Origin: Flavobacterium sp. CFS9
Lineage (GTDB): Bacteria > Bacteroidota > Bacteroidia > Flavobacteriales > Flavobacteriaceae
Direction of reading: 5' to 3'
Length of the DNA: 64,000 bases
NCBI RefSeq assembly: GCF_041154745.1
Contig: NZ_AP031573.1
Location: 1,178,001 to 1,242,000, forward strand
Positions within the stretch are counted from its first letter, which is position 1; each line of letters starts with the position of its first letter. The notes below the pieces were generated by a model. It was not told where the DNA came from. It did no database searches and saw only the letters and a list, made by a program, of their open reading frames with translations. This document shows, piece after piece, positions 1 through 64,000 of the stretch. The position numbers and the translations under genes were made by a program.

Positions 1-1787
1 TGGAAAGATCCGTCTAATAAAGTCACTTTTAAACTATCAACAGCGTATCCAGCTAATGGACCTGTTTTCATAGCCTCACGGAAGCCTTTTTCAACAGCAG
101 GAATATACTCCTTAGGAACGTTACCTCCTTTTACCTCATTAACAAACTGTAATCCAACAGGAACTTTACCATCAACTTCATCAGCAGGCTCGATTCTAAA
201 TACGATATCACCGAATTTACCACGACCTCCAGATTGTTTTTTGTAAGTTTCTCTATGCTGAGCAGATTTTGTAAACGCTTCTTTATACTCAACCTGAGGC
301 TCACCTTGATTAACCTCTACTTTGAACTCACGTTTCATACGATCAACTAAGATATCCAAGTGAAGCTCACCCATACCAGAAATAATAGTTTGACCTGAAG
401 CCTCATCAGTTCTTACAGTAAACGTTGGATCCTCTTCAGCTAATTTTGCCAAAGCCATACCCATTTTATCAACGTCAGCTTTAGTTTTAGGCTCGATAGC
501 GATACCAATTACCGGATCAGGGAATTTCATAGATTCCAAGATAATTGGATTCTTCTCATCACATAAAGTATCTCCAGTTTTAATATCTTTAAATCCTACA
601 GCAGCTCCAATATCTCCAGCCTCAATAAATTCAATTGGATTTTGTTTGTTAGCGTGCATTTGGTAAATACGAGAAATTCTCTCCTTGTTACCAGAACGAG
701 TATTTAAAACATAAGAACCAGCATCTAAACGACCAGAGTAAGCACGGAAGAAAGCTAAACGACCTACGAATGGGTCAGTAGCAATTTTAAATGCCAAAGC
801 AGCAAACGGCTCTTTTACATCTGGCTTACGCAAGATTTTAGTTTGATCTTCTTCTAATAAATCAGCATCATCAGGGTGAATTCCTTCAATACCTTCTTTA
901 TCCAAAGGAGATGGTAAATATTTACAAACTGCATCTAACATGAACTGAACTCCTTTGTTTTTGAAAGAAGAACCTGCAAGCATAGGAATGATTGCCATGT
1001 CGATTGTAGCAGCTCTTAAAGCGTTGTTGATTTCTTCCTCTGTAATAGAGTTCTCATCTTCCATGTACTTATCTAAAAGATTTTCATCATAAGTAGCAAT
1101 TTCTTCGATAAGAATAGAACGGTAATGCTTAACATCATCAACCATATCAGCCGGGATATCAACAATATCAAAAGTAGCTCCCTGAGTTTCATCATGCCAT
1201 ACAATAGCCTGATTTTTTACTAAGTCAACGATACCCTTGAAATCAGCCTCATCACCAATAGGCAAAGTAATTGCAACCGCATTCGATTTCAACATATCTT
1301 TAACCTGCCCACAAACCCCAAGGAAGTTAGATCCCTGACGGTCCATTTTGTTTACGAATCCCATACGAGGAACTCTATATTGATCAGCAAGCCTCCAGTT
1401 AGTTTCAGACTGAGGCTCAACACCATCAACTGCACTAAATAAGAAAACTAAACCATCCAATACACGTAAAGAACGATTTACCTCTACAGTAAAGTCAACG
1501 TGCCCAGGAGTATCAATAATATTAAAGTGGTAAGGCAATGATTCCGGAAGCACTTTACCTTGCTCTGTTGGAAAATTCCAAGTACAAGTCGTAGCAGCAG
1601 AAGTAATTGTAATACCTCTTTCCTGCTCTTGTGCCATCCAGTCCATTGTTGCAGCACCATCGTGTACCTCACCAATTTTGTGTGACTTTCCAGTATAAAA
1701 AAGAATACGCTCAGTAGTTGTTGTTTTACCAGCATCAATATGAGCAGCAATTCCGATATTTCTTGTATATTTTAAATCTCTAGCCAT
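1..1787 (-). CDS. fusA: Elongation factor G (3' end outside window)
   Basis: Translocation GTPase of the ribosome, cytoplasmic. The minus strand from the ATG at 1787 reads the EF-G N-terminus ([18 protein letters not shown]), followed by the G-domain switch motif DTPGHVDFT near 1500. About 595 codons are visible without a stop; bacterial EF-G is about 700 residues, so roughly the last 100-125 residues (domain V) lie outside the window. It starts 11 bases after the rpsG stop, the usual str-operon order rpsL-rpsG-fusA. No internal promoter or terminator is visible between rpsG and fusA, so co-transcription is likely. Identity is essentially certain. Confidence 0.97.
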
Positions 1788-1798
1788 TTCTTTACGAA

Positions 1799-2275
1799 TT
1801 AAAATCTAAAGTGAGAGAATGCTTTGTTAGCTTCTGCCATTTTGTGAGTATCCATTCTTTTCTTAACCGCAGCACCTTCTTCTTTAGCAGCTGCTAAACA
1901 TTCTGACGCTAAACGTTGTGCCATAGATTTTTCATTTCTTCTTCTTGAATAAAGTATTAACCACTTCATTGCCATAGAAATTTTTCTGTCTGGACGAATC
2001 TGCATTGGAATTTGGAATGTAGCTCCACCTACTCTACGGCTACGTACTTCTACGTGAGGCATAACGTTTGTTAAAGCATCTTTCCAGATTTCTAATGAAG
2101 TTTTCTCATCATTTTGCTTTTTAGTTTCGATGATATCAATTGCATCATAAAATACTTTGAAAGCTGTAGATTTCTTACCATCCCACATTAAGTTGTTCAC
2201 GAAACGTGTTACCAATTGGTCATTAAACCTTGGATCTGGTAAAAGTGGTCTTTTCTTTGCCGCTCTTTTTCTCAT
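1799..2275 (-). CDS. rpsG: 30S ribosomal protein S7
   Basis: Primary 16S rRNA-binding protein that nucleates assembly of the 30S head. The 158-residue product has the S7 hallmarks: start MRKRAAKKR, the segment [13 protein letters not shown], and the ending [15 protein letters not shown]. Full length for the family. It lies between rpsL (119 bp upstream) and fusA (11 bp downstream) and is probably read from the rpsL promoter. S7 is the classical translational autoregulator of the str operon in Escherichia coli; no matching structure was looked for here. Confidence 0.98.
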
Positions 2276-2340
2276 GTCTTTTTTTTAAATAAAAAGTTAT
2301 AGGTTATCCGTTAAATGTTATGTGTTACAGACTTCAAGCT

Positions 2341-2387
2341 TACACTTACAATCCCAACCCTTAACTCCTAACCTCCAACTCTTAACG
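2341..2387. repeat. Low-complexity TTAACTCC-type intergenic repeat
   Basis: The rpsL-rpsG spacer carries short degenerate units (CCCTTAACTCCTAACCTCC and CTCTTAAC). Similar pyrimidine-rich linkers are, from memory, common between flavobacterial genes. No coding potential or hairpin is evident. Confidence 0.35.
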
Positions 2388-2394
2388 TTTTAAA

Positions 2395-2778
2395 TTACTT
2401 TTTTGCTTCTTTTGGGCGTTTAGCACCGTACTTAGATCTTCTTTGCGTTCTTCCTGCAACTCCTGACGTGTCAAGCGCTCCACGAACGATATGATATCTA
2501 ACACCTGGTAAATCTTTTACCCTTCCACCTCGCACTAATACTATCGAGTGCTCTTGTAGATTATGTCCTTCTCCTGGGATGTAAGCATTCACCTCATTAC
2601 CATTTGTCAAACGTACACGCGCAACTTTACGCATTGCAGAGTTTGGTTTTTTTGGTGTAGTAGTGTAAACACGCGTACAAACCCCTCTTCTTTGAGGACA
2701 AGAATCTAAAGCAACCGATTTACTCTTCTTAGTGATCTGAGTTCTTCCTGTTCTTACTAATTGTTGAATTGTTGGCAT
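2395..2778 (-). CDS. rpsL: 30S ribosomal protein S12
   Basis: Decoding-centre protein of the 30S subunit. The 127-residue product begins [12 protein letters not shown] and contains the conserved stretches [15 protein letters not shown] and [24 protein letters not shown], which hold the classical streptomycin-resistance positions (the Lys of KKPNS and the Lys of RVKDLPG are both wild type). It is the first gene of the str operon and has a well-matched Bacteroidota promoter upstream (2832-2862). Confidence 0.99.
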
Positions 2779-2831
2779 AATTAATACTAAAAATTATTAT
2801 GTTTATTAAATTCCCGCTTTTTACGGGGTTG

Positions 2832-2862
2832 CAAATGTATAAAATATTTTTCACTATACAAA
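2832..2862 (-). promoter_or_regulatory. Promoter of the rpsL-rpsG-fusA operon
   Basis: On the minus strand a -33 element TTTG (2862-2859) is followed after 19 bp by TACATTTG (2839-2832), an exact match to the Bacteroidota -7 consensus TAnnTTTG. It lies about 55 bp upstream of the rpsL start. A small hairpin (CCCCG/CGGG, 2826-2813) sits in the predicted leader. Confidence 0.75.
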
Positions 2863-2945
2863 CGTTAAATCATTAATTTTCAACAACATTATTTATACAT
2901 ATGATTTTACAAACAAACAATAGATATTTGTAATACTTTTAATTA

Positions 2946-4661
2946 ATGAAACAATTGCTTTTGAAACCGCTTTTACCCCTCTTCTTTTTTCTAATCAGCA
3001 TTTCTTCTTATGCTCAAAACCTTCATTTACAAATTAAAGGAACTAATCAAACCGAAACACTAATTATTGATTCACTAGATTATTCAGAAAACCATACTAA
3101 CATAAAATCACTTTTCGAAGAAGTTAAAAATGTATCTGAAAAATTAACCAAACGGGGATATCTCGACCATACCATACTTGAAACAACAAAAACAAATGAT
3201 AGTACTTTTATCTCCAAAATCGACTTAAAAAACAAAACGAAAGAAGTCCATATACATATAGGAACGAATCACAGTCCTTTTGACGAAGCAAAAATCAAAA
3301 ATGACACTTTAATTCTAACCTATGAAGAACTGGAAAATTACCTACACCAAAAAACATTAGATGCCGAAAAAGCGGGTTTCGCCTTAAACAAACTAAAGCT
3401 TGAAAACTTACAAAAAAAAGGCTCAGTTATATACGCAGACTTAAATTACAAATCCGAAAGAAAACGTGTCGTGAATTCCATTATTCTAACACAAACTGAT
3501 CAGACAAAAAGAGATTATTTTCCAAAAGGACACCTAAAACAGCTTAAAAAGAAATACCTAAATAAGACTTTCAATCAAGAAACTATAAAACAATTATACA
3601 GCGACATCAATGCATTTGAATTCACCTCTCAAACCAAATATCCGGAAGTACTATTTACAAATGACTCCACAAAAATATACATATACATAGAAAAAAGACT
3701 AGCCAATACTTTTGACGGTTATATTGGCTTTTCTAATGATGAAAACAAAAAAACAACCCTGAACGGATACCTGGATTTATCATTATTAAACACTCTTCAT
3801 GCTGGCGAACAATTTTCATTGTACTGGAAAAGTGACGGAAATCAGCAAAAAACCTTCAATACTAAAATTGAAATCCCTTATATATTTCAATCCTCACTAG
3901 GCATCAAAGCGCAATTAAACATTTTTAAACAGGATAGTACTTTTCAGAACACTAAAACCGCAATTGATCTGGGTTATTTCTTAAACTACAACACCCGACT
4001 GTACTTAGGCTATCAATCGACAGAATCGAGCGACATTCAAAACACCAACAACACCACAATTAGCGACTACAAAAACTCCTATATCACCTCTACCCTAGAG
4101 TATAAAAAATTAGATTACACCCAAAGTTTATTCCCCAAAAAAGCCACTCTTAACCTCCTTTTGGGCTACGGAAAAAGAGATACCAACAACAGCCCCAAAA
4201 CTGCCGAAGCAAGTAAGCAATTCTACACCAACTTTAACTTGACCTATAATTTTGAGCTCAACAAAAAAAATTTCATCTACATAAATCCTCAAATTCTTTA
4301 TCTGAAAAGCCAAAACTACATAACCAACGAATTGTTTCGATTTGGAGGAACAAACTCTATACGAGGTTTTATAGAAAATAGCCTACAAGGTAATTTTGCC
4401 TCAATGTTACTTACGGAATACAGATACAAAGTTTCAAATAATCTATATATTAACTCCATTATAGATTTTGCTTTTTACCAAGATTTAACCAATAATCAGA
4501 CTCCAAACGAAATAAAAAATTTAACAGGAATTGGATTCGGCACAACAATACAAACCACAAGCGGCCTACTTAGAATTAATCTCAGCAATGGCGCGGGAAA
4601 CATTAAGGAAATTCAATTATTTAACACTATTGTCAGTATATGTTACAATGTTAAATTTTAA
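2946..4661 (+). CDS. Omp85/TamA-type outer-membrane beta-barrel protein
   Basis: The 571-residue product starts with a Sec signal peptide (about 1-23, ending SSYAQ). An N-terminal half with POTRA-like character is followed by a C-terminal barrel ending in aromatic Phe. The segment RFGGTNSIRGF (about residues 465-475) matches the conserved (V/I)RG(F/Y) loop-6 motif of the Omp85 superfamily. It is shorter than BamA (about 800-900), so it is more like a TamA or surface-antigen paralogue; substrate unknown. It faces rpsL across a 167 bp divergent spacer and sits 87 bp before the first susC. Family well supported, specific role inferred. Confidence 0.75.
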   Translation: MKQLLLKPLLPLFFFLISISSYAQNLHLQIKGTNQTETLIIDSLDYSENHTNIKSLFEEVKNVSEKLTKRGYLDHTILETTKTNDSTFISKIDLKNKTKEVHIHIGTNHSPFDEAKIKNDTLILTYEELENYLHQKTLDAEKAGFALNKLKLENLQKKGSVIYADLNYKSERKRVVNSIILTQTDQTKRDYFPKGHLKQLKKKYLNKTFNQETIKQLYSDINAFEFTSQTKYPEVLFTNDSTKIYIYIEKRLANTFDGYIGFSNDENKKTTLNGYLDLSLLNTLHAGEQFSLYWKSDGNQQKTFNTKIEIPYIFQSSLGIKAQLNIFKQDSTFQNTKTAIDLGYFLNYNTRLYLGYQSTESSDIQNTNNTTISDYKNSYITSTLEYKKLDYTQSLFPKKATLNLLLGYGKRDTNNSPKTAEASKQFYTNFNLTYNFELNKKNFIYINPQILYLKSQNYITNELFRFGGTNSIRGFIENSLQGNFASMLLTEYRYKVSNNLYINSIIDFAFYQDLTNNQTPNEIKNLTGIGFGTTIQTTSGLLRINLSNGAGNIKEIQLFNTIVSICYNVKF

Positions 4662-4689
4662 CTCTGTGAGAAAATTCCACAACACAACA

Positions 4690-4748
4690 CTAGGATTATT
4701 AACAAATTATTATGAATATTGTAAGACTAATTCAAAATAATTACAAAA
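4690..4748 (+). promoter_or_regulatory. Conserved susC leader, copy 1
   Basis: The 59 bases before the first susC ATG align with the leaders of the other two susC genes. Shared core: TAGG, then TTAACAAATTATTA, then GACTAATTCAAAA, then an A-rich stretch to the ATG. Copy 1 is the most diverged. No TAnnTTTG promoter is visible inside it. Confidence 0.5.
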
Positions 4749-7700
4749 ATGAAACCAAAGTTCAATGGATTTTTAGTACTACTTTTAGTACTATTCGCGC
4801 AGTTAACCTTTGCGCAAGAAAGAGCCGTTTCGGGAACTGTTACTGATGATGCAGGTATGCCACTACCAGGTGTAAGTGTACAAATCAAAGGAACCAAAAC
4901 CGGCACACAAACCGATTTTGATGGTAAATACACCATCAAAGCAACATCAAGTCAAATTTTAGTATTTAGCTACATCGGCATGAAAACGCAGGAAATTGCC
5001 GCAAGCTCATCACAAGTAAGCACGAAACTGTCCGGAGACGCTCAACAATTGGAAGGCGTTGTAGTAACCACGGCGATGGGTATTAAAAGAGAAAAAAAAT
5101 CTTTAGGTTATGCTTCTCAACAAATTTCAGGAAAAGATGTTAACGGTGGAGCAGGAAGCACCAACGTTTCCAATTTATTATCAGGTAAAGCCGCAGGTGT
5201 AGAAGTTCAAAGAAACAACAACTTCGGAGGTTCTACAAACGTTGTAATCAGGGGTAATAAATCACTTACCGGAAATAACCAGGCTCTTTGGGTTATTGAC
5301 GGGGTGCCAATTGACAACTCCAACTCAAACGTTTCTTCACAACAAGTTGGTGGCGGTGGTTACGATTACGGTAACAATGCTTCAGATATCAATCAGGAAG
5401 ACATCGAAAGCATCAACATCCTTAAAGGAGCTGCTGCAACAGCATTATACGGCTCCAGAGCTGCAAATGGAGTTGTAATGGTCACTACTAAAAAAGGTAA
5501 ATCAGATAACAAAATTGGGTTTTCGTTCTCAAGCGGATTCACAAACGGGAGTGTCGACAAATCAACTTTTCCTAAATACCAAAACAGATATGGATCAGGA
5601 TATGGTTTCGGATCGTCCTTTTTAGGAACAGGTACTCCAGACACTGTAGACACTTCAAATGACGCATCTGACGGAGATGCTTTTAACAATCAACCAGTTT
5701 ACCAATGGGATGCTTTTACACCATTTTCTCCAAACTACGGAAAAGCCACCCCTTGGACAGCTGCAAAAAACGGCCCTATCACTTTCTTTAATAATGCACA
5801 TACATTCGTTAACAGTATTGCATTAGAGAAATCAACCGACAGATCAAGCTTATCTTTAACCTATGTAAACACAAATCAAACTGGTATTCTTCCAAACAGT
5901 GAATTGAAAAAAAATCAGATAAGTGCAAGATTTAGCCAAAAAGTTACCGATAAACTTACTGCTAATGCTTATGCTGCCGTTACACTACAAAGTACTGTTG
6001 GTAGAAACTCAACAGGTTACAACGATAACATTATGGGCAACTTCAGACAATGGTGGCAAACCAACACTGATGTTCAGGCACAAAAAGATGTTTACTTTGC
6101 ATCAGGCGGTCAAAACATAACATGGAACTGGACGGATCCAACTGACCCTTCAGGTCTTACACCAGCATACTGGGACAATCCTTATTTCACACGTTATCAA
6201 AATTATTCTTCTGATGACAGAACCCGTTTATTCAGCTACGCTTCCCTTAATTACGAGATCACCCCTTGGTTAAGCGCATTAGGAAGAGTATCTCTTGACA
6301 CTTACAAACAACTTCAGGAAGAAAGAAGAGCTGTCGGATCAATTTCTACAGGATTTGGTCTTTCTCCGGTAAACGAATCTTCAGGGTATCAAAGAAACGA
6401 CATCAACTTTCAGGAAATCAACTATGATTTCATGTTAAACTTCAACAAAAAGATTGGTGAAGACATCAGTTTAAATGGAGTAATTGGAACCAACATCAGA
6501 AGAAACAAAAGAGACAATGTCCTTTCTTCAACAATTGGAGGCTTAGTTACACCTGGAATATATGCTTTATCTAACTCACGCTTAGATTTACCATTTCCAA
6601 AAGAAGCCAAAGTATCATCCGGTGTTAACGGAATCTACGCACAGGGGTCTATTGGCTATTTAGACACTTATTTTATAGATGCTTCCATTAGGAGAGATGT
6701 GTCTTCTACTTTACCTGACAATAACAACTCTTATGTTTACCCAGCAGTTTCAGGATCATTCCTTTTCTCAAACGTAGTAAAGGCAGACTGGTTAAATCTT
6801 GGAAAATTCAGAGTAAACTATGCTGAAGTAGGAAATGATGCAGATGCGCTTCAACTAAACAATACCTACACAAGAGTTCCTAATTTTCAAGGACAACCTC
6901 TTTACACAAACTCTTTATTACTTCCATTCCGTAGTATCAACAAAAATCCGGACCTTAAACCAGAAAGAACAAGATCTTTTGAGGTTGGTTTAGAAACAAG
7001 TTTATTAAACAGACGTCTAGGATTTGACGTTACCTACTACAAAACAAATTCAGTTGACCAGATCGTTGCGGCAGCAGTATCTTCAGGATCCGGCTTTACA
7101 AATGCACTTGTTAACGGTGGAAATATCGAAAACAAAGGTTTTGAGATTCAATTAAACGGAACTCCAATTAAAACAAAAGACTTTAGCTGGGAAATAATTG
7201 TAAACTGGTCAAACAACAGAAGTAAAGTTATCACATTACCAAATGGACTTGACAACCTTCAATTAGGTGCATTCCAAGGTGGTGTTACAGTTAACGCTGC
7301 TCCTGGCGAAGCTTATGGTGCCCTAAAAGGAACCGATTTCGTTTATACAAACGGACAACCTACAATAGATCAAACTACAGGAAAGTACATGATCACTACA
7401 TCTTCAAGCAACACAATCGGAAATATTACTCCGGACTGGATTGGTGGTGTTAGAAATAAATTTACTTACAAGAATTTAACTTTTGGATTCTTAATTGACA
7501 CTCAAAAAGGTGGAGACATCTTCTCATTAGACATGTACTATGGACTTGCTTCTGGATTATATAAAGAAACAGCTGTGGGAGACATTAGAGAAAATGGTCT
7601 TTTAAATCCTGGAGTTGCTCCTAACGGAACTCCAAACACTGTAAAAACAAAAGGCGGATCAATTGCGAACAGCATGGGATACCAAGCTGCACCAAACAAA

Positions 7701-7961
7701 GCTTTTATTTATGACGCCTCATTTGTTAAACTTCGAGAAGTATCTATTACTTACAATTTTCCTAAAAGCATGTTCGAAAATACATTCATAAACTCGGCAT
7801 CAGCAAGTTTAGTTGGTTCGAACTTATGGATAATTCATAAAAACCTACCATACGCAGACCCAGAAAGTGGACTATCATCAGGAAACAGCTCAAGAGGCTA
7901 TTCAGTTGGATCACTTCCAACTACCAGAGATATTGGTTTTAACTTAACATTCAAATTTTAA
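4749..7961 (+). CDS. SusC/RagA family TonB-dependent transporter 1
   Basis: The 1070-residue outer-membrane transporter has a signal peptide (1-22, LTFAQ/E), a carboxypeptidase-regulatory-like beta-sandwich (about 24-100, with GVSVQIKGTKTGTQTDFDGKY), a TonB plug domain (about 105-250, with VVIRG, WVIDGVPID and INILKGAAATALYGSRA) and a C-terminal 22-strand-type barrel ending KF. SusC proteins pair with SusD lipoproteins to import oligosaccharides, peptides or similar ligands using TonB energy. Its susD starts 11 bases after its stop. No glycoside hydrolase, sigma/anti-sigma pair or hybrid sensor is adjacent, so the substrate cannot be predicted. Confidence 0.93.
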   Translation: MKPKFNGFLVLLLVLFAQLTFAQERAVSGTVTDDAGMPLPGVSVQIKGTKTGTQTDFDGKYTIKATSSQILVFSYIGMKTQEIAASSSQVSTKLSGDAQQLEGVVVTTAMGIKREKKSLGYASQQISGKDVNGGAGSTNVSNLLSGKAAGVEVQRNNNFGGSTNVVIRGNKSLTGNNQALWVIDGVPIDNSNSNVSSQQVGGGGYDYGNNASDINQEDIESINILKGAAATALYGSRAANGVVMVTTKKGKSDNKIGFSFSSGFTNGSVDKSTFPKYQNRYGSGYGFGSSFLGTGTPDTVDTSNDASDGDAFNNQPVYQWDAFTPFSPNYGKATPWTAAKNGPITFFNNAHTFVNSIALEKSTDRSSLSLTYVNTNQTGILPNSELKKNQISARFSQKVTDKLTANAYAAVTLQSTVGRNSTGYNDNIMGNFRQWWQTNTDVQAQKDVYFASGGQNITWNWTDPTDPSGLTPAYWDNPYFTRYQNYSSDDRTRLFSYASLNYEITPWLSALGRVSLDTYKQLQEERRAVGSISTGFGLSPVNESSGYQRNDINFQEINYDFMLNFNKKIGEDISLNGVIGTNIRRNKRDNVLSSTIGGLVTPGIYALSNSRLDLPFPKEAKVSSGVNGIYAQGSIGYLDTYFIDASIRRDVSSTLPDNNNSYVYPAVSGSFLFSNVVKADWLNLGKFRVNYAEVGNDADALQLNNTYTRVPNFQGQPLYTNSLLLPFRSINKNPDLKPERTRSFEVGLETSLLNRRLGFDVTYYKTNSVDQIVAAAVSSGSGFTNALVNGGNIENKGFEIQLNGTPIKTKDFSWEIIVNWSNNRSKVITLPNGLDNLQLGAFQGGVTVNAAPGEAYGALKGTDFVYTNGQPTIDQTTGKYMITTSSSNTIGNITPDWIGGVRNKFTYKNLTFGFLIDTQKGGDIFSLDMYYGLASGLYKETAVGDIRENGLLNPGVAPNGTPNTVKTKGGSIANSMGYQAAPNKAFIYDASFVKLREVSITYNFPKSMFENTFINSASASLVGSNLWIIHKNLPYADPESGLSSGNSSRGYSVGSLPTTRDIGFNLTFKF

Positions 7962-7972
7962 TACAGAACAAA

Positions 7973-9475
7973 ATGAAAAAAATACTATATGCATTAGGAA
8001 TCATGCTTCTCACAGTTTCATGTGACGACAGCAGCCTAACAGACTTAAATGTAGATGCAAAAAACCCTTCTGTAGTACCCCCTAGCACTTTATTTACAAA
8101 TGCTGAAAAAAACTTAACAGAGCAACTTGTCAACACCAATGTAAACAGAAACATATTCAGACTAGTAAACCAACAATGGACTGAAACTACTTATTTGGAT
8201 GAATCTAATTACAACTGGGTAACCCGTAAAATTTCAGACAATCACTGGGACAGACTTTATGCAGGGCCACTTGCCGATTTATCTCAGGCGAAAGGCTTCC
8301 TGGAAAAAGATGTAATCTCACCTACAGATCCTGAATTTACCCAAAAATCAATAGTTAAAAAGAATCAGTTGATCCTTATTGATATACTAATGGTTTATAC
8401 CTACCAAATTTTAGTAGACACTTTTGGAGATGTTCCTTACTCAGAATCCCTAAAAGGATCGGGAGACTACCTCCCTAAATATGATAAAGCTGTAGACATC
8501 TACAAAGATTTAATTGTACGTTTAAACAAAGACATCGCCGGATTAGACACTTCGCATTCAGCTTTTGGTTCTGCTGAAGTTATCTACAAAGACGACCTGA
8601 CTGCCTGGGTTAAATTTGCCAATAGCATCAAACTAAAATTAGGAATCAACTTAAAATCATCTGGTCTTGAGTCATCTATTGCAGACGCAGCAATCATCTC
8701 TGGTGCAGCGGGCGGATTTACATCAAATGCTGATAATGCGAAACTTCCTTATATGTTAGATCTTCCAAACACCAACCCACTCTATGTAGATATGGTATTT
8801 TCAGGAAGAAATGACTTTGTTGTAGCAAAGCCATTTGTAGACAAATTGGTCGCACTAAATGACCCAAGAAAAACACCTTATTTCAGACCAACTTATAAAG
8901 ACACAAATGCTGCAGGCGACCTGATCACAGTAACCGGTTATAGAGGCGGAATTGTTGGAGCAAAAAACACACAAAACAGATTCACCCATGCAAGTGACAA
9001 AATTAAAGCTCCGGACTTTAGTGGTACTTTATTGGATTATGCCGAAGTAGAATTCTTATTAGCTGAAGCAGTAGGCAGAGGAGTTGCTGTTGGAGGCACC
9101 ATAGCCTCACATTATAATGCAGCAATTCTGGCTTCTATGGAAGACTGGGGAGTTTCATCGGCAGATGCAAATGCTTATCTTGCTCAACCAGCCGTAGCTT
9201 ACGCAACAGCTACAGGAACCTGGCAGCAAAAAGTAGGAGAACAAGCATGGTATGCATTGTTCAACAGAGGATTTGAAGGCTGGACATCAACAAGAAGATT
9301 AGACTTCCCTGTTCTAACCGCACCAGCAAGTGCAGACGCAGCAGCTGAAGGAAAGGTACCATCCAGAATGGCATACCCTATTAGAGAACAGACATTAAAT
9401 GCAACAAATTACAATGCTGCATCAACTTCTATCGGAGGAGACAAACTAAGCACGAAGATTTTTTGGGATAAATAA
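7973..9475 (+). CDS. SusD/RagB-type surface lipoprotein 1
   Basis: The 500-residue lipoprotein has lipobox LTVSC (Cys17) followed by DDSS. Acidic residues after the Cys fit the Bacteroidota surface-export signal. The segment VDTFGDVPYSESLKG is typical of SusD-like alpha-helical (TPR) ligand-binding proteins. It forms the lid of the preceding SusC and is co-transcribed with it (11 bp gap). The pair ends at a strong terminator at 9506-9535. Confidence 0.9.
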   Translation: MKKILYALGIMLLTVSCDDSSLTDLNVDAKNPSVVPPSTLFTNAEKNLTEQLVNTNVNRNIFRLVNQQWTETTYLDESNYNWVTRKISDNHWDRLYAGPLADLSQAKGFLEKDVISPTDPEFTQKSIVKKNQLILIDILMVYTYQILVDTFGDVPYSESLKGSGDYLPKYDKAVDIYKDLIVRLNKDIAGLDTSHSAFGSAEVIYKDDLTAWVKFANSIKLKLGINLKSSGLESSIADAAIISGAAGGFTSNADNAKLPYMLDLPNTNPLYVDMVFSGRNDFVVAKPFVDKLVALNDPRKTPYFRPTYKDTNAAGDLITVTGYRGGIVGAKNTQNRFTHASDKIKAPDFSGTLLDYAEVEFLLAEAVGRGVAVGGTIASHYNAAILASMEDWGVSSADANAYLAQPAVAYATATGTWQQKVGEQAWYALFNRGFEGWTSTRRLDFPVLTAPASADAAAEGKVPSRMAYPIREQTLNATNYNAASTSIGGDKLSTKIFWDK

Positions 9476-9505
9476 GAAATACCAAAAAATAACATAATTT
9501 AACAC

Positions 9506-9535
9506 AAAACCACCTCGTATAGGGGTGGTTTTTTT
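9506..9535 (+). terminator. Terminator after susCD pair 1
   Basis: AAAACCACC (9506-9514) pairs with GGTGGTTTT across a short loop and is followed by a T run. It lies 31 bases after the susD stop. Confidence 0.85.
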
Positions 9536-9789
9536 ATTGAAAACGCAGAAAAAACTGAAATTCATCGTCCATCTTATAAAATTTAACATTTTATTCAGCA
9601 GGTACAAACTAAATTATCCATTGCTTTTTAAGTAAAAAAATAATAATTCCTCATTTTTGAATGCATTTTAACGATAAAAAAATAACTCCTGTCAGCAAAA
9701 ATGCCGTTTCGCTGAAAAAAAAACTTTTTTGATTAGGTATATTAACTAATTATTAAGATTTTTGTCGGACTAATTCAAAATATTTAAAA
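9536..9789 (+). promoter_or_regulatory. Spacer and conserved susC leader, copy 2
   Basis: Gene-free spacer before susC 2. From about 9711 it aligns base by base with the region before susC 3: an A9 run, CTTTTTTG-ATTAGGT, TTAACTAATTATTAAGATTTTT, then GACTAATTCAAAA. Weaker similarity extends further up (TTTTAAC...AAAAAA...CCTG, about 9668-9705). The homology indicates that regulatory DNA was duplicated with the gene. No canonical TAnnTTTG box was found. Confidence 0.5.
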
Positions 9790-12700
9790 ATGAAACTAAA
9801 GTTCAATGGATTCCTAGTACTTTTCTTAGTACTAGTTGCGCAACTTACGTTCGCGCAAGAAAGAGCTGTTTCTGGAACAGTTTCTGACAATACAGGAATA
9901 CCTTTACCAGGTGTTAGTGTATTAGTTAAAGGAACTAAGACAGCAACGCAAACAGATTTTGATGGAAAATACACTATCAAAGCAGCACCAAATCAAGTAT
10001 TAGTTTTTAGCTACATTGGGATGAAAGCTCAAGAAGTATCAGCTAGTTCTACTACTGTTAATGCAAAATTAAAAGACGATTCAGTAGAATTGGAAAGCGT
10101 AGTAGTTACAGCCTTAGGTGTTAAGAAAAGTGCACGCGCACTTGGATACGCTACTCAGGAAGTAAAAGCTGCAGACATCACAAGAGCAAACAACAACAGT
10201 CTTGCCGGAGCTTTACAAGGTAAATTAGCGGGTGTATCTATTACTCCTTCTAGTGGTGCGCCTGGAGCTTCTTCTCAAATCATAATTCGTGGTGCGCGTT
10301 CTTTCACAGGAAACAACACACCTTTGTATGTTATTGATGGTATGCCTGTAGCATCTCAACCTGATTTCGGTACTGGAAACGGTGTAACCGGAGCGGATAT
10401 TGCTAACAGAGCTGTGGATATTGACCCTAACGAAATTGAGTCTATCAACGTTCTAAAAGGACAAGCTGCATCTGCTTTATACGGATTAAGAGCTTCTAAT
10501 GGTGTAATTTTAATTACTACAAAAAGCGGTAAAAACCTAGCACAAAGCGGGAAGCCTACTATTACTTTCAACACTTCTACAAGTTTTGAAACCATTTCAA
10601 AAAAACCAAGTACTCAAAACGAGTATGCACAAGGTATAAATGGAAAATTTGATCCAAACTCTTCAATGAACTGGGGTCCAAAAATCTCTGAATTACCAAA
10701 TGATGCAACTTACGGAGGAAACGTCGCTAACGCATTAAACGGCGGAACTCTAAGACCAGGTCTTTACTATGTACCACAAAGAGCAAAAGCTGGATTAGAC
10801 CCATGGGTTGCACCTCGCGCTTATGACAATATTGGTGATTTCTTCAAAACAGGATTCACAATCAATAATACTTTAAATGTTGCTCAGTCAACTGAAAAAA
10901 CAAATTACTCTTTTGGAGTAGGAAACTCTAAGCAAGACGGTATCATCCCTGAAACAGGAATGAGCAGATATACTGTAAAAGCACTTGTAGACACAAAGTT
11001 AAACAACGAGTGGAAAACTGGTTTCTCTTTTAACTACGTTCAAACTAAAATCAACAAAAGTTCAGCTGCAAATGACGGGGCTATTGTTGGTGTATTCGGA
11101 GGTCCAAGAAGTTACGACTTAAAAGGAATTGGTTACGCTAATCCTTCAAACCCATACGATCAAATCTATTACAGACCAGGTGTTTTCAACAACCCTTACT
11201 GGGCTGCTAAAAACAATGAATTCAGCGAAAAAACAAACCGTGTTTACGGTAACGCTTACATTCAGTACTCTCCAATTATCAGTGAAAACGGAAGTCAAAA
11301 ACTTACTGTTAAGTATCAAGCAGGTGTAGACTCTTGGACTACAAACTACAGAGATATTTTTGAATTTGGAAGCAAACTTGATCTTTCAGGACAAACTAGT
11401 AGTGCACACCTTTACGGTACAACTAATGATGTTATCAACTCTTTACTTACAGTAAACTACAACTTGAACATCACTAATGATTTTAACTTAAATGTTTTGG
11501 TTGGAAACGAGTACAATCATCAAAACACTAAAGAATATGATGATCTTGGAACAGCTTTCAACTTTGGAGGTTTCCCAACTATCACTAACGCAAGAATCGT
11601 AACAGCTTCAGAATACCGCAGACAAATTCGTACTGTTGGTTTCTTCGGTAATGCTGAGTTCTCATACAAAAACATGATTTTCTTAAGTGGTACTATCCGT
11701 AAAGATATTGCATCTAACATGCCAAGAAATAACAGAGATTTCGTTTACCCATCTGCCTCTTTAGGTTTTGTGGTAACTGAATTGGAAGGTTTAAAAGGAA
11801 GTTCAGTACTTTCTTACGCTAAACTTAGAGGATCTATTGCTGAAGTAGGTCAAGCTGGAAACTACGTTGGTAACTCTTTCACAACACCAAGTTACTCAGG
11901 CGGATTCTGGTCTGGAAACCCAGTACAGTACCCATTAGGAGGAATTAGCTCATTTATTCCTAGCAACGTACAATACGATCCAAACTTAAAACCACAAAAT
12001 ACAAAATCGTATGAACTTGGGGTTGACTTAAAATTCTTCAACAACAGAGTTGGAATTGATTATACTTTCTCTAAACAAAATTCAACAAATCAAATCTTCA
12101 ATGTTCCATTATCAGGTTCTACAGGAGCAAATTCTCTTGTAACAAATGGAGGAAAAATGCGTAATGACGTACACGAATTAAGTTTATTCGTTAATCCGGT
12201 TCGTACTGCTGATTTCAACTGGACATTTAACGTAAACTACTCTCAAATTGATTCTTACGTAGAGGCATTAGCAAACGGTGTAGACAACATCTTCCTTGGA
12301 GGATTTACTACCCCACAGCTTAGAGCTAGCGTTGGAGATCGTTTCCCAGTTATCTACGGTACAGGATACTTAAGAGATGCTAACAACAACATCGTTGTAA
12401 ACGCTCAAGGTCTTCCACAAGCTGACGGTAAATTAAAAGTATTAGGAGAAGTTGCACCTAAATTTACTTTAGGAGGTTCTACACAATTCACTTACAAAAG
12501 AGTATCTTTAGGAGCAGTTGTAGATTGGAAAAATGGTGGAAAAATGTACAGTGGATCTAACAACTTAATGAACTTTTACGGTGTAGATGCAAGAACAGCA
12601 GACAGAACTTCTCAGTTTGTTTACCCAGGTGTTAAAGCTGACGGAACTCCAAACGACATCGTTAGAGGTGGTGCAGCAGATCCAAACGGAGCTCAACAAT

Positions 12701-12978
12701 TACAAGCAGCTTTAAATGGTATTGCAGAATCTGCAGTATTTGATGCAAGTTTTGTAAAATTAAGAGAGGTTACTTTAGGATACCAATTCCCTAAATTATT
12801 AGACAACGCAGTAGACATCAAAGCTTCTGTTTTCGCAAGAAACATCTTGTTATGGTCTAAAATGCCAAATCTTGATCCAGAAGCAACACAAGGAAACAAC
12901 AACTTTGCTGGTGGATTCGAACAATGGTCAATGCCACAAACTAAGAGCATTGGTTTTGGATTGAACTTTACATTTTAA
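9790..12978 (+). CDS. SusC/RagA family TonB-dependent transporter 2
   Basis: The 1062-residue protein has the same architecture as its neighbours: signal peptide (LTFAQ/E), regulatory-like domain to about residue 98, plug (about 105-250, with IIIRGARSFTG, YVIDGMPV and INVLKGQAASALYGLRASNGVILITTK), and a barrel ending TF. The first ~75 residues are nearly identical to SusC 1 and SusC 3, while plug and barrel are strongly diverged, so ligand specificity is expected to differ. Its susD follows after 14 bp. Confidence 0.93.
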   Translation: MKLKFNGFLVLFLVLVAQLTFAQERAVSGTVSDNTGIPLPGVSVLVKGTKTATQTDFDGKYTIKAAPNQVLVFSYIGMKAQEVSASSTTVNAKLKDDSVELESVVVTALGVKKSARALGYATQEVKAADITRANNNSLAGALQGKLAGVSITPSSGAPGASSQIIIRGARSFTGNNTPLYVIDGMPVASQPDFGTGNGVTGADIANRAVDIDPNEIESINVLKGQAASALYGLRASNGVILITTKSGKNLAQSGKPTITFNTSTSFETISKKPSTQNEYAQGINGKFDPNSSMNWGPKISELPNDATYGGNVANALNGGTLRPGLYYVPQRAKAGLDPWVAPRAYDNIGDFFKTGFTINNTLNVAQSTEKTNYSFGVGNSKQDGIIPETGMSRYTVKALVDTKLNNEWKTGFSFNYVQTKINKSSAANDGAIVGVFGGPRSYDLKGIGYANPSNPYDQIYYRPGVFNNPYWAAKNNEFSEKTNRVYGNAYIQYSPIISENGSQKLTVKYQAGVDSWTTNYRDIFEFGSKLDLSGQTSSAHLYGTTNDVINSLLTVNYNLNITNDFNLNVLVGNEYNHQNTKEYDDLGTAFNFGGFPTITNARIVTASEYRRQIRTVGFFGNAEFSYKNMIFLSGTIRKDIASNMPRNNRDFVYPSASLGFVVTELEGLKGSSVLSYAKLRGSIAEVGQAGNYVGNSFTTPSYSGGFWSGNPVQYPLGGISSFIPSNVQYDPNLKPQNTKSYELGVDLKFFNNRVGIDYTFSKQNSTNQIFNVPLSGSTGANSLVTNGGKMRNDVHELSLFVNPVRTADFNWTFNVNYSQIDSYVEALANGVDNIFLGGFTTPQLRASVGDRFPVIYGTGYLRDANNNIVVNAQGLPQADGKLKVLGEVAPKFTLGGSTQFTYKRVSLGAVVDWKNGGKMYSGSNNLMNFYGVDARTADRTSQFVYPGVKADGTPNDIVRGGAADPNGAQQLQAALNGIAESAVFDASFVKLREVTLGYQFPKLLDNAVDIKASVFARNILLWSKMPNLDPEATQGNNNFAGGFEQWSMPQTKSIGFGLNFTF

Positions 12979-12992
12979 TTAAAAAAAATCAA

Positions 12993-14426
12993 ATGAAAAA
13001 TATAAAAATAACACTAACAGCTTTAATGGCTACGTTCTTATTCCAAGCTTGTTCTGAGGACAAGATGGACGAAATAAATAAGAATGTGAACAATCCGACA
13101 GAGATGGCTAGCCGCTTAATCATTACGGATGTTATGGTGAATTCTGCCTTCACAGTAACTGGTGCTGATGCTTCATTTTACGCAGGTATCTACTCTGAGT
13201 TAAGTGCAGGAAATCACAATCAAATGTACAATGCTCAGATTAGAAGAGCTGATCCACAATTATCTTCAACTTACAATAACGGCTGGAACAATAGCTACAG
13301 ACAATTATTGAATTTAGGAGTGATTATTGACAACTGTACAACTGGTAAAGAAAAAGGAAATTTCCAAACATTAGGTGTAGCACAAATCTTAAAGGCTTAC
13401 AACTTAGCGATCCTTACCGATCTTTTTGGAGACGTTCCTTACACTGAAGCTGTAAAACCAGGAGTAATTTTTCAACCAAAAGTTGACAAACAAGAAGCTA
13501 TTTACCAAGACATCTTTAAAAACCTTACTGAAGGTATTGCTAACTTGAACAAAACTTCAACTTATGCAACTTTAGGTGTTCAGGATCCTATTTATGGTGG
13601 AAATTCTGCTAAATGGATAAAAGCAGCAAACGGATTATTAGCAAGATACACTATGAGATTATCTCTTAGAAAAGCGGATTACCAAGGTGTAATTAACTAT
13701 GTAAATGCTTCTTTCGCAGATGCTAGCGACGAATTAAAACTTGTAAATGGTGGTGTTCCAAATCCTTTCGCAAGATTCGAATTAAACAGAGGAGCTATTT
13801 GTGTTGCTAAAAGTTTCTACGACACTATGGTTGCTAACGGACCTGCAGATGCTCGTACAGCTTCTTTCTTTACAAAAAAGGCTGGTGTAGTACTTCCTTT
13901 TGACAATTCAAAAGAAGATGTTGAAGCTCAAGGCAGATATTCTATCTCAGCTCTTATGAGCGAGGCAAACGCAATCTACTTATTAAGCTACCACGAATTA
14001 TTGTTCTTGAAAGCTGAAGCACAAGCGAGATTAGGTTTACCTGAAGCACAAACAACGATGAATGCAGCTATTAAAGCAGCTTACGCTAAAAAAACAGCTG
14101 TAGCATTTACACCGGCGCAAGCAGATACCTACATTGCTTCTATTGGAGCTTTAACCGGTAATGCCTTGTTGAAAAAAATCATGGTAGAAAAACACATTTC
14201 TTTCTTTGAAAATGAAGGTATCGAATCTTATAACGACATCAGACGTTTACAAGCAATGGGTAATGGAGACCTTATTCCTATGGTAAATCCAAAACCTGAA
14301 TTGTTTCCACAAAGATTTGCTTACGGTCAATCTGACGTTGCTTCAAACACAAACGTTAAAGAACTATACGGAGACGGTTCTTATGTATACAAAGAAAAAG
14401 TTTGGTGGGCTGGAGGTACTAGATAA
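12993..14426 (+). CDS. SusD-like surface lipoprotein 2 (SusD-like_2 type)
   Basis: The 477-residue lipoprotein has lipobox FLFQAC (Cys20) followed by SEDKMDE. The segment LTDLFGDVPYTEAVKPG and the C-terminal helix block (FFENEGIESYNDIRRLQ) resemble the SusD_RagB variant often called SusD-like_2. It is partner to SusC 2 and is followed 29 bases on by a very strong terminator, which makes pair 2 a separate transcription unit. Confidence 0.88.
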   Translation: MKNIKITLTALMATFLFQACSEDKMDEINKNVNNPTEMASRLIITDVMVNSAFTVTGADASFYAGIYSELSAGNHNQMYNAQIRRADPQLSSTYNNGWNNSYRQLLNLGVIIDNCTTGKEKGNFQTLGVAQILKAYNLAILTDLFGDVPYTEAVKPGVIFQPKVDKQEAIYQDIFKNLTEGIANLNKTSTYATLGVQDPIYGGNSAKWIKAANGLLARYTMRLSLRKADYQGVINYVNASFADASDELKLVNGGVPNPFARFELNRGAICVAKSFYDTMVANGPADARTASFFTKKAGVVLPFDNSKEDVEAQGRYSISALMSEANAIYLLSYHELLFLKAEAQARLGLPEAQTTMNAAIKAAYAKKTAVAFTPAQADTYIASIGALTGNALLKKIMVEKHISFFENEGIESYNDIRRLQAMGNGDLIPMVNPKPELFPQRFAYGQSDVASNTNVKELYGDGSYVYKEKVWWAGGTR

Positions 14427-14455
14427 TAGTATTCTTTAATTCCAAAACAAACCCT

Positions 14456-14498
14456 AAGAAGGGCACTTATCTTGAGATAAGTGCCCTTCTTTTTTTTT
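14456..14498 (+). terminator. Strong terminator after susCD pair 2
   Basis: A perfect 16-bp stem (14456-14471 with 14476-14491; AAGAAGGGCACTTATC and its complement) closes a 4-base loop and is followed by a T run to 14498. Confidence 0.95.
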
Positions 14499-14819
14499 AT
14501 AAAAACATACAAAATCTATAAACAGGTAAAGAATCTGCCTCATCCTCCATATTAAAAAAAAACTTAAATATCGTTTTTAAGAGAATACCAAACACCCCAA
14601 ACACCTCCTCTTAAGTTTATCTCACAAAATTTTAACATTTTTCAGCATTGTCGTATTTCAAACAAAAATCCTTCAACACCGCATAAACACTGACTTTTTA
14701 ACATCAAAAAAACACATCCTGCAATAAAATACTCTACATTCCCAAAAAAAAAGCTTTTTATATTAGGTCGTTTAACAAATAATTAAGATTTTTACCAGAC
14801 TAATTCAAAACACATAAAA
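14499..14819 (+). promoter_or_regulatory. Spacer and conserved susC leader, copy 3
   Basis: A 321-base gene-free stretch before susC 3. Bases 14742-14819 match leader copy 2 (A9 run, TATTAGGT, TTAACAAATAATTAAGATTTTT, GACTAATTCAAAA). The part upstream is A/T-rich, with weak similarity to the copy 2 spacer and no ORF or hairpin of note. Confidence 0.5.
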
Positions 14820-17800
14820 ATGAAACTAAAGTTCAATGGACTCCTAGTACTTTTATTAGTACTAGTAGCGCAACTTACTTTTGCGCAAGAAAGAGCTGTT
14901 TCTGGAACAGTTTCCGATAATACAGGAATGCCTTTACCAGGTGTTAGTGTATTGATCAAAGGAACAAAAACAGGGACACAAACAGACTTTGATGGTAAAT
15001 ACTCTATCAAAGCTTCTTCAAACCAGGTTTTGGTATTTAGCTACATCGGGATGAAAACTCAGGAAGTAGCCGCCACCTCTTCTGCAATTAATGTAAAATT
15101 ATTAGATGGTGCCGCACAACAACTGGAAAGTGTTGTTGTAACTGCATTCGGTATTAAGCGTAATCCTAAAAAACTAGGATACTCTGTTAGCGAAGTAAAA
15201 GCAGAACAAATTACTCAAAATTCAGAACCAGATTTATCAAGAGCTCTTGCAGGAAAAGTTGCAGGGGTTAACATTAATACATCAACTGGTGTTGCAGGAG
15301 CTGCCAACCAAATTACCATTAGAGGGGTAAACTCATTAACAGGTAATACAGACCCTTTAATTATCGTTGACGGTATTGCTTACAGCAATGTATCGGTAAC
15401 TTCAACTAGCCAAATCACTGGAGGAGGTGGATATGAATCTGCTTTATCTTCTTTAGATCCTAATGACATCGCAAGTATCAACGTACTTAAAAGTACTGCT
15501 GCTGCTGCACTTTACGGTTCAAGAGCTATGAACGGGGTAATCGTTGTAACCACTAAATCCGGTGCATCTAAACCAAATAAATCACAAAAATTAAATGTAA
15601 ATGTTGGAATGGGTACTTATTTTGAAACCATAGCCAACTTACCAGACTACCAAAACACTTATGGTTCAGGAGCAAATTTCCAGTACTCAAACGCAAATGG
15701 TTCATGGGGACCACGCTTTGACTCAATGGCAACAATCCCTACATGGCCAACATTGCTAGCCGCTTTCCCTGATCAGTTTGGACCTACAGTTCCTTATGTT
15801 GCAAAACCAAACAACGTAAAAGACTTATTCAGAACAGGAACAGTGTTAGACAAAACAATCGGTTTTAACTATGCCGGACAAGACGGAACTTTTAATGCTA
15901 CTATTTCAGATTTACGTCAGGATGGTTACATTCCTTACAACTCTTACGACAGAACCTCTATGTCTGCAGGTGGAAACTTCAAACTAAGTAAAAAATTCAC
16001 TGTTGGAGCCAACTTAGCGTACTCAAAAACAAAACAAGTAGGAGGTTTCTTTGGAGAAAACCAATTTGCAGGATCTTCTTCTTCATTTGCCAGAACTTTG
16101 TTCTTAGCCAGAAACTGGGATTTAAATCTTCCATACGTAGATCCTGTAACAGGTGGATCTGTTACTCCAAACGGAACACAATTCGACCACCCACTTTGGT
16201 CTTGGCAACACGACCAGATTATCACTCATACGGATAGAATTGTTGCAGGTATTAACTTAAACTACACTTTCAACGACAATATTTCAGCATCTTACAGAGC
16301 TGGTATTAACAAATATTCATTAGCGAGAACTCAGGTTCGTGATCTGGCTTCCAGAGCAAATAATGGATTAGGTAATTTACTTGCTGATAACTACGTAAAC
16401 CAGGATATTGAATCTACATTCTTATTAAACTTCAATTATGAATTGAATGAGAACTTTAAATTAGCAACTATTGTTGGTAATAACGTATTGCAAAATGAGT
16501 ATTCAAGACTTGCAAATGAAGGAAGAGAATTCATTGTACCAAACATCTTTACTTTTAAAAACGTTAAAAGTATAGCGAATCTAACGGATGAGCGAGCTAT
16601 GAAAAGAAATGTCGGAGTATTTGCCGATGTAACTTTATCCTATAAAGATTACCTGTTTTTAAATGCTACAGCCAGAAATGACTGGAGTTCATCTTTACCA
16701 AAAGAAAGAAACTCTTATTTCTATCCATCTGTAAGTGCCTCAGCAGTTATAACTGATGCCTTCAATATCCAAAGTGATATTTTAACTTTTGCTAAATTAA
16801 GAGCCAGTTTCGCTAAAGTTGGTAGAGATGTACCTGCAGAATTCTTAAAAATATCTTACAACCAAGGACAAGCTTACAATGGCCTTCCTAGAATTGGAAA
16901 CAATACTTTCCTGGGAGATCAAAATGTTAAGCCAGAATTCTCAGAAGAATACGAAATTGGTACTGACTTAGAGTTTTTCAGAAAACGTATTGTAGTTGAT
17001 TTGAGTTTGTACTCCAAAACGACAAGAGATCTAATTACTCCTGTAACTGTAGCTTCTTCAACAGGTTTTACTGAATTAAATACAAATGCAGGTTCTATTA
17101 GAAACAAAGGTATCGAACTTGGATTAACATTAGTACCTGTTAAAACTAAAGACTTCACATGGTCGTTACTAACTAACTTCACTAAAAACGAAAATGAAGT
17201 ATTAACATTGAAAGAAGGTTTAGACAGAATTCAACTTAATGCAAACCAAATTGCTTATGCAATTCCAGGACAGCCTTTTGGAGTTTTCTACGGAACAAGA
17301 TTTGCTCGTGATGCTAATGGAAATTATTTGATCAACAGATCAGGAGGAGCCGTTATTCAAGACCCATCACTTGGTGTTATTGGAGATCCAAATGCTGATT
17401 TCAGAGTAAGTTTCGCTAATACCTTTACTTACAAAGCGTGGAGTTTAAGAACACAATTTGACTGGAAACAAGGAGGTGATATCTCTTCTTCTACTATAGA
17501 ACAATTATTAGGAAGAGGTGTAACCAGAGATACTGAAGACAGAGAGAAAACATTTATTATCCCGGGTTACTACGGAAATAATGACGGAACTCCGATCTTA
17601 GATGCTAATGGAAATCAAATTCCAAACACTACTCAATTAAGCATGAATGAGCTTTACTTCTCTCCTGCCGGAGGAAGTACTTTTGGAATAAATTCTGTTG
17701 ATGAAGCGACAATTTATGACGGAACTGTATTTAGATTAAGAGAGATAAACTTAACTTATGACGTACCAAGTAAAATTCTTGAAAAAACTCCATTTGGAAA

Positions 17801-17975
17801 AATCAGTTTAAGTTTTATTGCAAACAACCTATGGTATTTTGCACCAAACGTTCCTAAGTATACCAATTTTGATCCTGAAACAACAAGCTACGGTAATTCA
17901 ACATTACAAGGTATAGAGACTTCAGCTGCTCCGACAGCAAAAAGATGGGGCTTCAAAATTAATTTAACATTTTAA
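14820..17975 (+). CDS. SusC/RagA family TonB-dependent transporter 3
   Basis: The 1051-residue protein has signal peptide, regulatory-like domain (to about 100), plug (about 105-255, with ITIRGVNSLTG, IIVDGIAY and INVLKSTAAAALYGSRAMNGVIVVTTK) and a barrel ending LTF. In the plug motif the usual Gly of LKG is Ser (VLKST). At the DNA level the first ~230 bases are about 90% like susC 2, a similarity that does not continue into the barrel. It is followed after 11 bp by its susD and then by an extra lipoprotein gene. Confidence 0.93.
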   Translation: MKLKFNGLLVLLLVLVAQLTFAQERAVSGTVSDNTGMPLPGVSVLIKGTKTGTQTDFDGKYSIKASSNQVLVFSYIGMKTQEVAATSSAINVKLLDGAAQQLESVVVTAFGIKRNPKKLGYSVSEVKAEQITQNSEPDLSRALAGKVAGVNINTSTGVAGAANQITIRGVNSLTGNTDPLIIVDGIAYSNVSVTSTSQITGGGGYESALSSLDPNDIASINVLKSTAAAALYGSRAMNGVIVVTTKSGASKPNKSQKLNVNVGMGTYFETIANLPDYQNTYGSGANFQYSNANGSWGPRFDSMATIPTWPTLLAAFPDQFGPTVPYVAKPNNVKDLFRTGTVLDKTIGFNYAGQDGTFNATISDLRQDGYIPYNSYDRTSMSAGGNFKLSKKFTVGANLAYSKTKQVGGFFGENQFAGSSSSFARTLFLARNWDLNLPYVDPVTGGSVTPNGTQFDHPLWSWQHDQIITHTDRIVAGINLNYTFNDNISASYRAGINKYSLARTQVRDLASRANNGLGNLLADNYVNQDIESTFLLNFNYELNENFKLATIVGNNVLQNEYSRLANEGREFIVPNIFTFKNVKSIANLTDERAMKRNVGVFADVTLSYKDYLFLNATARNDWSSSLPKERNSYFYPSVSASAVITDAFNIQSDILTFAKLRASFAKVGRDVPAEFLKISYNQGQAYNGLPRIGNNTFLGDQNVKPEFSEEYEIGTDLEFFRKRIVVDLSLYSKTTRDLITPVTVASSTGFTELNTNAGSIRNKGIELGLTLVPVKTKDFTWSLLTNFTKNENEVLTLKEGLDRIQLNANQIAYAIPGQPFGVFYGTRFARDANGNYLINRSGGAVIQDPSLGVIGDPNADFRVSFANTFTYKAWSLRTQFDWKQGGDISSSTIEQLLGRGVTRDTEDREKTFIIPGYYGNNDGTPILDANGNQIPNTTQLSMNELYFSPAGGSTFGINSVDEATIYDGTVFRLREINLTYDVPSKILEKTPFGKISLSFIANNLWYFAPNVPKYTNFDPETTSYGNSTLQGIETSAAPTAKRWGFKINLTF

Positions 17976-17986
17976 TACAAAACGAC

Positions 17987-19702
17987 ATGAAATTATATAA
18001 TTCTATAAAAAATAATAAAACTGCTCTGGTTTTATTATCTCTCACTACTTTTTTCAGTAGCTGCAGTAATTATTTAGATGTTGATAAAGATACAGATGAC
18101 CCTACAGTTGCCCCGTTAAATTACCTATTAACAAATACGCAAACAACTATTTCTGAACTAGGTGATTTCAACAACAGTACGGGAGACATATTAGCTGTAT
18201 ACACCCATCAAATGACTTCCAGAGAAGAAGAAGATCAATATGGTGTAAAAGTTGACAACATTCCTATGAATAATGACTGGAATACTATTTATTTAGGTCT
18301 AAATGATATCGAAACCTTAATAACACAAGCTACTGCATCAGGAGATTTAGTGTATCTTGGTATTGCTCAAATGGAAAAAGCATATATTATGGCATATGCT
18401 GTAGATATGTGGGGAGATGTTCCTTATACAGAAGCAACCAAATTAACTTCTGGTAATCTTGGACCAAAATTTGACAATCAAAAAGAAATTTATGCCAGTA
18501 TTTTTAAATTAATAGATGCTGCAAAAGTTAACTTAAAAAGCAATGCTGGTTTAAAAAAACCAGGTCTTGATGATGTTTTTTATGGAGGTAGCAGTACTAA
18601 ATGGATCAAATTTGCTAATACCTTTAAACTAAAATTGTACAACCAGGTACGATTAACTTCCGATTTTGATCAGGCAGGATTTAACGCGCTGGTAGCCGAA
18701 GGCGATTTCTTCACTTCAAACGCTGATGATTTCCAATTTGCACGTTTCAATTCAATTTCACCTACTAACGAAAGAAACAGGTTGTTTATTGAATCTTACG
18801 AGAGTACTCAGTTTGGATCTTACCAAAGCCCATGGATGTATGAAATTTTAAAAGGAGTAAATCCTAACATCCATAACGGTAATCCAGATCCAAGGATGAA
18901 ATATTACTATTACAACCAATTAAAACCAAACCAATTCCCACCTGATCAAGGAAACACCACTACAGGAAATCCAGGTGCAGATTATTGGGATAAATCAACT
19001 GGTTTCGTTAGTATCCGATTTGGAAGTACAGGTCCGGACAGAGATAAAAGTGCTGAAAACACATTCACTTACCCTGGTATCTTCCCTTCAGGAGGTAGAT
19101 ATGATGACGGACAAGGTGGTTCAGTATCAACATTAGCTGCAAAATCAGGAACTGGTATAGCGCCACACAGAATATTAACTTATGACGAATTCTTGTACAT
19201 TCAGGCAGAGTTAATACAGGTTGGAAAGTTAGCCGGAAGTGCCTCAGCTAAACTTCAGCAGGCAGTTACCGCAAGTTTTGCTAAAGTAGATCAGGTAGTA
19301 GCTAAGAGCCAATCACCTCAATTAGCAACAATTCCTGTTCTGACAGGTTCTGCTGCTGTAACTACATTCATTACAAAATTAATGAACGAATTTAATGCTG
19401 GTGATGCTACAAAAAAATTAGAAATTATTATGACACAAAAGTGGGTAGGTACTTTTGGTGATCCTGCAGATCAGTATGTTGATTACAGAAGAACTGGTTT
19501 CCCTGTATTAGCAAACCCGCTTAGCACCACAAAAGAATACCAGCTGAATAACAATGATGCTTTCCCTCTGAATGATTCTCAAACTGTACTGAATAATCCA
19601 TTTCAGCTATCATGGTATTGGCCACAAGTAGAGCTAAACTCTAATGCTAATGCACCAGCTCAGAAAAACCCAGGTACTTATAAAATCTTTTGGGATCTTT
19701 AA
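17987..19702 (+). CDS. SusD-like surface lipoprotein 3
   Basis: The 571-residue lipoprotein has lipobox FFSSC (Cys26) followed by SNYLDVDKDTDD, typical of SusD N-termini. The segment VDMWGDVPYTEATKL and the closing segment (LEIIMTQKWVGTFGDPADQ, then the WYWPQ region) fit SusD/RagB proteins. It partners SusC 3 and is likely in one transcript with the lipoprotein gene 19 bp downstream. Confidence 0.9.
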   Translation: MKLYNSIKNNKTALVLLSLTTFFSSCSNYLDVDKDTDDPTVAPLNYLLTNTQTTISELGDFNNSTGDILAVYTHQMTSREEEDQYGVKVDNIPMNNDWNTIYLGLNDIETLITQATASGDLVYLGIAQMEKAYIMAYAVDMWGDVPYTEATKLTSGNLGPKFDNQKEIYASIFKLIDAAKVNLKSNAGLKKPGLDDVFYGGSSTKWIKFANTFKLKLYNQVRLTSDFDQAGFNALVAEGDFFTSNADDFQFARFNSISPTNERNRLFIESYESTQFGSYQSPWMYEILKGVNPNIHNGNPDPRMKYYYYNQLKPNQFPPDQGNTTTGNPGADYWDKSTGFVSIRFGSTGPDRDKSAENTFTYPGIFPSGGRYDDGQGGSVSTLAAKSGTGIAPHRILTYDEFLYIQAELIQVGKLAGSASAKLQQAVTASFAKVDQVVAKSQSPQLATIPVLTGSAAVTTFITKLMNEFNAGDATKKLEIIMTQKWVGTFGDPADQYVDYRRTGFPVLANPLSTTKEYQLNNNDAFPLNDSQTVLNNPFQLSWYWPQVELNSNANAPAQKNPGTYKIFWDL

Positions 19703-19721
19703 TCATTAAAAAACGAATAAA

Positions 19722-20603
19722 ATGAAAAATATAAAACTAATATTCACATCAATGCTATTTTTACTAATAGCGTTCTCATGTGATGACGATGGAGGAACAT
19801 CAAATATTGGCGCCATAGAAGGAGCTACTCCAAACATTAACAAAGTTGCTACATCTGACCAGGGTATAAACATTGTTGCACTGCAAAATGGCGGAGATGT
19901 AAATCTAGGATTAACATTACAAGTTGCTACAGGCGACATTACTTCTATGGATGTTGTCGCATTTTTCACCAAAAACGGTGTTGTTTCAAAAGCGACATTA
20001 CAAGCAAATGTTACGACTTTTCCAGCACAATTAAAGTATACTAAAGCGGAGTTAATCAAGGCATTCCCAGCATTTGCAAGTTTTGGTCTTAATGACAAAC
20101 TGGTAATTTCTGCCGATGTTAAAACCAAAGATGGAACTGTTTTGAAAATGATCGCAGATAACGGCCAGCCACTTTATGGAGCCGATGTTGCCAATTCAAC
20201 ACTATGGAAAGTTGTACAAACTTACACAGCATTGTGTCCATTAAATGATGCTTCACTTTTTAATGGAAACTATAAGGTAACAGCAGATACATGGGAAGAT
20301 TACGCTCCTGGTGATATTGTACCAGTAGTATATAATCTAGCAAATGGTAAATATGTATTTAGAATATTAAATACAGCAAATCCATACGTGATAAACTCAA
20401 GTACTTCTTACATAATCGGTACTATAAACCCAGCCACAAACACTGTTACAGTAACCAGCAATGAACCATGGAATTATGGTCCGGGAGCAGTTTACACTGT
20501 GACAGGAACTGGTAACGTTAGTTCATGTACCGGAGACATTAACTTAAAAATTAGATTTAGTGGATCAGCTGAATATACACTCAATTTAGTTAAGGCAAAT
20601 TAG
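19722..20603 (+). CDS. Lipoprotein of unknown function linked to SusCD 3
   Basis: The 293-residue protein has lipobox LIAFSC (Cys20) followed by DDDGG, an acidic surface-export-like signal. The body is beta-rich; two Cys (in the ALCPL and SSCTGD segments) could form a disulfide. It occupies the position of SusE/SusF-type accessory ligand-binding lipoproteins, but I see no motif that assigns it to that family. A surface ligand-binding role is inferred from position only. The operon ends at the terminator 20633-20668. Confidence 0.75.
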   Translation: MKNIKLIFTSMLFLLIAFSCDDDGGTSNIGAIEGATPNINKVATSDQGINIVALQNGGDVNLGLTLQVATGDITSMDVVAFFTKNGVVSKATLQANVTTFPAQLKYTKAELIKAFPAFASFGLNDKLVISADVKTKDGTVLKMIADNGQPLYGADVANSTLWKVVQTYTALCPLNDASLFNGNYKVTADTWEDYAPGDIVPVVYNLANGKYVFRILNTANPYVINSSTSYIIGTINPATNTVTVTSNEPWNYGPGAVYTVTGTGNVSSCTGDINLKIRFSGSAEYTLNLVKAN

Positions 20604-20632
20604 TAAAAGTTTAATTAGATTTATTTTATATC

Positions 20633-20668
20633 AAAACCACTCTGTTCACTCAGAGTGGTTTTTTTTTA
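20633..20668 (+). terminator. Terminator after susCD-lipoprotein operon 3
   Basis: AAAACCACTCTG (20633-20644) pairs perfectly with CAGAGTGGTTTT (20651-20662) and is followed by further T residues. Confidence 0.92.
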
Positions 20669-20683
20669 TCTCAACATTATACC

Positions 20684-20691
20684 TATATTTG
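20684..20691 (+). promoter_or_regulatory. Possible -7 box of rlmB
   Basis: TATATTTG is an exact match to TAnnTTTG but ends only 4 bases before the rlmB ATG, which would give a leaderless transcript. No clear TTTG lies 17-23 bp upstream (only the T run of the preceding terminator). Confidence 0.35.
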
Positions 20692-20695
20692 CCAC

Positions 20696-21430
20696 ATGGA
20701 AAAAGAACATCAAATATTTGGAATTAGAGCCATTATAGAAGCCATTCAGGCGGGAAAAGAAGTGGATAAAGTATTTATTCAAAAAGAAATTTCCGGAGAA
20801 TTAATGAAAGATTTAATGAAGGTGATGAAACGCGCTAACATTAATTTTTCTTACGTACCTGTAGAAAAACTTAATCGATTAACTCCAAATAATCATCAGG
20901 GAGCGGTAGCAACCATCTCTCCTATTGGTTTTATTGAACTGGAACATTTGGTTGAATCAACAATCGAATCCGGATCAAAACCTTTATTTTTAATACTGGA
21001 TCAAATTTCAGATGCCAGAAATTTTGGTGCTATTATCAGAACTGCTGAATGTACCGGTGTAAATGGAATCATTGTTCAGAAAGCTGGTTCTGCTCCAGTG
21101 AATGGTGATACGGTTAAAACTTCAGCCGGAGCAGTTTTTAATGTTCCAATCTGTAAAGTAGAACATATCAAAGATGCCATTTTTTACCTTCAGGGGTCAG
21201 GTATCAAAACAGTAGCTGCTACCGAAAAAACCGACCAAAATATATACGACATTACATTAAACGAACCAGTAGCTATCATCATGGGATCTGAAGACAGAGG
21301 TATAAATCCTTCTGTATTGAAAATTGTTGATGAAAAAGCAAAATTACCGATGTTCGGATCTATCGGATCTTTAAATGTTTCTGTTGCGTGCGGCGCATTT
21401 TTATACGAAACTGTTCGCCAAAGAAGTTAA
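20696..21430 (+). CDS. rlmB: 23S rRNA (guanosine-2'-O-)-methyltransferase, SpoU/TrmH family
   Basis: SAM-dependent 2'-O-methyltransferase (SPOUT knot fold), by homology acting on 23S rRNA. The 244-residue product has an N-terminal substrate-binding domain (HQIFGIRAIIEAI) and the three SPOUT motifs: DQISDARNFGAIIRTAEC (about 100-117), VAIIMGSEDRGINP, and LPMFGSIGSLNVSVACG near the C-terminus. Length is typical. It is a monocistronic plus-strand gene after the third SusCD terminator. RlmB versus a paralogous TrmH-type substrate cannot be settled from sequence alone. Confidence 0.88.
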   Translation: MEKEHQIFGIRAIIEAIQAGKEVDKVFIQKEISGELMKDLMKVMKRANINFSYVPVEKLNRLTPNNHQGAVATISPIGFIELEHLVESTIESGSKPLFLILDQISDARNFGAIIRTAECTGVNGIIVQKAGSAPVNGDTVKTSAGAVFNVPICKVEHIKDAIFYLQGSGIKTVAATEKTDQNIYDITLNEPVAIIMGSEDRGINPSVLKIVDEKAKLPMFGSIGSLNVSVACGAFLYETVRQRS

Positions 21431-21477
21431 AACATACGAAGAATTGAGAATTACGACGACAAATAAATAACAAATTA

Positions 21478-21677
21478 ATGTCTTCAAGATATACTCATAA
21501 CCAATTCTTTTTCAAAATCTGTTGCCTGTTTGTAATTGTGCTAATTACAAACTTAGGCTACGGACAAGCAATCAACTACGGGCAATTTTAGAATGAATAC
21601 AATTATGAGGCTTACTTTTTCATAACACCTCTATTGAATTTAGTATCGAAACAAAAACAATCATTTTACGGCAAACA
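21478..21677 (+). pseudogene. Remnant of a secreted-protein gene, interrupted by TAG
   Basis: From ATG 21478 an ORF encodes a good signal peptide (KICCLFVIVLITNLGYGQA) but stops at TAG 21589-21591 after 37 codons. The same frame continues open (NEYNYEAYFFITPLLNLVS...) to 21717, running into the 3' end of the rhomboid gene on the other strand. It looks like a decayed exported-protein gene whose 3' part is lost. A real 37-residue secreted peptide is possible but less likely. Confidence 0.4.
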
Positions 21678-22442
21678 TCAGTTATTCACCTCCGTTTCCG
21701 TTTTTGTAACTACATAATTAACCGCAACGTCCGAATTAAAGTAAGTTGTTAACACCAAAGGATCTTCCTCTATTACCTCCGTATTTACGAAATTTCCATT
21801 CTCATCAAAATGCTTCATAAAAGCATCTTCATCGGGATTAAAATCCGGTTTCTGCCATTCATAAACAATAGGTTTTGCATACTCAGGGGTTTTATAAAGT
21901 AAAGACATAACAAATCCGGTAATGAAACCTGCCAAATGTCCTTCCCAGGAAATAGTTTTATCAACCTCCGGAAAAACATACCAAATCATTCCGCCGTACA
22001 GTAAGATGACAGATAATGAGAGCGCCACTAAACGATAGTATCCAGTTTGGATTCCTTTAAAAAAAATGAAACTGACTAAAACATAAATCAACCCGCTGGC
22101 ACCAATATGAAAATTTTCACGACCAATAATCCACGTAATTAGTCCTGAAAATAAAATACCGTAGCCAATCACTGCGAAGGATTGTTTAGAATAAAAAAAT
22201 TGAAGTGCAGCCAACAATACTAAAAGAGGGATAGAATTATTGTACAAATGACTTAAATTTTCATGAATGAAAGAGCTGAACAAAATACCCTGCAGACCTG
22301 ACAGATCTCTTGGATAGATTCCGTACTGATAAAAATCGAAATCAAAGCGTATCTGAACCCAGTACACGATCCACAAAAAAAGGACAAAAAATACCGGAAG
22401 ACCAATAACTGCAGTCGTAAATTTAAAGTGGTTGTCGTTCAT
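21678..22442 (-). CDS. Rhomboid family intramembrane serine protease
   Basis: Integral membrane protease. The 254-residue product has about six hydrophobic segments, the catalytic Ser in GASG (Ser116), and the catalytic His in WEGHLAGFITG (His169), preceded by the usual N-terminal SFIHENLSHLYNN His/Asn region. After the last membrane segment there is a hydrophilic C-terminal tail of about 70 residues. Substrates are unknown. It is a single gene, divergent from rarA. Confidence 0.92.
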   Translation of the reverse strand: MNDNHFKFTTAVIGLPVFFVLFLWIVYWVQIRFDFDFYQYGIYPRDLSGLQGILFSSFIHENLSHLYNNSIPLLVLLAALQFFYSKQSFAVIGYGILFSGLITWIIGRENFHIGASGLIYVLVSFIFFKGIQTGYYRLVALSLSVILLYGGMIWYVFPEVDKTISWEGHLAGFITGFVMSLLYKTPEYAKPIVYEWQKPDFNPDEDAFMKHFDENGNFVNTEVIEEDPLVLTTYFNSDVAVNYVVTKTETEVNN

Positions 22443-22530
22443 AATTTTTAAGGTAAATTTTAAATGATAACATCAAAAAACTATCCAATTACAATTTACT
22501 GATAATTTGTCAGCTAACCGAAATTCTTAA

Positions 22531-22615
22531 GCGCGATTCTAGCCCTGATGGAAGCGGCATCCTTTTGTGTCCGCCGCAGCGAACACAAAAGATACAGCGG
22601 ACAGCAGGAATAGCT
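22531..22615. repeat. GC-rich dispersed intergenic element
   Basis: A GC-rich island in the rhomboid-rarA spacer (AGCCCTGATGGAAGCGGCAT through GGACAGCAGGAATAGCT). It holds a hairpin in which CTTTTGTGT (22562-22570) pairs with ACACAAAAG (22583-22591). From memory, very similar elements recur in many Flavobacterium intergenic regions; only one full copy is in this window. Confidence 0.5.
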
Positions 22616-22659
22616 TCTAAAAACTATAAAATTAAAACCGAAAACTGTAATTTTACAAA

Positions 22660-23937
22660 ATGGAAGCACCTTTAGCCGAGCGTATTCGCCCACAACACTT
22701 AGAAGATTACATCAGTCAGAGTCATTTGGTTGGTCCAAACGGATCTTTGACGCAACAAATTTCGAAAGGAATAATTCCGTCGTTAATCTTCTGGGGACCT
22801 CCCGGAACAGGAAAAACTACCCTGGCACAAATCATCGCGCAGGAATCCAAGCGTCCGTTTTATATCCTGAGTGCCATCAATTCAGGTGTAAAAGATATTC
22901 GTGATGTCATTGAAAAAGCTAAGCAAAGCGGTGGACTATTTACTGCTAAAAATCCTATTTTGTTTATTGATGAGATCCATCGTTTCAGCAAGTCACAACA
23001 AGATTCACTTTTGGCCGCTGTCGAAAAAGGCTGGATTACACTTGTTGGTGCAACGACCGAAAACCCAAGTTTTGAAGTCATTCCTGCATTATTGTCACGT
23101 TGCCAGGTCTATATCTTAAATGCTTTCACAAAAGCCGATTTAGAAGCTTTATTGCATCGAGCGCTAAAAACGGATACCTACCTGGCTTCAAAAAATATCA
23201 CTTTAAAAGAAACGGAAGCTTTATTGCGACTTTCGGGAGGTGACGGACGAAAACTTCTCAATATTTTTGAGCTCGTTATCAACGCTTCTGCCGGTGATGA
23301 AATTATCATCACCAACGATCGTGTTTTTGAATTGGTACAACAAAACACAGTACTGTATGACAAAAGTGGAGAACAGCATTACGATATCGTTTCTGCCTTT
23401 ATAAAATCTATTCGCGGAAGTGATCCTAATGGAGCTGTTTATTGGCTGGCCAGAATGATTGAAGGTGGTGAAGACGTAAAATTTATTGCCCGAAGAATGC
23501 TTATACTGTCGAGTGAAGACATTGGAAATGCCAATCCGACTGCCTTTATCATGGCCAATAATACCTTTCAGGCAGTAACTACAATTGGCTATCCCGAAAG
23601 CAGAATTATACTGAGTCAATGCGCCATTTATCTCGCCACTTCTCCTAAGAGCAATGCCTCGTATATGGCGATCGGCAATGCTCAACAATTAGTAAAACAA
23701 ACCGGAGATTTACCAGTTCCCATTCATTTGAGAAATGCTCCAACCAAACTTATGAAAGAACTGGGTTACGGTGATGATTATAAATATTCGCACGATTATG
23801 CCAATAATTTTGCTGAGCAGGAATTTCTACCAGATGCCATAAAAGAAACGGTTCTTTACAATCCGGGGCACAATTCAAGAGAGAATAGCAACCGCGAATT
23901 TTTAAAGAACCGTTGGAAAGACAAATACGGTTATTAA
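22660..23937 (+). CDS. rarA: Replication-associated recombination protein RarA (MgsA)
   Basis: AAA+ ATPase of the clamp-loader clade that acts at stalled replication forks. The 425-residue product has Walker A GPPGTGKTT (46-54), Walker B ILFIDEIHRF, sensor GATTENPSFE and the C-terminal RarA tetramerisation region (GGEDVKFIARRMLILSSEDIG). Length is normal. It begins with MEAPLAERIRPQHLEDYISQ, the expected N-terminus. The 155-codon antisense ORF inside it is a shadow. Confidence 0.95.
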   Translation: MEAPLAERIRPQHLEDYISQSHLVGPNGSLTQQISKGIIPSLIFWGPPGTGKTTLAQIIAQESKRPFYILSAINSGVKDIRDVIEKAKQSGGLFTAKNPILFIDEIHRFSKSQQDSLLAAVEKGWITLVGATTENPSFEVIPALLSRCQVYILNAFTKADLEALLHRALKTDTYLASKNITLKETEALLRLSGGDGRKLLNIFELVINASAGDEIIITNDRVFELVQQNTVLYDKSGEQHYDIVSAFIKSIRGSDPNGAVYWLARMIEGGEDVKFIARRMLILSSEDIGNANPTAFIMANNTFQAVTTIGYPESRIILSQCAIYLATSPKSNASYMAIGNAQQLVKQTGDLPVPIHLRNAPTKLMKELGYGDDYKYSHDYANNFAEQEFLPDAIKETVLYNPGHNSRENSNREFLKNRWKDKYGY

Positions 23938-23952
23938 AACCGTATTCTATTT

Positions 23953-24699
23953 TTAGAATTTAACTGAAACTTTTTCAGAAACTAATTGATCGTTTTTATA
24001 ATATTCAAAAAACCATTGATTGTCTTTTGCATTTAAAGATCCCTGAACTCCGTCTTTTATAGCGATAAATGAATCCGGACGAGATGTTTTCAATAATTTC
24101 ATTACCACTTTTGGCGTTTTATCAATTAGCTGGTAACCATTCTCTGTTGGCTGTGCATACAATAAATTTGGATCTTTAAGATCAACCACCGGAGCCGCCT
24201 CTACAACTTTAGCAGCTATAACTGCAGTTGTCAACGGAGTCGCCGGAATTGAAGATTTCACAGTATTGGCACTTTTTCCATTGTATTTATAACGCAACCC
24301 GTTTACTGAAACAAACGCAAGATCAAGACATTCTCTGTAAGCTGTTTCATATTCCTTCTCTTTACTTTTTCCTACCGCGGATGTAAAAATCACTTTACCG
24401 TAACAATCTTTAAATTCTACAAAAAGCTTGGTAATTAAAAAACCATTTTCTTTTTTAACATCGGCATACAAAAGATCACAACGGTCACCAAAACCTTCCG
24501 GAAGTACCTCATTAGCATAAAAAGCCTGAAAACCCGCTTTGTTTAAATTCGCTTTTGTCATTGTTGACGTTCTGTATTGATTTTCTGTTCTAAGAAAATC
24601 ATATTTTAAAGGCACAATAACCGCTTTGTAATCATTAACCGATTGTGAAAATCCAATAACTGATGTAAGGAATGCAATCAATAAAAATTTTATTCTCAT
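23953..24699 (-). CDS. Exported protein of unknown function
   Basis: The 248-residue product has a signal peptide (1-18, SVIGFSQ/S) and no lipobox. The mature part begins NDYKAVIVPLKYDFL and has a central stretch like a family of conserved flavobacterial periplasmic proteins; no catalytic motif is evident. It is the last gene of a compact minus-strand operon radC-yjjG-this gene (gaps 3 and 2 bp). Its 3' end faces rarA at 15 bp. Function not recognised. Confidence 0.7.
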   Translation of the reverse strand: MRIKFLLIAFLTSVIGFSQSVNDYKAVIVPLKYDFLRTENQYRTSTMTKANLNKAGFQAFYANEVLPEGFGDRCDLLYADVKKENGFLITKLFVEFKDCYGKVIFTSAVGKSKEKEYETAYRECLDLAFVSVNGLRYKYNGKSANTVKSSIPATPLTTAVIAAKVVEAAPVVDLKDPNLLYAQPTENGYQLIDKTPKVVMKLLKTSRPDSFIAIKDGVQGSLNAKDNQWFFEYYKNDQLVSEKVSVKF

Positions 24700-24701
24700 A
24701 A

Positions 24702-25388
24702 TTATAAATATTTTTTTAGTTCTAATAAATGGTTTACTTGTTTAATATTTTGCGGAGCTTCGATTCTTTTTTCATTAAAGAAAATAGCATCAAGACCAGC
24801 ATTTAAGGCTCCATTGACATCCGCATCCAGACAGTCTCCTATCATAACACTACTTTCTTTCGAAGCTTTGGCAACACGAAGTGCATAATCAAAGATAATA
24901 CTATTTGGTTTCTTCACACCTGCCAACTCAGAATTTGTGATGGTTTCAAAATAACCTGAAAGTGATGCATTATTTATTTTCTTATCCTGAACATTTGCAA
25001 AACCGTTGGTAATGATATGCAGTTTGTATTTGGGTTTTAAATACTCCAAAACTTCAATTGCTCCTTCGAAAAGATGATTGTTGTCGGTTAAAAATTCAAT
25101 ATAATCATTAGCAATCTCGTTGATATTTTCATCTGATATGACATAATTCAAAGCGTCAAAAGAAAACTTCAATCTATTGTAACGGAGTTCCAGATGTGTT
25201 ATTTTATCGTTTTGGTATAATTTCCAACACTCCTGATTGATTGGAGCATATTTCTCGATAAAATCTTCTGTTTTAATTTCGGGGTATTTACTTTTAAAAA
25301 TTCGATCAAAAGCCATTTCAGAGTTTTTGTCAAAATCCCAAAGCGTATGATCTAAATCAAAAAAGACATCGGTAATAGTGGTATTCAT
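24702..25388 (-). CDS. YjjG-type HAD nucleotidase
   Basis: The 228-residue HAD-superfamily hydrolase has motif I DVFFDLDHTLWDFDKN, motif II IITNGFANVQ, and motif III/IV GVKKPNSIIFDYAL plus MIGDCLDADVNGALNAG. The DLDHTLWDF form is that of YjjG/YfnB noncanonical pyrimidine nucleotidases, which dephosphorylate abnormal nucleoside monophosphates. Middle gene of the radC operon, 3 bp from radC. Confidence 0.88.
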   Translation of the reverse strand: MNTTITDVFFDLDHTLWDFDKNSEMAFDRIFKSKYPEIKTEDFIEKYAPINQECWKLYQNDKITHLELRYNRLKFSFDALNYVISDENINEIANDYIEFLTDNNHLFEGAIEVLEYLKPKYKLHIITNGFANVQDKKINNASLSGYFETITNSELAGVKKPNSIIFDYALRVAKASKESSVMIGDCLDADVNGALNAGLDAIFFNEKRIEAPQNIKQVNHLLELKKYL

Positions 25389-25391
25389 AAT

Positions 25392-26087
25392 TTATAAAAT
25401 TCCTTGATCTACAAAACTATAATATTTTGCTTCAGTTATAATCAAATGATCCAAAACTTTAACATCTAAACTATCCCCAGCTAATTTTATCTTTTTCGTC
25501 AACTTTTTATCGGCATCACTGGGCAACAAATTTCCTGACGGATGATTGTGACATAAAATCAATCCCGTAGCACCTGTTTCGAGTGCCAATTTAAAAACGA
25601 TACGCACATCTACAATGGCTCCTGTAATTCCGCCTTTACTTACTTGAGATTTAGAAATTACTTTATTGGAATTATTCAGGAAAATCACCCAAAACTCTTC
25701 GTGAGACAGTTCTCCAATAATGGGCTGCATAATTTCGAAAACTATTTTACTCGAAGTAATTATCTTCAAATGAGACACATCCTCTGCCCTTCTTCTTCTT
25801 CCAAGTTCTAATGCTGCAATAATTGTAATTGCTTTTGCCAGCCCTATCCCTTTAAATTCCATTAACTGAGCAATAGATTTTTTTCCTAAAGAATTTAAAC
25901 TCCCGGCACTGGCCAGTATCTTTTTACTTAAATCAACAGCAGATTCATTGCGACTGCCTGAGCCCACTAATATCGCAATCAACTCGGCGTTACTTAAAGC
26001 TTCTTTGCCTTTTAACATTAATCTTTCACGAGGTCTGTCGTCTTCTGACCATGCTGAAATAGGAGAATAGGTTCCTTTTGAAATCAT
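25392..26087 (-). CDS. radC: RadC/JAB-domain protein
   Basis: The 231-residue product has an N-terminal helix-hairpin-helix region (LMEFKGIGLAKAITIIAALELGRR) and a JAMM metal motif LILCHNHPSGNLLPSD typical of the RadC family. The historical DNA-repair name is not backed by a demonstrated activity. First gene of a three-gene minus-strand operon; divergent from the DUF1287 lipoprotein gene. Confidence 0.92.
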   Translation of the reverse strand: MISKGTYSPISAWSEDDRPRERLMLKGKEALSNAELIAILVGSGSRNESAVDLSKKILASAGSLNSLGKKSIAQLMEFKGIGLAKAITIIAALELGRRRRAEDVSHLKIITSSKIVFEIMQPIIGELSHEEFWVIFLNNSNKVISKSQVSKGGITGAIVDVRIVFKLALETGATGLILCHNHPSGNLLPSDADKKLTKKIKLAGDSLDVKVLDHLIITEAKYYSFVDQGIL

Positions 26088-26193
26088 TACAAAAATTTAA
26101 AGAAGCGAAGATATTTAAAAATAAGAAAAAACCTTCAAAAAAAACATAATTGTTTTATGCTTTTTACTAACTTTAAAATAAAATCAATTGCAA

Positions 26194-26817
26194 ATGAAAT
26201 CACTCAGCAAACTTCTCTTTCTGACCCTTTTTATTTCCTGCCAACAAAAAGAAACTAAAACCATAACTTCTCTGTCTGCCTCTCATCCAAAAAATTTTGA
26301 GGAAAAATTATCCGATGCAGCAATCTCAATCATTGATCCTTCTATAGATTACGATCCTTCTTACTTTAAAATTAACTATCCGAATGGTGATGTCCCAAAA
26401 AACAAGGGAGTCTGCACAGACGTCATTATTCGATCCTATAGAAAATTAGGTATTGATTTACAAAAGGAAGTTCACGAAGATATGATTGAGAATTTCTCTG
26501 ATTATCCAAACTTAAAAAAATGGGGAATGACAAGCACAGATACTAATATTGACCATAGAAGAGTCCCCAATCTAGAAGTATTCTTTGAACGAAAAGGCAT
26601 AAAACTACCGCTTTCTCAAGATGCCAAAGATTATAAAACCGGAGAAATTGTTACATGGATAATTAATAATAAACTGCCACACATTGGAATTGTGACAAAC
26701 AAAAAATCCAGAGATGGAAAACGAAATCTAATTGTACATAACGTCGGCCAAGGCCAGGTTCTGGAAGATTGTTTATTTGAATATAAAATTGTTGGACATT
26801 TTAAATATCAAAAATAG
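26194..26817 (+). CDS. DUF1287-family lipoprotein
   Basis: The ATG at 26194 is preferred to the in-frame TTG two codons upstream, because it gives a canonical lipoprotein signal (MKSLSKLLFLTLFISC, Cys16). The mature part carries DUF1287 features: YPNGDVPKNKGVCTDVIIRSYR, a HRRVPNL segment, and KLPHIGIVTNKK ... LIVHNVGQG. The Cys/His pattern suggests an NlpC/P60-like papain fold, so a cell-wall amidase role is possible; that is inference. It is 207 aa and complete, convergent with the mpl-type gene. Confidence 0.8.
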   Translation: MKSLSKLLFLTLFISCQQKETKTITSLSASHPKNFEEKLSDAAISIIDPSIDYDPSYFKINYPNGDVPKNKGVCTDVIIRSYRKLGIDLQKEVHEDMIENFSDYPNLKKWGMTSTDTNIDHRRVPNLEVFFERKGIKLPLSQDAKDYKTGEIVTWIINNKLPHIGIVTNKKSRDGKRNLIVHNVGQGQVLEDCLFEYKIVGHFKYQK

Positions 26818-26842
26818 GTTTAAAATTCCACCAAAAAAGAAA

Positions 26843-26865
26843 TGCCAACTGTATAACAATTGGCA
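26843..26865 (-). terminator. Terminator between convergent genes
   Basis: TGCCAA-C-TGT pairs with ACA-A-TTGGCA around a 3-base loop. On the minus strand it is followed by TTTCTTTTTT, so it terminates the mpl-type gene. On the plus strand the following CTTTATTAAATTTT is a weaker U tract. Confidence 0.65.
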
Positions 26866-26891
26866 CTTTATTAAATTTTCTAATTGGCGAA

Positions 26892-28247
26892 TTACTCAAT
26901 CAGTCCTTTCACATCATCAAAATTCAATCCTCCGTAATTACCGGAACTCATTAATAATAAAGCTGAATTTTCAAGATTTAAATTGAAAAGATATTCTTTA
27001 AATTCATCAGGATTGGTGTAAATAATTAAGTCTTCGCGATTAAAAGAACTTGCTATCTGCTCATAAGTCACTTCTTCCAGCTGTTTAATTTTTACCGCAT
27101 CCGGTGAGTAAAATACTACTGCAACATCAGCATATTCAAGAGCTCCTTCATACTCTTTTAAAAACTCAGCGTTCAAACTGCTGTAACTGTGTAATTCCAG
27201 ACAAGCCACTAAAATTCGGTTTGGATACTGTTCTTTTACGGCTTTTGTAGTTGCAGCTACTTTACTTGGAGAGTGGGCAAAATCTTTGTAAGCTACTTTT
27301 CCTTTTCCTTCTGCTATTTTTTCTAATCGTTTTGAGGCTCCTTTAAAACTTGCGATTGCTTCATAAAAATCGGCTTCGTCAACTCCCATGTTTTGGCAAA
27401 TCCACTTTGCACCGGCAAGATTATTTAAATTGTGTGCACCAAAAACTTCAATTGGCATATCACCTTCCGGAGTTTCTAATAAAGTTACACCATCATTAAC
27501 GGTATATTTTGGAGTAGTATAAGCTAATTTACGGATTGGATTCGTAGCGGCTTCAGCAACACGTTTTACTTCCGGATCATTTTCGTTGTACACCAAAATT
27601 CCTCCATTTGTAATTTTCCCAATAAAGATTTCGAATTGTTCAACATAATTCTCATAAGTAGGGAATACATTGATGTGGTCCCAGGCTATTCCTGAAATCA
27701 AGGCGATATTTGGCTGATACAAATGAAATTTCGGACGTCTGTCTATAGGAGAAGATAAATACTCATCTCCTTCCAAAACCACGAAATCATTTTCTTCAGT
27801 AAGATGTACCATCGTATCAAAACCTTCTAACTGTGCTCCAACCATATAATCTATTTCGATATTATGATAATGCATGACATGAAGAATCATCGAAGTTATG
27901 GTTGTTTTTCCATGCGAACCTCCAATTACCACACGGGTTTTATTTTTAGACTGCTCGTACAAAAATTCCGGATAAGAATAAATCTTCAGCCCTAATTCCT
28001 GTGCCTTTAGCAACTCCGGATTATCAGCTTTTGCATGCATTCCCAGAATTATAGCATCAATATCAGCAGTAATTTTTTCGGGAAACCAACCCATTTCAGC
28101 CGGTAAGATTCCCTTTTTTTCCAACCTTGATTTTGAAGGTTCAAAAATAGCATCATCGCTTCCTGTTACCTGATATCCTTTATTGTACAATGCAAGTGCT
28201 AAATTATGCATGGCGCTTCCGCCTATGGCGATGAAATGTGTTTTCAT
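26892..28247 (-). CDS. mpl: Mpl-type UDP-N-acetylmuramate:tripeptide ligase
   Basis: Mur-ligase family enzyme of peptidoglycan recycling that joins UDP-MurNAc to L-Ala-gamma-D-Glu-mDAP. The 451-residue product has the N-terminal nucleotide fold (FIAIGGSAMHNLALAL), ATP loop GSHGKTT (110-116), the Mpl-like central segment VLEGDEYLSSPIDRRPKF, and C-terminal DFAHSPSKVAATTKAV (the Mur-ligase DxAHxPxK/E position). EGDEY...D(R)RPKF distinguishes Mpl from MurC. Monocistronic and divergent from the alpha-2-macroglobulin gene. Confidence 0.88.
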   Translation of the reverse strand: MKTHFIAIGGSAMHNLALALYNKGYQVTGSDDAIFEPSKSRLEKKGILPAEMGWFPEKITADIDAIILGMHAKADNPELLKAQELGLKIYSYPEFLYEQSKNKTRVVIGGSHGKTTITSMILHVMHYHNIEIDYMVGAQLEGFDTMVHLTEENDFVVLEGDEYLSSPIDRRPKFHLYQPNIALISGIAWDHINVFPTYENYVEQFEIFIGKITNGGILVYNENDPEVKRVAEAATNPIRKLAYTTPKYTVNDGVTLLETPEGDMPIEVFGAHNLNNLAGAKWICQNMGVDEADFYEAIASFKGASKRLEKIAEGKGKVAYKDFAHSPSKVAATTKAVKEQYPNRILVACLELHSYSSLNAEFLKEYEGALEYADVAVVFYSPDAVKIKQLEEVTYEQIASSFNREDLIIYTNPDEFKEYLFNLNLENSALLLMSSGNYGGLNFDDVKGLIE

Positions 28248-28459
28248 TGAATACGTTGAATCGTTTATTTGTTGAACGGTTTAATCGAAAAGTGAAAATA
28301 GAATTCAACGATTAAATCGGTTAATTATTTTTCAAAAATAAGGAATTATAAAATGTCTCATTTGCTTTTAGTGCTAAATTAGTAATTTGTAGGGATAATA
28401 TTTTTTAATCGTTCCCAACCTTTTTATCAAAAACATCATCAATAGACAAAACATCTCTT

Positions 28460-31400
28460 ATGAAAAAAATATTATTTGTATTCTTACTATTTTCAGCAAC
28501 ACTCTTTGCACAACAAAATGATAAAAAATGGAGCAAGATTATCACTTTTGAAAACGAAGGTAAAATAAAATCTGCAAATGAACTTGTGTCTAAAATTTAC
28601 GACAAAGCAATTGCAGATCACGATGAAGTACAATTAATAAAATGCTTTTTTTATCAATCTAAATACCTGCAAATTATTGAAGAAAATGCTCAAACTAAAA
28701 TCATAAATAACTTAAGAAACCAGATAAATCAAGTTTCGATTCCTTCAAAAGTTATACTAAATTTAGTTTATGCGAAATGTCTCAACGGCTACTTAATTTC
28801 TAATAATTATAAAATCAGAAAACGAACAAATACTGAAATTTATAATGATGATTTTCTTACTTGGACTGAAAACAGTTTTAATGATGAAATAAACAAGGCT
28901 TTAAAACAAACATTAGAAAATGAAAATGTACTAAAGAATACCCCTCTAACAAAATATGATCCTATTTTTGATTACGGAACTTTAGAGAAATTCAAACAAG
29001 AAAATCTATATACATATGCCATTGCAGAAAACATTGCATTTTATACCCAAAAGATACAAACATGGCAAATCCAAAAAAATGATTTCAAGCTTTATTATAA
29101 TGCCTTTTTAGGGAAACACGAAGATTTTACAAAGCTTAATCTGAACTTTATAACCAATGAATATCTTCGTTTGGTTCTTACATTATATCAAAACCAGGAA
29201 ATTAATAATCCAAACTTAGAGAATCATTTTAATCGTATTCTTTTTTGCAAATTGTACTTAATTGAGCCTGATAACAAATATTTAAATACTCTAAATACTT
29301 TACAAATAGGGACACAAGATGAGATATTAATTCAAAAAATCCAATTAGAAAAATCTGATGTTCTAATACAAAAAGCCTCTAAAGAATTGTACCCGGACTA
29401 CAATATTAAAGCTGTAGCTCTTTTAGACAGTATTTTAAAAATAGAAAACAGATCAAATGCGTACAAATCTGCATTGAGTCAAAAACAAAAGATTTTATTG
29501 AAATCTCTAAATGTTCAACTACAAAAATATACTTACACTAACGAAAACACGAGAGCTCTCATTCAGTATAAAAATGTAAACCAACTAAAAATTTCTTTCT
29601 ATAAAATAAATCAAAATCAGGTGGCCTACTTGGATAGATTTTACAAAGACAGAGATAGTTTGTTTAGAAGCATTACAGAAAAACAACAACCAATATTTTC
29701 AGATTCCTATGACCTAAAAGATAAAAAAGATTATTTTCAACATTCTACTGAAGTACTTTTACCTCGTTTAACAACTGGTTCTTACTTAGTTTATTTTGAG
29801 AGCGAATCTGACAAAGAAGTAAAAAAAGTATTCGCATACCAAACTATTACAAGTTCCAACCTTATAGTTCTAGCATCACAAAATAATAAAAAAGAAACAT
29901 TTCAGGTTGTAGACAGAAAAACAGGAAAACCTCTCGAAAATGTAACTATAAAATCTCCTACATTTAATATTAAAACAAATGAAAAAGGTTTAGCTTCTAA
30001 TAATAAAGAAACTAATTATAACTACGAAAACGTAGAACTTTATCTTGCAAATGATACGCTTTCTATTGCAAAAAACTACATCAACTATTCTAATGATTAC
30101 GAAACAGATAAAACAATTCAATTTAGAGGAAAAGTAGAATTTTACTTAGACCGTGCCATTTATCGTCCCGGACAGATTGTATATTATAAAGGGATCGCTT
30201 TTCAAAGAAATAATGGTAAAAATAATGTTGTTCCCAAAACTACTTTTAAAATAACCGTAGAGGACGCAAACGGCAATGATTTTAAAGAATTTGATGTTAC
30301 TACCAATGAATTTGGCTCTTTTTCTGGCGAATTTACTTTGCCAAAAACTGGGTTAACAGGCAATTTTAAAATTATTGCTGCTGAACCCTACGATTATGAA
30401 AAAGATATAATTTATGATAAAGAAACAGACGAACATCCTTTTTGGAGCAATTTCGATTTAGAAGATTCTCAAAAGCAATTTAAAGTAGAAGAATACAAAC
30501 GACCAAAATTTGAAGTAACTTTTGATCCTAAAAAAGAAAGCTTCCAAATCAATCAGGCTTTAAAAGTGAAAGGATCTGCAAAAGCTTTTGCCGGCAGCAA
30601 TATCTCAGATGCAAAAGTCACTTACACCGTAACACGATATGTAAGTTACTTTAGAAATTATTATGGTCGAGAAGAAAATGAAATTCTTTCATCTGGAGAA
30701 ACTAAAACGGATGCTTCAGGCAGATTTACTGTTGATTTTACCGCCTTTCCTTCTAAAAACTCTAACAAAGAACAATTACCCGTTTTTAATTATCAGATTC
30801 AGGTCACTGTTACTGATATAAACGGTGAAACCCATGATGCTGAAACAACTCTAAAAGCAGGTTATCATGACTTAATCCTGAATACCGAAATTCCTCATGA
30901 AATTGAAACTAAAAACAAAAATAAAATTAAAATAACCAGTACGAATTTAAATGGAGAATTCCTGGCTACTAAAGGCGAACTAAAAATCTATTTTATTCGT
31001 CCTTTTTCTAACAAATTTAAAGCCAGAATCTGGGAGAAACCAGAAAGTGAAACTATTTCTGAACAAGACTTTGAAAAATTATTTCCTTATGAAAATAATG
31101 CAAAAACACTCCGCGAAAAACAAAATGAAACTTTAGTTTTTACTAAAAAAATCGATACTGAAAAAGATGCAAACATCCCTCTTGATTTTATAACCGAATA
31201 TAAATCCGGTTATTACAAAATTGTTGTCTCTGCAAAAGACCACTTTGGTAATCCAATCGAAACAACTGAAAACTTTGAAATCACACAAAGCAAAGACAAA
31301 TTTAATCCAAGTAAATTATTTACCGTTAAACAAATAAATGAGGTTCCTAAAAAAGATGGCTTTATTCTCTTTAAACTTACCTCTGCTATTCCTGAACTCT

Positions 31401-34400
31401 ATATTACAACAAGTGGAAATTATACTAATACTGTATTTTTTGAAGAAGCCAATCATCTTCAGAACAACGAGCTTACAGTAAAGATTCCATTAAAAAATGA
31501 ATTTGAAAAAACACTAAAAATAAGATTTGAAAGTATTTTTGAAAACCAGTCATTTAACAATGAAACTGTTGTAATCTTAAAACAAACTGCACCAAAATTA
31601 GAATGGAAATCAGAAAGTTTCAGAAGTAAAATACAACCAGGAAGCAATGAAAGTTGGTCATTTCAGTTAAAGAACAAAAACACAAAAAAAGAAACTGAAA
31701 TTCTGGCCTCAATGTACGATAGTTCTTTAGACATGTTTGTTATTGACAAGTGGAATGGCCTAGAATTCGAAAACTATAATTATAATCAAGCTAGTATCAA
31801 ATCTGTTTTAGGTTTACAGAACACATATATTACTTTACCGAATTTAAATACAAATCTAAAAGCAATTCAATTTAGTAATGAATCTACAAGTCTTATCTGG
31901 TTCGGATTCGACTTTAACAATCCAAACTCCACATACCTGCAAAACCAATATTTAAAACAGCTAAGCAAAAAAGCGAAAAAGCCTACTAATGTAAAATTAA
32001 TCTCAGGAATAATAATTGACAATAGCGACCTACCCTTGCCCGGAGCTACTGTCACGATAAAAGGTACACAAAGAACCACAACTTCTGATTTTGATGGTTA
32101 CTATCAAATCGAAGCTGCTTCAGGAGAGGAATTAATTTTCTCTTATCTTGGTATGACAACCCAAACCGTGGTAGTTTCCGGTTTGAAAAATATTGATGTT
32201 ATTCTAGAAAAAGATTCTAATCTATTAGAAGGAGTCGTGGTTACAGCTCTTGGAATGAAAAAGGAAAAGAAATCACTTGGATACTCCACAAAAAAAGTAA
32301 GTTCCGAACAAATTGAAGAGGACACTAATGTATACAGTATTTCATCAGCACTATCAGGAAGAGTTGCGGGAGTCAGTGTAACTAGAAGCGAAACCTCAGA
32401 CAAAATAATAATTCGCGGAACAAACTCTGATGAATCAAAAAATCCGATTTATGTAATAGACGGTGTAATTACATCGGGAGACACAATTCAGAATCAAAAT
32501 GCATCAGACATCTTGTCAATAGATGTTCTAAAAGGAGATAAAGCCACAGTACTTTATGGAAGCAAAGGAGCCAACGGAGCCATAATCATTACAACCAAAA
32601 AATCCGTAGAGGCTTTAACACAAGTAAAAGCCAGAAAGAATTTATCTGAGACTGCTTTCTTTTTACCAAACTTAAGAACAGATGCGAGCGGAAAAGTAAG
32701 TTTTAACTTTACCTCCCCTGAAGCTTTGACGTCTTGGAAGCTTCGTTTACTCGCGCACAATAAAGATGCTGTTTCGGGTTATTTAGAGAAAAGCGTTATT
32801 ACTCAAAAGGAATTAATGATTCTGCCTAATTTCCCTCGCTATTTTAGAGAAAAGGATACTATCGTAATTAGCGCTAAAATTTCGAATGTTACTGCCGAAA
32901 CAAAAACAGGAATTGCAAGTTTACAGCTTTTTGATGCTGTAACCATGCAGCCTATTGATGCCAAAATGCTAAACACAAAAAACATCAAAAACTTTACTGT
33001 TGGTGCTTTTGGAAACACAACGGCAACCTGGACGATTTATATTCCCGAGGGGCTACAAGGTGTTCAATATAAAATTCTGGCCAAATCAGGCAATTTTTCT
33101 GATGGAGAAGAAAACATTCTACCGGTTTTGACTAATAATATGCTTGTTACGGAAAGTATTCCAATCTGGGTTCGAGAAAACTCAACCAAAGAATACACAT
33201 TTGAAAATCTGAAAAACAGCAATTCAACTACTTTAAAGAATCATCAATTTACTTTAGAATATACTTCAAATCCAACCTGGCTTGCCATTGAATCACTTCC
33301 CTATTTAATGGAATACGAACATGAATGTGCCGAACAAACTTTTGCTCGTTTTTATGCCAATACTTTGGCCTCAGAAATTATTTCGAGTAATCCGAAAATC
33401 GCAGCTCTTTTTGAAAATTGGAGAAAGAACGGAAAACTAAATTCTAAACTAGAAGAAAATGACGAATTGAAATCTATTATTCTGGCTGAAACTCCCTGGC
33501 TGAAAGATGCTGAAACCGAAGACGAAAAGAAAAAAAATATCGCCCTTTTGTTTGATTTAGAAAAAATGAAAACTTCGAAAGAAGCTACTTTCGACAAATT
33601 AAAACAAAAACAAAAAGCATCCGGAGGGTTTTCATGGTTTGACGGAAGCAATGAAAGCGAATACATAACCCGACATATTCTGGCAGGTTTGGGTCATTTA
33701 TCAAAATTGAATAAAACAGAAGATAACAAAGAAAAAATCGATGCGATTGCCAAAACCGGAATTCCGTTTCTGGATACTAAATTTTTACAATACTATAAAA
33801 ACAGTATCAAAGACTTAAAACCAACGGAAAAACTAATCTGGATCAATCCATATTCAGATCTTCATTATTTGTATACCAGAAGTTTTTATTTAGAGAAATA
33901 TCCACTTTCTGACACTTTAAAAAAAGTCAGCAAGCTTTATTTGGAAACGGCTAAAAAAGATTGGCTGAACTATTCTATTTACGAAAAAGGTTTAACTGCA
34001 TTAACGTTGAATCGTTTTGGGGAAAAAGAAACTGCTAAAAAAATCATAGAGAGTCTAAAAGAAACATCATCAAGCAACGAAGACTGGGGAATGTATTGGA
34101 TTGCTAATAAAGCAGGTTGGTATTGGTATGAGGCACCTATTGAAACTCAGGCGCTATTAATTGAAGCTTTCGTCGAAGTGAGTAACGACAATAAATCTGT
34201 TGATGCAATGAAAGTATGGTTATTGAAAAACAAGCAAACTAAAAACTGGCCAACGACTAAATCAACTACAGAAGCCATTTACGCTTTATTAATGCACGGT
34301 ACAGACTGGCTTTCTGTAAAAGATAATACTGTTATAAAATTAGGAGCTGAAAAAATCATAACTAAAAAACTAGCTGAAACTGAAAAAGAAGCTGAAACAG

Positions 34401-34969
34401 GTTATTTTAAACTAAACTGGAAGGCAGATGAAGTTAAAAAAGATATGGCTTCCATTACTATTCAAAATAAATCAAAAATTCCTGCATTTGGCGGAGCTTA
34501 CTGGCAGTATTTTGAAGATCTGGATAAAATCAAAACCAATTCAGGATCAGTCCTATCAGTTTCGAAAGAATTATATTTAAAGAAAAGCACATTAAAAGGT
34601 AATCAATTAGAAAAGATCACTTCCAAAAATTCTTTAAAAATAGGCGATTTGATTACCGTACGATTAATTATTACTTCAAAGGAAGATATCGAATATGTAC
34701 ATTTAAAAGACATGAGAGCTTCTTGTTTTGAACCTACAGATGTCCTTTCTCAATATCAGTATAAAGATCGTTTGGGGTATTATATGAGTACAAAAGATGC
34801 GGCAACTCATTTCTTCTTTGACCAAATCAACAAAGGAACTTATGTTATAGAATATGATATAAGAGTAAACAACAGTGGAGAATTCTCTAACGGAATTACA
34901 ACAATTCAAAGTATGTATGCACCAGAGTTCACCAGTCATACTAAAGGAATCAGAGTAAAAGTGCAGTAA
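28460..34969 (+). CDS. Alpha-2-macroglobulin with inserted TonB-plug module
   Basis: A 2169-residue exported protein. Signal peptide 1-17 (SATLFAQ, no lipobox). Helical N-terminal region to about 300; macroglobulin domains follow (MG2 with RAIYRPGQIVYYKG near 560; MG3 with VEEYKRPKFEV near 675; MG6 with SFRSKIQPGSNESWSF near 1050). At 1181-1255 lies a carboxypeptidase-regulatory-like domain (LPLPGATVTIKGTQRTTTSDF) and at 1256-1385 a TonB-receptor plug (IIIRG, YVIDG, IDVLKGDKATVLYGSKGANG). The macroglobulin resumes at 1392 (RKNLSETAFFLP). Thioester motif CAEQ is at Cys1623, then the thioester-domain helices (GWYWYEAPIETQALL) and a C-terminal MG domain. Such proteins trap proteases in the periplasm or at the surface; the role of the plug is unknown. 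No penicillin-binding protein 1C gene, its usual partner, is adjacent. Confidence 0.9.
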   Translation: MKKILFVFLLFSATLFAQQNDKKWSKIITFENEGKIKSANELVSKIYDKAIADHDEVQLIKCFFYQSKYLQIIEENAQTKIINNLRNQINQVSIPSKVILNLVYAKCLNGYLISNNYKIRKRTNTEIYNDDFLTWTENSFNDEINKALKQTLENENVLKNTPLTKYDPIFDYGTLEKFKQENLYTYAIAENIAFYTQKIQTWQIQKNDFKLYYNAFLGKHEDFTKLNLNFITNEYLRLVLTLYQNQEINNPNLENHFNRILFCKLYLIEPDNKYLNTLNTLQIGTQDEILIQKIQLEKSDVLIQKASKELYPDYNIKAVALLDSILKIENRSNAYKSALSQKQKILLKSLNVQLQKYTYTNENTRALIQYKNVNQLKISFYKINQNQVAYLDRFYKDRDSLFRSITEKQQPIFSDSYDLKDKKDYFQHSTEVLLPRLTTGSYLVYFESESDKEVKKVFAYQTITSSNLIVLASQNNKKETFQVVDRKTGKPLENVTIKSPTFNIKTNEKGLASNNKETNYNYENVELYLANDTLSIAKNYINYSNDYETDKTIQFRGKVEFYLDRAIYRPGQIVYYKGIAFQRNNGKNNVVPKTTFKITVEDANGNDFKEFDVTTNEFGSFSGEFTLPKTGLTGNFKIIAAEPYDYEKDIIYDKETDEHPFWSNFDLEDSQKQFKVEEYKRPKFEVTFDPKKESFQINQALKVKGSAKAFAGSNISDAKVTYTVTRYVSYFRNYYGREENEILSSGETKTDASGRFTVDFTAFPSKNSNKEQLPVFNYQIQVTVTDINGETHDAETTLKAGYHDLILNTEIPHEIETKNKNKIKITSTNLNGEFLATKGELKIYFIRPFSNKFKARIWEKPESETISEQDFEKLFPYENNAKTLREKQNETLVFTKKIDTEKDANIPLDFITEYKSGYYKIVVSAKDHFGNPIETTENFEITQSKDKFNPSKLFTVKQINEVPKKDGFILFKLTSAIPELYITTSGNYTNTVFFEEANHLQNNELTVKIPLKNEFEKTLKIRFESIFENQSFNNETVVILKQTAPKLEWKSESFRSKIQPGSNESWSFQLKNKNTKKETEILASMYDSSLDMFVIDKWNGLEFENYNYNQASIKSVLGLQNTYITLPNLNTNLKAIQFSNESTSLIWFGFDFNNPNSTYLQNQYLKQLSKKAKKPTNVKLISGIIIDNSDLPLPGATVTIKGTQRTTTSDFDGYYQIEAASGEELIFSYLGMTTQTVVVSGLKNIDVILEKDSNLLEGVVVTALGMKKEKKSLGYSTKKVSSEQIEEDTNVYSISSALSGRVAGVSVTRSETSDKIIIRGTNSDESKNPIYVIDGVITSGDTIQNQNASDILSIDVLKGDKATVLYGSKGANGAIIITTKKSVEALTQVKARKNLSETAFFLPNLRTDASGKVSFNFTSPEALTSWKLRLLAHNKDAVSGYLEKSVITQKELMILPNFPRYFREKDTIVISAKISNVTAETKTGIASLQLFDAVTMQPIDAKMLNTKNIKNFTVGAFGNTTATWTIYIPEGLQGVQYKILAKSGNFSDGEENILPVLTNNMLVTESIPIWVRENSTKEYTFENLKNSNSTTLKNHQFTLEYTSNPTWLAIESLPYLMEYEHECAEQTFARFYANTLASEIISSNPKIAALFENWRKNGKLNSKLEENDELKSIILAETPWLKDAETEDEKKKNIALLFDLEKMKTSKEATFDKLKQKQKASGGFSWFDGSNESEYITRHILAGLGHLSKLNKTEDNKEKIDAIAKTGIPFLDTKFLQYYKNSIKDLKPTEKLIWINPYSDLHYLYTRSFYLEKYPLSDTLKKVSKLYLETAKKDWLNYSIYEKGLTALTLNRFGEKETAKKIIESLKETSSSNEDWGMYWIANKAGWYWYEAPIETQALLIEAFVEVSNDNKSVDAMKVWLLKNKQTKNWPTTKSTTEAIYALLMHGTDWLSVKDNTVIKLGAEKIITKKLAETEKEAETGYFKLNWKADEVKKDMASITIQNKSKIPAFGGAYWQYFEDLDKIKTNSGSVLSVSKELYLKKSTLKGNQLEKITSKNSLKIGDLITVRLIITSKEDIEYVHLKDMRASCFEPTDVLSQYQYKDRLGYYMSTKDAATHFFFDQINKGTYVIEYDIRVNNSGEFSNGITTIQSMYAPEFTSHTKGIRVKVQ

Positions 34970-35010
34970 CAACCTGTATAAATTCCAAAAGAATACTTCA
35001 AAAATTCTTC

Positions 35011-35056
35011 GCCACGAATTCACGAATTAATTGAATAAAATTTGTGAATTCGTGGC
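35011..35056. repeat. Palindromic GCCACGAATTCAC element, copy 1
   Basis: Perfect 13-bp arms GCCACGAATTCAC (35011-35023) and GTGAATTCGTGGC (35044-35056), followed by A8. A related element lies at 42111-42178. It probably folds as a transcription-ending hairpin between the convergent macroglobulin and S46 peptidase genes; the A tract on the plus strand is a T tract for the other strand only if read from the far side. Confidence 0.7.
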
Positions 35057-35066
35057 AAAAAAAATC

Positions 35067-35103
35067 AAACACCCGACAGGTATTAAAAACCTGTCGGGTG
35101 TTT
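35067..35103. terminator. Bidirectional terminator ACCCGACAGGT
   Basis: A 15-bp perfect stem, AAACACCCGACAGGT (35067-35081) with ACCTGTCGGGTGTTT (35089-35103), and a 7-base loop. It is flanked by A and T on both sides and located between two convergent genes. Confidence 0.8.
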
Positions 35104-35123
35104 GTTCAATAATAAAAATCGAA

Positions 35124-37268
35124 TTACTTAATAATTGTCATTTCGTCAATAATGTTTTTAGCTCCGGCGTATTTATCGATAATCCAAAGTACGTAACGGA
35201 TATCTACGTTAATTGTTCTTTGTAATTTAGAGTCGAAAATAACATCTCCTGCCATCGCTTCGATGTTTCCGTCAAAAGCAACTCCAATTAATTCTCCCTT
35301 TCCGTTTAATACCGGAGAACCTGAGTTTCCACCAGTAATATCGTTATCAGTTAAGAAGTTTACCGGCATATAACCTGCTTTGTCAGCATACTGTCCAAAA
35401 TCTTTTGCTTTGTTTAATTCTAACAAACGTTTTGGCAAATCAAATTCCTGATCTCCTGCTTTATACTTTTTAACCATACTTTCCATGGTTGTATAATTAT
35501 TGATTTTTGCATCGTTACGAGGATCAGCAGGTAAAGCTCTTACTTTTCCGTAAGTTAATCTCAATGTTGAGTTAGCGTCCGGATATTGAATAGCGTTCAA
35601 TTTAGATTCTCTTAAACCTTCTACCAATTTACGGTAAGCACTTGCGAAACCATCATCAGCTTTCAACTGATCGTCTGTTTTAGCACGGTATTTTGTCAAT
35701 AAATCGTTAGAGATAATATACAATGGATCGTGTACAATTGCTAATGGTTTAGGATTAGCCATAAATGCTAATACTTTATCTTTAGAAGTAAAATAACTGA
35801 TTTCAGTTGCTTTTGCTACATCAGCAGTAAAGTCACCATTGTTCTCTGATTTCATCTTAGCAATTTGTGTCGCTAAACCATATTCAGCGGCTTTAGAAGC
35901 GTATAAGTTCAATTGCGCTGTTAATACATCTTTTTCAAGAGGTGCATAAAATTCCCCGTAAATGTTTTCGATCATTGCGTTGATCTTAGGCAACATCTCT
36001 GCTTTCTTAGCATCAGTTTCGTTGTAATAAGCGATCAATGCGTTTCCTAGATTAGCAGGTCCTGTTGCATAAGCTGACGTACGTAAAAGCTGTGTCAGGT
36101 AATTGTCGTGAGTTGACTTTACATTTGTAGATCTGTAATAATCATTAATCGTTGGAATTACATTCTCATATTTTTCTTTATTAGCCGGTTTAGTAGCCCA
36201 CTCGTAAAATTTATCTTCTTGTGCCGCTTTAACCTCTGCAGTTCCTGCTTTTGTTAAAGCATCAATCATCCCCTGACGGTTTTTCCAGTAGTTGGCTGTA
36301 GAAGCATATTTAGACGCGTATTGCAAACGAACTGTTGCATCTTTGTCCATATATTTTTTCATTTGATCCATTCCGGTTTTTGCACCTTCAACCCATGCAG
36401 GGTAAGCAAACTTAACGTTTTGCTCAATTCCTCCAGCCGGCATCCAACGGTTTGTTCTTCCCGGATATCCTAAAATCATAGCAAAATCATTCTCTTTCAC
36501 TCCTTTGATACTTACCGGTAAGTAGTGTTTTGGTTTCAAAGGCACATTGTCTTTAGAATATGCTGCCGGATTTCCGTCTTTATCTGCGTACACTCTGAAC
36601 ATAGAGAAATCCCCTGTTTGACGAGGCCACTCCCAGTTGTCTGTATCTCCACCAAATTTACCAACACTTTCAGGAGGTGTTCCTACTAAACGAACGTCTG
36701 TGTAATCCTGATAAACGAAATAGTAATATTCATTCCCCTGAAAGAAAGGACGAACTGAAACCGTGTATTTTCCTCCTTCGTTATTTTCTTTTTCAATCAA
36801 AGCAATTTCCTGCTGGATCGCTTTACTTCTTTCAGTCTCTGTCATTGTATCATTTACTTTTGACAAAATTCTTTTAGAAACATCATCCATACGCACGAAG
36901 AAACGCACATACAATGATTTCGGTTTCATTTCGGCACTTCTTTGTTTTGCCCAGAAACCGTCTTTCAAATAGTTTTGCTCTGCCGAAGATAGTTCTGCAA
37001 TTGCATCGTAACCACAATGGTGATTCGTTAAAACCAATCCTTCTTTAGAAACGATTTCTGCTGTACAACCTCCATTAAATTGTACAATAGCATCTTTTAA
37101 ACTATGATGGTTGATACTGTAAATTTCTTCGGCTGTCAATTGCAAGCCCATTTTTTCCATATCTCTATGGTTCAATCTTTCGATAAACATCAAAAACCAC
37201 ATCCCCTCATCAGCTCTTACAGGAAAAGCCATCAGACACATGGTCAAGAATAAAACTATTTTTTTCAT
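35124..37268 (-). CDS. S46 family dipeptidyl-peptidase (DPP7-like)
   Basis: Exported serine dipeptidyl-peptidase that removes dipeptides from oligopeptides in the periplasm, feeding amino-acid catabolism. The 714-residue product has signal peptide 1-19, catalytic His in TNHHCGYDAI (His84), Asp in GGDTDNWEWPRQTGDF, and Ser in GGNSGSPV (Ser649). Eighteen residues after the Ser is Gly (FDGNIEAM). From memory this position is Gly in DPP7 (hydrophobic P1) and Arg in DPP11 (Asp/Glu P1), so DPP7-like specificity is inferred. The closing motif NVDIRYVLWIIDKYAGA is family-typical. Full length. Confidence 0.92.
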   Translation of the reverse strand: MKKIVLFLTMCLMAFPVRADEGMWFLMFIERLNHRDMEKMGLQLTAEEIYSINHHSLKDAIVQFNGGCTAEIVSKEGLVLTNHHCGYDAIAELSSAEQNYLKDGFWAKQRSAEMKPKSLYVRFFVRMDDVSKRILSKVNDTMTETERSKAIQQEIALIEKENNEGGKYTVSVRPFFQGNEYYYFVYQDYTDVRLVGTPPESVGKFGGDTDNWEWPRQTGDFSMFRVYADKDGNPAAYSKDNVPLKPKHYLPVSIKGVKENDFAMILGYPGRTNRWMPAGGIEQNVKFAYPAWVEGAKTGMDQMKKYMDKDATVRLQYASKYASTANYWKNRQGMIDALTKAGTAEVKAAQEDKFYEWATKPANKEKYENVIPTINDYYRSTNVKSTHDNYLTQLLRTSAYATGPANLGNALIAYYNETDAKKAEMLPKINAMIENIYGEFYAPLEKDVLTAQLNLYASKAAEYGLATQIAKMKSENNGDFTADVAKATEISYFTSKDKVLAFMANPKPLAIVHDPLYIISNDLLTKYRAKTDDQLKADDGFASAYRKLVEGLRESKLNAIQYPDANSTLRLTYGKVRALPADPRNDAKINNYTTMESMVKKYKAGDQEFDLPKRLLELNKAKDFGQYADKAGYMPVNFLTDNDITGGNSGSPVLNGKGELIGVAFDGNIEAMAGDVIFDSKLQRTINVDIRYVLWIIDKYAGAKNIIDEMTIIK

Positions 37269-37392
37269 GTTATTTTGTTTAAGTGATGCGAATATAATTC
37301 ATTTTCACAATTATATTAGCGCAATTCCTGCCGAAATTGGATATCTTAGTGAATTTTTAGCATTTCATTACGAATTTAACATTATACAAAAC

Positions 37393-37423
37393 AAAAAAGG
37401 TGCCCTGTTTCCAGAACACCTTT
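37393..37423 (-). terminator. Terminator of obgE
   Basis: On the minus strand AAAGGTG...CAGGG/CACCTTT forms a hairpin (arms 37417-37423 and 37396-37402, extended by CTG/CAG), followed by TTTTTTG. It starts about 20 bases after the obgE stop. Confidence 0.75.
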
Positions 37424-37444
37424 CTTACAAATTGTATTTTTTCT

Positions 37445-38446
37445 TTACTCGTTAAGCATTTTCCAAAGCTTATCTTTTAAATCTGTTATCCCTTGTTGGG
37501 CAACAGATGAAATAAACATATAGGGAACGTCTTTGAAAGCGACATCCAATTCGGCTTTTAATTCCGCTTTCAATTCGTCATCCAGCATATCACATTTTGA
37601 AATTACTAAAAGACGTTCTTTGTCTAACATTTCAGGATTGTACTTGGTTAATTCATTTACCAAAATATCATACTCTGCTTTAATATCCGGAGTATCCACC
37701 GGAACTAAAAACAACAATGTTGAATTACGTTCGATATGACGCAGGAAATAATGACCTAAACCTTTTCCTTCTGCAGCTCCTTCGATAATTCCCGGAATAT
37801 CAGCAATTACAAAAGACTGATAATCTCTGTACGCTACAATTCCTAAGTTTGGCTTTAAGGTTGTAAAAGGATAATCGGCAATTTTTGGTTTTGCAGAAGT
37901 TAAAACAGACAGTAAAGTTGATTTTCCGGCATTTGGAAAACCTACCAAACCAACATCGGCTAATACTTTAAGTTCTAAAATTACATCCATTTCTACTCCC
38001 GGTAAACCTGGCTGGGCATAACGTGGTGTTTGATTGGTTGAACTTCTGAAATGCCAGTTTCCTAACCCTCCTTTTCCTCCTTTAGAAAGGATTTTTTTCT
38101 CACCATGTTCCGTAATCTCAAACAGTGTTTCTCCTGTTTCTTTGTCTTTTACCACAGTTCCTAAAGGTACTTCGATAAATTTATCTTCTCCGTCGGCACC
38201 TGTACTGCGGTCTCCTCCACCGTCTCCACCATGACCGGCTTTAATATGTCGTGCAAATTTTAGATGAAATAATGTCCAAAGTCCTTTATTCCCCACCAAA
38301 TACACGTGTCCTCCACGTCCACCATCACCTCCGTCAGGACCTCCTTTTTCAATAAATTTCTCTCTATGTAAATGCGTAGATCCTTTCCCTCCTTTACCGG
38401 AAGAAACATAAATCTTAACATAATCTACAAAATTTCCTTCTGTCAT
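37445..38446 (-). CDS. obgE: GTPase ObgE/CgtA
   Basis: Ribosome-assembly GTPase. The 333-residue product has the glycine-rich Obg fold ([22 protein letters not shown] region, then [20 protein letters not shown]) and the G domain: G1 [12 protein letters not shown]3 [17 protein letters not shown]4 SKCD. There is no long C-terminal extension, as in other Bacteroidota. It lies 101 bp downstream of the CNNM/CBS gene on the same strand, separated by an inverted repeat. Confidence 0.96.
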
Positions 38447-38466
38447 TTTTACTTGTTTATGTGTAG

Positions 38467-38535
38467 TTTCAGTTTTCAGGTTTCAAGCTTCAGGTCATGC
38501 GTTGTGCAACCTGAAACTTGAAACTTGAAACTTAA
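38467..38535. repeat. TTTCAGGTTTCAAG inverted repeat
   Basis: Left arm GTTTTCAGGTTTCAAGCTTC and right arm ACCTGAAACTTGAAACTTGA, around CATGCGTTGTGCA. The right arm also repeats the 7-8 base unit ACTTGAA. Related units (CCTGAAAC) recur at 43412-43451. Probably a dispersed intergenic repeat. Confidence 0.5.
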
Positions 38536-38547
38536 AACAAATTCTTT

Positions 38548-39822
38548 CTACTCTTTAAGCGCTTTTACCAACACTTTATCAATCTTTACACCATCCATAT
38601 CGATTACTTCCAATACAAATTTTTGCCAGATTAATTTCTCGCCTTCTTTTGGAATATGCGAAAGCTCTGTCATAATCATTCCGCTTACCGTGTTTACTTC
38701 ATAATCGTTTGTCAATTCGTCTAACTCAAAATAAGTTAAAAAATCGTGTAACGAATAATGTCCGTCAACGAGCCACGAACCATCTTCTCTTTCAATTAAC
38801 TGAAATTCATCTTTATAAAAATCAGATGCATCTCCTACTAAAGCTTCCAGAATGTCATTTAGGGTAATTATTCCCTGAAAAACACCATACTCATCAGAAA
38901 CTAAAGCATAATGAATCCCTGTTTTTTTGAAATTCTCCAGTGCCTTGTATGCCGTTGTCTGCTCCATTAGGTAAGGCGCATCAATCATGATTCCCGCCAA
39001 ATCAAAATGTTCACTTTCGATGTTTGCAAAGATATTCTTTAGGGTTACAACTCCCACAATATCATCATAATTGTCTCTGTACACCGGATAAACAGTATGC
39101 AAATCCTGTAAAACCAATTCCTTAATCTTCGTTTTATCGGCATTGAAAGGCAGCATATCAACTGACTTACGGTGTGTCATCAACGAATTTACTTTTCGAT
39201 CTCCAATGTGAAAAACACGTTCTACAATATCTTGCTCGATTTCCTGAACTTCTCCACCCTCCGTTCCTTCTTTGATAATTGCTTTAATTTCTTCTTCTGT
39301 TACCTTACCGTCGGCAGTTGGTTTAATCTGAAATACATTCAGTAAAAAATCTGTCGAAGACGTAAGCAGCCAGATAAAAGGCGCTGTAATTATCGAAATG
39401 GTTTTCATTGGCATGGCTACCATTTTTGCAATAGACTCCGGGTAGTTTAAGCCAATTCGTTTTGGCAGTAATTCTCCTAAAACCAATGAGAAGAACGTTA
39501 AAACTACTACAACAATTCCCACCGCAACCGAATGGGCATAGGGTTTTAAAAATGCAAATCCGCTAACAAAAACCTCAACATCCATTGTTATTTTATCACC
39601 ACTATAAATACCGGTCAAAATACCGATTAAAGTGATTCCGATTTGCACGGTCGATAAAAACTTATTTGGAGAATTGGCCAGATCAAGTGCTATTTTTGCA
39701 CTTTTATTTCCTTTTTTCGCGGCAGTTTCAAGTCTGTTTTTCCTGGCCGAAATCAATGCAATTTCTGACATGGAGAAAACACCATTCAATAGTATTAGAA
39801 AAAATATTATTAGTATTTCCAA
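38548..39822 (-). CDS. CNNM/CBS-domain membrane protein (CorC/HlyC family)
   Basis: The 424-residue product has an N-terminal DUF21/CNNM membrane domain with about four hydrophobic segments (LLNGVFSMSEIALISARKN start), a CBS pair (about 205-330, with MTHRKSVDMLPF and HYALVSDEYGVFQGIITLNDILEALVG), and a C-terminal CorC_HlyC transporter-associated domain (about 340-424). Such proteins are linked to Mg2+/Co2+ efflux. The 'hemolysin' label is historical. GldE of gliding motility has a similar architecture but is not specifically indicated here. Confidence 0.88.
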   Translation of the reverse strand: MEILIIFFLILLNGVFSMSEIALISARKNRLETAAKKGNKSAKIALDLANSPNKFLSTVQIGITLIGILTGIYSGDKITMDVEVFVSGFAFLKPYAHSVAVGIVVVVLTFFSLVLGELLPKRIGLNYPESIAKMVAMPMKTISIITAPFIWLLTSSTDFLLNVFQIKPTADGKVTEEEIKAIIKEGTEGGEVQEIEQDIVERVFHIGDRKVNSLMTHRKSVDMLPFNADKTKIKELVLQDLHTVYPVYRDNYDDIVGVVTLKNIFANIESEHFDLAGIMIDAPYLMEQTTAYKALENFKKTGIHYALVSDEYGVFQGIITLNDILEALVGDASDFYKDEFQLIEREDGSWLVDGHYSLHDFLTYFELDELTNDYEVNTVSGMIMTELSHIPKEGEKLIWQKFVLEVIDMDGVKIDKVLVKALKE

Positions 39823-39856
39823 TTTTTGGTTTATTCGTTATAAAATCGTCTTCATC

Positions 39857-39875
39857 AAGATAATTCTGTTATCTT
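39857..39875. promoter_or_regulatory. Perfect 7-bp inverted repeat upstream of CNNM gene
   Basis: AAGATAA-TTCTG-TTATCTT lies 35-53 bp upstream of the CNNM/CBS start. It could be an operator or a leader hairpin. The rest of the 211-bp spacer holds no gene; near 40000 there is a short GC-richer patch (CCCGATCGCAGTCAGGAT...). Confidence 0.3.
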
Positions 39876-40033
39876 AAAACTTGGTTTCCCTATCATTCAA
39901 AAGAATTCTGTCTTAAAAAACTAATTTTTCTTCCCAGAAAACAGCAGCTCAAAGATGCCTGTTTTATGACAAGAAAAATAGTTCTTAAAAATCCCGATCG
40001 CAGTCAGGATGAAACGACAGCAGGAAAAAGTTT

Positions 40034-40606
40034 CTACAAATTATCTATAACTGACGTTAATCGCTCTGTAATTTCTTCAATAGTTCCGATACCGTTTACG
40101 GCATGAAACTTATTTTGTTCTTTATAATATCCAATTAGCGGAGCTGTTTTTTCATTGTACTCCTGGTATCTTACTCTAATTTTCTCTTCGTCCTGATCGT
40201 CAGCTCTTCCGCTGGTTTTTCCTCTTTCCAACAAACGAGCTACCAAAATTTCATCATCAGCTTCTAGCGCAATAGTCGCCGTTACACTTGATCCAATCGT
40301 TGGTAAAAATTGATCTAAAGCTTCTGCCTGATCTAAAGTTCTAGGATAACCGTCGAACAGGAATCCTGCTGTATCAGGATGTTTTTTTACCTCATCAATT
40401 AACATTGCAGTAGTCACTTCGCAAGGAACTAACTCTCCGTTATCCATAAAAACTCTCGCTTGTTTTCCTAAATCTGTATCATTTTTTAAGTTAAAACGAA
40501 AAATATCTCCTGTTGAAAGATGTGTTAATTTGTACTTTTCTTTTAAAAATTCTGCCTGAGTTCCTTTACCTGCTCCAGGCTTTCCAAATAAAACAATGTT
40601 AATCAT
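40034..40606 (-). CDS. adk: Adenylate kinase
   Basis: ATP:AMP phosphotransferase. The 190-residue product begins MINIVLFGKPGAGKGTQAEFL (P-loop at about 8-15), with the NMP-binding segment THLSTGDIFRFN, DGYPRTLDQAEAL, and LLERGKTSGRADD leading into a short LID. Length is that of the short-LID form. It lies 73 bp downstream of hpt on the same strand, so a purine-metabolism transcription unit hpt-adk is plausible. Confidence 0.97.
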   Translation of the reverse strand: MINIVLFGKPGAGKGTQAEFLKEKYKLTHLSTGDIFRFNLKNDTDLGKQARVFMDNGELVPCEVTTAMLIDEVKKHPDTAGFLFDGYPRTLDQAEALDQFLPTIGSSVTATIALEADDEILVARLLERGKTSGRADDQDEEKIRVRYQEYNEKTAPLIGYYKEQNKFHAVNGIGTIEEITERLTSVIDNL

Positions 40607-40679
40607 AATATGAGTACGTGTTGTGACTTCTATTTTACAAGAAGTTTTAAATGAATATATAGTTGTGTGTTTGTTTATT

Positions 40680-41210
40680 TTATTCTGCCAATTTATAAAC
40701 TTCAGGTAAATGCCTTCCTAAACCATCATAGTCTAGTCCGTAACCTACAATGAATTTATTCGGAATTCTGATTCCGATATAATCTATTTTGATGTCTTTT
40801 TTATAAGCTTCCGGTTTAAAAAACAAAGTAGCAATTTTAAAATGCTTTACATTTTGTTCTTTAAACAATTGTTTCAATTCTTCAATTGTATTTCCAGTAT
40901 CAATAATATCTTCAATAAGAATAACCGTTCTACCTGATAAATCCTGATTGATCCCTATTAATTCTTTAACCCTATTTGTACTTTCAATTCCTTCATAAGA
41001 AGCCATTTTGATAAATGAAACCTCACAAAGGCCTTTATATTTTCTCAAAAAATCGGCGACTACCATAAAAGCCCCATTTAAAACACCAATAAAAATTGGG
41101 GTGTCATCTCCAAAATCATCTTCTACCTGTGCGACTATTTTAGTTAAAGCGAAATCAATTTCTTTTGCCGAAATAAACGGAACAAATTGTTTATCGTGAA
41201 GTTGTATCAT
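40680..41210 (-). CDS. hpt: Hypoxanthine phosphoribosyltransferase
   Basis: Purine-salvage enzyme making IMP/GMP from hypoxanthine/guanine and PRPP. Contains the PRPP loop VILIEDIIDTGNTIEEL and the C-terminal region PNKFIVGYGLDYDGLGR. The start is placed at ATG 41210 (MIQLHDKQFVPFISAKEID, 176 aa). An in-frame TTG at 41237 would add nine residues, but it overlaps a -7 promoter box (41235-41242), so it is unlikely to be in the transcript. Confidence 0.94.
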   Translation of the reverse strand: MIQLHDKQFVPFISAKEIDFALTKIVAQVEDDFGDDTPIFIGVLNGAFMVVADFLRKYKGLCEVSFIKMASYEGIESTNRVKELIGINQDLSGRTVILIEDIIDTGNTIEELKQLFKEQNVKHFKIATLFFKPEAYKKDIKIDYIGIRIPNKFIVGYGLDYDGLGRHLPEVYKLAE

Positions 41211-41234
41211 TATTTTTACATTTAAAATAATGGG

Positions 41235-41242
41235 CAAAGATA
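41235..41242 (-). promoter_or_regulatory. -7 box of hpt
   Basis: TATCTTTG on the minus strand is an exact TAnnTTTG match, 24 bases before the ATG at 41210. The nearest upstream TTTG is 26 bp away, longer than the usual 17-23, so the -33 element is weak or degenerate. Confidence 0.5.
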
Positions 41243-41552
41243 CAGAATTACAACTAAACTGTGAGTATCAAAATATAGTGCAAACATATTTTTTTAAGAA
41301 TGTTAAATATCGGGTACTATATTAGAACTCTTTCCTGAAAAACAGGTACATCTTTATTAAATTACTGAAATCCATTGGATATAATTTAGTAAAATAACAT
41401 TCACACCATCGTATCGCATTTTTTTATGAAAATCCGAACAATACTATTTTCACAAAGAAAAATAAAACTCTATACTCCTAAAACCCCCTGCAAATTATTA
41501 TAAAACTGTTCCATTAAATTACTTATTTTAGACCTGTCCAAAACTCACCCAA
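41243..41552. other. Gene-free spacer between hpt and a hypothetical gene
   Basis: A divergent spacer of 310 bases, A/T-rich. I see no ORF of note, no strong hairpin and no clear plus-strand promoter; the best candidate is TATTTTAG about 20 bases before the ATG at 41553, a 7/8 match to TAnnTTTG. Confidence 0.5.
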
Positions 41553-42107
41553 ATGTCTTCTGAATTACAAACGAAATTAGATTATGTAAAAGCGTATCGG
41601 GAAAACCGTCTTAATGTTGCAAACGAAATTTTAGAGAATCCATCACTATTTGAAGAACTTGTTTCAATTTGTTTTATCCCTTCAGACAAAAACAATCACA
41701 AAGCCTGCTGGATTATGGAATTTGTATCTTACGAAAAATTGATCTGGCTGCAACCGTATCTTGATTTTTTCTGTTCGAATTTGAAGGTTTTGAAAGATGA
41801 AAGCGCCATACGTCCTATCGCAAAAGTGGTTCAGCTATTAGTGAAAGCTCACTATAAAAAACCCGAAAACGGAATTTTTCTTTCTGAAACTAATCTGCAG
41901 GATTGTATCGAAGCATCATTTGACTGGCTTATCAATGATGTAAAAGTAGCGACAAAGGCCTATTCCATCAGAACCTTATATATATTAGGCAACCATTATG
42001 ACTGGATACATCCTGAGCTGCAAGTTATTCTGAACAAAGATTATGGAGATCATTCTGCTGCTTACAAAGCCGTTGCCAAAGAAGTTTTAAAGAAAATAGA
42101 AAAATAA
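41553..42107 (+). CDS. Conserved hypothetical protein (HEAT-like)
   Basis: The 184-residue soluble, helix-rich protein has no signal peptide. Repeating helical pairs (NPSLFEELVSICF, YEKLIWLQPYLDFFCSNL, CIEASFDWLINDVKVATKAYSIRTLYILGNHY) suggest a HEAT/ARM-like solenoid. From memory, similar short proteins next to purine genes in Flavobacteriia are sometimes mislabelled adenylosuccinate lyase; no lyase signature is visible. Its position before purK hints at, but does not show, a link to purine metabolism. Followed 4 bases on by a hairpin element. Confidence 0.75.
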   Translation: MSSELQTKLDYVKAYRENRLNVANEILENPSLFEELVSICFIPSDKNNHKACWIMEFVSYEKLIWLQPYLDFFCSNLKVLKDESAIRPIAKVVQLLVKAHYKKPENGIFLSETNLQDCIEASFDWLINDVKVATKAYSIRTLYILGNHYDWIHPELQVILNKDYGDHSAAYKAVAKEVLKKIEK

Positions 42108-42110
42108 TTT

Positions 42111-42178
42111 TTTGCCATGGATTCACGAATTATATTTCCAAATCAGAAAAAGTAAAAAATTGTGAATTCGTGGCAAAA
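42111..42178 (+). terminator. Palindromic GCCACGAATTCAC element, copy 2, acting as terminator
   Basis: Left arm GCCATGGATTCACGAATT (42114-42131) pairs with AATTGTGAATTCGTGGC (42158-42174) with two mismatches. T6 precedes and A7 follows. Same family as 35011-35056. It begins 4 bases after a stop codon. Confidence 0.6.
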
Positions 42179-42197
42179 AAATAGTGCAAAACGATTT

Positions 42198-42229
42198 TTT
42201 GGCTAAAAAAAGATTAAAAAGTATCTTTG
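42198..42229 (+). promoter_or_regulatory. Promoter of purK-purE
   Basis: TTTG (42198-42201), a 20-bp spacer, then TATCTTTG (42222-42229): a textbook Bacteroidota -33/-7 pair. The purK ATG follows 16 bases after the -7 box. Confidence 0.85.
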
Positions 42230-42245
42230 CAAAAACACAACTACA

Positions 42246-43394
42246 ATGAATTATTTTTCTTCTGATTTTAAATTAGGAATATTAGGCGGCGGACAATTAG
42301 GCAAAATGCTTTTGTTCGACACCCGAAAATTTGACATCCAAACTTATGTTCTCGACCCAAGCGATGAAGCTCCAAGTAAATTTGCCTGCAATAAATTCTT
42401 TCAGGGCGATTTAATGGATTATGAAACGGTCTATAATTTTGGAAAACAAGTAGATGTTCTGACTTTTGAGATCGAATTGGTTAACCTGGAAGCCCTGACA
42501 CAGTTGGAGAATGAAGGTTTAAAAATCTATCCTTCTCCTAAAACTTTAAAAGGAATTCAAAACAAAGGAATTCAAAAACAATTTTACGCAGATCATGCTA
42601 TCCCAACAGCACCATTTGAGCGCTTTGAAAATTTAGACGGTCTAAAAGCTAAAATTCAGAACCTAAAATTACCATTTGTATGGAAATGTACTGAGTTTGG
42701 TTATGACGGAAACGGCGTAAAAGTAATTCGTCAGGTTTCGGATCTGGACAGTTTACCTAATGTAGAATGTATTGCAGAAACCATGATTCCGTTTAAAAAT
42801 GAACTAGCGGTTATTGTCTGCAGAAATCCATCAGGAGAAATAAAAACGTATCCGGTTGTTGAAATGGAATTTCATCCAGAAGCCAACCAGGTAGAATATG
42901 TAATCTGCCCTGCCAGAATTGATGAGAAGGTCGCCGAAAAAGCGAGAGCGATTGCCTTAAATGTTTCGGAAAAATTCGATCATGTTGGTCTTTTGGCCGT
43001 TGAAATGTTTCAGACTAACGACGATGCTATTTTAGTAAATGAAGTAGCTCCGCGTCCGCACAATTCAGGACATTATTCCATTGAAGCGAGTTATACTTCA
43101 CAATTCGAAAATCACCTGCGCGCCATTTTGGATCTTCCTTTAGGAAATACCGACAGTAAAGTTGCCGGGATTATGGTAAATTTAGTAGGTGCCGAAGGAT
43201 TTTCAGGAGATGTTGTTTATGAAAATATCGAAACCATTTTGAGATGGAACGGTGTTACTCCACATATTTACGGTAAAAGACAAACACGTCCTTTTAGAAA
43301 AATGGGGCATGTTACCATCGTAAATGAAGATATGACTGAAGCAAGACGTATTGCCGAAGACGTTAAGAATACCATTAAAGTGATTAGTAATTAG
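42246..43394 (+). CDS. purK: 5-(carboxyamino)imidazole ribonucleotide synthase
   Basis: ATP-grasp enzyme of de novo purine synthesis that carboxylates AIR to N5-CAIR. The 382-residue product begins with a nucleotide-binding loop (KLGILGGGQLGKMLL); ATP-grasp signatures include FVWKCTEFGYDGNGVKVI, VNEVAPRPHNSGHYSIEA and the C-terminal HIYGKRQTRPFRKMGHVT. Full length. purE follows in the same direction after 59 bp. Confidence 0.96.
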   Translation: MNYFSSDFKLGILGGGQLGKMLLFDTRKFDIQTYVLDPSDEAPSKFACNKFFQGDLMDYETVYNFGKQVDVLTFEIELVNLEALTQLENEGLKIYPSPKTLKGIQNKGIQKQFYADHAIPTAPFERFENLDGLKAKIQNLKLPFVWKCTEFGYDGNGVKVIRQVSDLDSLPNVECIAETMIPFKNELAVIVCRNPSGEIKTYPVVEMEFHPEANQVEYVICPARIDEKVAEKARAIALNVSEKFDHVGLLAVEMFQTNDDAILVNEVAPRPHNSGHYSIEASYTSQFENHLRAILDLPLGNTDSKVAGIMVNLVGAEGFSGDVVYENIETILRWNGVTPHIYGKRQTRPFRKMGHVTIVNEDMTEARRIAEDVKNTIKVISN

Positions 43395-43411
43395 TTGCAG
43401 TTTTCAGTCAC

Positions 43412-43451
43412 AACCTGAAACCTGAAACAAAAAAACCTGAAACAAAAAACA
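43412..43451. repeat. CCTGAAAC short tandem repeat
   Basis: Three CCTGAAAC units, the last two separated by A runs, in the purK-purE spacer. They share sequence with the inverted repeat at 38467-38535. There is no terminator-like T tract in the transcribed direction. Confidence 0.45.
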
Positions 43452-43453
43452 AA

Positions 43454-43939
43454 ATGAGTAAAGTAGCCATCATAATGGGAAGTATCTCTGACATGCCGGT
43501 CATGCAGGATGCCATCGACATATTAAAACAATTTAATGTGGAAGTTGAAGTAGACATTGTTTCGGCACACCGAACGCCGGAAAAACTATTCGATTTCAGT
43601 AAAAATGCACATACTCGCGGAATTTCAGTAATTATTGCCGGAGCCGGAGGAGCTGCACACTTGCCTGGAATGGTTGCTTCAATGTCTCCACTTCCGGTAA
43701 TTGGTGTTCCGGTTAAATCAAGTAATTCTATCGATGGCTGGGATTCAGTACTATCGATTCTTCAAATGCCAGGCGGAGTTCCTGTTGCAACTGTAGCGTT
43801 AAACGGTGCTAAAAATGCCGGAATCTTAGCCGCACAAATCATCGGAAGCCACGATAAAAAAGTACTGGATACTATTATTTCGTATAAAGAAGAATTAAAA
43901 GCTGCGGTTAACAAAGCTGCTGAAGGATTAAAGAAGTAA
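43454..43939 (+). CDS. purE: N5-CAIR mutase
   Basis: Converts N5-CAIR to CAIR. The 161-residue product has the class I PurE signatures: IIMGSISDMPVMQDAIDIL, VSAHRTPEKLFDF, IIAGAGGAAHLPGMVAS and PVIGVPV, ending with a helical tail. Full length. Co-transcribed with purK. Confidence 0.97.
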   Translation: MSKVAIIMGSISDMPVMQDAIDILKQFNVEVEVDIVSAHRTPEKLFDFSKNAHTRGISVIIAGAGGAAHLPGMVASMSPLPVIGVPVKSSNSIDGWDSVLSILQMPGGVPVATVALNGAKNAGILAAQIIGSHDKKVLDTIISYKEELKAAVNKAAEGLKK

Positions 43940-43948
43940 AAATTAATT

Positions 43949-44046
43949 CCACAGAGATTCACAAAAAGAAACACAAAGCTTCGCAAAGAATAATAAAAAA
44001 ACTTTGCGAAGCTCTGTGTTTTCTTAGCGAAACTTTGCGTAACACA
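43949..44046. repeat. CACAGAG/CTTTGCGAAG palindromic intergenic repeat
   Basis: Arms AACACAAAGCTTCGCAAAG (43970-43988) and CTTTGCGAAGCTCTGTGTT (44002-44020) pair with one mismatch around an A-rich loop; a further partial arm (AACTTTGCGTAACAC) follows. It fills the purE-M3 peptidase spacer. From memory, such elements are dispersed in flavobacterial genomes. Confidence 0.6.
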
Positions 44047-44054
44047 AAAAAACT

Positions 44055-46082
44055 ATGAGCATCTTAACACAGTATTTCAAGACCAAACACAATACAGCAC
44101 CTTTTTCGCAGATCAAAATCGAAGATTACGTTCCTGCTTTCAACGAAGCAATTGCTTTGGCTAAGGCCGAAATTGATGCCATCGTAAACAATCCGGAGGA
44201 ACCCACTTTTGAAAACACGGTTGTAGCAATGGATTTTACAGGTGATGTTCTGGATCGTCTTTCCAGTATTTTCTTCAATCTGAATTCGGCAGAAACTACT
44301 GATGAAATGCAAAAAATTGCACAGGAAGTCTCTCCTTTACTTTCGGAATTCGGAAATGACATTACTTTAAATGCAGCATTATTTGCTAAAATTAAAGCCG
44401 TTTACGAACAAAAAGAAAAGCTGAATTTAAATCCGGAGCAAACTACGCTTTTGGATAAAAAATACAAAAGCTTCTCCAGAAACGGAGCCAATTTACCTGA
44501 AGACAAAAAAGAAAGTTTACGTGAAATCGACAAAGAATTATCAAAGTTAAGTCTGCAGTTTGGCGAAAATGTTCTGGCCGAAACCAATGCTTTCGAATTG
44601 CATTTAACCGATGAAAAAGATTTGGCAGGTTTACCGGAAGGTACTATTGAAGCTGCAAGATTATTAGCTAAAAGTCAGGAAAAAGAGGGCTGGATTTTCA
44701 CTTTGGATTATCCGAGTTATATTCCGTTTGTAACCTATGCCGATAATCGTGAATTACGTAAAAAAATGGCGATTGCTTTTGGTGCAAAAGCTTTTCAAAA
44801 TAACGAGTTTGACAATCAGGAAAACGTATTGGCAATTGCCAAACTACGTTTTAAAAGAGCCAATTTATTAGGATATAAAACTCATGCTCATTTTGTTTTA
44901 GAGGAAAGAATGGCCGAAAGTCCGGAAAAAGTTTTCTCTTTCCTTAATGATTTACTGGCCAAAGCAAAACCGGCAGCTCAAAAAGAGTTTGCTGAATTAG
45001 CCGCTTTCGCTAAAGAATTGGACGGAATTGAACAATTGGAGAAATGGGATGGCGCTTATTATTCTGAAAAATTAAAACAGCAGCTTTTCAACTTAGACGA
45101 CGAAAAGCTGAAACCTTATTTTCAATTAGAAAAAGTTTTAGACGGAGCTTTTACCGTTGCTCAAAAACTGTACGGATTGACTTTTACGGAAGTTTTCGAC
45201 ATCGACAAATATCACGAAGAAGTGATGACATACGAGGTAAAAGATGCAGACAACAATTTGGTTGCTATTTTCTATGCGGATTTTTTCCCTAGAAGAGGAA
45301 AACGAAACGGAGCCTGGATGACCTCTTTCAAATCACAATCTATAAAAGAGGGCGTAAACGAAAGACCCCATATTTCGAACGTTTGCAACTTCACTAAGCC
45401 TACTGAAACCAAACCTTCGTTATTGACGTTTAATGAAGTTACTACTTTATTTCACGAATTTGGTCACGGTTTACACGGAATGCTTGCGAACACTACTTAC
45501 CCTAGCTTGTCCGGAACTTCTGTATTTTGGGATTTTGTAGAATTACCAAGTCAGATTATGGAAAACTGGTGTTACGAGCCTGAAGCTTTGGCTTTGTTTG
45601 CCAATCACTACGAAACGAATGAAATTATTCCGATCGAATATGTTCAAAAAATTAAAGAAAGTGCCAGTTTTCAGGAAGGTCTTGCCACTTTACGTCAATT
45701 GAGTTTCGGACTTCTGGATATGGCCTGGCACGGACAAGATCCGACAAATATTACGGATCTGAAAACTTTCGAAACAGAGCAATTTGCGAACACTCAATTG
45801 TATCCTGACGTAAAAGAAAATGCAATGAGTACTGCTTTTTCTCATATTTTTCAGGGCGGTTATTCTTCAGGATATTACAGCTACAAATGGGCGGAAGTAC
45901 TGGATGCTGATGCTTTTGAATATTTTCAGGAAAACGGTATCTTCAATTACGAAGTTGCTTCAAAATTCAAAGACAATGTACTGTCTAAAGGAGGAACTGA
46001 ACATCCGATGACTTTATACAAACGTTTCAGAGGTCAGGAACCAAAACCGGAAGCTTTATTGAAAAGAGCCGGATTACTTTAA
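44055..46082 (+). CDS. M3 family metallopeptidase (Dcp / oligopeptidase A type)
   Basis: Zinc oligopeptidase of the thimet family, 675 residues, no signal peptide, so cytoplasmic. The active-site motif is HEFGH at 467-471 (TTLFHEFGHGLHGML), with the downstream Glu helix (ELPSQIMENWCYE). The C-terminal YSYKWAEVLDADAFEYF and the ending RGQEPKPEALLKRAGLL are typical of Dcp/OpdA. The two subtypes (dipeptidyl-carboxypeptidase versus endo-oligopeptidase) cannot be told apart by eye. A rearranged copy of its last 43 bases lies at 58327-58369. Confidence 0.93.
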   Translation: MSILTQYFKTKHNTAPFSQIKIEDYVPAFNEAIALAKAEIDAIVNNPEEPTFENTVVAMDFTGDVLDRLSSIFFNLNSAETTDEMQKIAQEVSPLLSEFGNDITLNAALFAKIKAVYEQKEKLNLNPEQTTLLDKKYKSFSRNGANLPEDKKESLREIDKELSKLSLQFGENVLAETNAFELHLTDEKDLAGLPEGTIEAARLLAKSQEKEGWIFTLDYPSYIPFVTYADNRELRKKMAIAFGAKAFQNNEFDNQENVLAIAKLRFKRANLLGYKTHAHFVLEERMAESPEKVFSFLNDLLAKAKPAAQKEFAELAAFAKELDGIEQLEKWDGAYYSEKLKQQLFNLDDEKLKPYFQLEKVLDGAFTVAQKLYGLTFTEVFDIDKYHEEVMTYEVKDADNNLVAIFYADFFPRRGKRNGAWMTSFKSQSIKEGVNERPHISNVCNFTKPTETKPSLLTFNEVTTLFHEFGHGLHGMLANTTYPSLSGTSVFWDFVELPSQIMENWCYEPEALALFANHYETNEIIPIEYVQKIKESASFQEGLATLRQLSFGLLDMAWHGQDPTNITDLKTFETEQFANTQLYPDVKENAMSTAFSHIFQGGYSSGYYSYKWAEVLDADAFEYFQENGIFNYEVASKFKDNVLSKGGTEHPMTLYKRFRGQEPKPEALLKRAGLL

Positions 46083-46108
46083 GAATTTTAGACTTATTAG
46101 ATATACTT

Positions 46109-46138
46109 AAACCGAGGCAAAAATGCTTCGGTTTTTTT
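46109..46138 (+). terminator. Terminator of M3 peptidase gene
   Basis: AAACCGAGGC pairs with GCTTCGGTTT (one G-T pair) around a short loop and is followed by TTTTT; 27 bases after the stop. Confidence 0.85.
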
Positions 46139-46151
46139 GATTCGGACTCAA

Positions 46152-46229
46152 ATGCTAAAAAAATTTTTATTTATCTTCACCATTCTTTTAACCTTAATCT
46201 CATCCAGACCAATTGAAAAAATATCTTAA
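46152..46229 (+). other. Short ORF overlapping the SanA-like gene start
   Basis: ATG 46152 opens a 25-codon ORF encoding a hydrophobic leader-like peptide (MLKKFLFIFTILLTLISS...) that ends at 46229, 17 bases inside the SanA-like gene in another frame. It could be a translational coupling leader or chance; A/T-rich DNA often yields such peptides. Confidence 0.25.
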
Positions 46230-46872
46230 AGTACTTTTTTCCCTTTTCATCATCGGAATTGTTACTATCGTTTTTGTAAATCTATATGTAAAATCATCAA
46301 CCAAAAATTTTATTTATCATACTTTAAAGAAGCTTCCGAAAAATGAGGTTGGAATTATTTTTGGAGCCGGAATCAATGGTGATCAGCCGAGTAAATATTT
46401 AAAAGACAGACTGGATGCAGGAATTCTATTGTATAAAACACATAAAATAGATAAAATTCTGCTATCAGGCGATAATGGCAGAGACGAATACGATGAATTA
46501 ACCGTCATGAAAACCTATTGTTTCAATCATGGAGTGGACACCACTAAAATTTATATTGATTATGCCGGTTTTGATACCTACTCCACTATGTACCGCGCCA
46601 AACATATTTTTAAAATCAAAAAAGCGACTTTAATTTCTCAGGAATATCACTTAAACAGAGCAATTTACATTGGACAAAAACTTGGGGTAAAATCAATTGG
46701 ATTTTCTGCCAACAAAGGAGAATACCTGGGATACAACTATGTAACTTCCCGAGAATATGGTTCTATTTCAAAATCTTTTTTTGATGTTTTAAGAAATCGG
46801 GAACCTCGCTTTTTAGGAAATGAAATTAATATAAATGGTGTTTCCAATTATTCGAAAGAGGATAAACGATAA
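46213..46872 (+). CDS. SanA/YdcF-like (DUF218) membrane protein
   Basis: The 219-residue protein has one N-terminal membrane anchor (about 5-26) and a DUF218 domain: VGIIFGAGINGDQPSKYLKDRLDAG, KILLSGDNGRDEYDELTVMK, YAGFDTYSTMYRAKHIF, and TLISQEYHLNRAIYIGQKLG. SanA-type proteins affect envelope permeability; their reaction is not established. The start is TTG 46213: an in-frame stop lies at 46195 and no ATG falls between. It is convergent with the T9SS protein gene (35 bp). A decayed partial copy lies at 58366-58452. Confidence 0.8.
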   Translation: MKKYLKVLFSLFIIGIVTIVFVNLYVKSSTKNFIYHTLKKLPKNEVGIIFGAGINGDQPSKYLKDRLDAGILLYKTHKIDKILLSGDNGRDEYDELTVMKTYCFNHGVDTTKIYIDYAGFDTYSTMYRAKHIFKIKKATLISQEYHLNRAIYIGQKLGVKSIGFSANKGEYLGYNYVTSREYGSISKSFFDVLRNREPRFLGNEININGVSNYSKEDKR

Positions 46873-46907
46873 TAAAGGCCTTTTTTTACTTCCCAAAAGT
46901 TTCCGGA

Positions 46908-49900
46908 CTATCTTTTTAGAGAAAAATGACTTCTAATTTGTTTGGTAATCCCCGGATTATTTATCTCTTCATACGTTAGAACAAACCAATAATCTGAGGA
47001 AAAAACAGGAGTGCTTCTAAAAGTACCATCCCATCCCGGAGTATCTTTTGTTAGATGAGTGATGAACTTACCATATCTGTCAAAAATATCGATCTCTAAT
47101 TTGGTGAAATTCTCCAGATTATTTACATGCCAGGTATCATTATATCCATCACTATTAGGCGTAAAAAATTTAGGATAGTCCAATTCGGTTAATTCAGGTT
47201 TTTCTAACTCACAATCTTCTTTGTTTAAAAAAATCACTTTTGCCACTGACGAAATTAAATTGCACCCCTTACTGGTAACAACATTCACGGTATAATTTCC
47301 TTCCTTAGTTGCAACATAAGTATTTGTATTGGCTCCCAAGATAGCATTGTCATCAACTTCCCATTGATAAGACTTAATAATATGATTGGTAGGAATGTTT
47401 ACCTCTAAAACAGTACTATCTCCTTTGCAAATCATTAGATTTCCTTCAATTACAACCTCTGCTAAAGCTGTATTCTCTTCAATAATCAAAACATCATCCA
47501 TTAAGAGACTACAACTTTTTGTTGAAATTTTGGTTAATTGATAAGTTCCTGCCTGAGCCGGAGACTCCAATAATGTATGTAAACCGATACTATCAATAGT
47601 GACCGGAGATTGAATTATTCCATTGAATTCATAATCTATTGTAAATGGTCCCGGATCTTTACTAGCAATTTCTACCTGAACTCCTGAATTCTCTCCTAAA
47701 CAAAAATCTCCTCCATATCTGACTAATTTAGCGTTGGCAGTAAATGCTTCTTCATTATCAATCACAAGAGAATTATCTAATGAAAAACTACATCCTCCGG
47801 TTGATATTTTTGTAATTCGATAGCTTCCGGCCTTAGACGGAGCTGCTACTAAAGTATGTAAACCCGCATCATTTATAGTTATGGGAGATTGCAGTATTCC
47901 GTCAATTTCATACTCTATTACAAAAGGTCCTAAATCCGGACTCGTAATTTCTACCTGTACACCTGAGTTTTCCCCTAAACAAGAATTTCCTCCATATCTA
48001 ATTAGACTGGCACTGGCTTTAGGAGGCACTCCTCCATAAATAACCAAAGTATCATCCAGTAAAAAGTCACAACCACCAACTGAAATTTTTGTTAATCGAT
48101 AAGTTCCAACATTTGCCGGAGCCATTATTAAGGTGTGCAAACCTGTATTGTTTATCGTTACAGGAGATTGAACGGTTCCGTTGATTTCATATTCTATCGT
48201 AAATGGTCCTGATTTTGTACTTATAATGTTTACTTGAATCCCTGAGCCTAAACCTGAGCAGGAAACTCCTCCATACCTGATTAATTTAGCACTGGCTGAT
48301 GCTGGAATTCCTTTATCAATAACAATTGTATCATCAAGCGCCGAGGTACATCCTCCCGAAGAGATTTTAGTCAATCGATAAGTTCCCTCCTTAGCCGGAG
48401 CAACTATTAAAGGATTCAAACCTGTATTATTTATTGTTACGGGAGATTGGGCCACTCCGTCTATTTCATATTCTATTATAAAAGGACCGGATCCCGTACC
48501 GCTTATTTCGACCTTGACCCCTGCTCCCGTTCCCGTACAGGTCCCTCCATCTTTAACTAATTTTGCTGATATTACAGCTCCAACATTTTTTATTTCTATA
48601 GGCTCACACACCACTTCTCCCGCAGAATTAGCATCACTTATTGCAACAATAGCATATGTTCCTTCTGACAAAGATGAGGGATCTATCGAATACGGATTTT
48701 GTGAAGTGGTTATTTCGGGATAAACAATTTCGGGAGATACATCTGTTTTTTTGTACGTAAATTTATAAGGAGGTGTACCGGAGAAATAAACTGTTAATCC
48801 TAAATCTTTCCCACAACCTCCATCAAATCCTTCCATTCTGGCTGTAGGAGCAAAACAACCGTTTGATTCGTTACCATAAACTTCAGAAAGTCCTTTTTTA
48901 GGATCAAAGGCTGGCAAAAAAACCACTATTGCCTCTATTACATCGTGCATTTGATATCTGAAAGAGATAGAATTCCCTCCATTGATACGATCAAAAACTG
49001 GTTTGACTGCTGCTATAAAATTGGCTTCAGTTACTCCGAAAGCTGCATAAAAAGGGGTAATTTTCTTTATATAAGCTTCTACATCAGTCCATTCCATTTG
49101 TGAGTCATAAAATCCTCTAAATGTATGTGCAGATTTATCGGTTACGCCCCAAATAGCAGCATCAGTCCAACTTATATCTGCCACCCTATTGTCTAATACT
49201 TTTGTGAGCCTGTTAATTTGTTCTGCATAAAGTCGGTCCAGACCGGAAGGTGAAGCCGGAGAGATGTAATCCATCAAATTTGTTGCAGCGACAGCATTTG
49301 CACGATTTTTAACAAAAACTGGTTCAAAAGCACCACTGTTCATTCCCTGATTATAAGCCACAGCTAAAATTTTAACCGCTGCATAGGGATCTTTTGAGTC
49401 CTTTATAAATCCTACAGGATTCCAACATTTAACATATTGCCAAAAAGCAATATTTCTGTAATCATGATACGTTTTTATAATTGACTGAAATTCAAAGCTT
49501 GCTCCTATGGCCGGATCGCTTATAAAACTATTCTTAGAAACCTGAGGTATGAAACAAGGATAGTTCATAAACATCTCCATCCAGCTTCCTCCCATCTCTT
49601 GCTGAAAATATCCTGCCGCAACCTTTCCTGTCGTATCATAACAGTTGACTCCCCCGTTAATTAAATCCTGATTAGGATACTTTTTTGTAACCCAACCTGG
49701 GGAAATAAGCTTACTCCCTTCGCAGCCTGCATTTATTTCCTGAATCGTTGTTGCAAAATATTCATTGATACTCATGGCCTCAAATCCCATCAGGTTGGTA
49801 AACAAACTGTGAGAAACAGCCATACCAATAGCCCAGCCTTTTCTATTTTCAGGAATATAAACATCTACACGTTCACCCCATGCCCAGACAGATCCTTCTC

Positions 49901-50393
49901 CAATTTTTATTTCATTACCATTAGGTCCCACAGGTTTTATGGCGCAGATACTACTGAAGTTTTTTTCGCACTTAAAATTCTCAGCAGCAGGCGGTGTATA
50001 ACAAGTAATTCCTTTTATGGGAGTACCATTTAATGTCCCCTGGCCCGGCGGAAACATCCCCGGCACATAATTCATCGTGACACTATAAGTTGTAGTTCCT
50101 ACCCGCAGAACATCTCCCCAAGCCGTTTTTTTAAGCTCAACTATACCGTTATCTCCGTTTTGAATGACATCCATTCCGGACCACATAATAACATTAGAAA
50201 CTCCTTTCCAATTGAAAACAAAACTATAATTCGGTATTGAAGCATTTGTATTATTATGCACTTTAAAATCCAAAACAATCGTGTTTCCATACTTACCTGT
50301 CATACAAAACTCATAGCTTACTTGAGAATATGCGTTACTTAGGTTAAACAAAAAAAACAGTAAAAGAAATTGTATTTTGTAAAATTTCATCAT
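46908..50393 (-). CDS. T9SS type B cargo with lysozyme-like region and Ig-like repeats
   Basis: A 1161-residue secreted protein. Signal peptide 1-24 (SNAYSQ/V). Residues about 25-130 form a beta-sandwich resembling a cellulose/chitin-binding module. The central region (about 150-420) has features of the lysozyme/transglycosylase superfamily: an acidic helix MGFEAMSINEYFATTIQE, GYFQQEMGG, and ILAVAYNQGMNSG, like the YNAG motif. Then come four ~94-residue Ig-like repeats (about 604-978), one PKD/Ig-like domain, and a C-terminal CHU_C/type B T9SS domain (FFTPNSDGYNDTWHV, ending SHFSLKR). It is next to and probably co-expressed with the chitinase gene 126 bp upstream, so a GH23-like chitinase or wall-lytic role is inferred; catalytic identity is unproven. 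Confidence 0.7.
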   Translation of the reverse strand: MMKFYKIQFLLLFFLFNLSNAYSQVSYEFCMTGKYGNTIVLDFKVHNNTNASIPNYSFVFNWKGVSNVIMWSGMDVIQNGDNGIVELKKTAWGDVLRVGTTTYSVTMNYVPGMFPPGQGTLNGTPIKGITCYTPPAAENFKCEKNFSSICAIKPVGPNGNEIKIGEGSVWAWGERVDVYIPENRKGWAIGMAVSHSLFTNLMGFEAMSINEYFATTIQEINAGCEGSKLISPGWVTKKYPNQDLINGGVNCYDTTGKVAAGYFQQEMGGSWMEMFMNYPCFIPQVSKNSFISDPAIGASFEFQSIIKTYHDYRNIAFWQYVKCWNPVGFIKDSKDPYAAVKILAVAYNQGMNSGAFEPVFVKNRANAVAATNLMDYISPASPSGLDRLYAEQINRLTKVLDNRVADISWTDAAIWGVTDKSAHTFRGFYDSQMEWTDVEAYIKKITPFYAAFGVTEANFIAAVKPVFDRINGGNSISFRYQMHDVIEAIVVFLPAFDPKKGLSEVYGNESNGCFAPTARMEGFDGGCGKDLGLTVYFSGTPPYKFTYKKTDVSPEIVYPEITTSQNPYSIDPSSLSEGTYAIVAISDANSAGEVVCEPIEIKNVGAVISAKLVKDGGTCTGTGAGVKVEISGTGSGPFIIEYEIDGVAQSPVTINNTGLNPLIVAPAKEGTYRLTKISSGGCTSALDDTIVIDKGIPASASAKLIRYGGVSCSGLGSGIQVNIISTKSGPFTIEYEINGTVQSPVTINNTGLHTLIMAPANVGTYRLTKISVGGCDFLLDDTLVIYGGVPPKASASLIRYGGNSCLGENSGVQVEITSPDLGPFVIEYEIDGILQSPITINDAGLHTLVAAPSKAGSYRITKISTGGCSFSLDNSLVIDNEEAFTANAKLVRYGGDFCLGENSGVQVEIASKDPGPFTIDYEFNGIIQSPVTIDSIGLHTLLESPAQAGTYQLTKISTKSCSLLMDDVLIIEENTALAEVVIEGNLMICKGDSTVLEVNIPTNHIIKSYQWEVDDNAILGANTNTYVATKEGNYTVNVVTSKGCNLISSVAKVIFLNKEDCELEKPELTELDYPKFFTPNSDGYNDTWHVNNLENFTKLEIDIFDRYGKFITHLTKDTPGWDGTFRSTPVFSSDYWFVLTYEEINNPGITKQIRSHFSLKR
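47460..48580 (-). repeat. Four tandem ~282-bp coding repeats
   Basis: Within the 1161-aa gene, four units each begin with an AKL(V/I)(R/K)YGG-type segment, contain GPF(T/I)I(E/D)YE and SP(V/I)TI, and end TYRLTKIS..GC. Period is about 282 bp. They are Ig-like adhesive or spacer modules with two conserved Cys each. Confidence 0.85.
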
Positions 50394-50519
50394 TATTCAT
50401 CTGTATTTATAGGATCACGAAACAGTCCATTTTCAATCGGCATAAGGAATTGGGTGACCTAACGAATTTAACTTCAATTGGTCAATTTCATTTTTCAGGA
50501 AATTGGATATTATTTAGTC

Positions 50520-53500
50520 TTAAAAATTAACCAGCTTATACGATTTTCTTCGTCCGAGATTATCGGTTATGACAACAATAAATAATTGCTTCGTCAGGAA
50601 ACTTTGGTCTTCTAACCACAAGTTTCTGTTGTTTTGAATATTTTTGTAGTTTACTATAGATTGTCCAAGAGTATTATACACCTCAACATGATCAATATCA
50701 ATTGCTTCATTATGAACTTTGATAGTCAATGCATTATCTTTAAAATAAGTTATAAAATTGATATCCTCTTTTTCGTCAAATTTATCAACCGACAGTGATT
50801 TACTAAAATAATTGTCATAAGCGTTAGAAAACTCATACCCACTTCCGCAAGCGGCATCCCAATTGATAGACCAGGTCATAACTCCTCTCATTTGCGGCTG
50901 TAAAGAAGATCTCATTGTATATTTTCGTCCTGAATATGTAGTGCCAAATCGTAAATAGTTAAAAGCGTTAATCCCTTTGTCAGGTGTTAAATATCCTCCC
51001 GCCGGTGCTGCTCCGGGACAAGCCGGAATTGCAATAACTATTTTAGAAGCCGGCAATGGTGCAAAATAAAATCCTGTTGATGCTACATTGAATCCTTTCA
51101 TCAACATATCTGACATGGCTACTAAAAAATCCGGAGTGGCTTGAGAATATGCTGTATTATCTAAAGCATTTACAGATCCGGTGTTGTACAATTGCACCAT
51201 CAAAAGATCTAACTCATTACGTAAATTATGAATTACGGGCAAAAAAGATCCGGCACCATCTCCATACACCGAATATCCAACTTGTACATAATAGGTTTCG
51301 GGAGCAGCAGTTAAAATAAAACCTGTTCCATAGTAAGCCTTTAATTCCTTGAAAGCATCAATTACATTCTTAAGTTTTGGATATGCCGAAACAGCCGAAT
51401 AAGAAAAATCTTTTAGTGCTCCTGCCCCAAAATTCATAGAGCTGCCTTCAAAATCAATATCAAGTCCATCAAAATTATACTGATCAACAATCGCTTTTAT
51501 TCCATTTACAAAAGTATTTTTCTGGTCAACAGTGCTTAATACAACATGTCCATTTTGTCCACCAATTGAAACGATTACCGGAATGCCTTTATCTCTCAAA
51601 GTTTTGATATCCTTTTTTAATAATTGTGGATCAAAAACTCCATTTGTAAAAAATCGAGGTTCATTTACTACTAAAACGGGTGTGTAACCATCTCTGTTAA
51701 CCGTTTCTATAAAGGAATAAACGACAACATTGTATTTTTTATCTGCAATTTCTTTAAAATACAAAAATGGCGCGCTTCCACTTTCCCATCCATGGGCATA
51801 ACCAACAATAACTTTAGCCGGCAACGGATTAAACTTTGAGTTAACAATAGTAATCGATTGGTTCAGTAGTTTTTCACCACCTTTGTCATCAATTGCTTTT
51901 ATGATTATTGGAAATTCTTTATAAGCATTTGGGGTAAAAGTATAGCTGTATGTATTTCCGGAGCCTTTTGTCATCGGAAAATAAGTCCCGTTTATACTTG
52001 CGGCAACGCTTTGAATTGTACCATCGGCATCTGTTGCATTGACAATTATTGAAACGGGCTGAAAACCTGATACCTGATTAATTGTAGTTGACACTGGGGC
52101 AGTCCAAACAATTTCCGGAACTACATTTGGGCAATTTGTACCTGAACATCGCAAATAAAATGGAAAACTATTTTCAGATGTCGCATTATTAGACGCAGTA
52201 GCTGTGGCTTTTAGAGTATAGCTCTTATTGAAATCTGCTGCTACCGGTGTCCATGTTGCCACATATTCTGTACCTGTTGTATTTGTACCTGTGATATTTA
52301 AGCCATTTACATTAAATGAAACGGATGATAATGTAGTCTTCCCATCTTCGAAAGTCATATTGGCATTTGCTTTAAGCTGGATAGCTGTTCCCGGAACTAT
52401 TGCAAGATCTGCAGTAGATGGACTTGTAATTGTCACTTCCGGAGCGATAGCATTTGAATTAAAGTTGTATTCTTTTGGTAAAACCGGAATGGGTAAATTT
52501 GCCAGGTCAGTCGGATAATAAACAACTGAAGCGTTATCCCAGGCATTCATTTTTAAACTTGTGATTGTTGTATAACCTGAAAGTACTGAATTGTCAAAAC
52601 TATATTTTCCATTAGCGTCAGTCGTAGCCAAAAAAGTGGCATAAGGATGTGTACTATCCGTCCAGGGAAGAGTCATTTCAATTTTTGCACCAACAACTGG
52701 TACTGAACCATTTTTTACAGTTCCGCTTATTTTATTTACTATTTGAGTAAAATTTAGCGTTTTATCTTCACTTAAAACAGTGTATACAATAGAAGCGGGT
52801 GAAAAAACAAATCCGGTTTTTTCAGCCTTGACAGTATAGTCTGCTCCCGCTGTTAAACCATTTAAGTTATAAGCTCCTTTGGAATCTGAAACTGCAGTAC
52901 TATTATTTGCTGCTGAAGCTGCAGTAACTGTTACTCCCGAAACTGCAGTAGTCCCATTTAGCACAGTTCCACTAATTGTATAAAGAGGTTGTGTTCCCTG
53001 AACTGTAATATTCGTCTGATTTGTAGTTATATTTGTTAGTACTGCAGGTGTAAAAGTATACGAGACTTTTAAAGCTGTAACAAAATATTTCCCTCCTGAG
53101 ACTACATTGTTAAAAGTAAATTTTCCATCTGTAGATTGAACGGTTTGAATAACCGTATTGTTTTCATCTTTTAACTGAACTGTGACATCTGAAACCAAAT
53201 TCAGTCCCATTTTTACAGAACCACTAACAGCTAAATTTCCCACAACAGAAACCTTAAAGGAATCATCTATCTGAGTTAATAATGCGTTTGGCACAGTACC
53301 TCTGGTATCTTGAGACAATTCCCAAACCATACCTCCCGCAAGATTCTTAGAAGTTATATATTTGACTTTAAGATCAATCGACTGCTTATCTTCATAAGAG
53401 ATAAACTGTTTTAAGGTTGAATTATATAAATAAGGAACTTTGGTTGTAGTATCAAAATATCTCACCCATCCTGCTGAAGCAGCAGTGGGTGTAACTGACA

Positions 53501-54659
53501 TAGTAGTTGGATCTAAATAAGGATGTGAATGGGTTACCGGATTACCAACTAAATCACAAATTTCTATACTTCCTGAACGTTCACATGCTGCCGAACCATC
53601 CCAGGTCCCGATAGGGCTTTGCGGATTTTTACATCCCGGAACAACATCCCTTGGCGCCGCAACAAATAATCCTGGTAGATTTGGATTGGTTCCATTATTG
53701 GCTACATGATCAAATTTTTTCCCGTAAAAAGGTAATCCCATGATTAATTTATTGGCAGGAAAACCCACTACATTCAAATATTGATTGGTTAATTCGTCTA
53801 ATGATTCTGACTGTGTTGTACCATAAAGCGGATCGTTGGTGTTACCACTTGCATACAGAGGAGCGTTATAGCAGGTCTTATCGTACCAGTTACCTCCAAA
53901 ATCGTAGCCAAAATAAGTGATATAATCGCAATACGTCGAAATGTCTTCTGTCATTCCGTATTGAGCTCTATTGTTTGGGCCTAAATATTGTACAGATACA
54001 TCTCTAACATTGTTTCCTGCAGCAATTGAAATTAATTTATTTGGCATTGCCTGACGCATTGCTTTTAATAAATATACCAGGTTCTTATTATCGTCAGGAC
54101 TATGTTTTTGCGGAGGGATTGGAGCTCCATTAATCTCTTCGGTACCATCTGTTCCTCCTTTGACAGGATATTCCCAATCGATATCGAAACCATCAATAAA
54201 AGGATAGGTGGTAATAAAATTTACCATATCGGCTGCCAAAGCAGCTCTTGCTACAGGACTGGCCGCTATTGGAGAAAGATCCTGGCCTTTTGTCCAGCCA
54301 CCAACAGATATTAGCACTTTTAAATGGGGGTACTTTTGCTTCAGCTTCATTAAATCATAAAAATTTCCTTTAACGGGAGCATCCCATGGAATTCCACCTT
54401 CTGTATGCTCAAAATCAGCATAGGTATCCAAACATTGTAATTTTGTATTCTCCGGATGAGCCGGATCATAACTTGTACCGTAAAAAGAATAATTTAAATG
54501 CGTAAGTTTGCTTCCATCAATCTTCGGAACGTTGAAATTTCGGTCATAAATAGCCCATTGTGCATAATATCCAACTACTTTTTTAGTATGACTCGGCTGA
54601 GAAAATAATACGATTGGAAATAAAACTGAAAATAAAAATAATAAGTAGTGTTTTTTCAT
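50520..54659 (-). CDS. Double-GH18 chitinase secreted by T9SS
   Basis: A 1379-residue secreted enzyme. Signal peptide 1-20 (VLFSQ/P). The first GH18 domain spans about 27-460, with catalytic DGFDIDWE (Glu163) and SVGGW. The middle region (about 470-930) holds several carboxypeptidase-regulatory/CnaB-like and Ig/cadherin-like beta domains. The second GH18 spans about 940-1290, with DGLDIDFE (Glu1071) and ISGGQ-like VSIGGQ. The C-terminus is a type A T9SS sorting domain (about 1300-1379, ending RRKSYKLVNF). Architecture matches Flavobacterium johnsoniae ChiA (two GH18 domains, T9SS-exported), though that one sits with SusCD genes, which are absent here. The gene is preceded by a cluster of GTGTAA/TTACAC hexamers. 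Confidence 0.92.
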   Translation of the reverse strand: MKKHYLLFLFSVLFPIVLFSQPSHTKKVVGYYAQWAIYDRNFNVPKIDGSKLTHLNYSFYGTSYDPAHPENTKLQCLDTYADFEHTEGGIPWDAPVKGNFYDLMKLKQKYPHLKVLISVGGWTKGQDLSPIAASPVARAALAADMVNFITTYPFIDGFDIDWEYPVKGGTDGTEEINGAPIPPQKHSPDDNKNLVYLLKAMRQAMPNKLISIAAGNNVRDVSVQYLGPNNRAQYGMTEDISTYCDYITYFGYDFGGNWYDKTCYNAPLYASGNTNDPLYGTTQSESLDELTNQYLNVVGFPANKLIMGLPFYGKKFDHVANNGTNPNLPGLFVAAPRDVVPGCKNPQSPIGTWDGSAACERSGSIEICDLVGNPVTHSHPYLDPTTMSVTPTAASAGWVRYFDTTTKVPYLYNSTLKQFISYEDKQSIDLKVKYITSKNLAGGMVWELSQDTRGTVPNALLTQIDDSFKVSVVGNLAVSGSVKMGLNLVSDVTVQLKDENNTVIQTVQSTDGKFTFNNVVSGGKYFVTALKVSYTFTPAVLTNITTNQTNITVQGTQPLYTISGTVLNGTTAVSGVTVTAASAANNSTAVSDSKGAYNLNGLTAGADYTVKAEKTGFVFSPASIVYTVLSEDKTLNFTQIVNKISGTVKNGSVPVVGAKIEMTLPWTDSTHPYATFLATTDANGKYSFDNSVLSGYTTITSLKMNAWDNASVVYYPTDLANLPIPVLPKEYNFNSNAIAPEVTITSPSTADLAIVPGTAIQLKANANMTFEDGKTTLSSVSFNVNGLNITGTNTTGTEYVATWTPVAADFNKSYTLKATATASNNATSENSFPFYLRCSGTNCPNVVPEIVWTAPVSTTINQVSGFQPVSIIVNATDADGTIQSVAASINGTYFPMTKGSGNTYSYTFTPNAYKEFPIIIKAIDDKGGEKLLNQSITIVNSKFNPLPAKVIVGYAHGWESGSAPFLYFKEIADKKYNVVVYSFIETVNRDGYTPVLVVNEPRFFTNGVFDPQLLKKDIKTLRDKGIPVIVSIGGQNGHVVLSTVDQKNTFVNGIKAIVDQYNFDGLDIDFEGSSMNFGAGALKDFSYSAVSAYPKLKNVIDAFKELKAYYGTGFILTAAPETYYVQVGYSVYGDGAGSFLPVIHNLRNELDLLMVQLYNTGSVNALDNTAYSQATPDFLVAMSDMLMKGFNVASTGFYFAPLPASKIVIAIPACPGAAPAGGYLTPDKGINAFNYLRFGTTYSGRKYTMRSSLQPQMRGVMTWSINWDAACGSGYEFSNAYDNYFSKSLSVDKFDEKEDINFITYFKDNALTIKVHNEAIDIDHVEVYNTLGQSIVNYKNIQNNRNLWLEDQSFLTKQLFIVVITDNLGRRKSYKLVNF

Positions 54660-54670
54660 AACTTTTTTTT

Positions 54671-54750
54671 CAAAATTAAAGCTATGTTCCAGAATTAGCT
54701 TACACAGTGTAACAATTGGCTAATTACGTGTAATAATCGACACGTTACAC
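54671..54750 (-). promoter_or_regulatory. Chitinase upstream region with four TTACAC/GTGTAA sites
   Basis: TTACAC-A-GTGTAA (54700-54712) is a perfect palindrome. GTGTAA (54728-54733) and TTACAC (54745-54750) form a second, wider pair, overlapping a further palindrome ACGTGT-8-ACACGT (54726-54745). A -7-like TAATTTTG (54678-54671, minus strand) lies just downstream without a TTTG -33 box, as expected for an activated promoter. The box lies very close to the ATG, so its use as the promoter is uncertain. Confidence 0.45.
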
Positions 54751-54846
54751 AGAAGCACTTAATATTTGGGAGCGAGTTTTTACCATAATAATAAGGTATT
54801 AAATGAGCAAAAAAATGAAACGATATCAGAAAATGGATTTCTAAAT

Positions 54847-55575
54847 TTATTGAGAAACTAACAAAGCTTGCAGGTTGGTACCAACTGGATATTTTGTTCC
54901 CCATGCTTCGTCATTGGAACTCCAGCCCTGATCTACATCAAATGTGACTATTCTGGAATCATTTATCAAATCAAAATCAATCAAGATTCCCGGACTTTGT
55001 GAAGTGATCATTACCGTATTATTTTGAGGATTATTGTCACTAAACATTAAAAAGGCTTTATTGTCAGGGGTAACCTCAATATTTTGTCTTCCGAAAATGT
55101 TAAAGGTACAGCTGCCATAATACCGATTATCGTTATTATTATAGATGCAGATCCCCGTGGCATACTCTGTACCGGATTCATTTTGAATTAATACGGTTGG
55201 ATTATCATTATTGGTATCTACTGAGACCGCTCCAAAATCCTGAATCAGCAATCGCTGTTTTAATTCTATTTTATAATTTGTTCCTCCAACACTTCTTCTT
55301 GAAGTTGATCTCGATTCAGGTCTGTCAAGTTGTGGCTGTGGAATGTATATGGTTTGATTTTCTGCAATCTCGCTCGTCGATACATAACCACTCAGGCTGT
55401 ATTCCCATTCTATAAAAACCGATCTAAGGAAATTTTTGGTCACACTCCAGCACAAAGGTCTGAACTGTGAAGCATTTCTGGACCTTGAGGCCAAAAAACA
55501 GCATAAACTATAGTTTCCTTTATTTAATACTTCAACGGTTTCCTGAGAGAAGTTAATTATGAGTCTATTGGACAT
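54847..55575 (-). CDS. Cluster protein of the 234-242 aa family, divergent member
   Basis: The 242-residue protein has no signal peptide. It shares an ordered set of features with the products of 55665-56375 and 58607-59311: an N-terminal VEVLNKGNYSLCCF (compare VKILKAEGYSLYGF), an EWEYSLSGYVSTSE segment (compare TWQEQFQAYNSTSTV), a mid-region ...YATGI, and a C-terminal DSRIVTFDVDQGWSSNDEAWG (compare DSRTVDYAINDGWSAKGGNW). Predicted all-beta. No catalytic motif or known family recognised. It lies after the terminator of the next gene upstream, so it needs its own promoter or read-through. Function unknown. Confidence 0.75.
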   Translation of the reverse strand: MSNRLIINFSQETVEVLNKGNYSLCCFLASRSRNASQFRPLCWSVTKNFLRSVFIEWEYSLSGYVSTSEIAENQTIYIPQPQLDRPESRSTSRRSVGGTNYKIELKQRLLIQDFGAVSVDTNNDNPTVLIQNESGTEYATGICIYNNNDNRYYGSCTFNIFGRQNIEVTPDNKAFLMFSDNNPQNNTVMITSQSPGILIDFDLINDSRIVTFDVDQGWSSNDEAWGTKYPVGTNLQALLVSQ

Positions 55576-55599
55576 CCTGATATTTTTAATTTAGATTGA

Positions 55600-55643
55600 A
55601 AAAAAGAATTACCCCTCATCCAAAGTCAGATGAAGAGTAATTC
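55600..55643 (-). terminator. Terminator of cluster gene 55665-56375
   Basis: On the minus strand GAATTACTCTTCATC (55643-55629) pairs with GATGAGGGGTAATTC (55620-55606), two mismatches, then T5-7. The same hairpin recurs at 58538-58585 after the paralogous gene. Confidence 0.85.
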
Positions 55644-55664
55644 AAACAACACTACCCTATATTG

Positions 55665-56375
55665 TTATTTACTTCTTTCGCTTAATGCTTTTTCACGGCT
55701 GCTGGTATTTTCAATTAACAGCTTTTTCAAATCTGTAAAAGCATTAAAGTTTTTCAACCAGTTACCACCCTTTGCACTCCAGCCGTCATTAATTGCATAA
55801 TCAACCGTACGTGAATCTGTACCTGTAAGATCAATAAAGGCTCCTGCAGACATTGCTTTTGTAATTACAGTGGCCGTTTCTATTTTCTCTGTAGAAAAAA
55901 TAAGGGCTATTTTAGTAATGGGAGTAATAACTCTTGCGGATCCGGCTCCTAAAATTGGAAAGGCACACAAGATATTTGATTTCCCGTTTACTAACTGATT
56001 AATACCTACTGTAAAACGCTGTGTATCGTTATTCAAGAAAGATACTGCTCCCGGATAACCGTCTGAAGTCGATTCGATATTACCCGATCCTTTTTCAATA
56101 GTCACCAATTCCCCTAAATCTGTATTGATGGTATTACTCGCTTCGATTACAACCTGAGGTGCTACCGTACTTGTTGAGTTGTAGGCCTGAAACTGCTCCT
56201 GCCAGGTAATTTTGGTTGAAGTCAATAATTTTTCAGCTGGTAAATGAAACCATACTGTTGGAGAACCATCCCCTGATGCTGCTACCGATTTAAATCCGTA
56301 TAAAGAATATCCTTCTGCTTTTAAAATTTTTACGTCATCAGGACTAATGTTTACTGTTGTATTAAAAGTTGCCAT
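55665..56375 (-). CDS. Cluster protein of the 234-242 aa family, copy A
   Basis: The 236-residue protein lacks a signal peptide or membrane segment. It starts MATFNTTVNISPDDVKILK. Close homologue of the 234-residue product of 58607-59311, with most residues identical. Core segments are GYSLYGFKSVAASGDGSPTV, AYNSTSTV, GYPGAVSFLN, and a terminal DSRTVDYAINDGWSAKGGNW, then a helix KLLIENTSSREKALSERSK. Many Asn/Thr/Ser and a beta-rich pattern suggest a lectin-like or self-assembling protein; that is inference. Its leader (56376-56485) and terminator (55600-55643) are duplicated along with it. Confidence 0.78.
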   Translation of the reverse strand: MATFNTTVNISPDDVKILKAEGYSLYGFKSVAASGDGSPTVWFHLPAEKLLTSTKITWQEQFQAYNSTSTVAPQVVIEASNTINTDLGELVTIEKGSGNIESTSDGYPGAVSFLNNDTQRFTVGINQLVNGKSNILCAFPILGAGSARVITPITKIALIFSTEKIETATVITKAMSAGAFIDLTGTDSRTVDYAINDGWSAKGGNWLKNFNAFTDLKKLLIENTSSREKALSERSK

Positions 56376-56485
56376 AATTTATTTGTTTGTTTGGCCCTAC
56401 TCATGAGGCTTTTCGGGTTACGCCCCGCATTATTTTCTGAATGCAGACAAGTCGTTTTTTTAAGTGGGATCTGCTCCACTCTTTT
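56376..56485 (-). promoter_or_regulatory. Duplicated structured leader A
   Basis: The 110 bases before the ATG of copy A match 59312-59404 before copy B. Minus-strand core: AAAACGA, GCATTCAG, GGCGTAACCCGAAAA and GAGTAGGGCCAAACAAAC. Two short hairpins are possible (CGGG-GCGTAA-CCCG and, upstream, AGTGG-8-CCACT). The distal part resembles the coding end of the 614-aa gene. Confidence 0.55.
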
Positions 56486-56604
56486 TAACACTTCCGTAAA
56501 ATCGTTTACACTTTTAGAATTCTAATAGTTAATATTCATGGTTGATAAAAGTGAGGCACTATTTTAAAGAAGCAAATCGTATTACCGGCAAACGCAACTT
56601 TTAC

Positions 56605-56826
56605 TTATTTTGTAAATGTTGCATTATTTCCTGCTAATGCAGTACAGGTGCGGCCTACCATATTACTACCGTCATCCAAACCTACCATATAGTCATTCCC
56701 TAATACAATTCGGACTACAGGATCAATATTTGTTACGTGTAAAATGTTAGCATTTATTGGGTCATTGGTTCTTCCTGTTGCCAAAGGCCCGGTTCCTGCT
56801 TCGTTTTTAATTAATACATCTGCCAT
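56605..56826 (-). CDS. Small 73-aa cluster protein
   Basis: A short soluble protein, MADVLIKNEAGTGPLATG..., with no signal peptide and a beta-rich pattern (NILHVTNIDPVVRIVL, MVGLDDGSNMVGRTCTAL). The MAD(V/L)L start resembles the 137-aa cluster protein (MADLLAG). No family recognised. It sits between the tandem-AraC regulator gene and the copy A gene on the same strand. A/T-rich sequence typical of a real gene start (TTTTTTTAAATTAAA...) precedes it on the other side of the ATG. Likely real because of its context and composition. Confidence 0.6.
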   Translation of the reverse strand: MADVLIKNEAGTGPLATGRTNDPINANILHVTNIDPVVRIVLGNDYMVGLDDGSNMVGRTCTALAGNNATFTK

Positions 56827-57185
56827 GATTTCTCTTTTTTTAAATTAAACATTACTGAAAGAGGCAATTATTTTTCGTTGCCTGCCTCAGAAAAATTGTG
56901 GATTTTACTCCTATAAATGATATACTTTTATCAATAACGTAAACACAAAATCCGTGTCAATCAAGCTGTATTTTTCTTTTTTTCTTTGAGATAAAAATCT
57001 CATTTACATTATTGAGACGAATTACATTTTTGCTTTACTTTTGATTTTCTCATTTTCCTGATCTGCAGTATCCCTCAATGAGTTTTTAGATTCGGGTTGT
57101 ACAATCCTTAATTCTAATAAGTCAAAACTATCCCTTTATTCGCTCTTTTATTTGTACAGAATAAGCTACTTTTTATCAATTTGAA
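56827..57185. other. Gene-free spacer upstream of the 73-aa gene
   Basis: 359 bases, A/T-rich. A minus-strand TAGTTTTG (57130-57123) matches the -7 consensus but has no TTTG at the right distance. A weak inverted pair GGCAA/TTGCC occurs near 56863-56883. Nothing else noted. Confidence 0.4.
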
Positions 57186-57982
57186 TCATAGCACTTTTCT
57201 TAATAAATTAACAAATGGAAATAAATGACTATTGGTGTTATATTTACTTGGCGGGCATTCAAAATTTTGTTTGAAAACACGGGAAAAATGAGCAATATCA
57301 AAAAAGCCGGCAAGAGATGCAGCTTCGGTAACTGATTTCTTTTGTACTACTAATAACTCCGCAGCAAATTGAAGACGTATATCCCTTAACAGACGTATAG
57401 CAGGAAATCCAAATAGTGATTTTACTTTCCGATTAAGATTTGACGGACTCATAAAAAGTTTGGCTGACAGCATCTCTATACAGAATGCCTCGTTGTCGAA
57501 ATTATCAATCACAATAATCAGCAGTTTTGTAAGCCATTTGTATTCTTCTTTCAACTGAATGAGTTTGTTAAAGCATTCATTGCTTAAGGGAATCTTCCAA
57601 TCTTCCGGCTTGAATCCTGTAATCAGACAGTTATCGCGATATGCTGAGGGAGAAAGTCCGAACTCTTGTTTGAATTTACGACTGAAATTGGTCACATGAT
57701 TAAAACCGCAATAAAGAGCCGTTTCTTCAATAGAGTATTTATTGGTTTCTAAAATATGTTTTGCTAGCTGCATCCTATAATACAAAATGAGTTTCCCCGG
57801 AGAGAAACTCATTTGATTTTGCACTTTGCGATTAAGCTGTGCTTTACTGATCTTTAACTGATCGGCTAATTGGGAGACTCCAAAAGAAGGGTCTGTTTTT
57901 TTTCTTGTATAATAGCATCAGTCTGCCGTAAAAAATTTTCATCCGAAAAATTAGTGCTTTTTTCAATCTCAAGTTCTTTCAT
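57186..57982 (-). pseudogene. Tandem-AraC transcriptional regulator, frame broken at A8 tract
   Basis: ATG 57982 opens MKELEIEKSTNFSDENFLRQTDAIIQEKK and then hits a stop (TAG) 14 codons after an A8 run (57903-57896). One extra A would join it to TDPSFGVSQLADQLKISKAQ and the long downstream frame, giving about 265 residues. That product has two complete AraC/XylS DNA-binding domains: the first with YSIEETALYCGFNHVTNFSRKF, the second with KSVTEAASLAGFFDIAHFSRVF. There is no separate sensor domain. As it stands, a GTG at 57824 or an internal ATG could give a shortened protein (about 212 aa) lacking the first helix-turn-helix. Location inside the lectin-like cluster suggests it regulates it. True decay, a phase-variable tract or a sequencing error are all possible. 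Confidence 0.75.
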
Positions 57983-58326
57983 AGTTTATACGCTTTAAAT
58001 AATATTTTATCCTATTTAAATAAAGACAAGCTGAGAAAGAGAAATGCAAAACTGAAAAAACATTTAGAAGCCAATCAAAAAAATAGTGTCAAACTAAATT
58101 TCAAAAAAGGATATTTCATACTGTTTGAGGTCAGCATACTAAATCAATGGCTTTTATATCTTTATCTTTTCAAAACTAAACGAGCCATTCAATTTAATAC
58201 AGGAAAATGTCACAGGATCAATATATGATGGCACGAAAACAACTAATTTAGTCATAAGATTTTTCTTAATGCCATAATTGCAAAAAGTTACTAAAACTTA
58301 CATTTTATTTTTGCGAAGGGTTTGCT
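57983..58326. other. Gene-free A/T-rich spacer
   Basis: 344 bases between the tandem-AraC start and the rearranged pseudogene fragment. No ORF, hairpin or exact -7/-33 pair was recognised. Confidence 0.4.
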
Positions 58327-58452
58327 GGTCAGAAACCAAAATCGGAAGTTTTATTGAAAAGATCCGGATGCCGGAATTCTATTGTACAAAACCCGTATGA
58401 CAGCTAAAATTTTATTTTTGGGAGACAATGGCAGAGCCGAATACAATGAGTT
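58327..58452 (+). pseudogene. Chimeric remnant: M3 peptidase 3' end joined to SanA-like fragment
   Basis: Bases 58327-58369 match the end of the M3 gene (46032-46074; coding GQ-PK-E-LLKR-G) at about 39 of 43 positions. Bases 58366-58452 match the SanA-like gene (46414-46500; coding DAGILLYKT... and GDNGR-EY-EL). The two parts meet at a shared GGAT, with about 340 bp of the parent deleted. Same orientation as the parents; numerous substitutions, no open frame of use. Confidence 0.8.
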
Positions 58453-58462
58453 AGCCTTTTTT

Positions 58463-58523
58463 ACTTTATTTAATACCTCAATCATTTCCTAAAAAAGTTA
58501 ATGATTCGTTTATTGATCATCCT
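58463..58523 (-). pseudogene. 5' fragment of a 242-aa-type cluster gene
   Basis: Aligns with the first ~60 bases of the gene at 54847-55575 (55513-55578): minus strand ATG-ATCAATAAACGAATCATTAAC, then a frameshift. It lies at the same distance from the duplicated hairpin as the intact gene does, so it is the truncated partner in block copy B. Confidence 0.7.
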
Positions 58524-58537
58524 GCTCTTTTGAAGTT

Positions 58538-58585
58538 AAAAAAAAAAGAATTACTCCTCATCCAAATTCAGATGAAGAGTAATTC
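58538..58585 (-). terminator. Terminator of cluster gene 58607-59311
   Basis: GAATTACTCTTCATC (58585-58571) pairs with GATGAGGAGTAATTC (58562-58548) on the minus strand, one mismatch, then T10. Duplicate of 55600-55643. Confidence 0.88.
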
Positions 58586-58606
58586 AAACACTCAACCTAT
58601 TATTGT

Positions 58607-59311
58607 TTATCTCTCTTCTACTGCTTTTTCAAAGCTGTTGGTTCTTTCAATTAACAGGTTTTTCAAATCTGTAAAAACTCTAAAGTTTTTTAACCAGCTA
58701 CCACCCTTTGCACTCCAGCCATCATTTATTCCATAATCAACCGTACGTGAATCTGTACCCGTAAGATCAAAAAAGGCTCCGGCAGACATTGCTCTTGTCA
58801 TTACGGTAGCTGTCTCGATCCTATGTTTAGAAAAAATTAGCGCTATTTTATTAATAGGCGTAATAACTCTTGCATGCCCGGCTCCTAAAATTGGAAAGGC
58901 ACACAAGACATTTGGCTTCCCGTTTACTAACTGATTAATCCCTACCGCAAAATGCTGTGTATCTTTGTTCAAAAAAGATACTGCTCCAGGATAACCGCCT
59001 GAAGTCGATTTGAGATTCCCGGATCCTTTTTCAATAGTTATCAAGTCATCTAAACTTGCATCGATTGTATTACGTGCTTCGATTACAATCATAGATGCTA
59101 CCGTACTTGTTGAGTTGTAAGCCTGAAACTGTTCCTGCCAGGTAATTTTGGTTGCAGTCAATAATTCCTCTGGCGGTAAACGAAACCACACTGTTGGAGA
59201 ACCATCACCAAATGCCGCTACCGATTTAAATCCGTATAATGAATATCCTTCCTCTTTTAAAATTTTTACATCCTCCGGACTAATATTAATTGTTGTGCTA
59301 AAAGTTGTCAT
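58607..59311 (-). CDS. Cluster protein of the 234-242 aa family, copy B
   Basis: The 234-residue protein starts MTTFSTTINISPEDVKILK and has the same segments as copy A (GYSLYGFKSVAA, AYNSTSTVAS, GYPGAVSFLN, DSRTVDYGINDGWSAKGGSW). It diverges most at the C-terminal helix (ERTNSFEKAVEER). No signal peptide. High DNA similarity over gene, leader and terminator shows a fairly recent block duplication. Both copies remain open, which suggests selection to keep them. Confidence 0.78.
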   Translation of the reverse strand: MTTFSTTINISPEDVKILKEEGYSLYGFKSVAAFGDGSPTVWFRLPPEELLTATKITWQEQFQAYNSTSTVASMIVIEARNTIDASLDDLITIEKGSGNLKSTSGGYPGAVSFLNKDTQHFAVGINQLVNGKPNVLCAFPILGAGHARVITPINKIALIFSKHRIETATVMTRAMSAGAFFDLTGTDSRTVDYGINDGWSAKGGSWLKNFRVFTDLKNLLIERTNSFEKAVEER

Positions 59312-59404
59312 AATTTATTAGTTTGTTTGGCCCTACTCATAAGGTTTTTCGGGTTACGCCTCGCATTTTGCTCTGAATGCGAACAGTTCGTTTTTTAATC
59401 ATTG
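59312..59404 (-). promoter_or_regulatory. Duplicated structured leader B
   Basis: Counterpart of 56376-56485: minus-strand AAAACGAA, GCATTCAGAGCAAAATGC (a 5-bp-stem hairpin), GGCGTAACCCGAAAA and GAGTAGGGCCAAACAAAC before the ATG. It lacks the AGTGG/CCACT hairpin of leader A. The remaining spacer to 59465 shows no clear promoter. Confidence 0.55.
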
Positions 59405-59465
59405 TTTTGTTTTTGGTGATTCAGGAATACTCTTTTGGTTAGTTTAAATCTGAAAAAATTCCCTG

Positions 59466-59493
59466 AAACAAAAAACCGCCCAAAGCAGGCGGT
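59466..59493 (-). terminator. Terminator of the 137-aa gene
   Basis: On the minus strand ACCGCC (59493-59488) and GGCGGT (59480-59475) enclose a 7-base loop, followed by TTTTTTG. It lies about 78 bases after the stop at 59571. Confidence 0.85.
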
Positions 59494-59570
59494 CCTTAGA
59501 TTTCAATGGAATAAGAATTTTTTCTTCATTCAGTATTCCTGTATTGAATTGTTAGGGGAGAATTTGGTTT

Positions 59571-59984
59571 CTAAGCCAGTTCTTTTGTCAAATTCTTTAC
59601 AGACTTTACCGGCACATTCTCGATATGGTGATTCCAGTAAGAGAATCCTCCTGTACCGTTCCATGAATTATCGATTGCTAAGTGTGCCTCAAAGTTGGCA
59701 AGGAAAGAACCAATTGCAGGAGGAGGAACAGATTGAACGTATTGTCCGCTCAAACTAACTACCTGAGTAATTTTACCAAATCCGGCTGCGTATATTCTTC
59801 CTTTTACATGAACGACGATATGACTATCAGGACCCGGAATGGCCTGTGTAATGACTACTGTACCTGAAACAGAATGTTGTGACGGTACAACAACTAAACT
59901 AAATGATGCAATTGGAGCACCTGGTGTTCCTACATTCCCGATTGTGCCTTTTGCTAAATAGGCACCTGCTAATAAATCTGCCAT
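59571..59984 (-). CDS. 137-aa protein, DUF1842-like
   Basis: A soluble 137-residue protein, no signal peptide. The order of segments GTIGNVGTPGAPIASFSLVV, SGTVVITQAI, TQVVSLSG, SVPPPAIGSFLANFEAHLAI, and NVPVKSVKNL resembles DUF1842 as I remember it, a prokaryotic family of unknown function. It lies 104 bp downstream of the 614-aa gene with no terminator between, so the two are probably one transcript. Family call is from memory and moderate. Confidence 0.65.
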   Translation of the reverse strand: MADLLAGAYLAKGTIGNVGTPGAPIASFSLVVVPSQHSVSGTVVITQAIPGPDSHIVVHVKGRIYAAGFGKITQVVSLSGQYVQSVPPPAIGSFLANFEAHLAIDNSWNGTGGFSYWNHHIENVPVKSVKNLTKELA

Positions 59985-60006
59985 AATCTTTTAATTTAAA
60001 TTTTTC

Positions 60007-60148
60007 TTACTCGTAGGGCTTTTCAGATGCCGCCTCGTTTTTTATAGTGGGTTCTGCTCCACTTTTTATCATTGGATCAGGTCTCTCCTTATTCAGATAC
60101 CGGCTCGTTTTCCAGAGTGGGTTCTGTCCCGCTTTTTATTACTGGTCC
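60007..60148 (-). repeat. Direct repeat: end of 614-aa gene copied into its downstream spacer
   Basis: Copy 1 (60092-60148) encodes the last residues of the 614-aa protein (IKSGTEPTLENEPVSE). Copy 2 (60022-60075), offset by 70 bases and about 80% identical, lies in the spacer. In copy 2 the frame from ATG 60072 to TAA 60007 encodes a 21-residue homologue (IKSGAEPTIKNEAASE plus KPYE). The same tail, degraded, is visible in leaders A and B. Confidence 0.75.
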
Positions 60149-61933
60149 AACTTTTCCCTTATTTGGAGAAGCAACACTGATCTGTACGTTTACCTGTCCT
60201 ATGTTATCTGTTAGACCTGCTCCGTAAATGCCTTTCAAATCGTCATTAATGCATAGTTCTAATTTTCCAACTAATCCCGGCGGCGTATTTGCTCCCAGTC
60301 CGATTAAGAAAACAGTATCTCCAATTTTACCTACCAGTGCTCCTTCGTTTGCACCTGGAAGCGCATAACCGGGTTTTGCACTAATAAAAGTTGGATTTCC
60401 GGCAGAATTATACAAATGACCGTTATTGATATTTGGATTAGCCGTCCATAAACCGTCTTTATATTTTATAGTAGCAACTCTGCTAGGATTCAATCGAACA
60501 CCTGTATCGAGCCATGGATAAGAAGGATTAGGATTATCGGGAGTGCTTGGATTCGGTTTTGCCTGAACGGTAAAATCAACTGGCGGAACTGCGAAATTGC
60601 AAGGTGGAATTGGATCTTTAAATTCCTCATAATCAAAATAATCTGCCAGAGCTAGACTCGTTCCTAAACCTACACCTGACTGCGATTGCATGAAAGTTAT
60701 AGGTCGGCTTTGGCTTCCGGTTCGATTCAAAGGACTATACCAGGTCCATAAATAAGTAGAATCAGGATAATTATTCCCCGAAGGCGGAAACAGTACACCA
60801 ACAACAGTGGCAGTATTACCCGGGCAAAGTGCCGGATTACGTTCAATAGTGGCATGAATTTTTCCTTGTACTGCCGGAATCTGAACCCAGTTTGGCGGTT
60901 GCTGCGGGAATGGGAAATTTCCAAAACCAATCGCATTTGTTATTCTGTCTCCCAAATAGTTAATTAAAAATCCTGCACCACTATTAGGCGGCGGTGTCAT
61001 CCCGCTAGGAGTTGGCCCCGTAAGAAGCGCTTGCTGTGCGGTAAATGGATTTGTGGGATTGTATGTATATTTCATCAATGTACTCTGACTTCTGTCTGAT
61101 GAAACGCGATATTGCGAATTGTCTCTCCAATTGTATAAAACCCTTGTAGGAAGCGGATTAAATGCTTCGTTGACCGGTGTCATGAAAACAGTCATTCCAA
61201 AATTAGTATTCCATGTAAATAACTCAAAGTTACTAGGATTTCCAAATGAAAAACCTTGTACAGCCGGAGGTACCAAAGGTGTGTTTAAAGGATTACTTGT
61301 TAGTCTTTCAAAAGTGGAGAAATAAGTAAAGGAGAACATTTGAAATAATGCCAGCTGATTAACATCTCCCAACCCCGGGCGTGCCACTGGTCCTTGTCCA
61401 AACATAAGACGCACCGGAAAATTAGTATTGTGGTCAAACCACATCCAGGTAGCAGGTGCCGGACTGCTGTTGCCCACCGGAATTTTCCACCAATCTACTT
61501 TTTGCGCCTTCATCCAGTTGAGGTAGCTGGTTCCGGAACATTTTGCTCTACTGCTTTCATTTCCAAACCAGTTTGTAGTTGGAATTCTCCAACCTACATT
61601 GATCGGTGTATAACGGCTTCCATCTGTCGATACTTCTGTTTGAGTTGGCGTAACTCTGTACCACCATCTTCTGCCGGAAGCGCCTACCAGCAAAGCGTTT
61701 AATCCGAGTCCTTCGGCATAATAGACCGTCGCGGTACAAATTTCAAAAAATGGGCTCTCTTTGTCGGCAGTAGTACTATTACTCTGCAGAGGACTAAAAG
61801 GGTGAAGTACACAGGTACATTTCCAAAATTGTGGAAGTCGGGGCTGAGGCCCTGTAAAAGTATCCAAAACCGGATATCTTGAATCTGGTATCGGATCGAC
61901 GCATGTTTTCGAAGAAGAGGCTAAATCTTTCAT
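60089..61933 (-). CDS. 614-aa protein with LecA (PA-IL)-like C-terminal domain
   Basis: A soluble 614-residue protein with no signal peptide. It is rich in Pro, Trp, Gly and Asn and has several Cys near the N-terminus (KCTCVLHPF, FEICTATVYY). Residues about 1-455 are not recognised. Residues about 460-600 resemble the galactophilic lectin LecA of Pseudomonas: WLDTGVRLNPSRVATIKYKDG, EGALVGKIGDTVFLIG, LVGKLELCINDDLKGIYG and DNIGQVNVQI (compare LecA's GALVMKIG and G-ITLIYND-PGTYGNN-G-F-VNIG). A glycan-binding role is inferred. The first and largest gene of the cluster; 259 bp of A/T-rich spacer without a clear promoter separates it from the AMP-binding gene upstream. Confidence 0.75.
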   Translation of the reverse strand: MKDLASSSKTCVDPIPDSRYPVLDTFTGPQPRLPQFWKCTCVLHPFSPLQSNSTTADKESPFFEICTATVYYAEGLGLNALLVGASGRRWWYRVTPTQTEVSTDGSRYTPINVGWRIPTTNWFGNESSRAKCSGTSYLNWMKAQKVDWWKIPVGNSSPAPATWMWFDHNTNFPVRLMFGQGPVARPGLGDVNQLALFQMFSFTYFSTFERLTSNPLNTPLVPPAVQGFSFGNPSNFELFTWNTNFGMTVFMTPVNEAFNPLPTRVLYNWRDNSQYRVSSDRSQSTLMKYTYNPTNPFTAQQALLTGPTPSGMTPPPNSGAGFLINYLGDRITNAIGFGNFPFPQQPPNWVQIPAVQGKIHATIERNPALCPGNTATVVGVLFPPSGNNYPDSTYLWTWYSPLNRTGSQSRPITFMQSQSGVGLGTSLALADYFDYEEFKDPIPPCNFAVPPVDFTVQAKPNPSTPDNPNPSYPWLDTGVRLNPSRVATIKYKDGLWTANPNINNGHLYNSAGNPTFISAKPGYALPGANEGALVGKIGDTVFLIGLGANTPPGLVGKLELCINDDLKGIYGAGLTDNIGQVNVQISVASPNKGKVGPVIKSGTEPTLENEPVSE

Positions 61934-62192
61934 GGTAGTTTGCTTTTGGGGTTACTAATTTGGATTGTTTGGTATTATTTTGATTCTCAATAAAAAATCA
62001 TATCATACTGATTTTCTTTATATTAACTTCACAAAACCAGCATTTTTAATTTTCCCCATTAAAATTACAATGCATAAGAAGTCCTACATAAAAAAATGTC
62101 ATGAGACTGGTTTTTTTATCCATAAAGCGAATAATCAATGGAACAGAATTCTTTAAAAGACCAAATAAGAATTACAACCTTGCTCAAAAACA

Positions 62193-63389
62193 TTATCTCC
62201 GATCCAGCAACACGGGTGTTTTAGTCGTATTGGGATCTATGTACAGATCTGCCGCCGTAACCAGCAGAACCTCAACCTCCATAAAACCGTCTTCGTAGTT
62301 CAATAGTTTTTTCAATGCTGCAAGTTTTTCCTTCACAAAATCATGTTTTCTTTCATCAGAAACATTTTGCACGATTAACATCTTTACAAGATCCTTAAAA
62401 TTTTTATTGGTTGACAATTGAATCTGAAAAGCAGTTGCCTCAGTTGTAAGCGAAAGAAATTTATCTAAGTCGTAATGCTGTTCGCAAACTATAAAAGATT
62501 TTGCCTCTCTGGATTTTAATTCAAGGAAAGATTTTCCATCCAGTTCTACCCATCTCCCGACATCTCCAATAGCATATCGAAAAACCGGAAATCTTTTACG
62601 GAATGTATTCGTTACGGCTATGGTACCGTATCCTTCCTCATCGGGATTAATGATTTCAACGATGATACCTTTAATAACAGAAAACAAGGATGGCGTTTTA
62701 GTACAATGCGACCAGGCCCAAATTCCGGTTTCGGCAGAGCCATACATGGAATACACTTCCTGAAAACCGAGCACCTGCTCTAAAAATTTTTGTGTATTAG
62801 GTCGTAAAAACTCACCAGCATAAAACAACTTTCCTATTTCTATTGTTCTGTTGTTCTTTTGCAAAAACTGAGCAAAGCAGACTAATTTTGAAGGAGTTCC
62901 AAATATAAAATCAGGCTTGAAATGACGGGCTGCCTGTTCCATATCGGCATAACTTGCATGGGCACTTAATGCCAAAGTTGTGGCCTGACATTTTTCAAGA
63001 ATATCATCCATAATAGCTGCCGTGCGGTACATATCAGAATAACCAAAAATGTTCAGGGCAATTGTTTTAGGGGTAAAAAAGTGAGTTCGGGTGAGTTCTC
63101 CTGCCAATGCAAGACGCTGATTATGATTCTCCCGAATATCAACCGGAAAAACGAGAGGCTTGTGAGTACTCCCACCTGAGCGTACCAAATACACGCCGGT
63201 TTTTTCTTCCTCAAGTTTAAATTTTGTCTCTAAAATCGGCATCAATTCTTTTTTGCTCAGCACCGGTGCTCCGGCAGCAAAATCATTTCCTTTGTAAAAT
63301 TCAATATACAAAGGATTTTGTTTAACCAATTCAAAGTAATCCTGTAATTCAGTATGGTCTATTTTTGGAGGGATACAAACGGGATACAT
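62193..63389 (-). CDS. AMP-binding enzyme, PaaK/CapK-like
   Basis: The 398-residue protein is of the adenylate-forming superfamily. The phosphate-binding loop is VRSGGSTHKPLVFP (about 69-82), the A5-like motif is SMYGSAETGIW, and the A7-like motif is FRYAIGDVGRW. Size and pattern are those of phenylacetate-CoA-ligase-like/CapK enzymes rather than full acyl-CoA synthetases. It probably activates a carboxylic acid for a surface glycan or secondary metabolite. It lies 11 bp after the glycosyltransferase gene and in the same direction, so the two likely form part of a biosynthetic operon extending beyond the window. Confidence 0.85.
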   Translation of the reverse strand: MYPVCIPPKIDHTELQDYFELVKQNPLYIEFYKGNDFAAGAPVLSKKELMPILETKFKLEEEKTGVYLVRSGGSTHKPLVFPVDIRENHNQRLALAGELTRTHFFTPKTIALNIFGYSDMYRTAAIMDDILEKCQATTLALSAHASYADMEQAARHFKPDFIFGTPSKLVCFAQFLQKNNRTIEIGKLFYAGEFLRPNTQKFLEQVLGFQEVYSMYGSAETGIWAWSHCTKTPSLFSVIKGIIVEIINPDEEGYGTIAVTNTFRKRFPVFRYAIGDVGRWVELDGKSFLELKSREAKSFIVCEQHYDLDKFLSLTTEATAFQIQLSTNKNFKDLVKMLIVQNVSDERKHDFVKEKLAALKKLLNYEDGFMEVEVLLVTAADLYIDPNTTKTPVLLDRR

Positions 63390-63400
63390 AAGGGGTCGTT

Positions 63401-64000
63401 TTAGGAGTTTCTTCTTTTTAAATAATAACTATTCTTAACTAACAGTTTGAAATGATTGAAAATAAACAGTCCTTTCTGCTGCCAGGATGGTAATCGCTCC
63501 ATGGCATGTTCCAGCCATCGCTGCGAATACATTCCCATTAACTGTTGATCGTATCGGTTCGAACTTTTTCTGTACCGCTTTATGATGATCGGAATTTCAA
63601 TTGCTTTCCAATCTGTGGGACTGATTCTCGACAAACTTCCTTCTACTTCGCGTACTTCGATGCAGGCTTTATTCAGTAATCCAACTCTGGAGGGTTGAGG
63701 TAATTTTTTTAGTACCCGATACCATAAGTCAATGCCTTCACTTATCGAAACATCAGTTTCATAGAAAATGTCTTCGAGATGTTTTTTTCGGATCACAACA
63801 TTACTGCCAAAACCCATAATAAAATCGGGAGAACTAATCGTGTGCAATGGATTCGGAATTAAAAACAGTTCCTCTGAAAAAGGAATCATTTCTTTTTCAA
63901 ATGATTTAATTTTCGGTAAATAATGATTTGAAGGGATGAGCAAAATGCCAAGTATCAGAATATCCAGATTCTCCTCTTCCATCATAGCACTAACATCGTG
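63401..64000 (-). CDS. Glycosyltransferase (GT2-like), 5' end outside window
   Basis: The frame is open to the window edge: upstream of the ATG at 63985 it continues HDVSA with no stop, so the visible ~199 residues are the C-terminal part. The segment FIMGFGSNVVIRKKHLEDIFYETD...SEGIDLWYRVLK matches the acceptor-side region of GT-A family-2 enzymes (a Gly-Ser-Asn-x-x-(I/F)RK site followed by an acidic ED/EG-D-L-x-x-R motif). A C-terminal helical tail follows. Assignment to GT2 is by pattern only. Confidence 0.65.
   Translation of the reverse strand, partial: HDVSAMMEEENLDILILGILLIPSNHYLPKIKSFEKEMIPFSEELFLIPNPLHTISSPDFIMGFGSNVVIRKKHLEDIFYETDVSISEGIDLWYRVLKKLPQPSRVGLLNKACIEVREVEGSLSRISPTDWKAIEIPIIIKRYRKSSNRYDQQLMGMYSQRWLEHAMERLPSWQQKGLFIFNHFKLLVKNSYYLKRRNS

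Follow-up and report, generated by a model that had tools for sequence, protein, structure and literature searches.

The window analysed here is a 64,000-nucleotide stretch of the Flavobacterium sp. CFS9 genome (contig NZ_AP031573.1, positions 1,178,001 to 1,242,000). At positions 28460–34969 on the forward strand it contains a gene for a protein of the alpha-2-macroglobulin (A2M) family with a SusC-type insert at the bait position, assigned from the open reading frame, Pfam and TIGR04056. The gene is a single open frame of 2169 codons, uninterrupted as reported in a preliminary description of this DNA. Its neighbours, identified by profile matches, are on the reverse strand: a divergent mpl/murC-like ligase gene (26892–28247), a convergent gene for a Dpp7-like dipeptidyl-peptidase (35124–37268), and obgE (37445–38446). 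Among 80 named A2M loci, mpl was matched in 44, in 35 of these divergently oriented at no more than 1.5 kb from the A2M frame, and obgE in 39. Both were matched in 29 loci, with a bait shorter than 200 residues in 17 and a longer one in 12; long and short baits are both found between mpl and obgE. A syntenic link to Dpp7 was rejected because this gene was matched in only 10 of the 80 loci.

A Pfam scan placed three A2M-type domains above the curated cut-offs: MG2 (PF01835; residues 561–640, positions 30140–30379), the A2M domain (PF00207; residues 1398–1483, positions 32651–32908; E = 3.1e-15) and bMG10 (residues 2032–2156, positions 34553–34927), all, like the features given below, on the forward strand. 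The same scan found CarbopepD_reg_2 (PF13715; E = 1.3e-15) at residues 1181–1261. The scan proposed in the preliminary description was thus borne out for PF01835, PF13715 and PF00207, and failed for the bait-region domain PF07703 and the Plug domain PF07715, neither of which scored at E ≤ 0.1 in the 2169-residue protein. As PF07703 did score upstream of the bait in the short-bait relative L116 (E = 5.3e-07), divergence of the bait-region domain is likely, rather than its absence. The thioester motif CAEQ (residues 1623–1626, positions 33326–33337, with Cys1623) was read from the translation, and among near-full-length homologues CxEQ is retained in 107 of 111 in one group and 108 of 109 in a second.

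The translation begins with what appears by eye to be a signal peptide (residues 1–18, positions 28460–28513) with no lipobox cysteine. On this predicted signal the protein is probably exported and soluble, and lipoprotein anchoring was rejected for want of a lipobox. The second A2M of the same genome has a lipoprotein-like start, again by eye. The starts of 20 homologues, fragments excepted, were seen to resemble the signal-peptide N-terminus of the 2169-residue protein.

The insert, residues 1181–1385, corresponds to the N-terminal region of SusC/RagA transporters, with NTE, TonB box and plug and no barrel. The NCBIfam model TIGR04056 (SusC/RagA) covers residues 1181–1396 as profile positions 3–220 of 981 (E = 9.9e-61); the score of 206 bits compares with a curated threshold of 368 set for the complete transporter. 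Because the match breaks off at profile position 220 and the frame runs on as an A2M, the possibility that the protein is itself a SusC was rejected. Over 212 residues the insert also follows, with few gaps, the NTE and plug of 8aa4_A, a SusC chain of solved structure (E = 9e-27), and TIGR04056, PF13715 and this alignment agree with the earlier proposal of a SusC-type regulatory domain and TonB plug inside an A2M. The NTE (residues 1181–1261, positions 32000–32242) is delimited by PF13715 and the SusC alignment, and the barrel-less plug (residues 1286–1385, positions 32315–32614) by TIGR04056 and PDB matches to SusC and RagA. The motifs IIIRG (1316), YVIDG (1331) and VLKGDKATVLYGSKGANG (1356), the resumption of the macroglobulin at 1392 (RKNLSETAFF) and CAEQ at Cys1623 were all found where they had been described. 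The TonB box LEGVVVTA (residues 1256–1263, positions 32225–32248), conserved among homologues, was absent from that description; it agrees with the SusC TonB box in motif and in place, between NTE and plug as is VDEVVV in Bt1763.

Conservation of the TonB-box, IRG, DG and YGxxxxNG motifs extends across the 111 near-full-length rows out of 120 listed matches, but is biased upward because these rows were found with the insert region itself. Within Flavobacterium, in a biased sample, mean pairwise identity is 0.57 in the NTE, 0.55 in the plug, 0.58 in the N-terminal helical part and 0.62 in MG3–5; it reaches 0.94 at the junction (residues 1386–1393) compared to 0.55 in the plug. In comparison with L155, with dS saturated, dN is 0.39–0.41 in the insert, 0.32 in the N-terminal part and 0.08 in MG7–TED.

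The conserved macroglobulin part ahead of the bait interval closes with the motif YDSSLD (residues 1086–1091, positions 31715–31732; alignment with Bacteroidia A2Ms) and resumes with the alpha'NT segment ARKNLSETAFF (residues 1391–1401, positions 32630–32662). The insert stops just ahead of Arg1392, which is invariant in 97 aligned rows and which the A4 profile aligns to R732 of human A2M. This alignment is weak but consistent: the R732 stretch alone scores 5.1 bits (E = 26), and the chain match to which it belongs has E = 9e-10. The A2 profile matches the region past the alpha'NT arginine with chain E-values of 1e-6 to 1e-12. In a profile of the 97 homologues, positions 1153–1344 match SusC, and frog and human A2M match from 1348 and 1369 on, respectively. 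Residues 1383–1500 alone gave no match in the PDB at E ≤ 1. The R732 strand of human A2M is described as the channel strand, and C3-type proteins as holding a folded domain (ANA) in the bait slot (both in excerpts of PMC9352918). Since the insert ends just short of the equivalent of R732, it is, by sequence alignment, in the bait or C3-anaphylatoxin slot. This upholds the bait position proposed for the plug, and a location outside the slot was rejected on the profile alignments to human and frog A2M.

Among the matches listed in the first search, query included, NTE and A2M domains were present in 120 of 120, and PF07715 in 89 of 120 (counted twice by eye); the second homologue group takes in Bacteroides, Sphingobacterium and Chitinophaga. 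One homologue from the first search, P0024, carries an annotation to Flavobacterium johnsoniae. The survey suggested in the preliminary description thus found the insert in many orthologues, and a local accident was rejected. With the plug in the bait slot and the insert widespread, neither a plug outside the slot nor an insert missing from all orthologues, the two outcomes named beforehand as contrary, was found. At E ≤ 1e-45, a match occurs in only 26 of 81 Flavobacterium genomes.

The bait itself is subject to considerable turnover. Flavobacteriaceae baits alternate among forms with NTE and plug, forms with NTE and TonB box, and short forms of about 150 residues. In a tree built without the bait columns, by a short search and with plug labels taken from sequence patterns, plug presence calls for a minimum of 16 changes across the 85 rows, and 7 of these are forced by starred branches. 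The pattern-based labels for NTE, plug and TonB box miss some rows and over-call others; L111, L141 and L222 were wrongly called plug, and L099 and L164 wrongly called plug-less.

The preliminary description had considered that the plug may sit in a SusC-type barrel. Such docking in trans, in which the domain would enter an empty SusC-type barrel and gate it or fix the trap at the outer membrane, appears very improbable. It would fit the close alignment with the solved SusC plug, but the plug is absent in many orthologues, and in many others it is reduced. By a rough measure, the stretch between GRVAG and IRG is at least 15 residues (median 18) in all 35 measurable SusC proteins out of 41. In A2M plugs it is at most 8 residues in 36 of the 72 that were measurable among 111, and in 62 of the 87 measurable among 109. 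Some examples were anchored one motif early, and the measure could not be taken in 6 of 41, 39 of 111, 22 of 109 and 5 of 17 rows. More favourable to docking are the other Flavobacteriaceae genera, where 10 of 12 measured plugs keep the full stretch and one is reduced. The insert of the 2169-residue protein has 11 residues between GRVAG and IIIRG, a mild shortening only.

The insert could also be a relic: SusC sequence that long ago entered a bait loop tolerant of insertions, later underwent exchange with the dozens of SusC genes resident in the genome, and serves only as spacer and bait. We consider this unlikely, although several observations agree with it. This genome holds 29 SusC matches above the family cut-off, and human A2M is reported to tolerate replacement of its bait and to function with a Gly/Ser bait (PMC9352918, in part). 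The plug trees require at least 4 label changes, at least 2 of them forced, with the plugs of L110 and L123 nested among SusC, so that a single origin of all A2M plugs lacks support; the later tree omitted A2M rows L136, L149 and L077 and took in only 7 P rows from the first group, and the 43 non-A2M rows of the plug trees include the barrel-less proteins L032 and L060. On the other hand, DNA of the insert matches the rest of the window and 31 loci of the same genome at only 58–76%, in patches, and its closest relatives in the plug tree are other A2M inserts; a recent copy of a neighbouring SusC was rejected on these grounds. The fixed spacing of the TonB box where the plug is missing also speaks against a relic, and simple erosion would leave the reversed motif order described below unexplained.

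In baits with NTE and no plug, the TonB box is retained 39–40 residues past the DG motif of the NTE in 14 of 15 cases (17 rows re-sorted by eye, minus L099 and L164, whose plug the pattern had missed; the exception is L186). This retention lends some weight to TonB binding. In the main rival to the bait interpretation developed below, the box would bind the C-terminal domain of TonB and hold the soluble trap at a TonB–ExbBD or transporter site, bait cleavage would fire the trap and sever the tether, and NTE and plug would be spacers or force buffers. We regard this as possible but rather improbable. Mutants of this type of motif in Bt1763 had growth defects on levan (PMC7782687, in part), a loose pattern applied without a control finds the box in 101 of the 111 homologues of one group and 100 of the 109 of the other, and the apparent absence of a lipobox, unlike in the second A2M of the genome, suits a tethered soluble protein. 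Against it, the box went undetected at p ≤ 0.05 in 12 of the 24 baits that the patterns sorted as "plug only", 27 of the 62 sorted as "neither" and 5 of the 28 sorted as "NTE+plug", and the GRVAG and IRG motifs of short baits, among which the TonB box is only slightly the commonest, would have no explanation.

At p ≤ 0.05, 14 of 23 short baits contain a TonB box, 13 GRVAG and 11 IRG; at p ≤ 0.005 the counts are 10, 11 and 5. The same baits reversed yield 3, 1 and 1, and 0, 0 and 0, respectively, and 54 windows elsewhere in A2Ms of other families yield 2, 1 and 3, and 0, 0 and 1. The motifs thus exceed shuffled, reversed and other-window controls, and their order is frequently reversed. They are few in baits from other families of the class (3, 3 and 4 of 18). 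That SusC pieces are kept in the bait slot, sometimes reordered, suggests a trigger with a second role.

The interpretation we favour, to which we give about an even chance, is that the protein is an exported periplasmic protease trap with a SusC-derived bait cassette whose cleavage fires the trap. In its favour we count the aligned position, the retained CxEQ and junction residues, the turnover of the bait and the SusC motifs of short baits. By alignment the cassette sits in the slot that A2M fills with an unstructured bait and C3 with its folded anaphylatoxin domain. By analogy with the mechanism of the family, a cut at any point of the cassette would release the alpha'NT strand from the channel, the trap would collapse, and the exposed CAEQ thioester would hold the protease covalently. 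Because a bait tolerates almost any sequence, the cassette could have been repeatedly gained, trimmed, lost and permuted; the turnover is observed, the direction of change presumed. Pieces resembling the periplasmic face of SusC (TonB box, GRVAG, IRG) are retained, and the bait would therefore show foreign proteases the same segments that they meet on the cell's numerous SusC transporters, which is the weakest step. An isolated FepA plug reportedly behaves as unfolded (Usher 2001, via part of PMC11658791) and a plug would accordingly suit the role of bait. Counting against the bait interpretation, the NTE of Bt1763 folds as an Ig-like domain (PMC7782687, in part), which makes cleavage there unlikely, and the function of human A2M with a Gly/Ser bait means that bait duty alone leaves the kept SusC motifs and TonB box unexplained. 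The insert is also not hypervariable in Flavobacterium, and the scarcity of motifs in other families and the 26 of 81 genomes were counted on the same side.

More tentatively, and with doubts that outweigh our confidence, Flavobacteriaceae A2M baits may be SusC mimics, that is, short linear, order-shuffled copies of TonB box and plug renewed from resident transporters, serving as decoys for transporter-attacking proteases or as a TonB handle that holds the trap where foreign proteins enter.

A2Ms span bacteria to vertebrates, and the requirements of the bait have been worked out mainly on human A2M. In the open-licence literature we found no paper on an A2M–SusC fusion and none pairing a macroglobulin with a TonB box. 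The nearest bacterial counterparts, E. coli YfhM/ECAM and Salmonella A2M, whose solved chains match the protein in sequence, share its MG2, A2M and bMG10 domains and thioester motif. What sets the 2169-residue protein apart is that its bait slot contains NTE, TonB box and plug, that no lipobox is seen by eye and that the Pfam bait-region model does not score. Human A2M and complement C3–C5 likewise have the alpha'NT arginine directly after the bait, and C3-type proteins a folded domain there, but the folded piece here is a transporter fragment known from sequence, not an anaphylatoxin. SusC/RagA transporters (TIGR04056; Bt1763, RagA) share the order NTE, TonB box, plug, whereas the insert lacks the barrel and is embedded in an A2M.

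Many Flavobacteriaceae, along with relatives from other Bacteroidota orders, have nutrient-transporter fragments in the bait slot, often with the energy-coupling motif retained, which points to a use of TonB box and plug outside the barrel. A functional TonB box would make this, as far as known, the first protease trap linked to the Ton motor, and a decoy would amount to a self-mimicking bait. At this locus a single orthologue occurs naturally with long, short and permuted baits, and the question is therefore directly testable. Other barrel-less NTE/plug proteins occur in Bacteroidota, such as the VWA/YfbK protein L034 of this genome, where NTE and plug are N-terminal to the VWA module instead of in a bait slot.

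The A2M gene with the SusC-type insert was recovered at 28460–34969 (+) as the unbroken frame of 2169 codons that the preliminary description had claimed. Its N-terminus, read by eye, resembles a signal peptide without a lipobox. Pfam models match MG2 (residues 561–640), CarbopepD_reg_2, the N-terminal domain (NTE) of SusC/RagA transporters (1181–1261), the A2M domain (1398–1483) and bMG10 (2032–2156); a TonB box, LEGVVVTA (1256–1263), is placed between NTE and plug, and the thioester motif CAEQ starts at residue 1623. The HMM scan proposed earlier was accordingly borne out for MG2, CarbopepD_reg_2 and the A2M domain, but Pfam Plug stayed below detection in this protein at E 0.1; among the first-search homologues listed, it is present in 89 of 120 rows (counted by eye). 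Positions 3–220 of the 981 in the NCBIfam SusC/RagA model match residues 1181–1396 (E 9.9e-61), and the barrel part of that model is absent. SusC and RagA are the insert's matches among solved structures, and the alignment to chain 8aa4_A covers 212 residues, gaps being few. The genome encodes a second A2M of 1889 aa, whose start looks by eye like that of a lipoprotein; it lacks the insert, contains a Pfam bait-region domain and thus has the ordinary architecture. Upstream, at 4749–17975, lie three SusC-type transporter genes (4749–7961, 9790–12978 and 14820–17975), and behind each of them comes a further gene in the same orientation.

The plug had been assigned to the bait-region position, and comparison with homologues supports this. 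In a profile of 97 homologues, SusC chains match positions 1153–1344 and A2M chains directly beyond, with frog A2M (7s62_A, residue 714 on) aligning from position 1348 and human A2M (6tav_A, residue 747 on) from position 1369. The Arg of RxNLxETAFF, Arg1392 in the window's protein, is invariant in 97/97 rows; in a profile of 13 relatives without a full SusC part it aligns to residue 732 of the human chain, a stretch weak alone (5.1 bits, E 26) within a chain match of E 9e-10. Because the SusC match abuts the A2M match and this Arg aligns to human residue 732, the alignments indicate that the bait slot, where the ANA domain replaces the bait in C3-type proteins (PMC9352918), is filled by a SusC piece.

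A homologue search with residues 1176–1500 (7992 candidates scored) returned 999 proteins at E ≤ 1e-3, and CarbopepD_reg_2 accompanies an A2M domain in all 120 of the 999 that were listed, query included. With L077, a relative of the Bacteroidales type, as query, 901 proteins were returned, the 120 listed including Bacteroides, Sphingobacterium, Chitinophaga, Niabella and Proteiniphilum; by eye, CarbopepD_reg_2 is missing in two (P0178, P0183). The insert is present in many orthologues. Of 14 aligned rows of the second group (P0121–P0240), 13 have CNEQ as thioester motif, and P0205 lacks it. Genome surveys gave matches in 26 of 81 Flavobacterium genomes (E ≤ 1e-45) and 85 of 159 Flavobacteriaceae genomes (E ≤ 1e-40), cut-offs at which a miss does not prove absence; the family survey counts A2M and not the insert, since its query overlaps the end of the insert by just three residues.

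Among the survey matches in family and genus, 60 bait intervals were picked; 59 could be read, L119 being the exception, and for L149 and L153 the start was set arbitrarily. They take four forms: long baits with all three elements (NTE, TonB box, plug); baits in which only the plug is missing; baits that have a plug but no NTE; and short baits of about 150 residues. A tree was built from flanking sequence alone (383 columns in 85 rows; a short search, with several long branches; bait labels from our own patterns). On it, at least 16 changes are required to explain where the plug is present, starred branches forcing 7 of them, and 26 for all three bait classes together. Of the 80 named loci, the best among 529 relatives (75 baits readable), 44 have an mpl match, which in 35 is divergent and no more than 1.5 kb away from the A2M frame, 39 an obgE match, and 29 both. 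Since these 29 include both baits below 200 residues (17; e.g. Maribacter flavus L193, Algibacter L194, Tamlana L222) and longer ones (12; e.g. Zhouia L165), long and short baits share what looks like one orthologous locus. The bait intervals of two relatives, L082 and L068, hold Asp-rich stretches, DADADGVANIMDIEP and DVDHDGVLDKEDKP, which may resemble calcium-binding repeats.

It had been suggested that the A2M plug may sit in a SusC-type barrel. By a rough measure, the stretch between the GRVAG and IRG motifs is 8 residues or fewer in 36 of 72 measured Flavobacterium-type plugs (of 111) and 62 of 87 second-group plugs (of 109), compared with 0 of 35 SusC (of 41). The shortening is found in only 1 of 12 measured plugs (of 17) from other Flavobacteriaceae genera, and the window's copy keeps 11 residues. 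Because of this shortening and the many plug-less orthologues, docking in a barrel appears very improbable.

The TonB box, GRVAG and IRG motifs were each turned into a position matrix with the help of 41 SusC-type domains (30, 32 and 38 usable, respectively). Of the 23 short baits (under 200 residues), tested against their own shuffles, 14, 13 and 11 score at p ≤ 0.05 and 10, 11 and 5 at p ≤ 0.005, compared with 3, 1, 1 and 0, 0, 0 when reversed; 54 same-length windows elsewhere in 18 other-family A2Ms give 2, 1, 3 and 0, 0, 1. The enrichment is mainly a Flavobacteriaceae effect, L066 and L068 being among the outliers, since the baits of these 18 proteins score only 3, 3, 4 (2, 1, 3 at p ≤ 0.005). 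At p ≤ 0.02, most short baits have the motifs in reversed order (GRVAG ahead of the TonB box 8 vs 1, IRG ahead of the TonB box 5 vs 1, IRG ahead of GRVAG 4 vs 2), compared with 0 vs 13, 1 vs 12 and 1 vs 13 in 36 long baits; related rows inflate motif and order counts, and the reversal may stem from one event or several.

The reading that we rank first, at about even odds, is that the SusC-derived insert is the bait of a protease trap, whose cleavage would fire the trap. The SusC likeness of the baits has presumably been retained for some purpose: a Gly/Ser bait is enough for human A2M to function (PMC9352918), so the retained motifs call for an additional role. Display as a decoy would account for the TonB box, GRVAG and IRG alike. 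That the insert is a mere leftover seems unlikely to us.

The TonB box itself is persistent. Of 17 rows pattern-sorted as NTE without plug, two (L099, L164) hold a plug that the pattern missed; in 14 of the 15 true cases, L186 excepted, the box lies 39–40 residues past the NTE's DG motif. In the other pattern-sorted classes, 23/28 baits with NTE and plug, 12/24 with plug only and 35/62 with neither show the box at p ≤ 0.05. Conservation in 111 homologues, a sample found with the same region, is 0.99 for V1259, 0.95 for V1260 and 0.96 for V1261. PMC7782687 reports growth defects on levan for TonB box mutants of the levan transporter Bt1763, whose box reads VDEVVV where the window's A2M has LEGVVVTA. 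This persistence is best accounted for if the bait's box holds the trap via TonB, a tether that we consider possible but doubtful. Searches of the open-licence literature yielded no description of an A2M–SusC fusion or of a macroglobulin paired with a TonB box.

As to origin, 119 domains with a match gave 85 complete ones and, with copies removed, a tree of 82 NTE–plug domains. The A2M label changes at least 4 times, 2 forced, as it does again in an 88-row tree with 24 second-group rows, where a branch (90/77) separates the second group from the other rows. In the first of these trees the plugs of L110 and L123 nest within SusC. The SusC-derived module was thus mostly inherited, with at least one recapture likely. 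Sequence comparison rejected the window's insert as a recent copy of a resident SusC; dS was saturated.

A cluster of barrel-less plug proteins in the same genome (L034:2468–6560; G000:C1, about 755.5–759.6 kb) comprises an ECF sigma factor; a putative anti-sigma-like protein, a guess based on its position, that ends in a plug core and has no Pfam match; a VWA protein of the YfbK type with N-terminal NTE and plug; and a mini-plug of 107 residues that begins with a signal-like sequence. Plug-core matches at G000:C1:4207679–4207921 and G000:C1:2326525–2326701 lie in frames of 532 (one internal TAA) and 593 residues, less than is usual for a SusC protein with a barrel, and a 442-residue frame with NTE and plug (L060, G001) apparently encodes another barrel-less protein.
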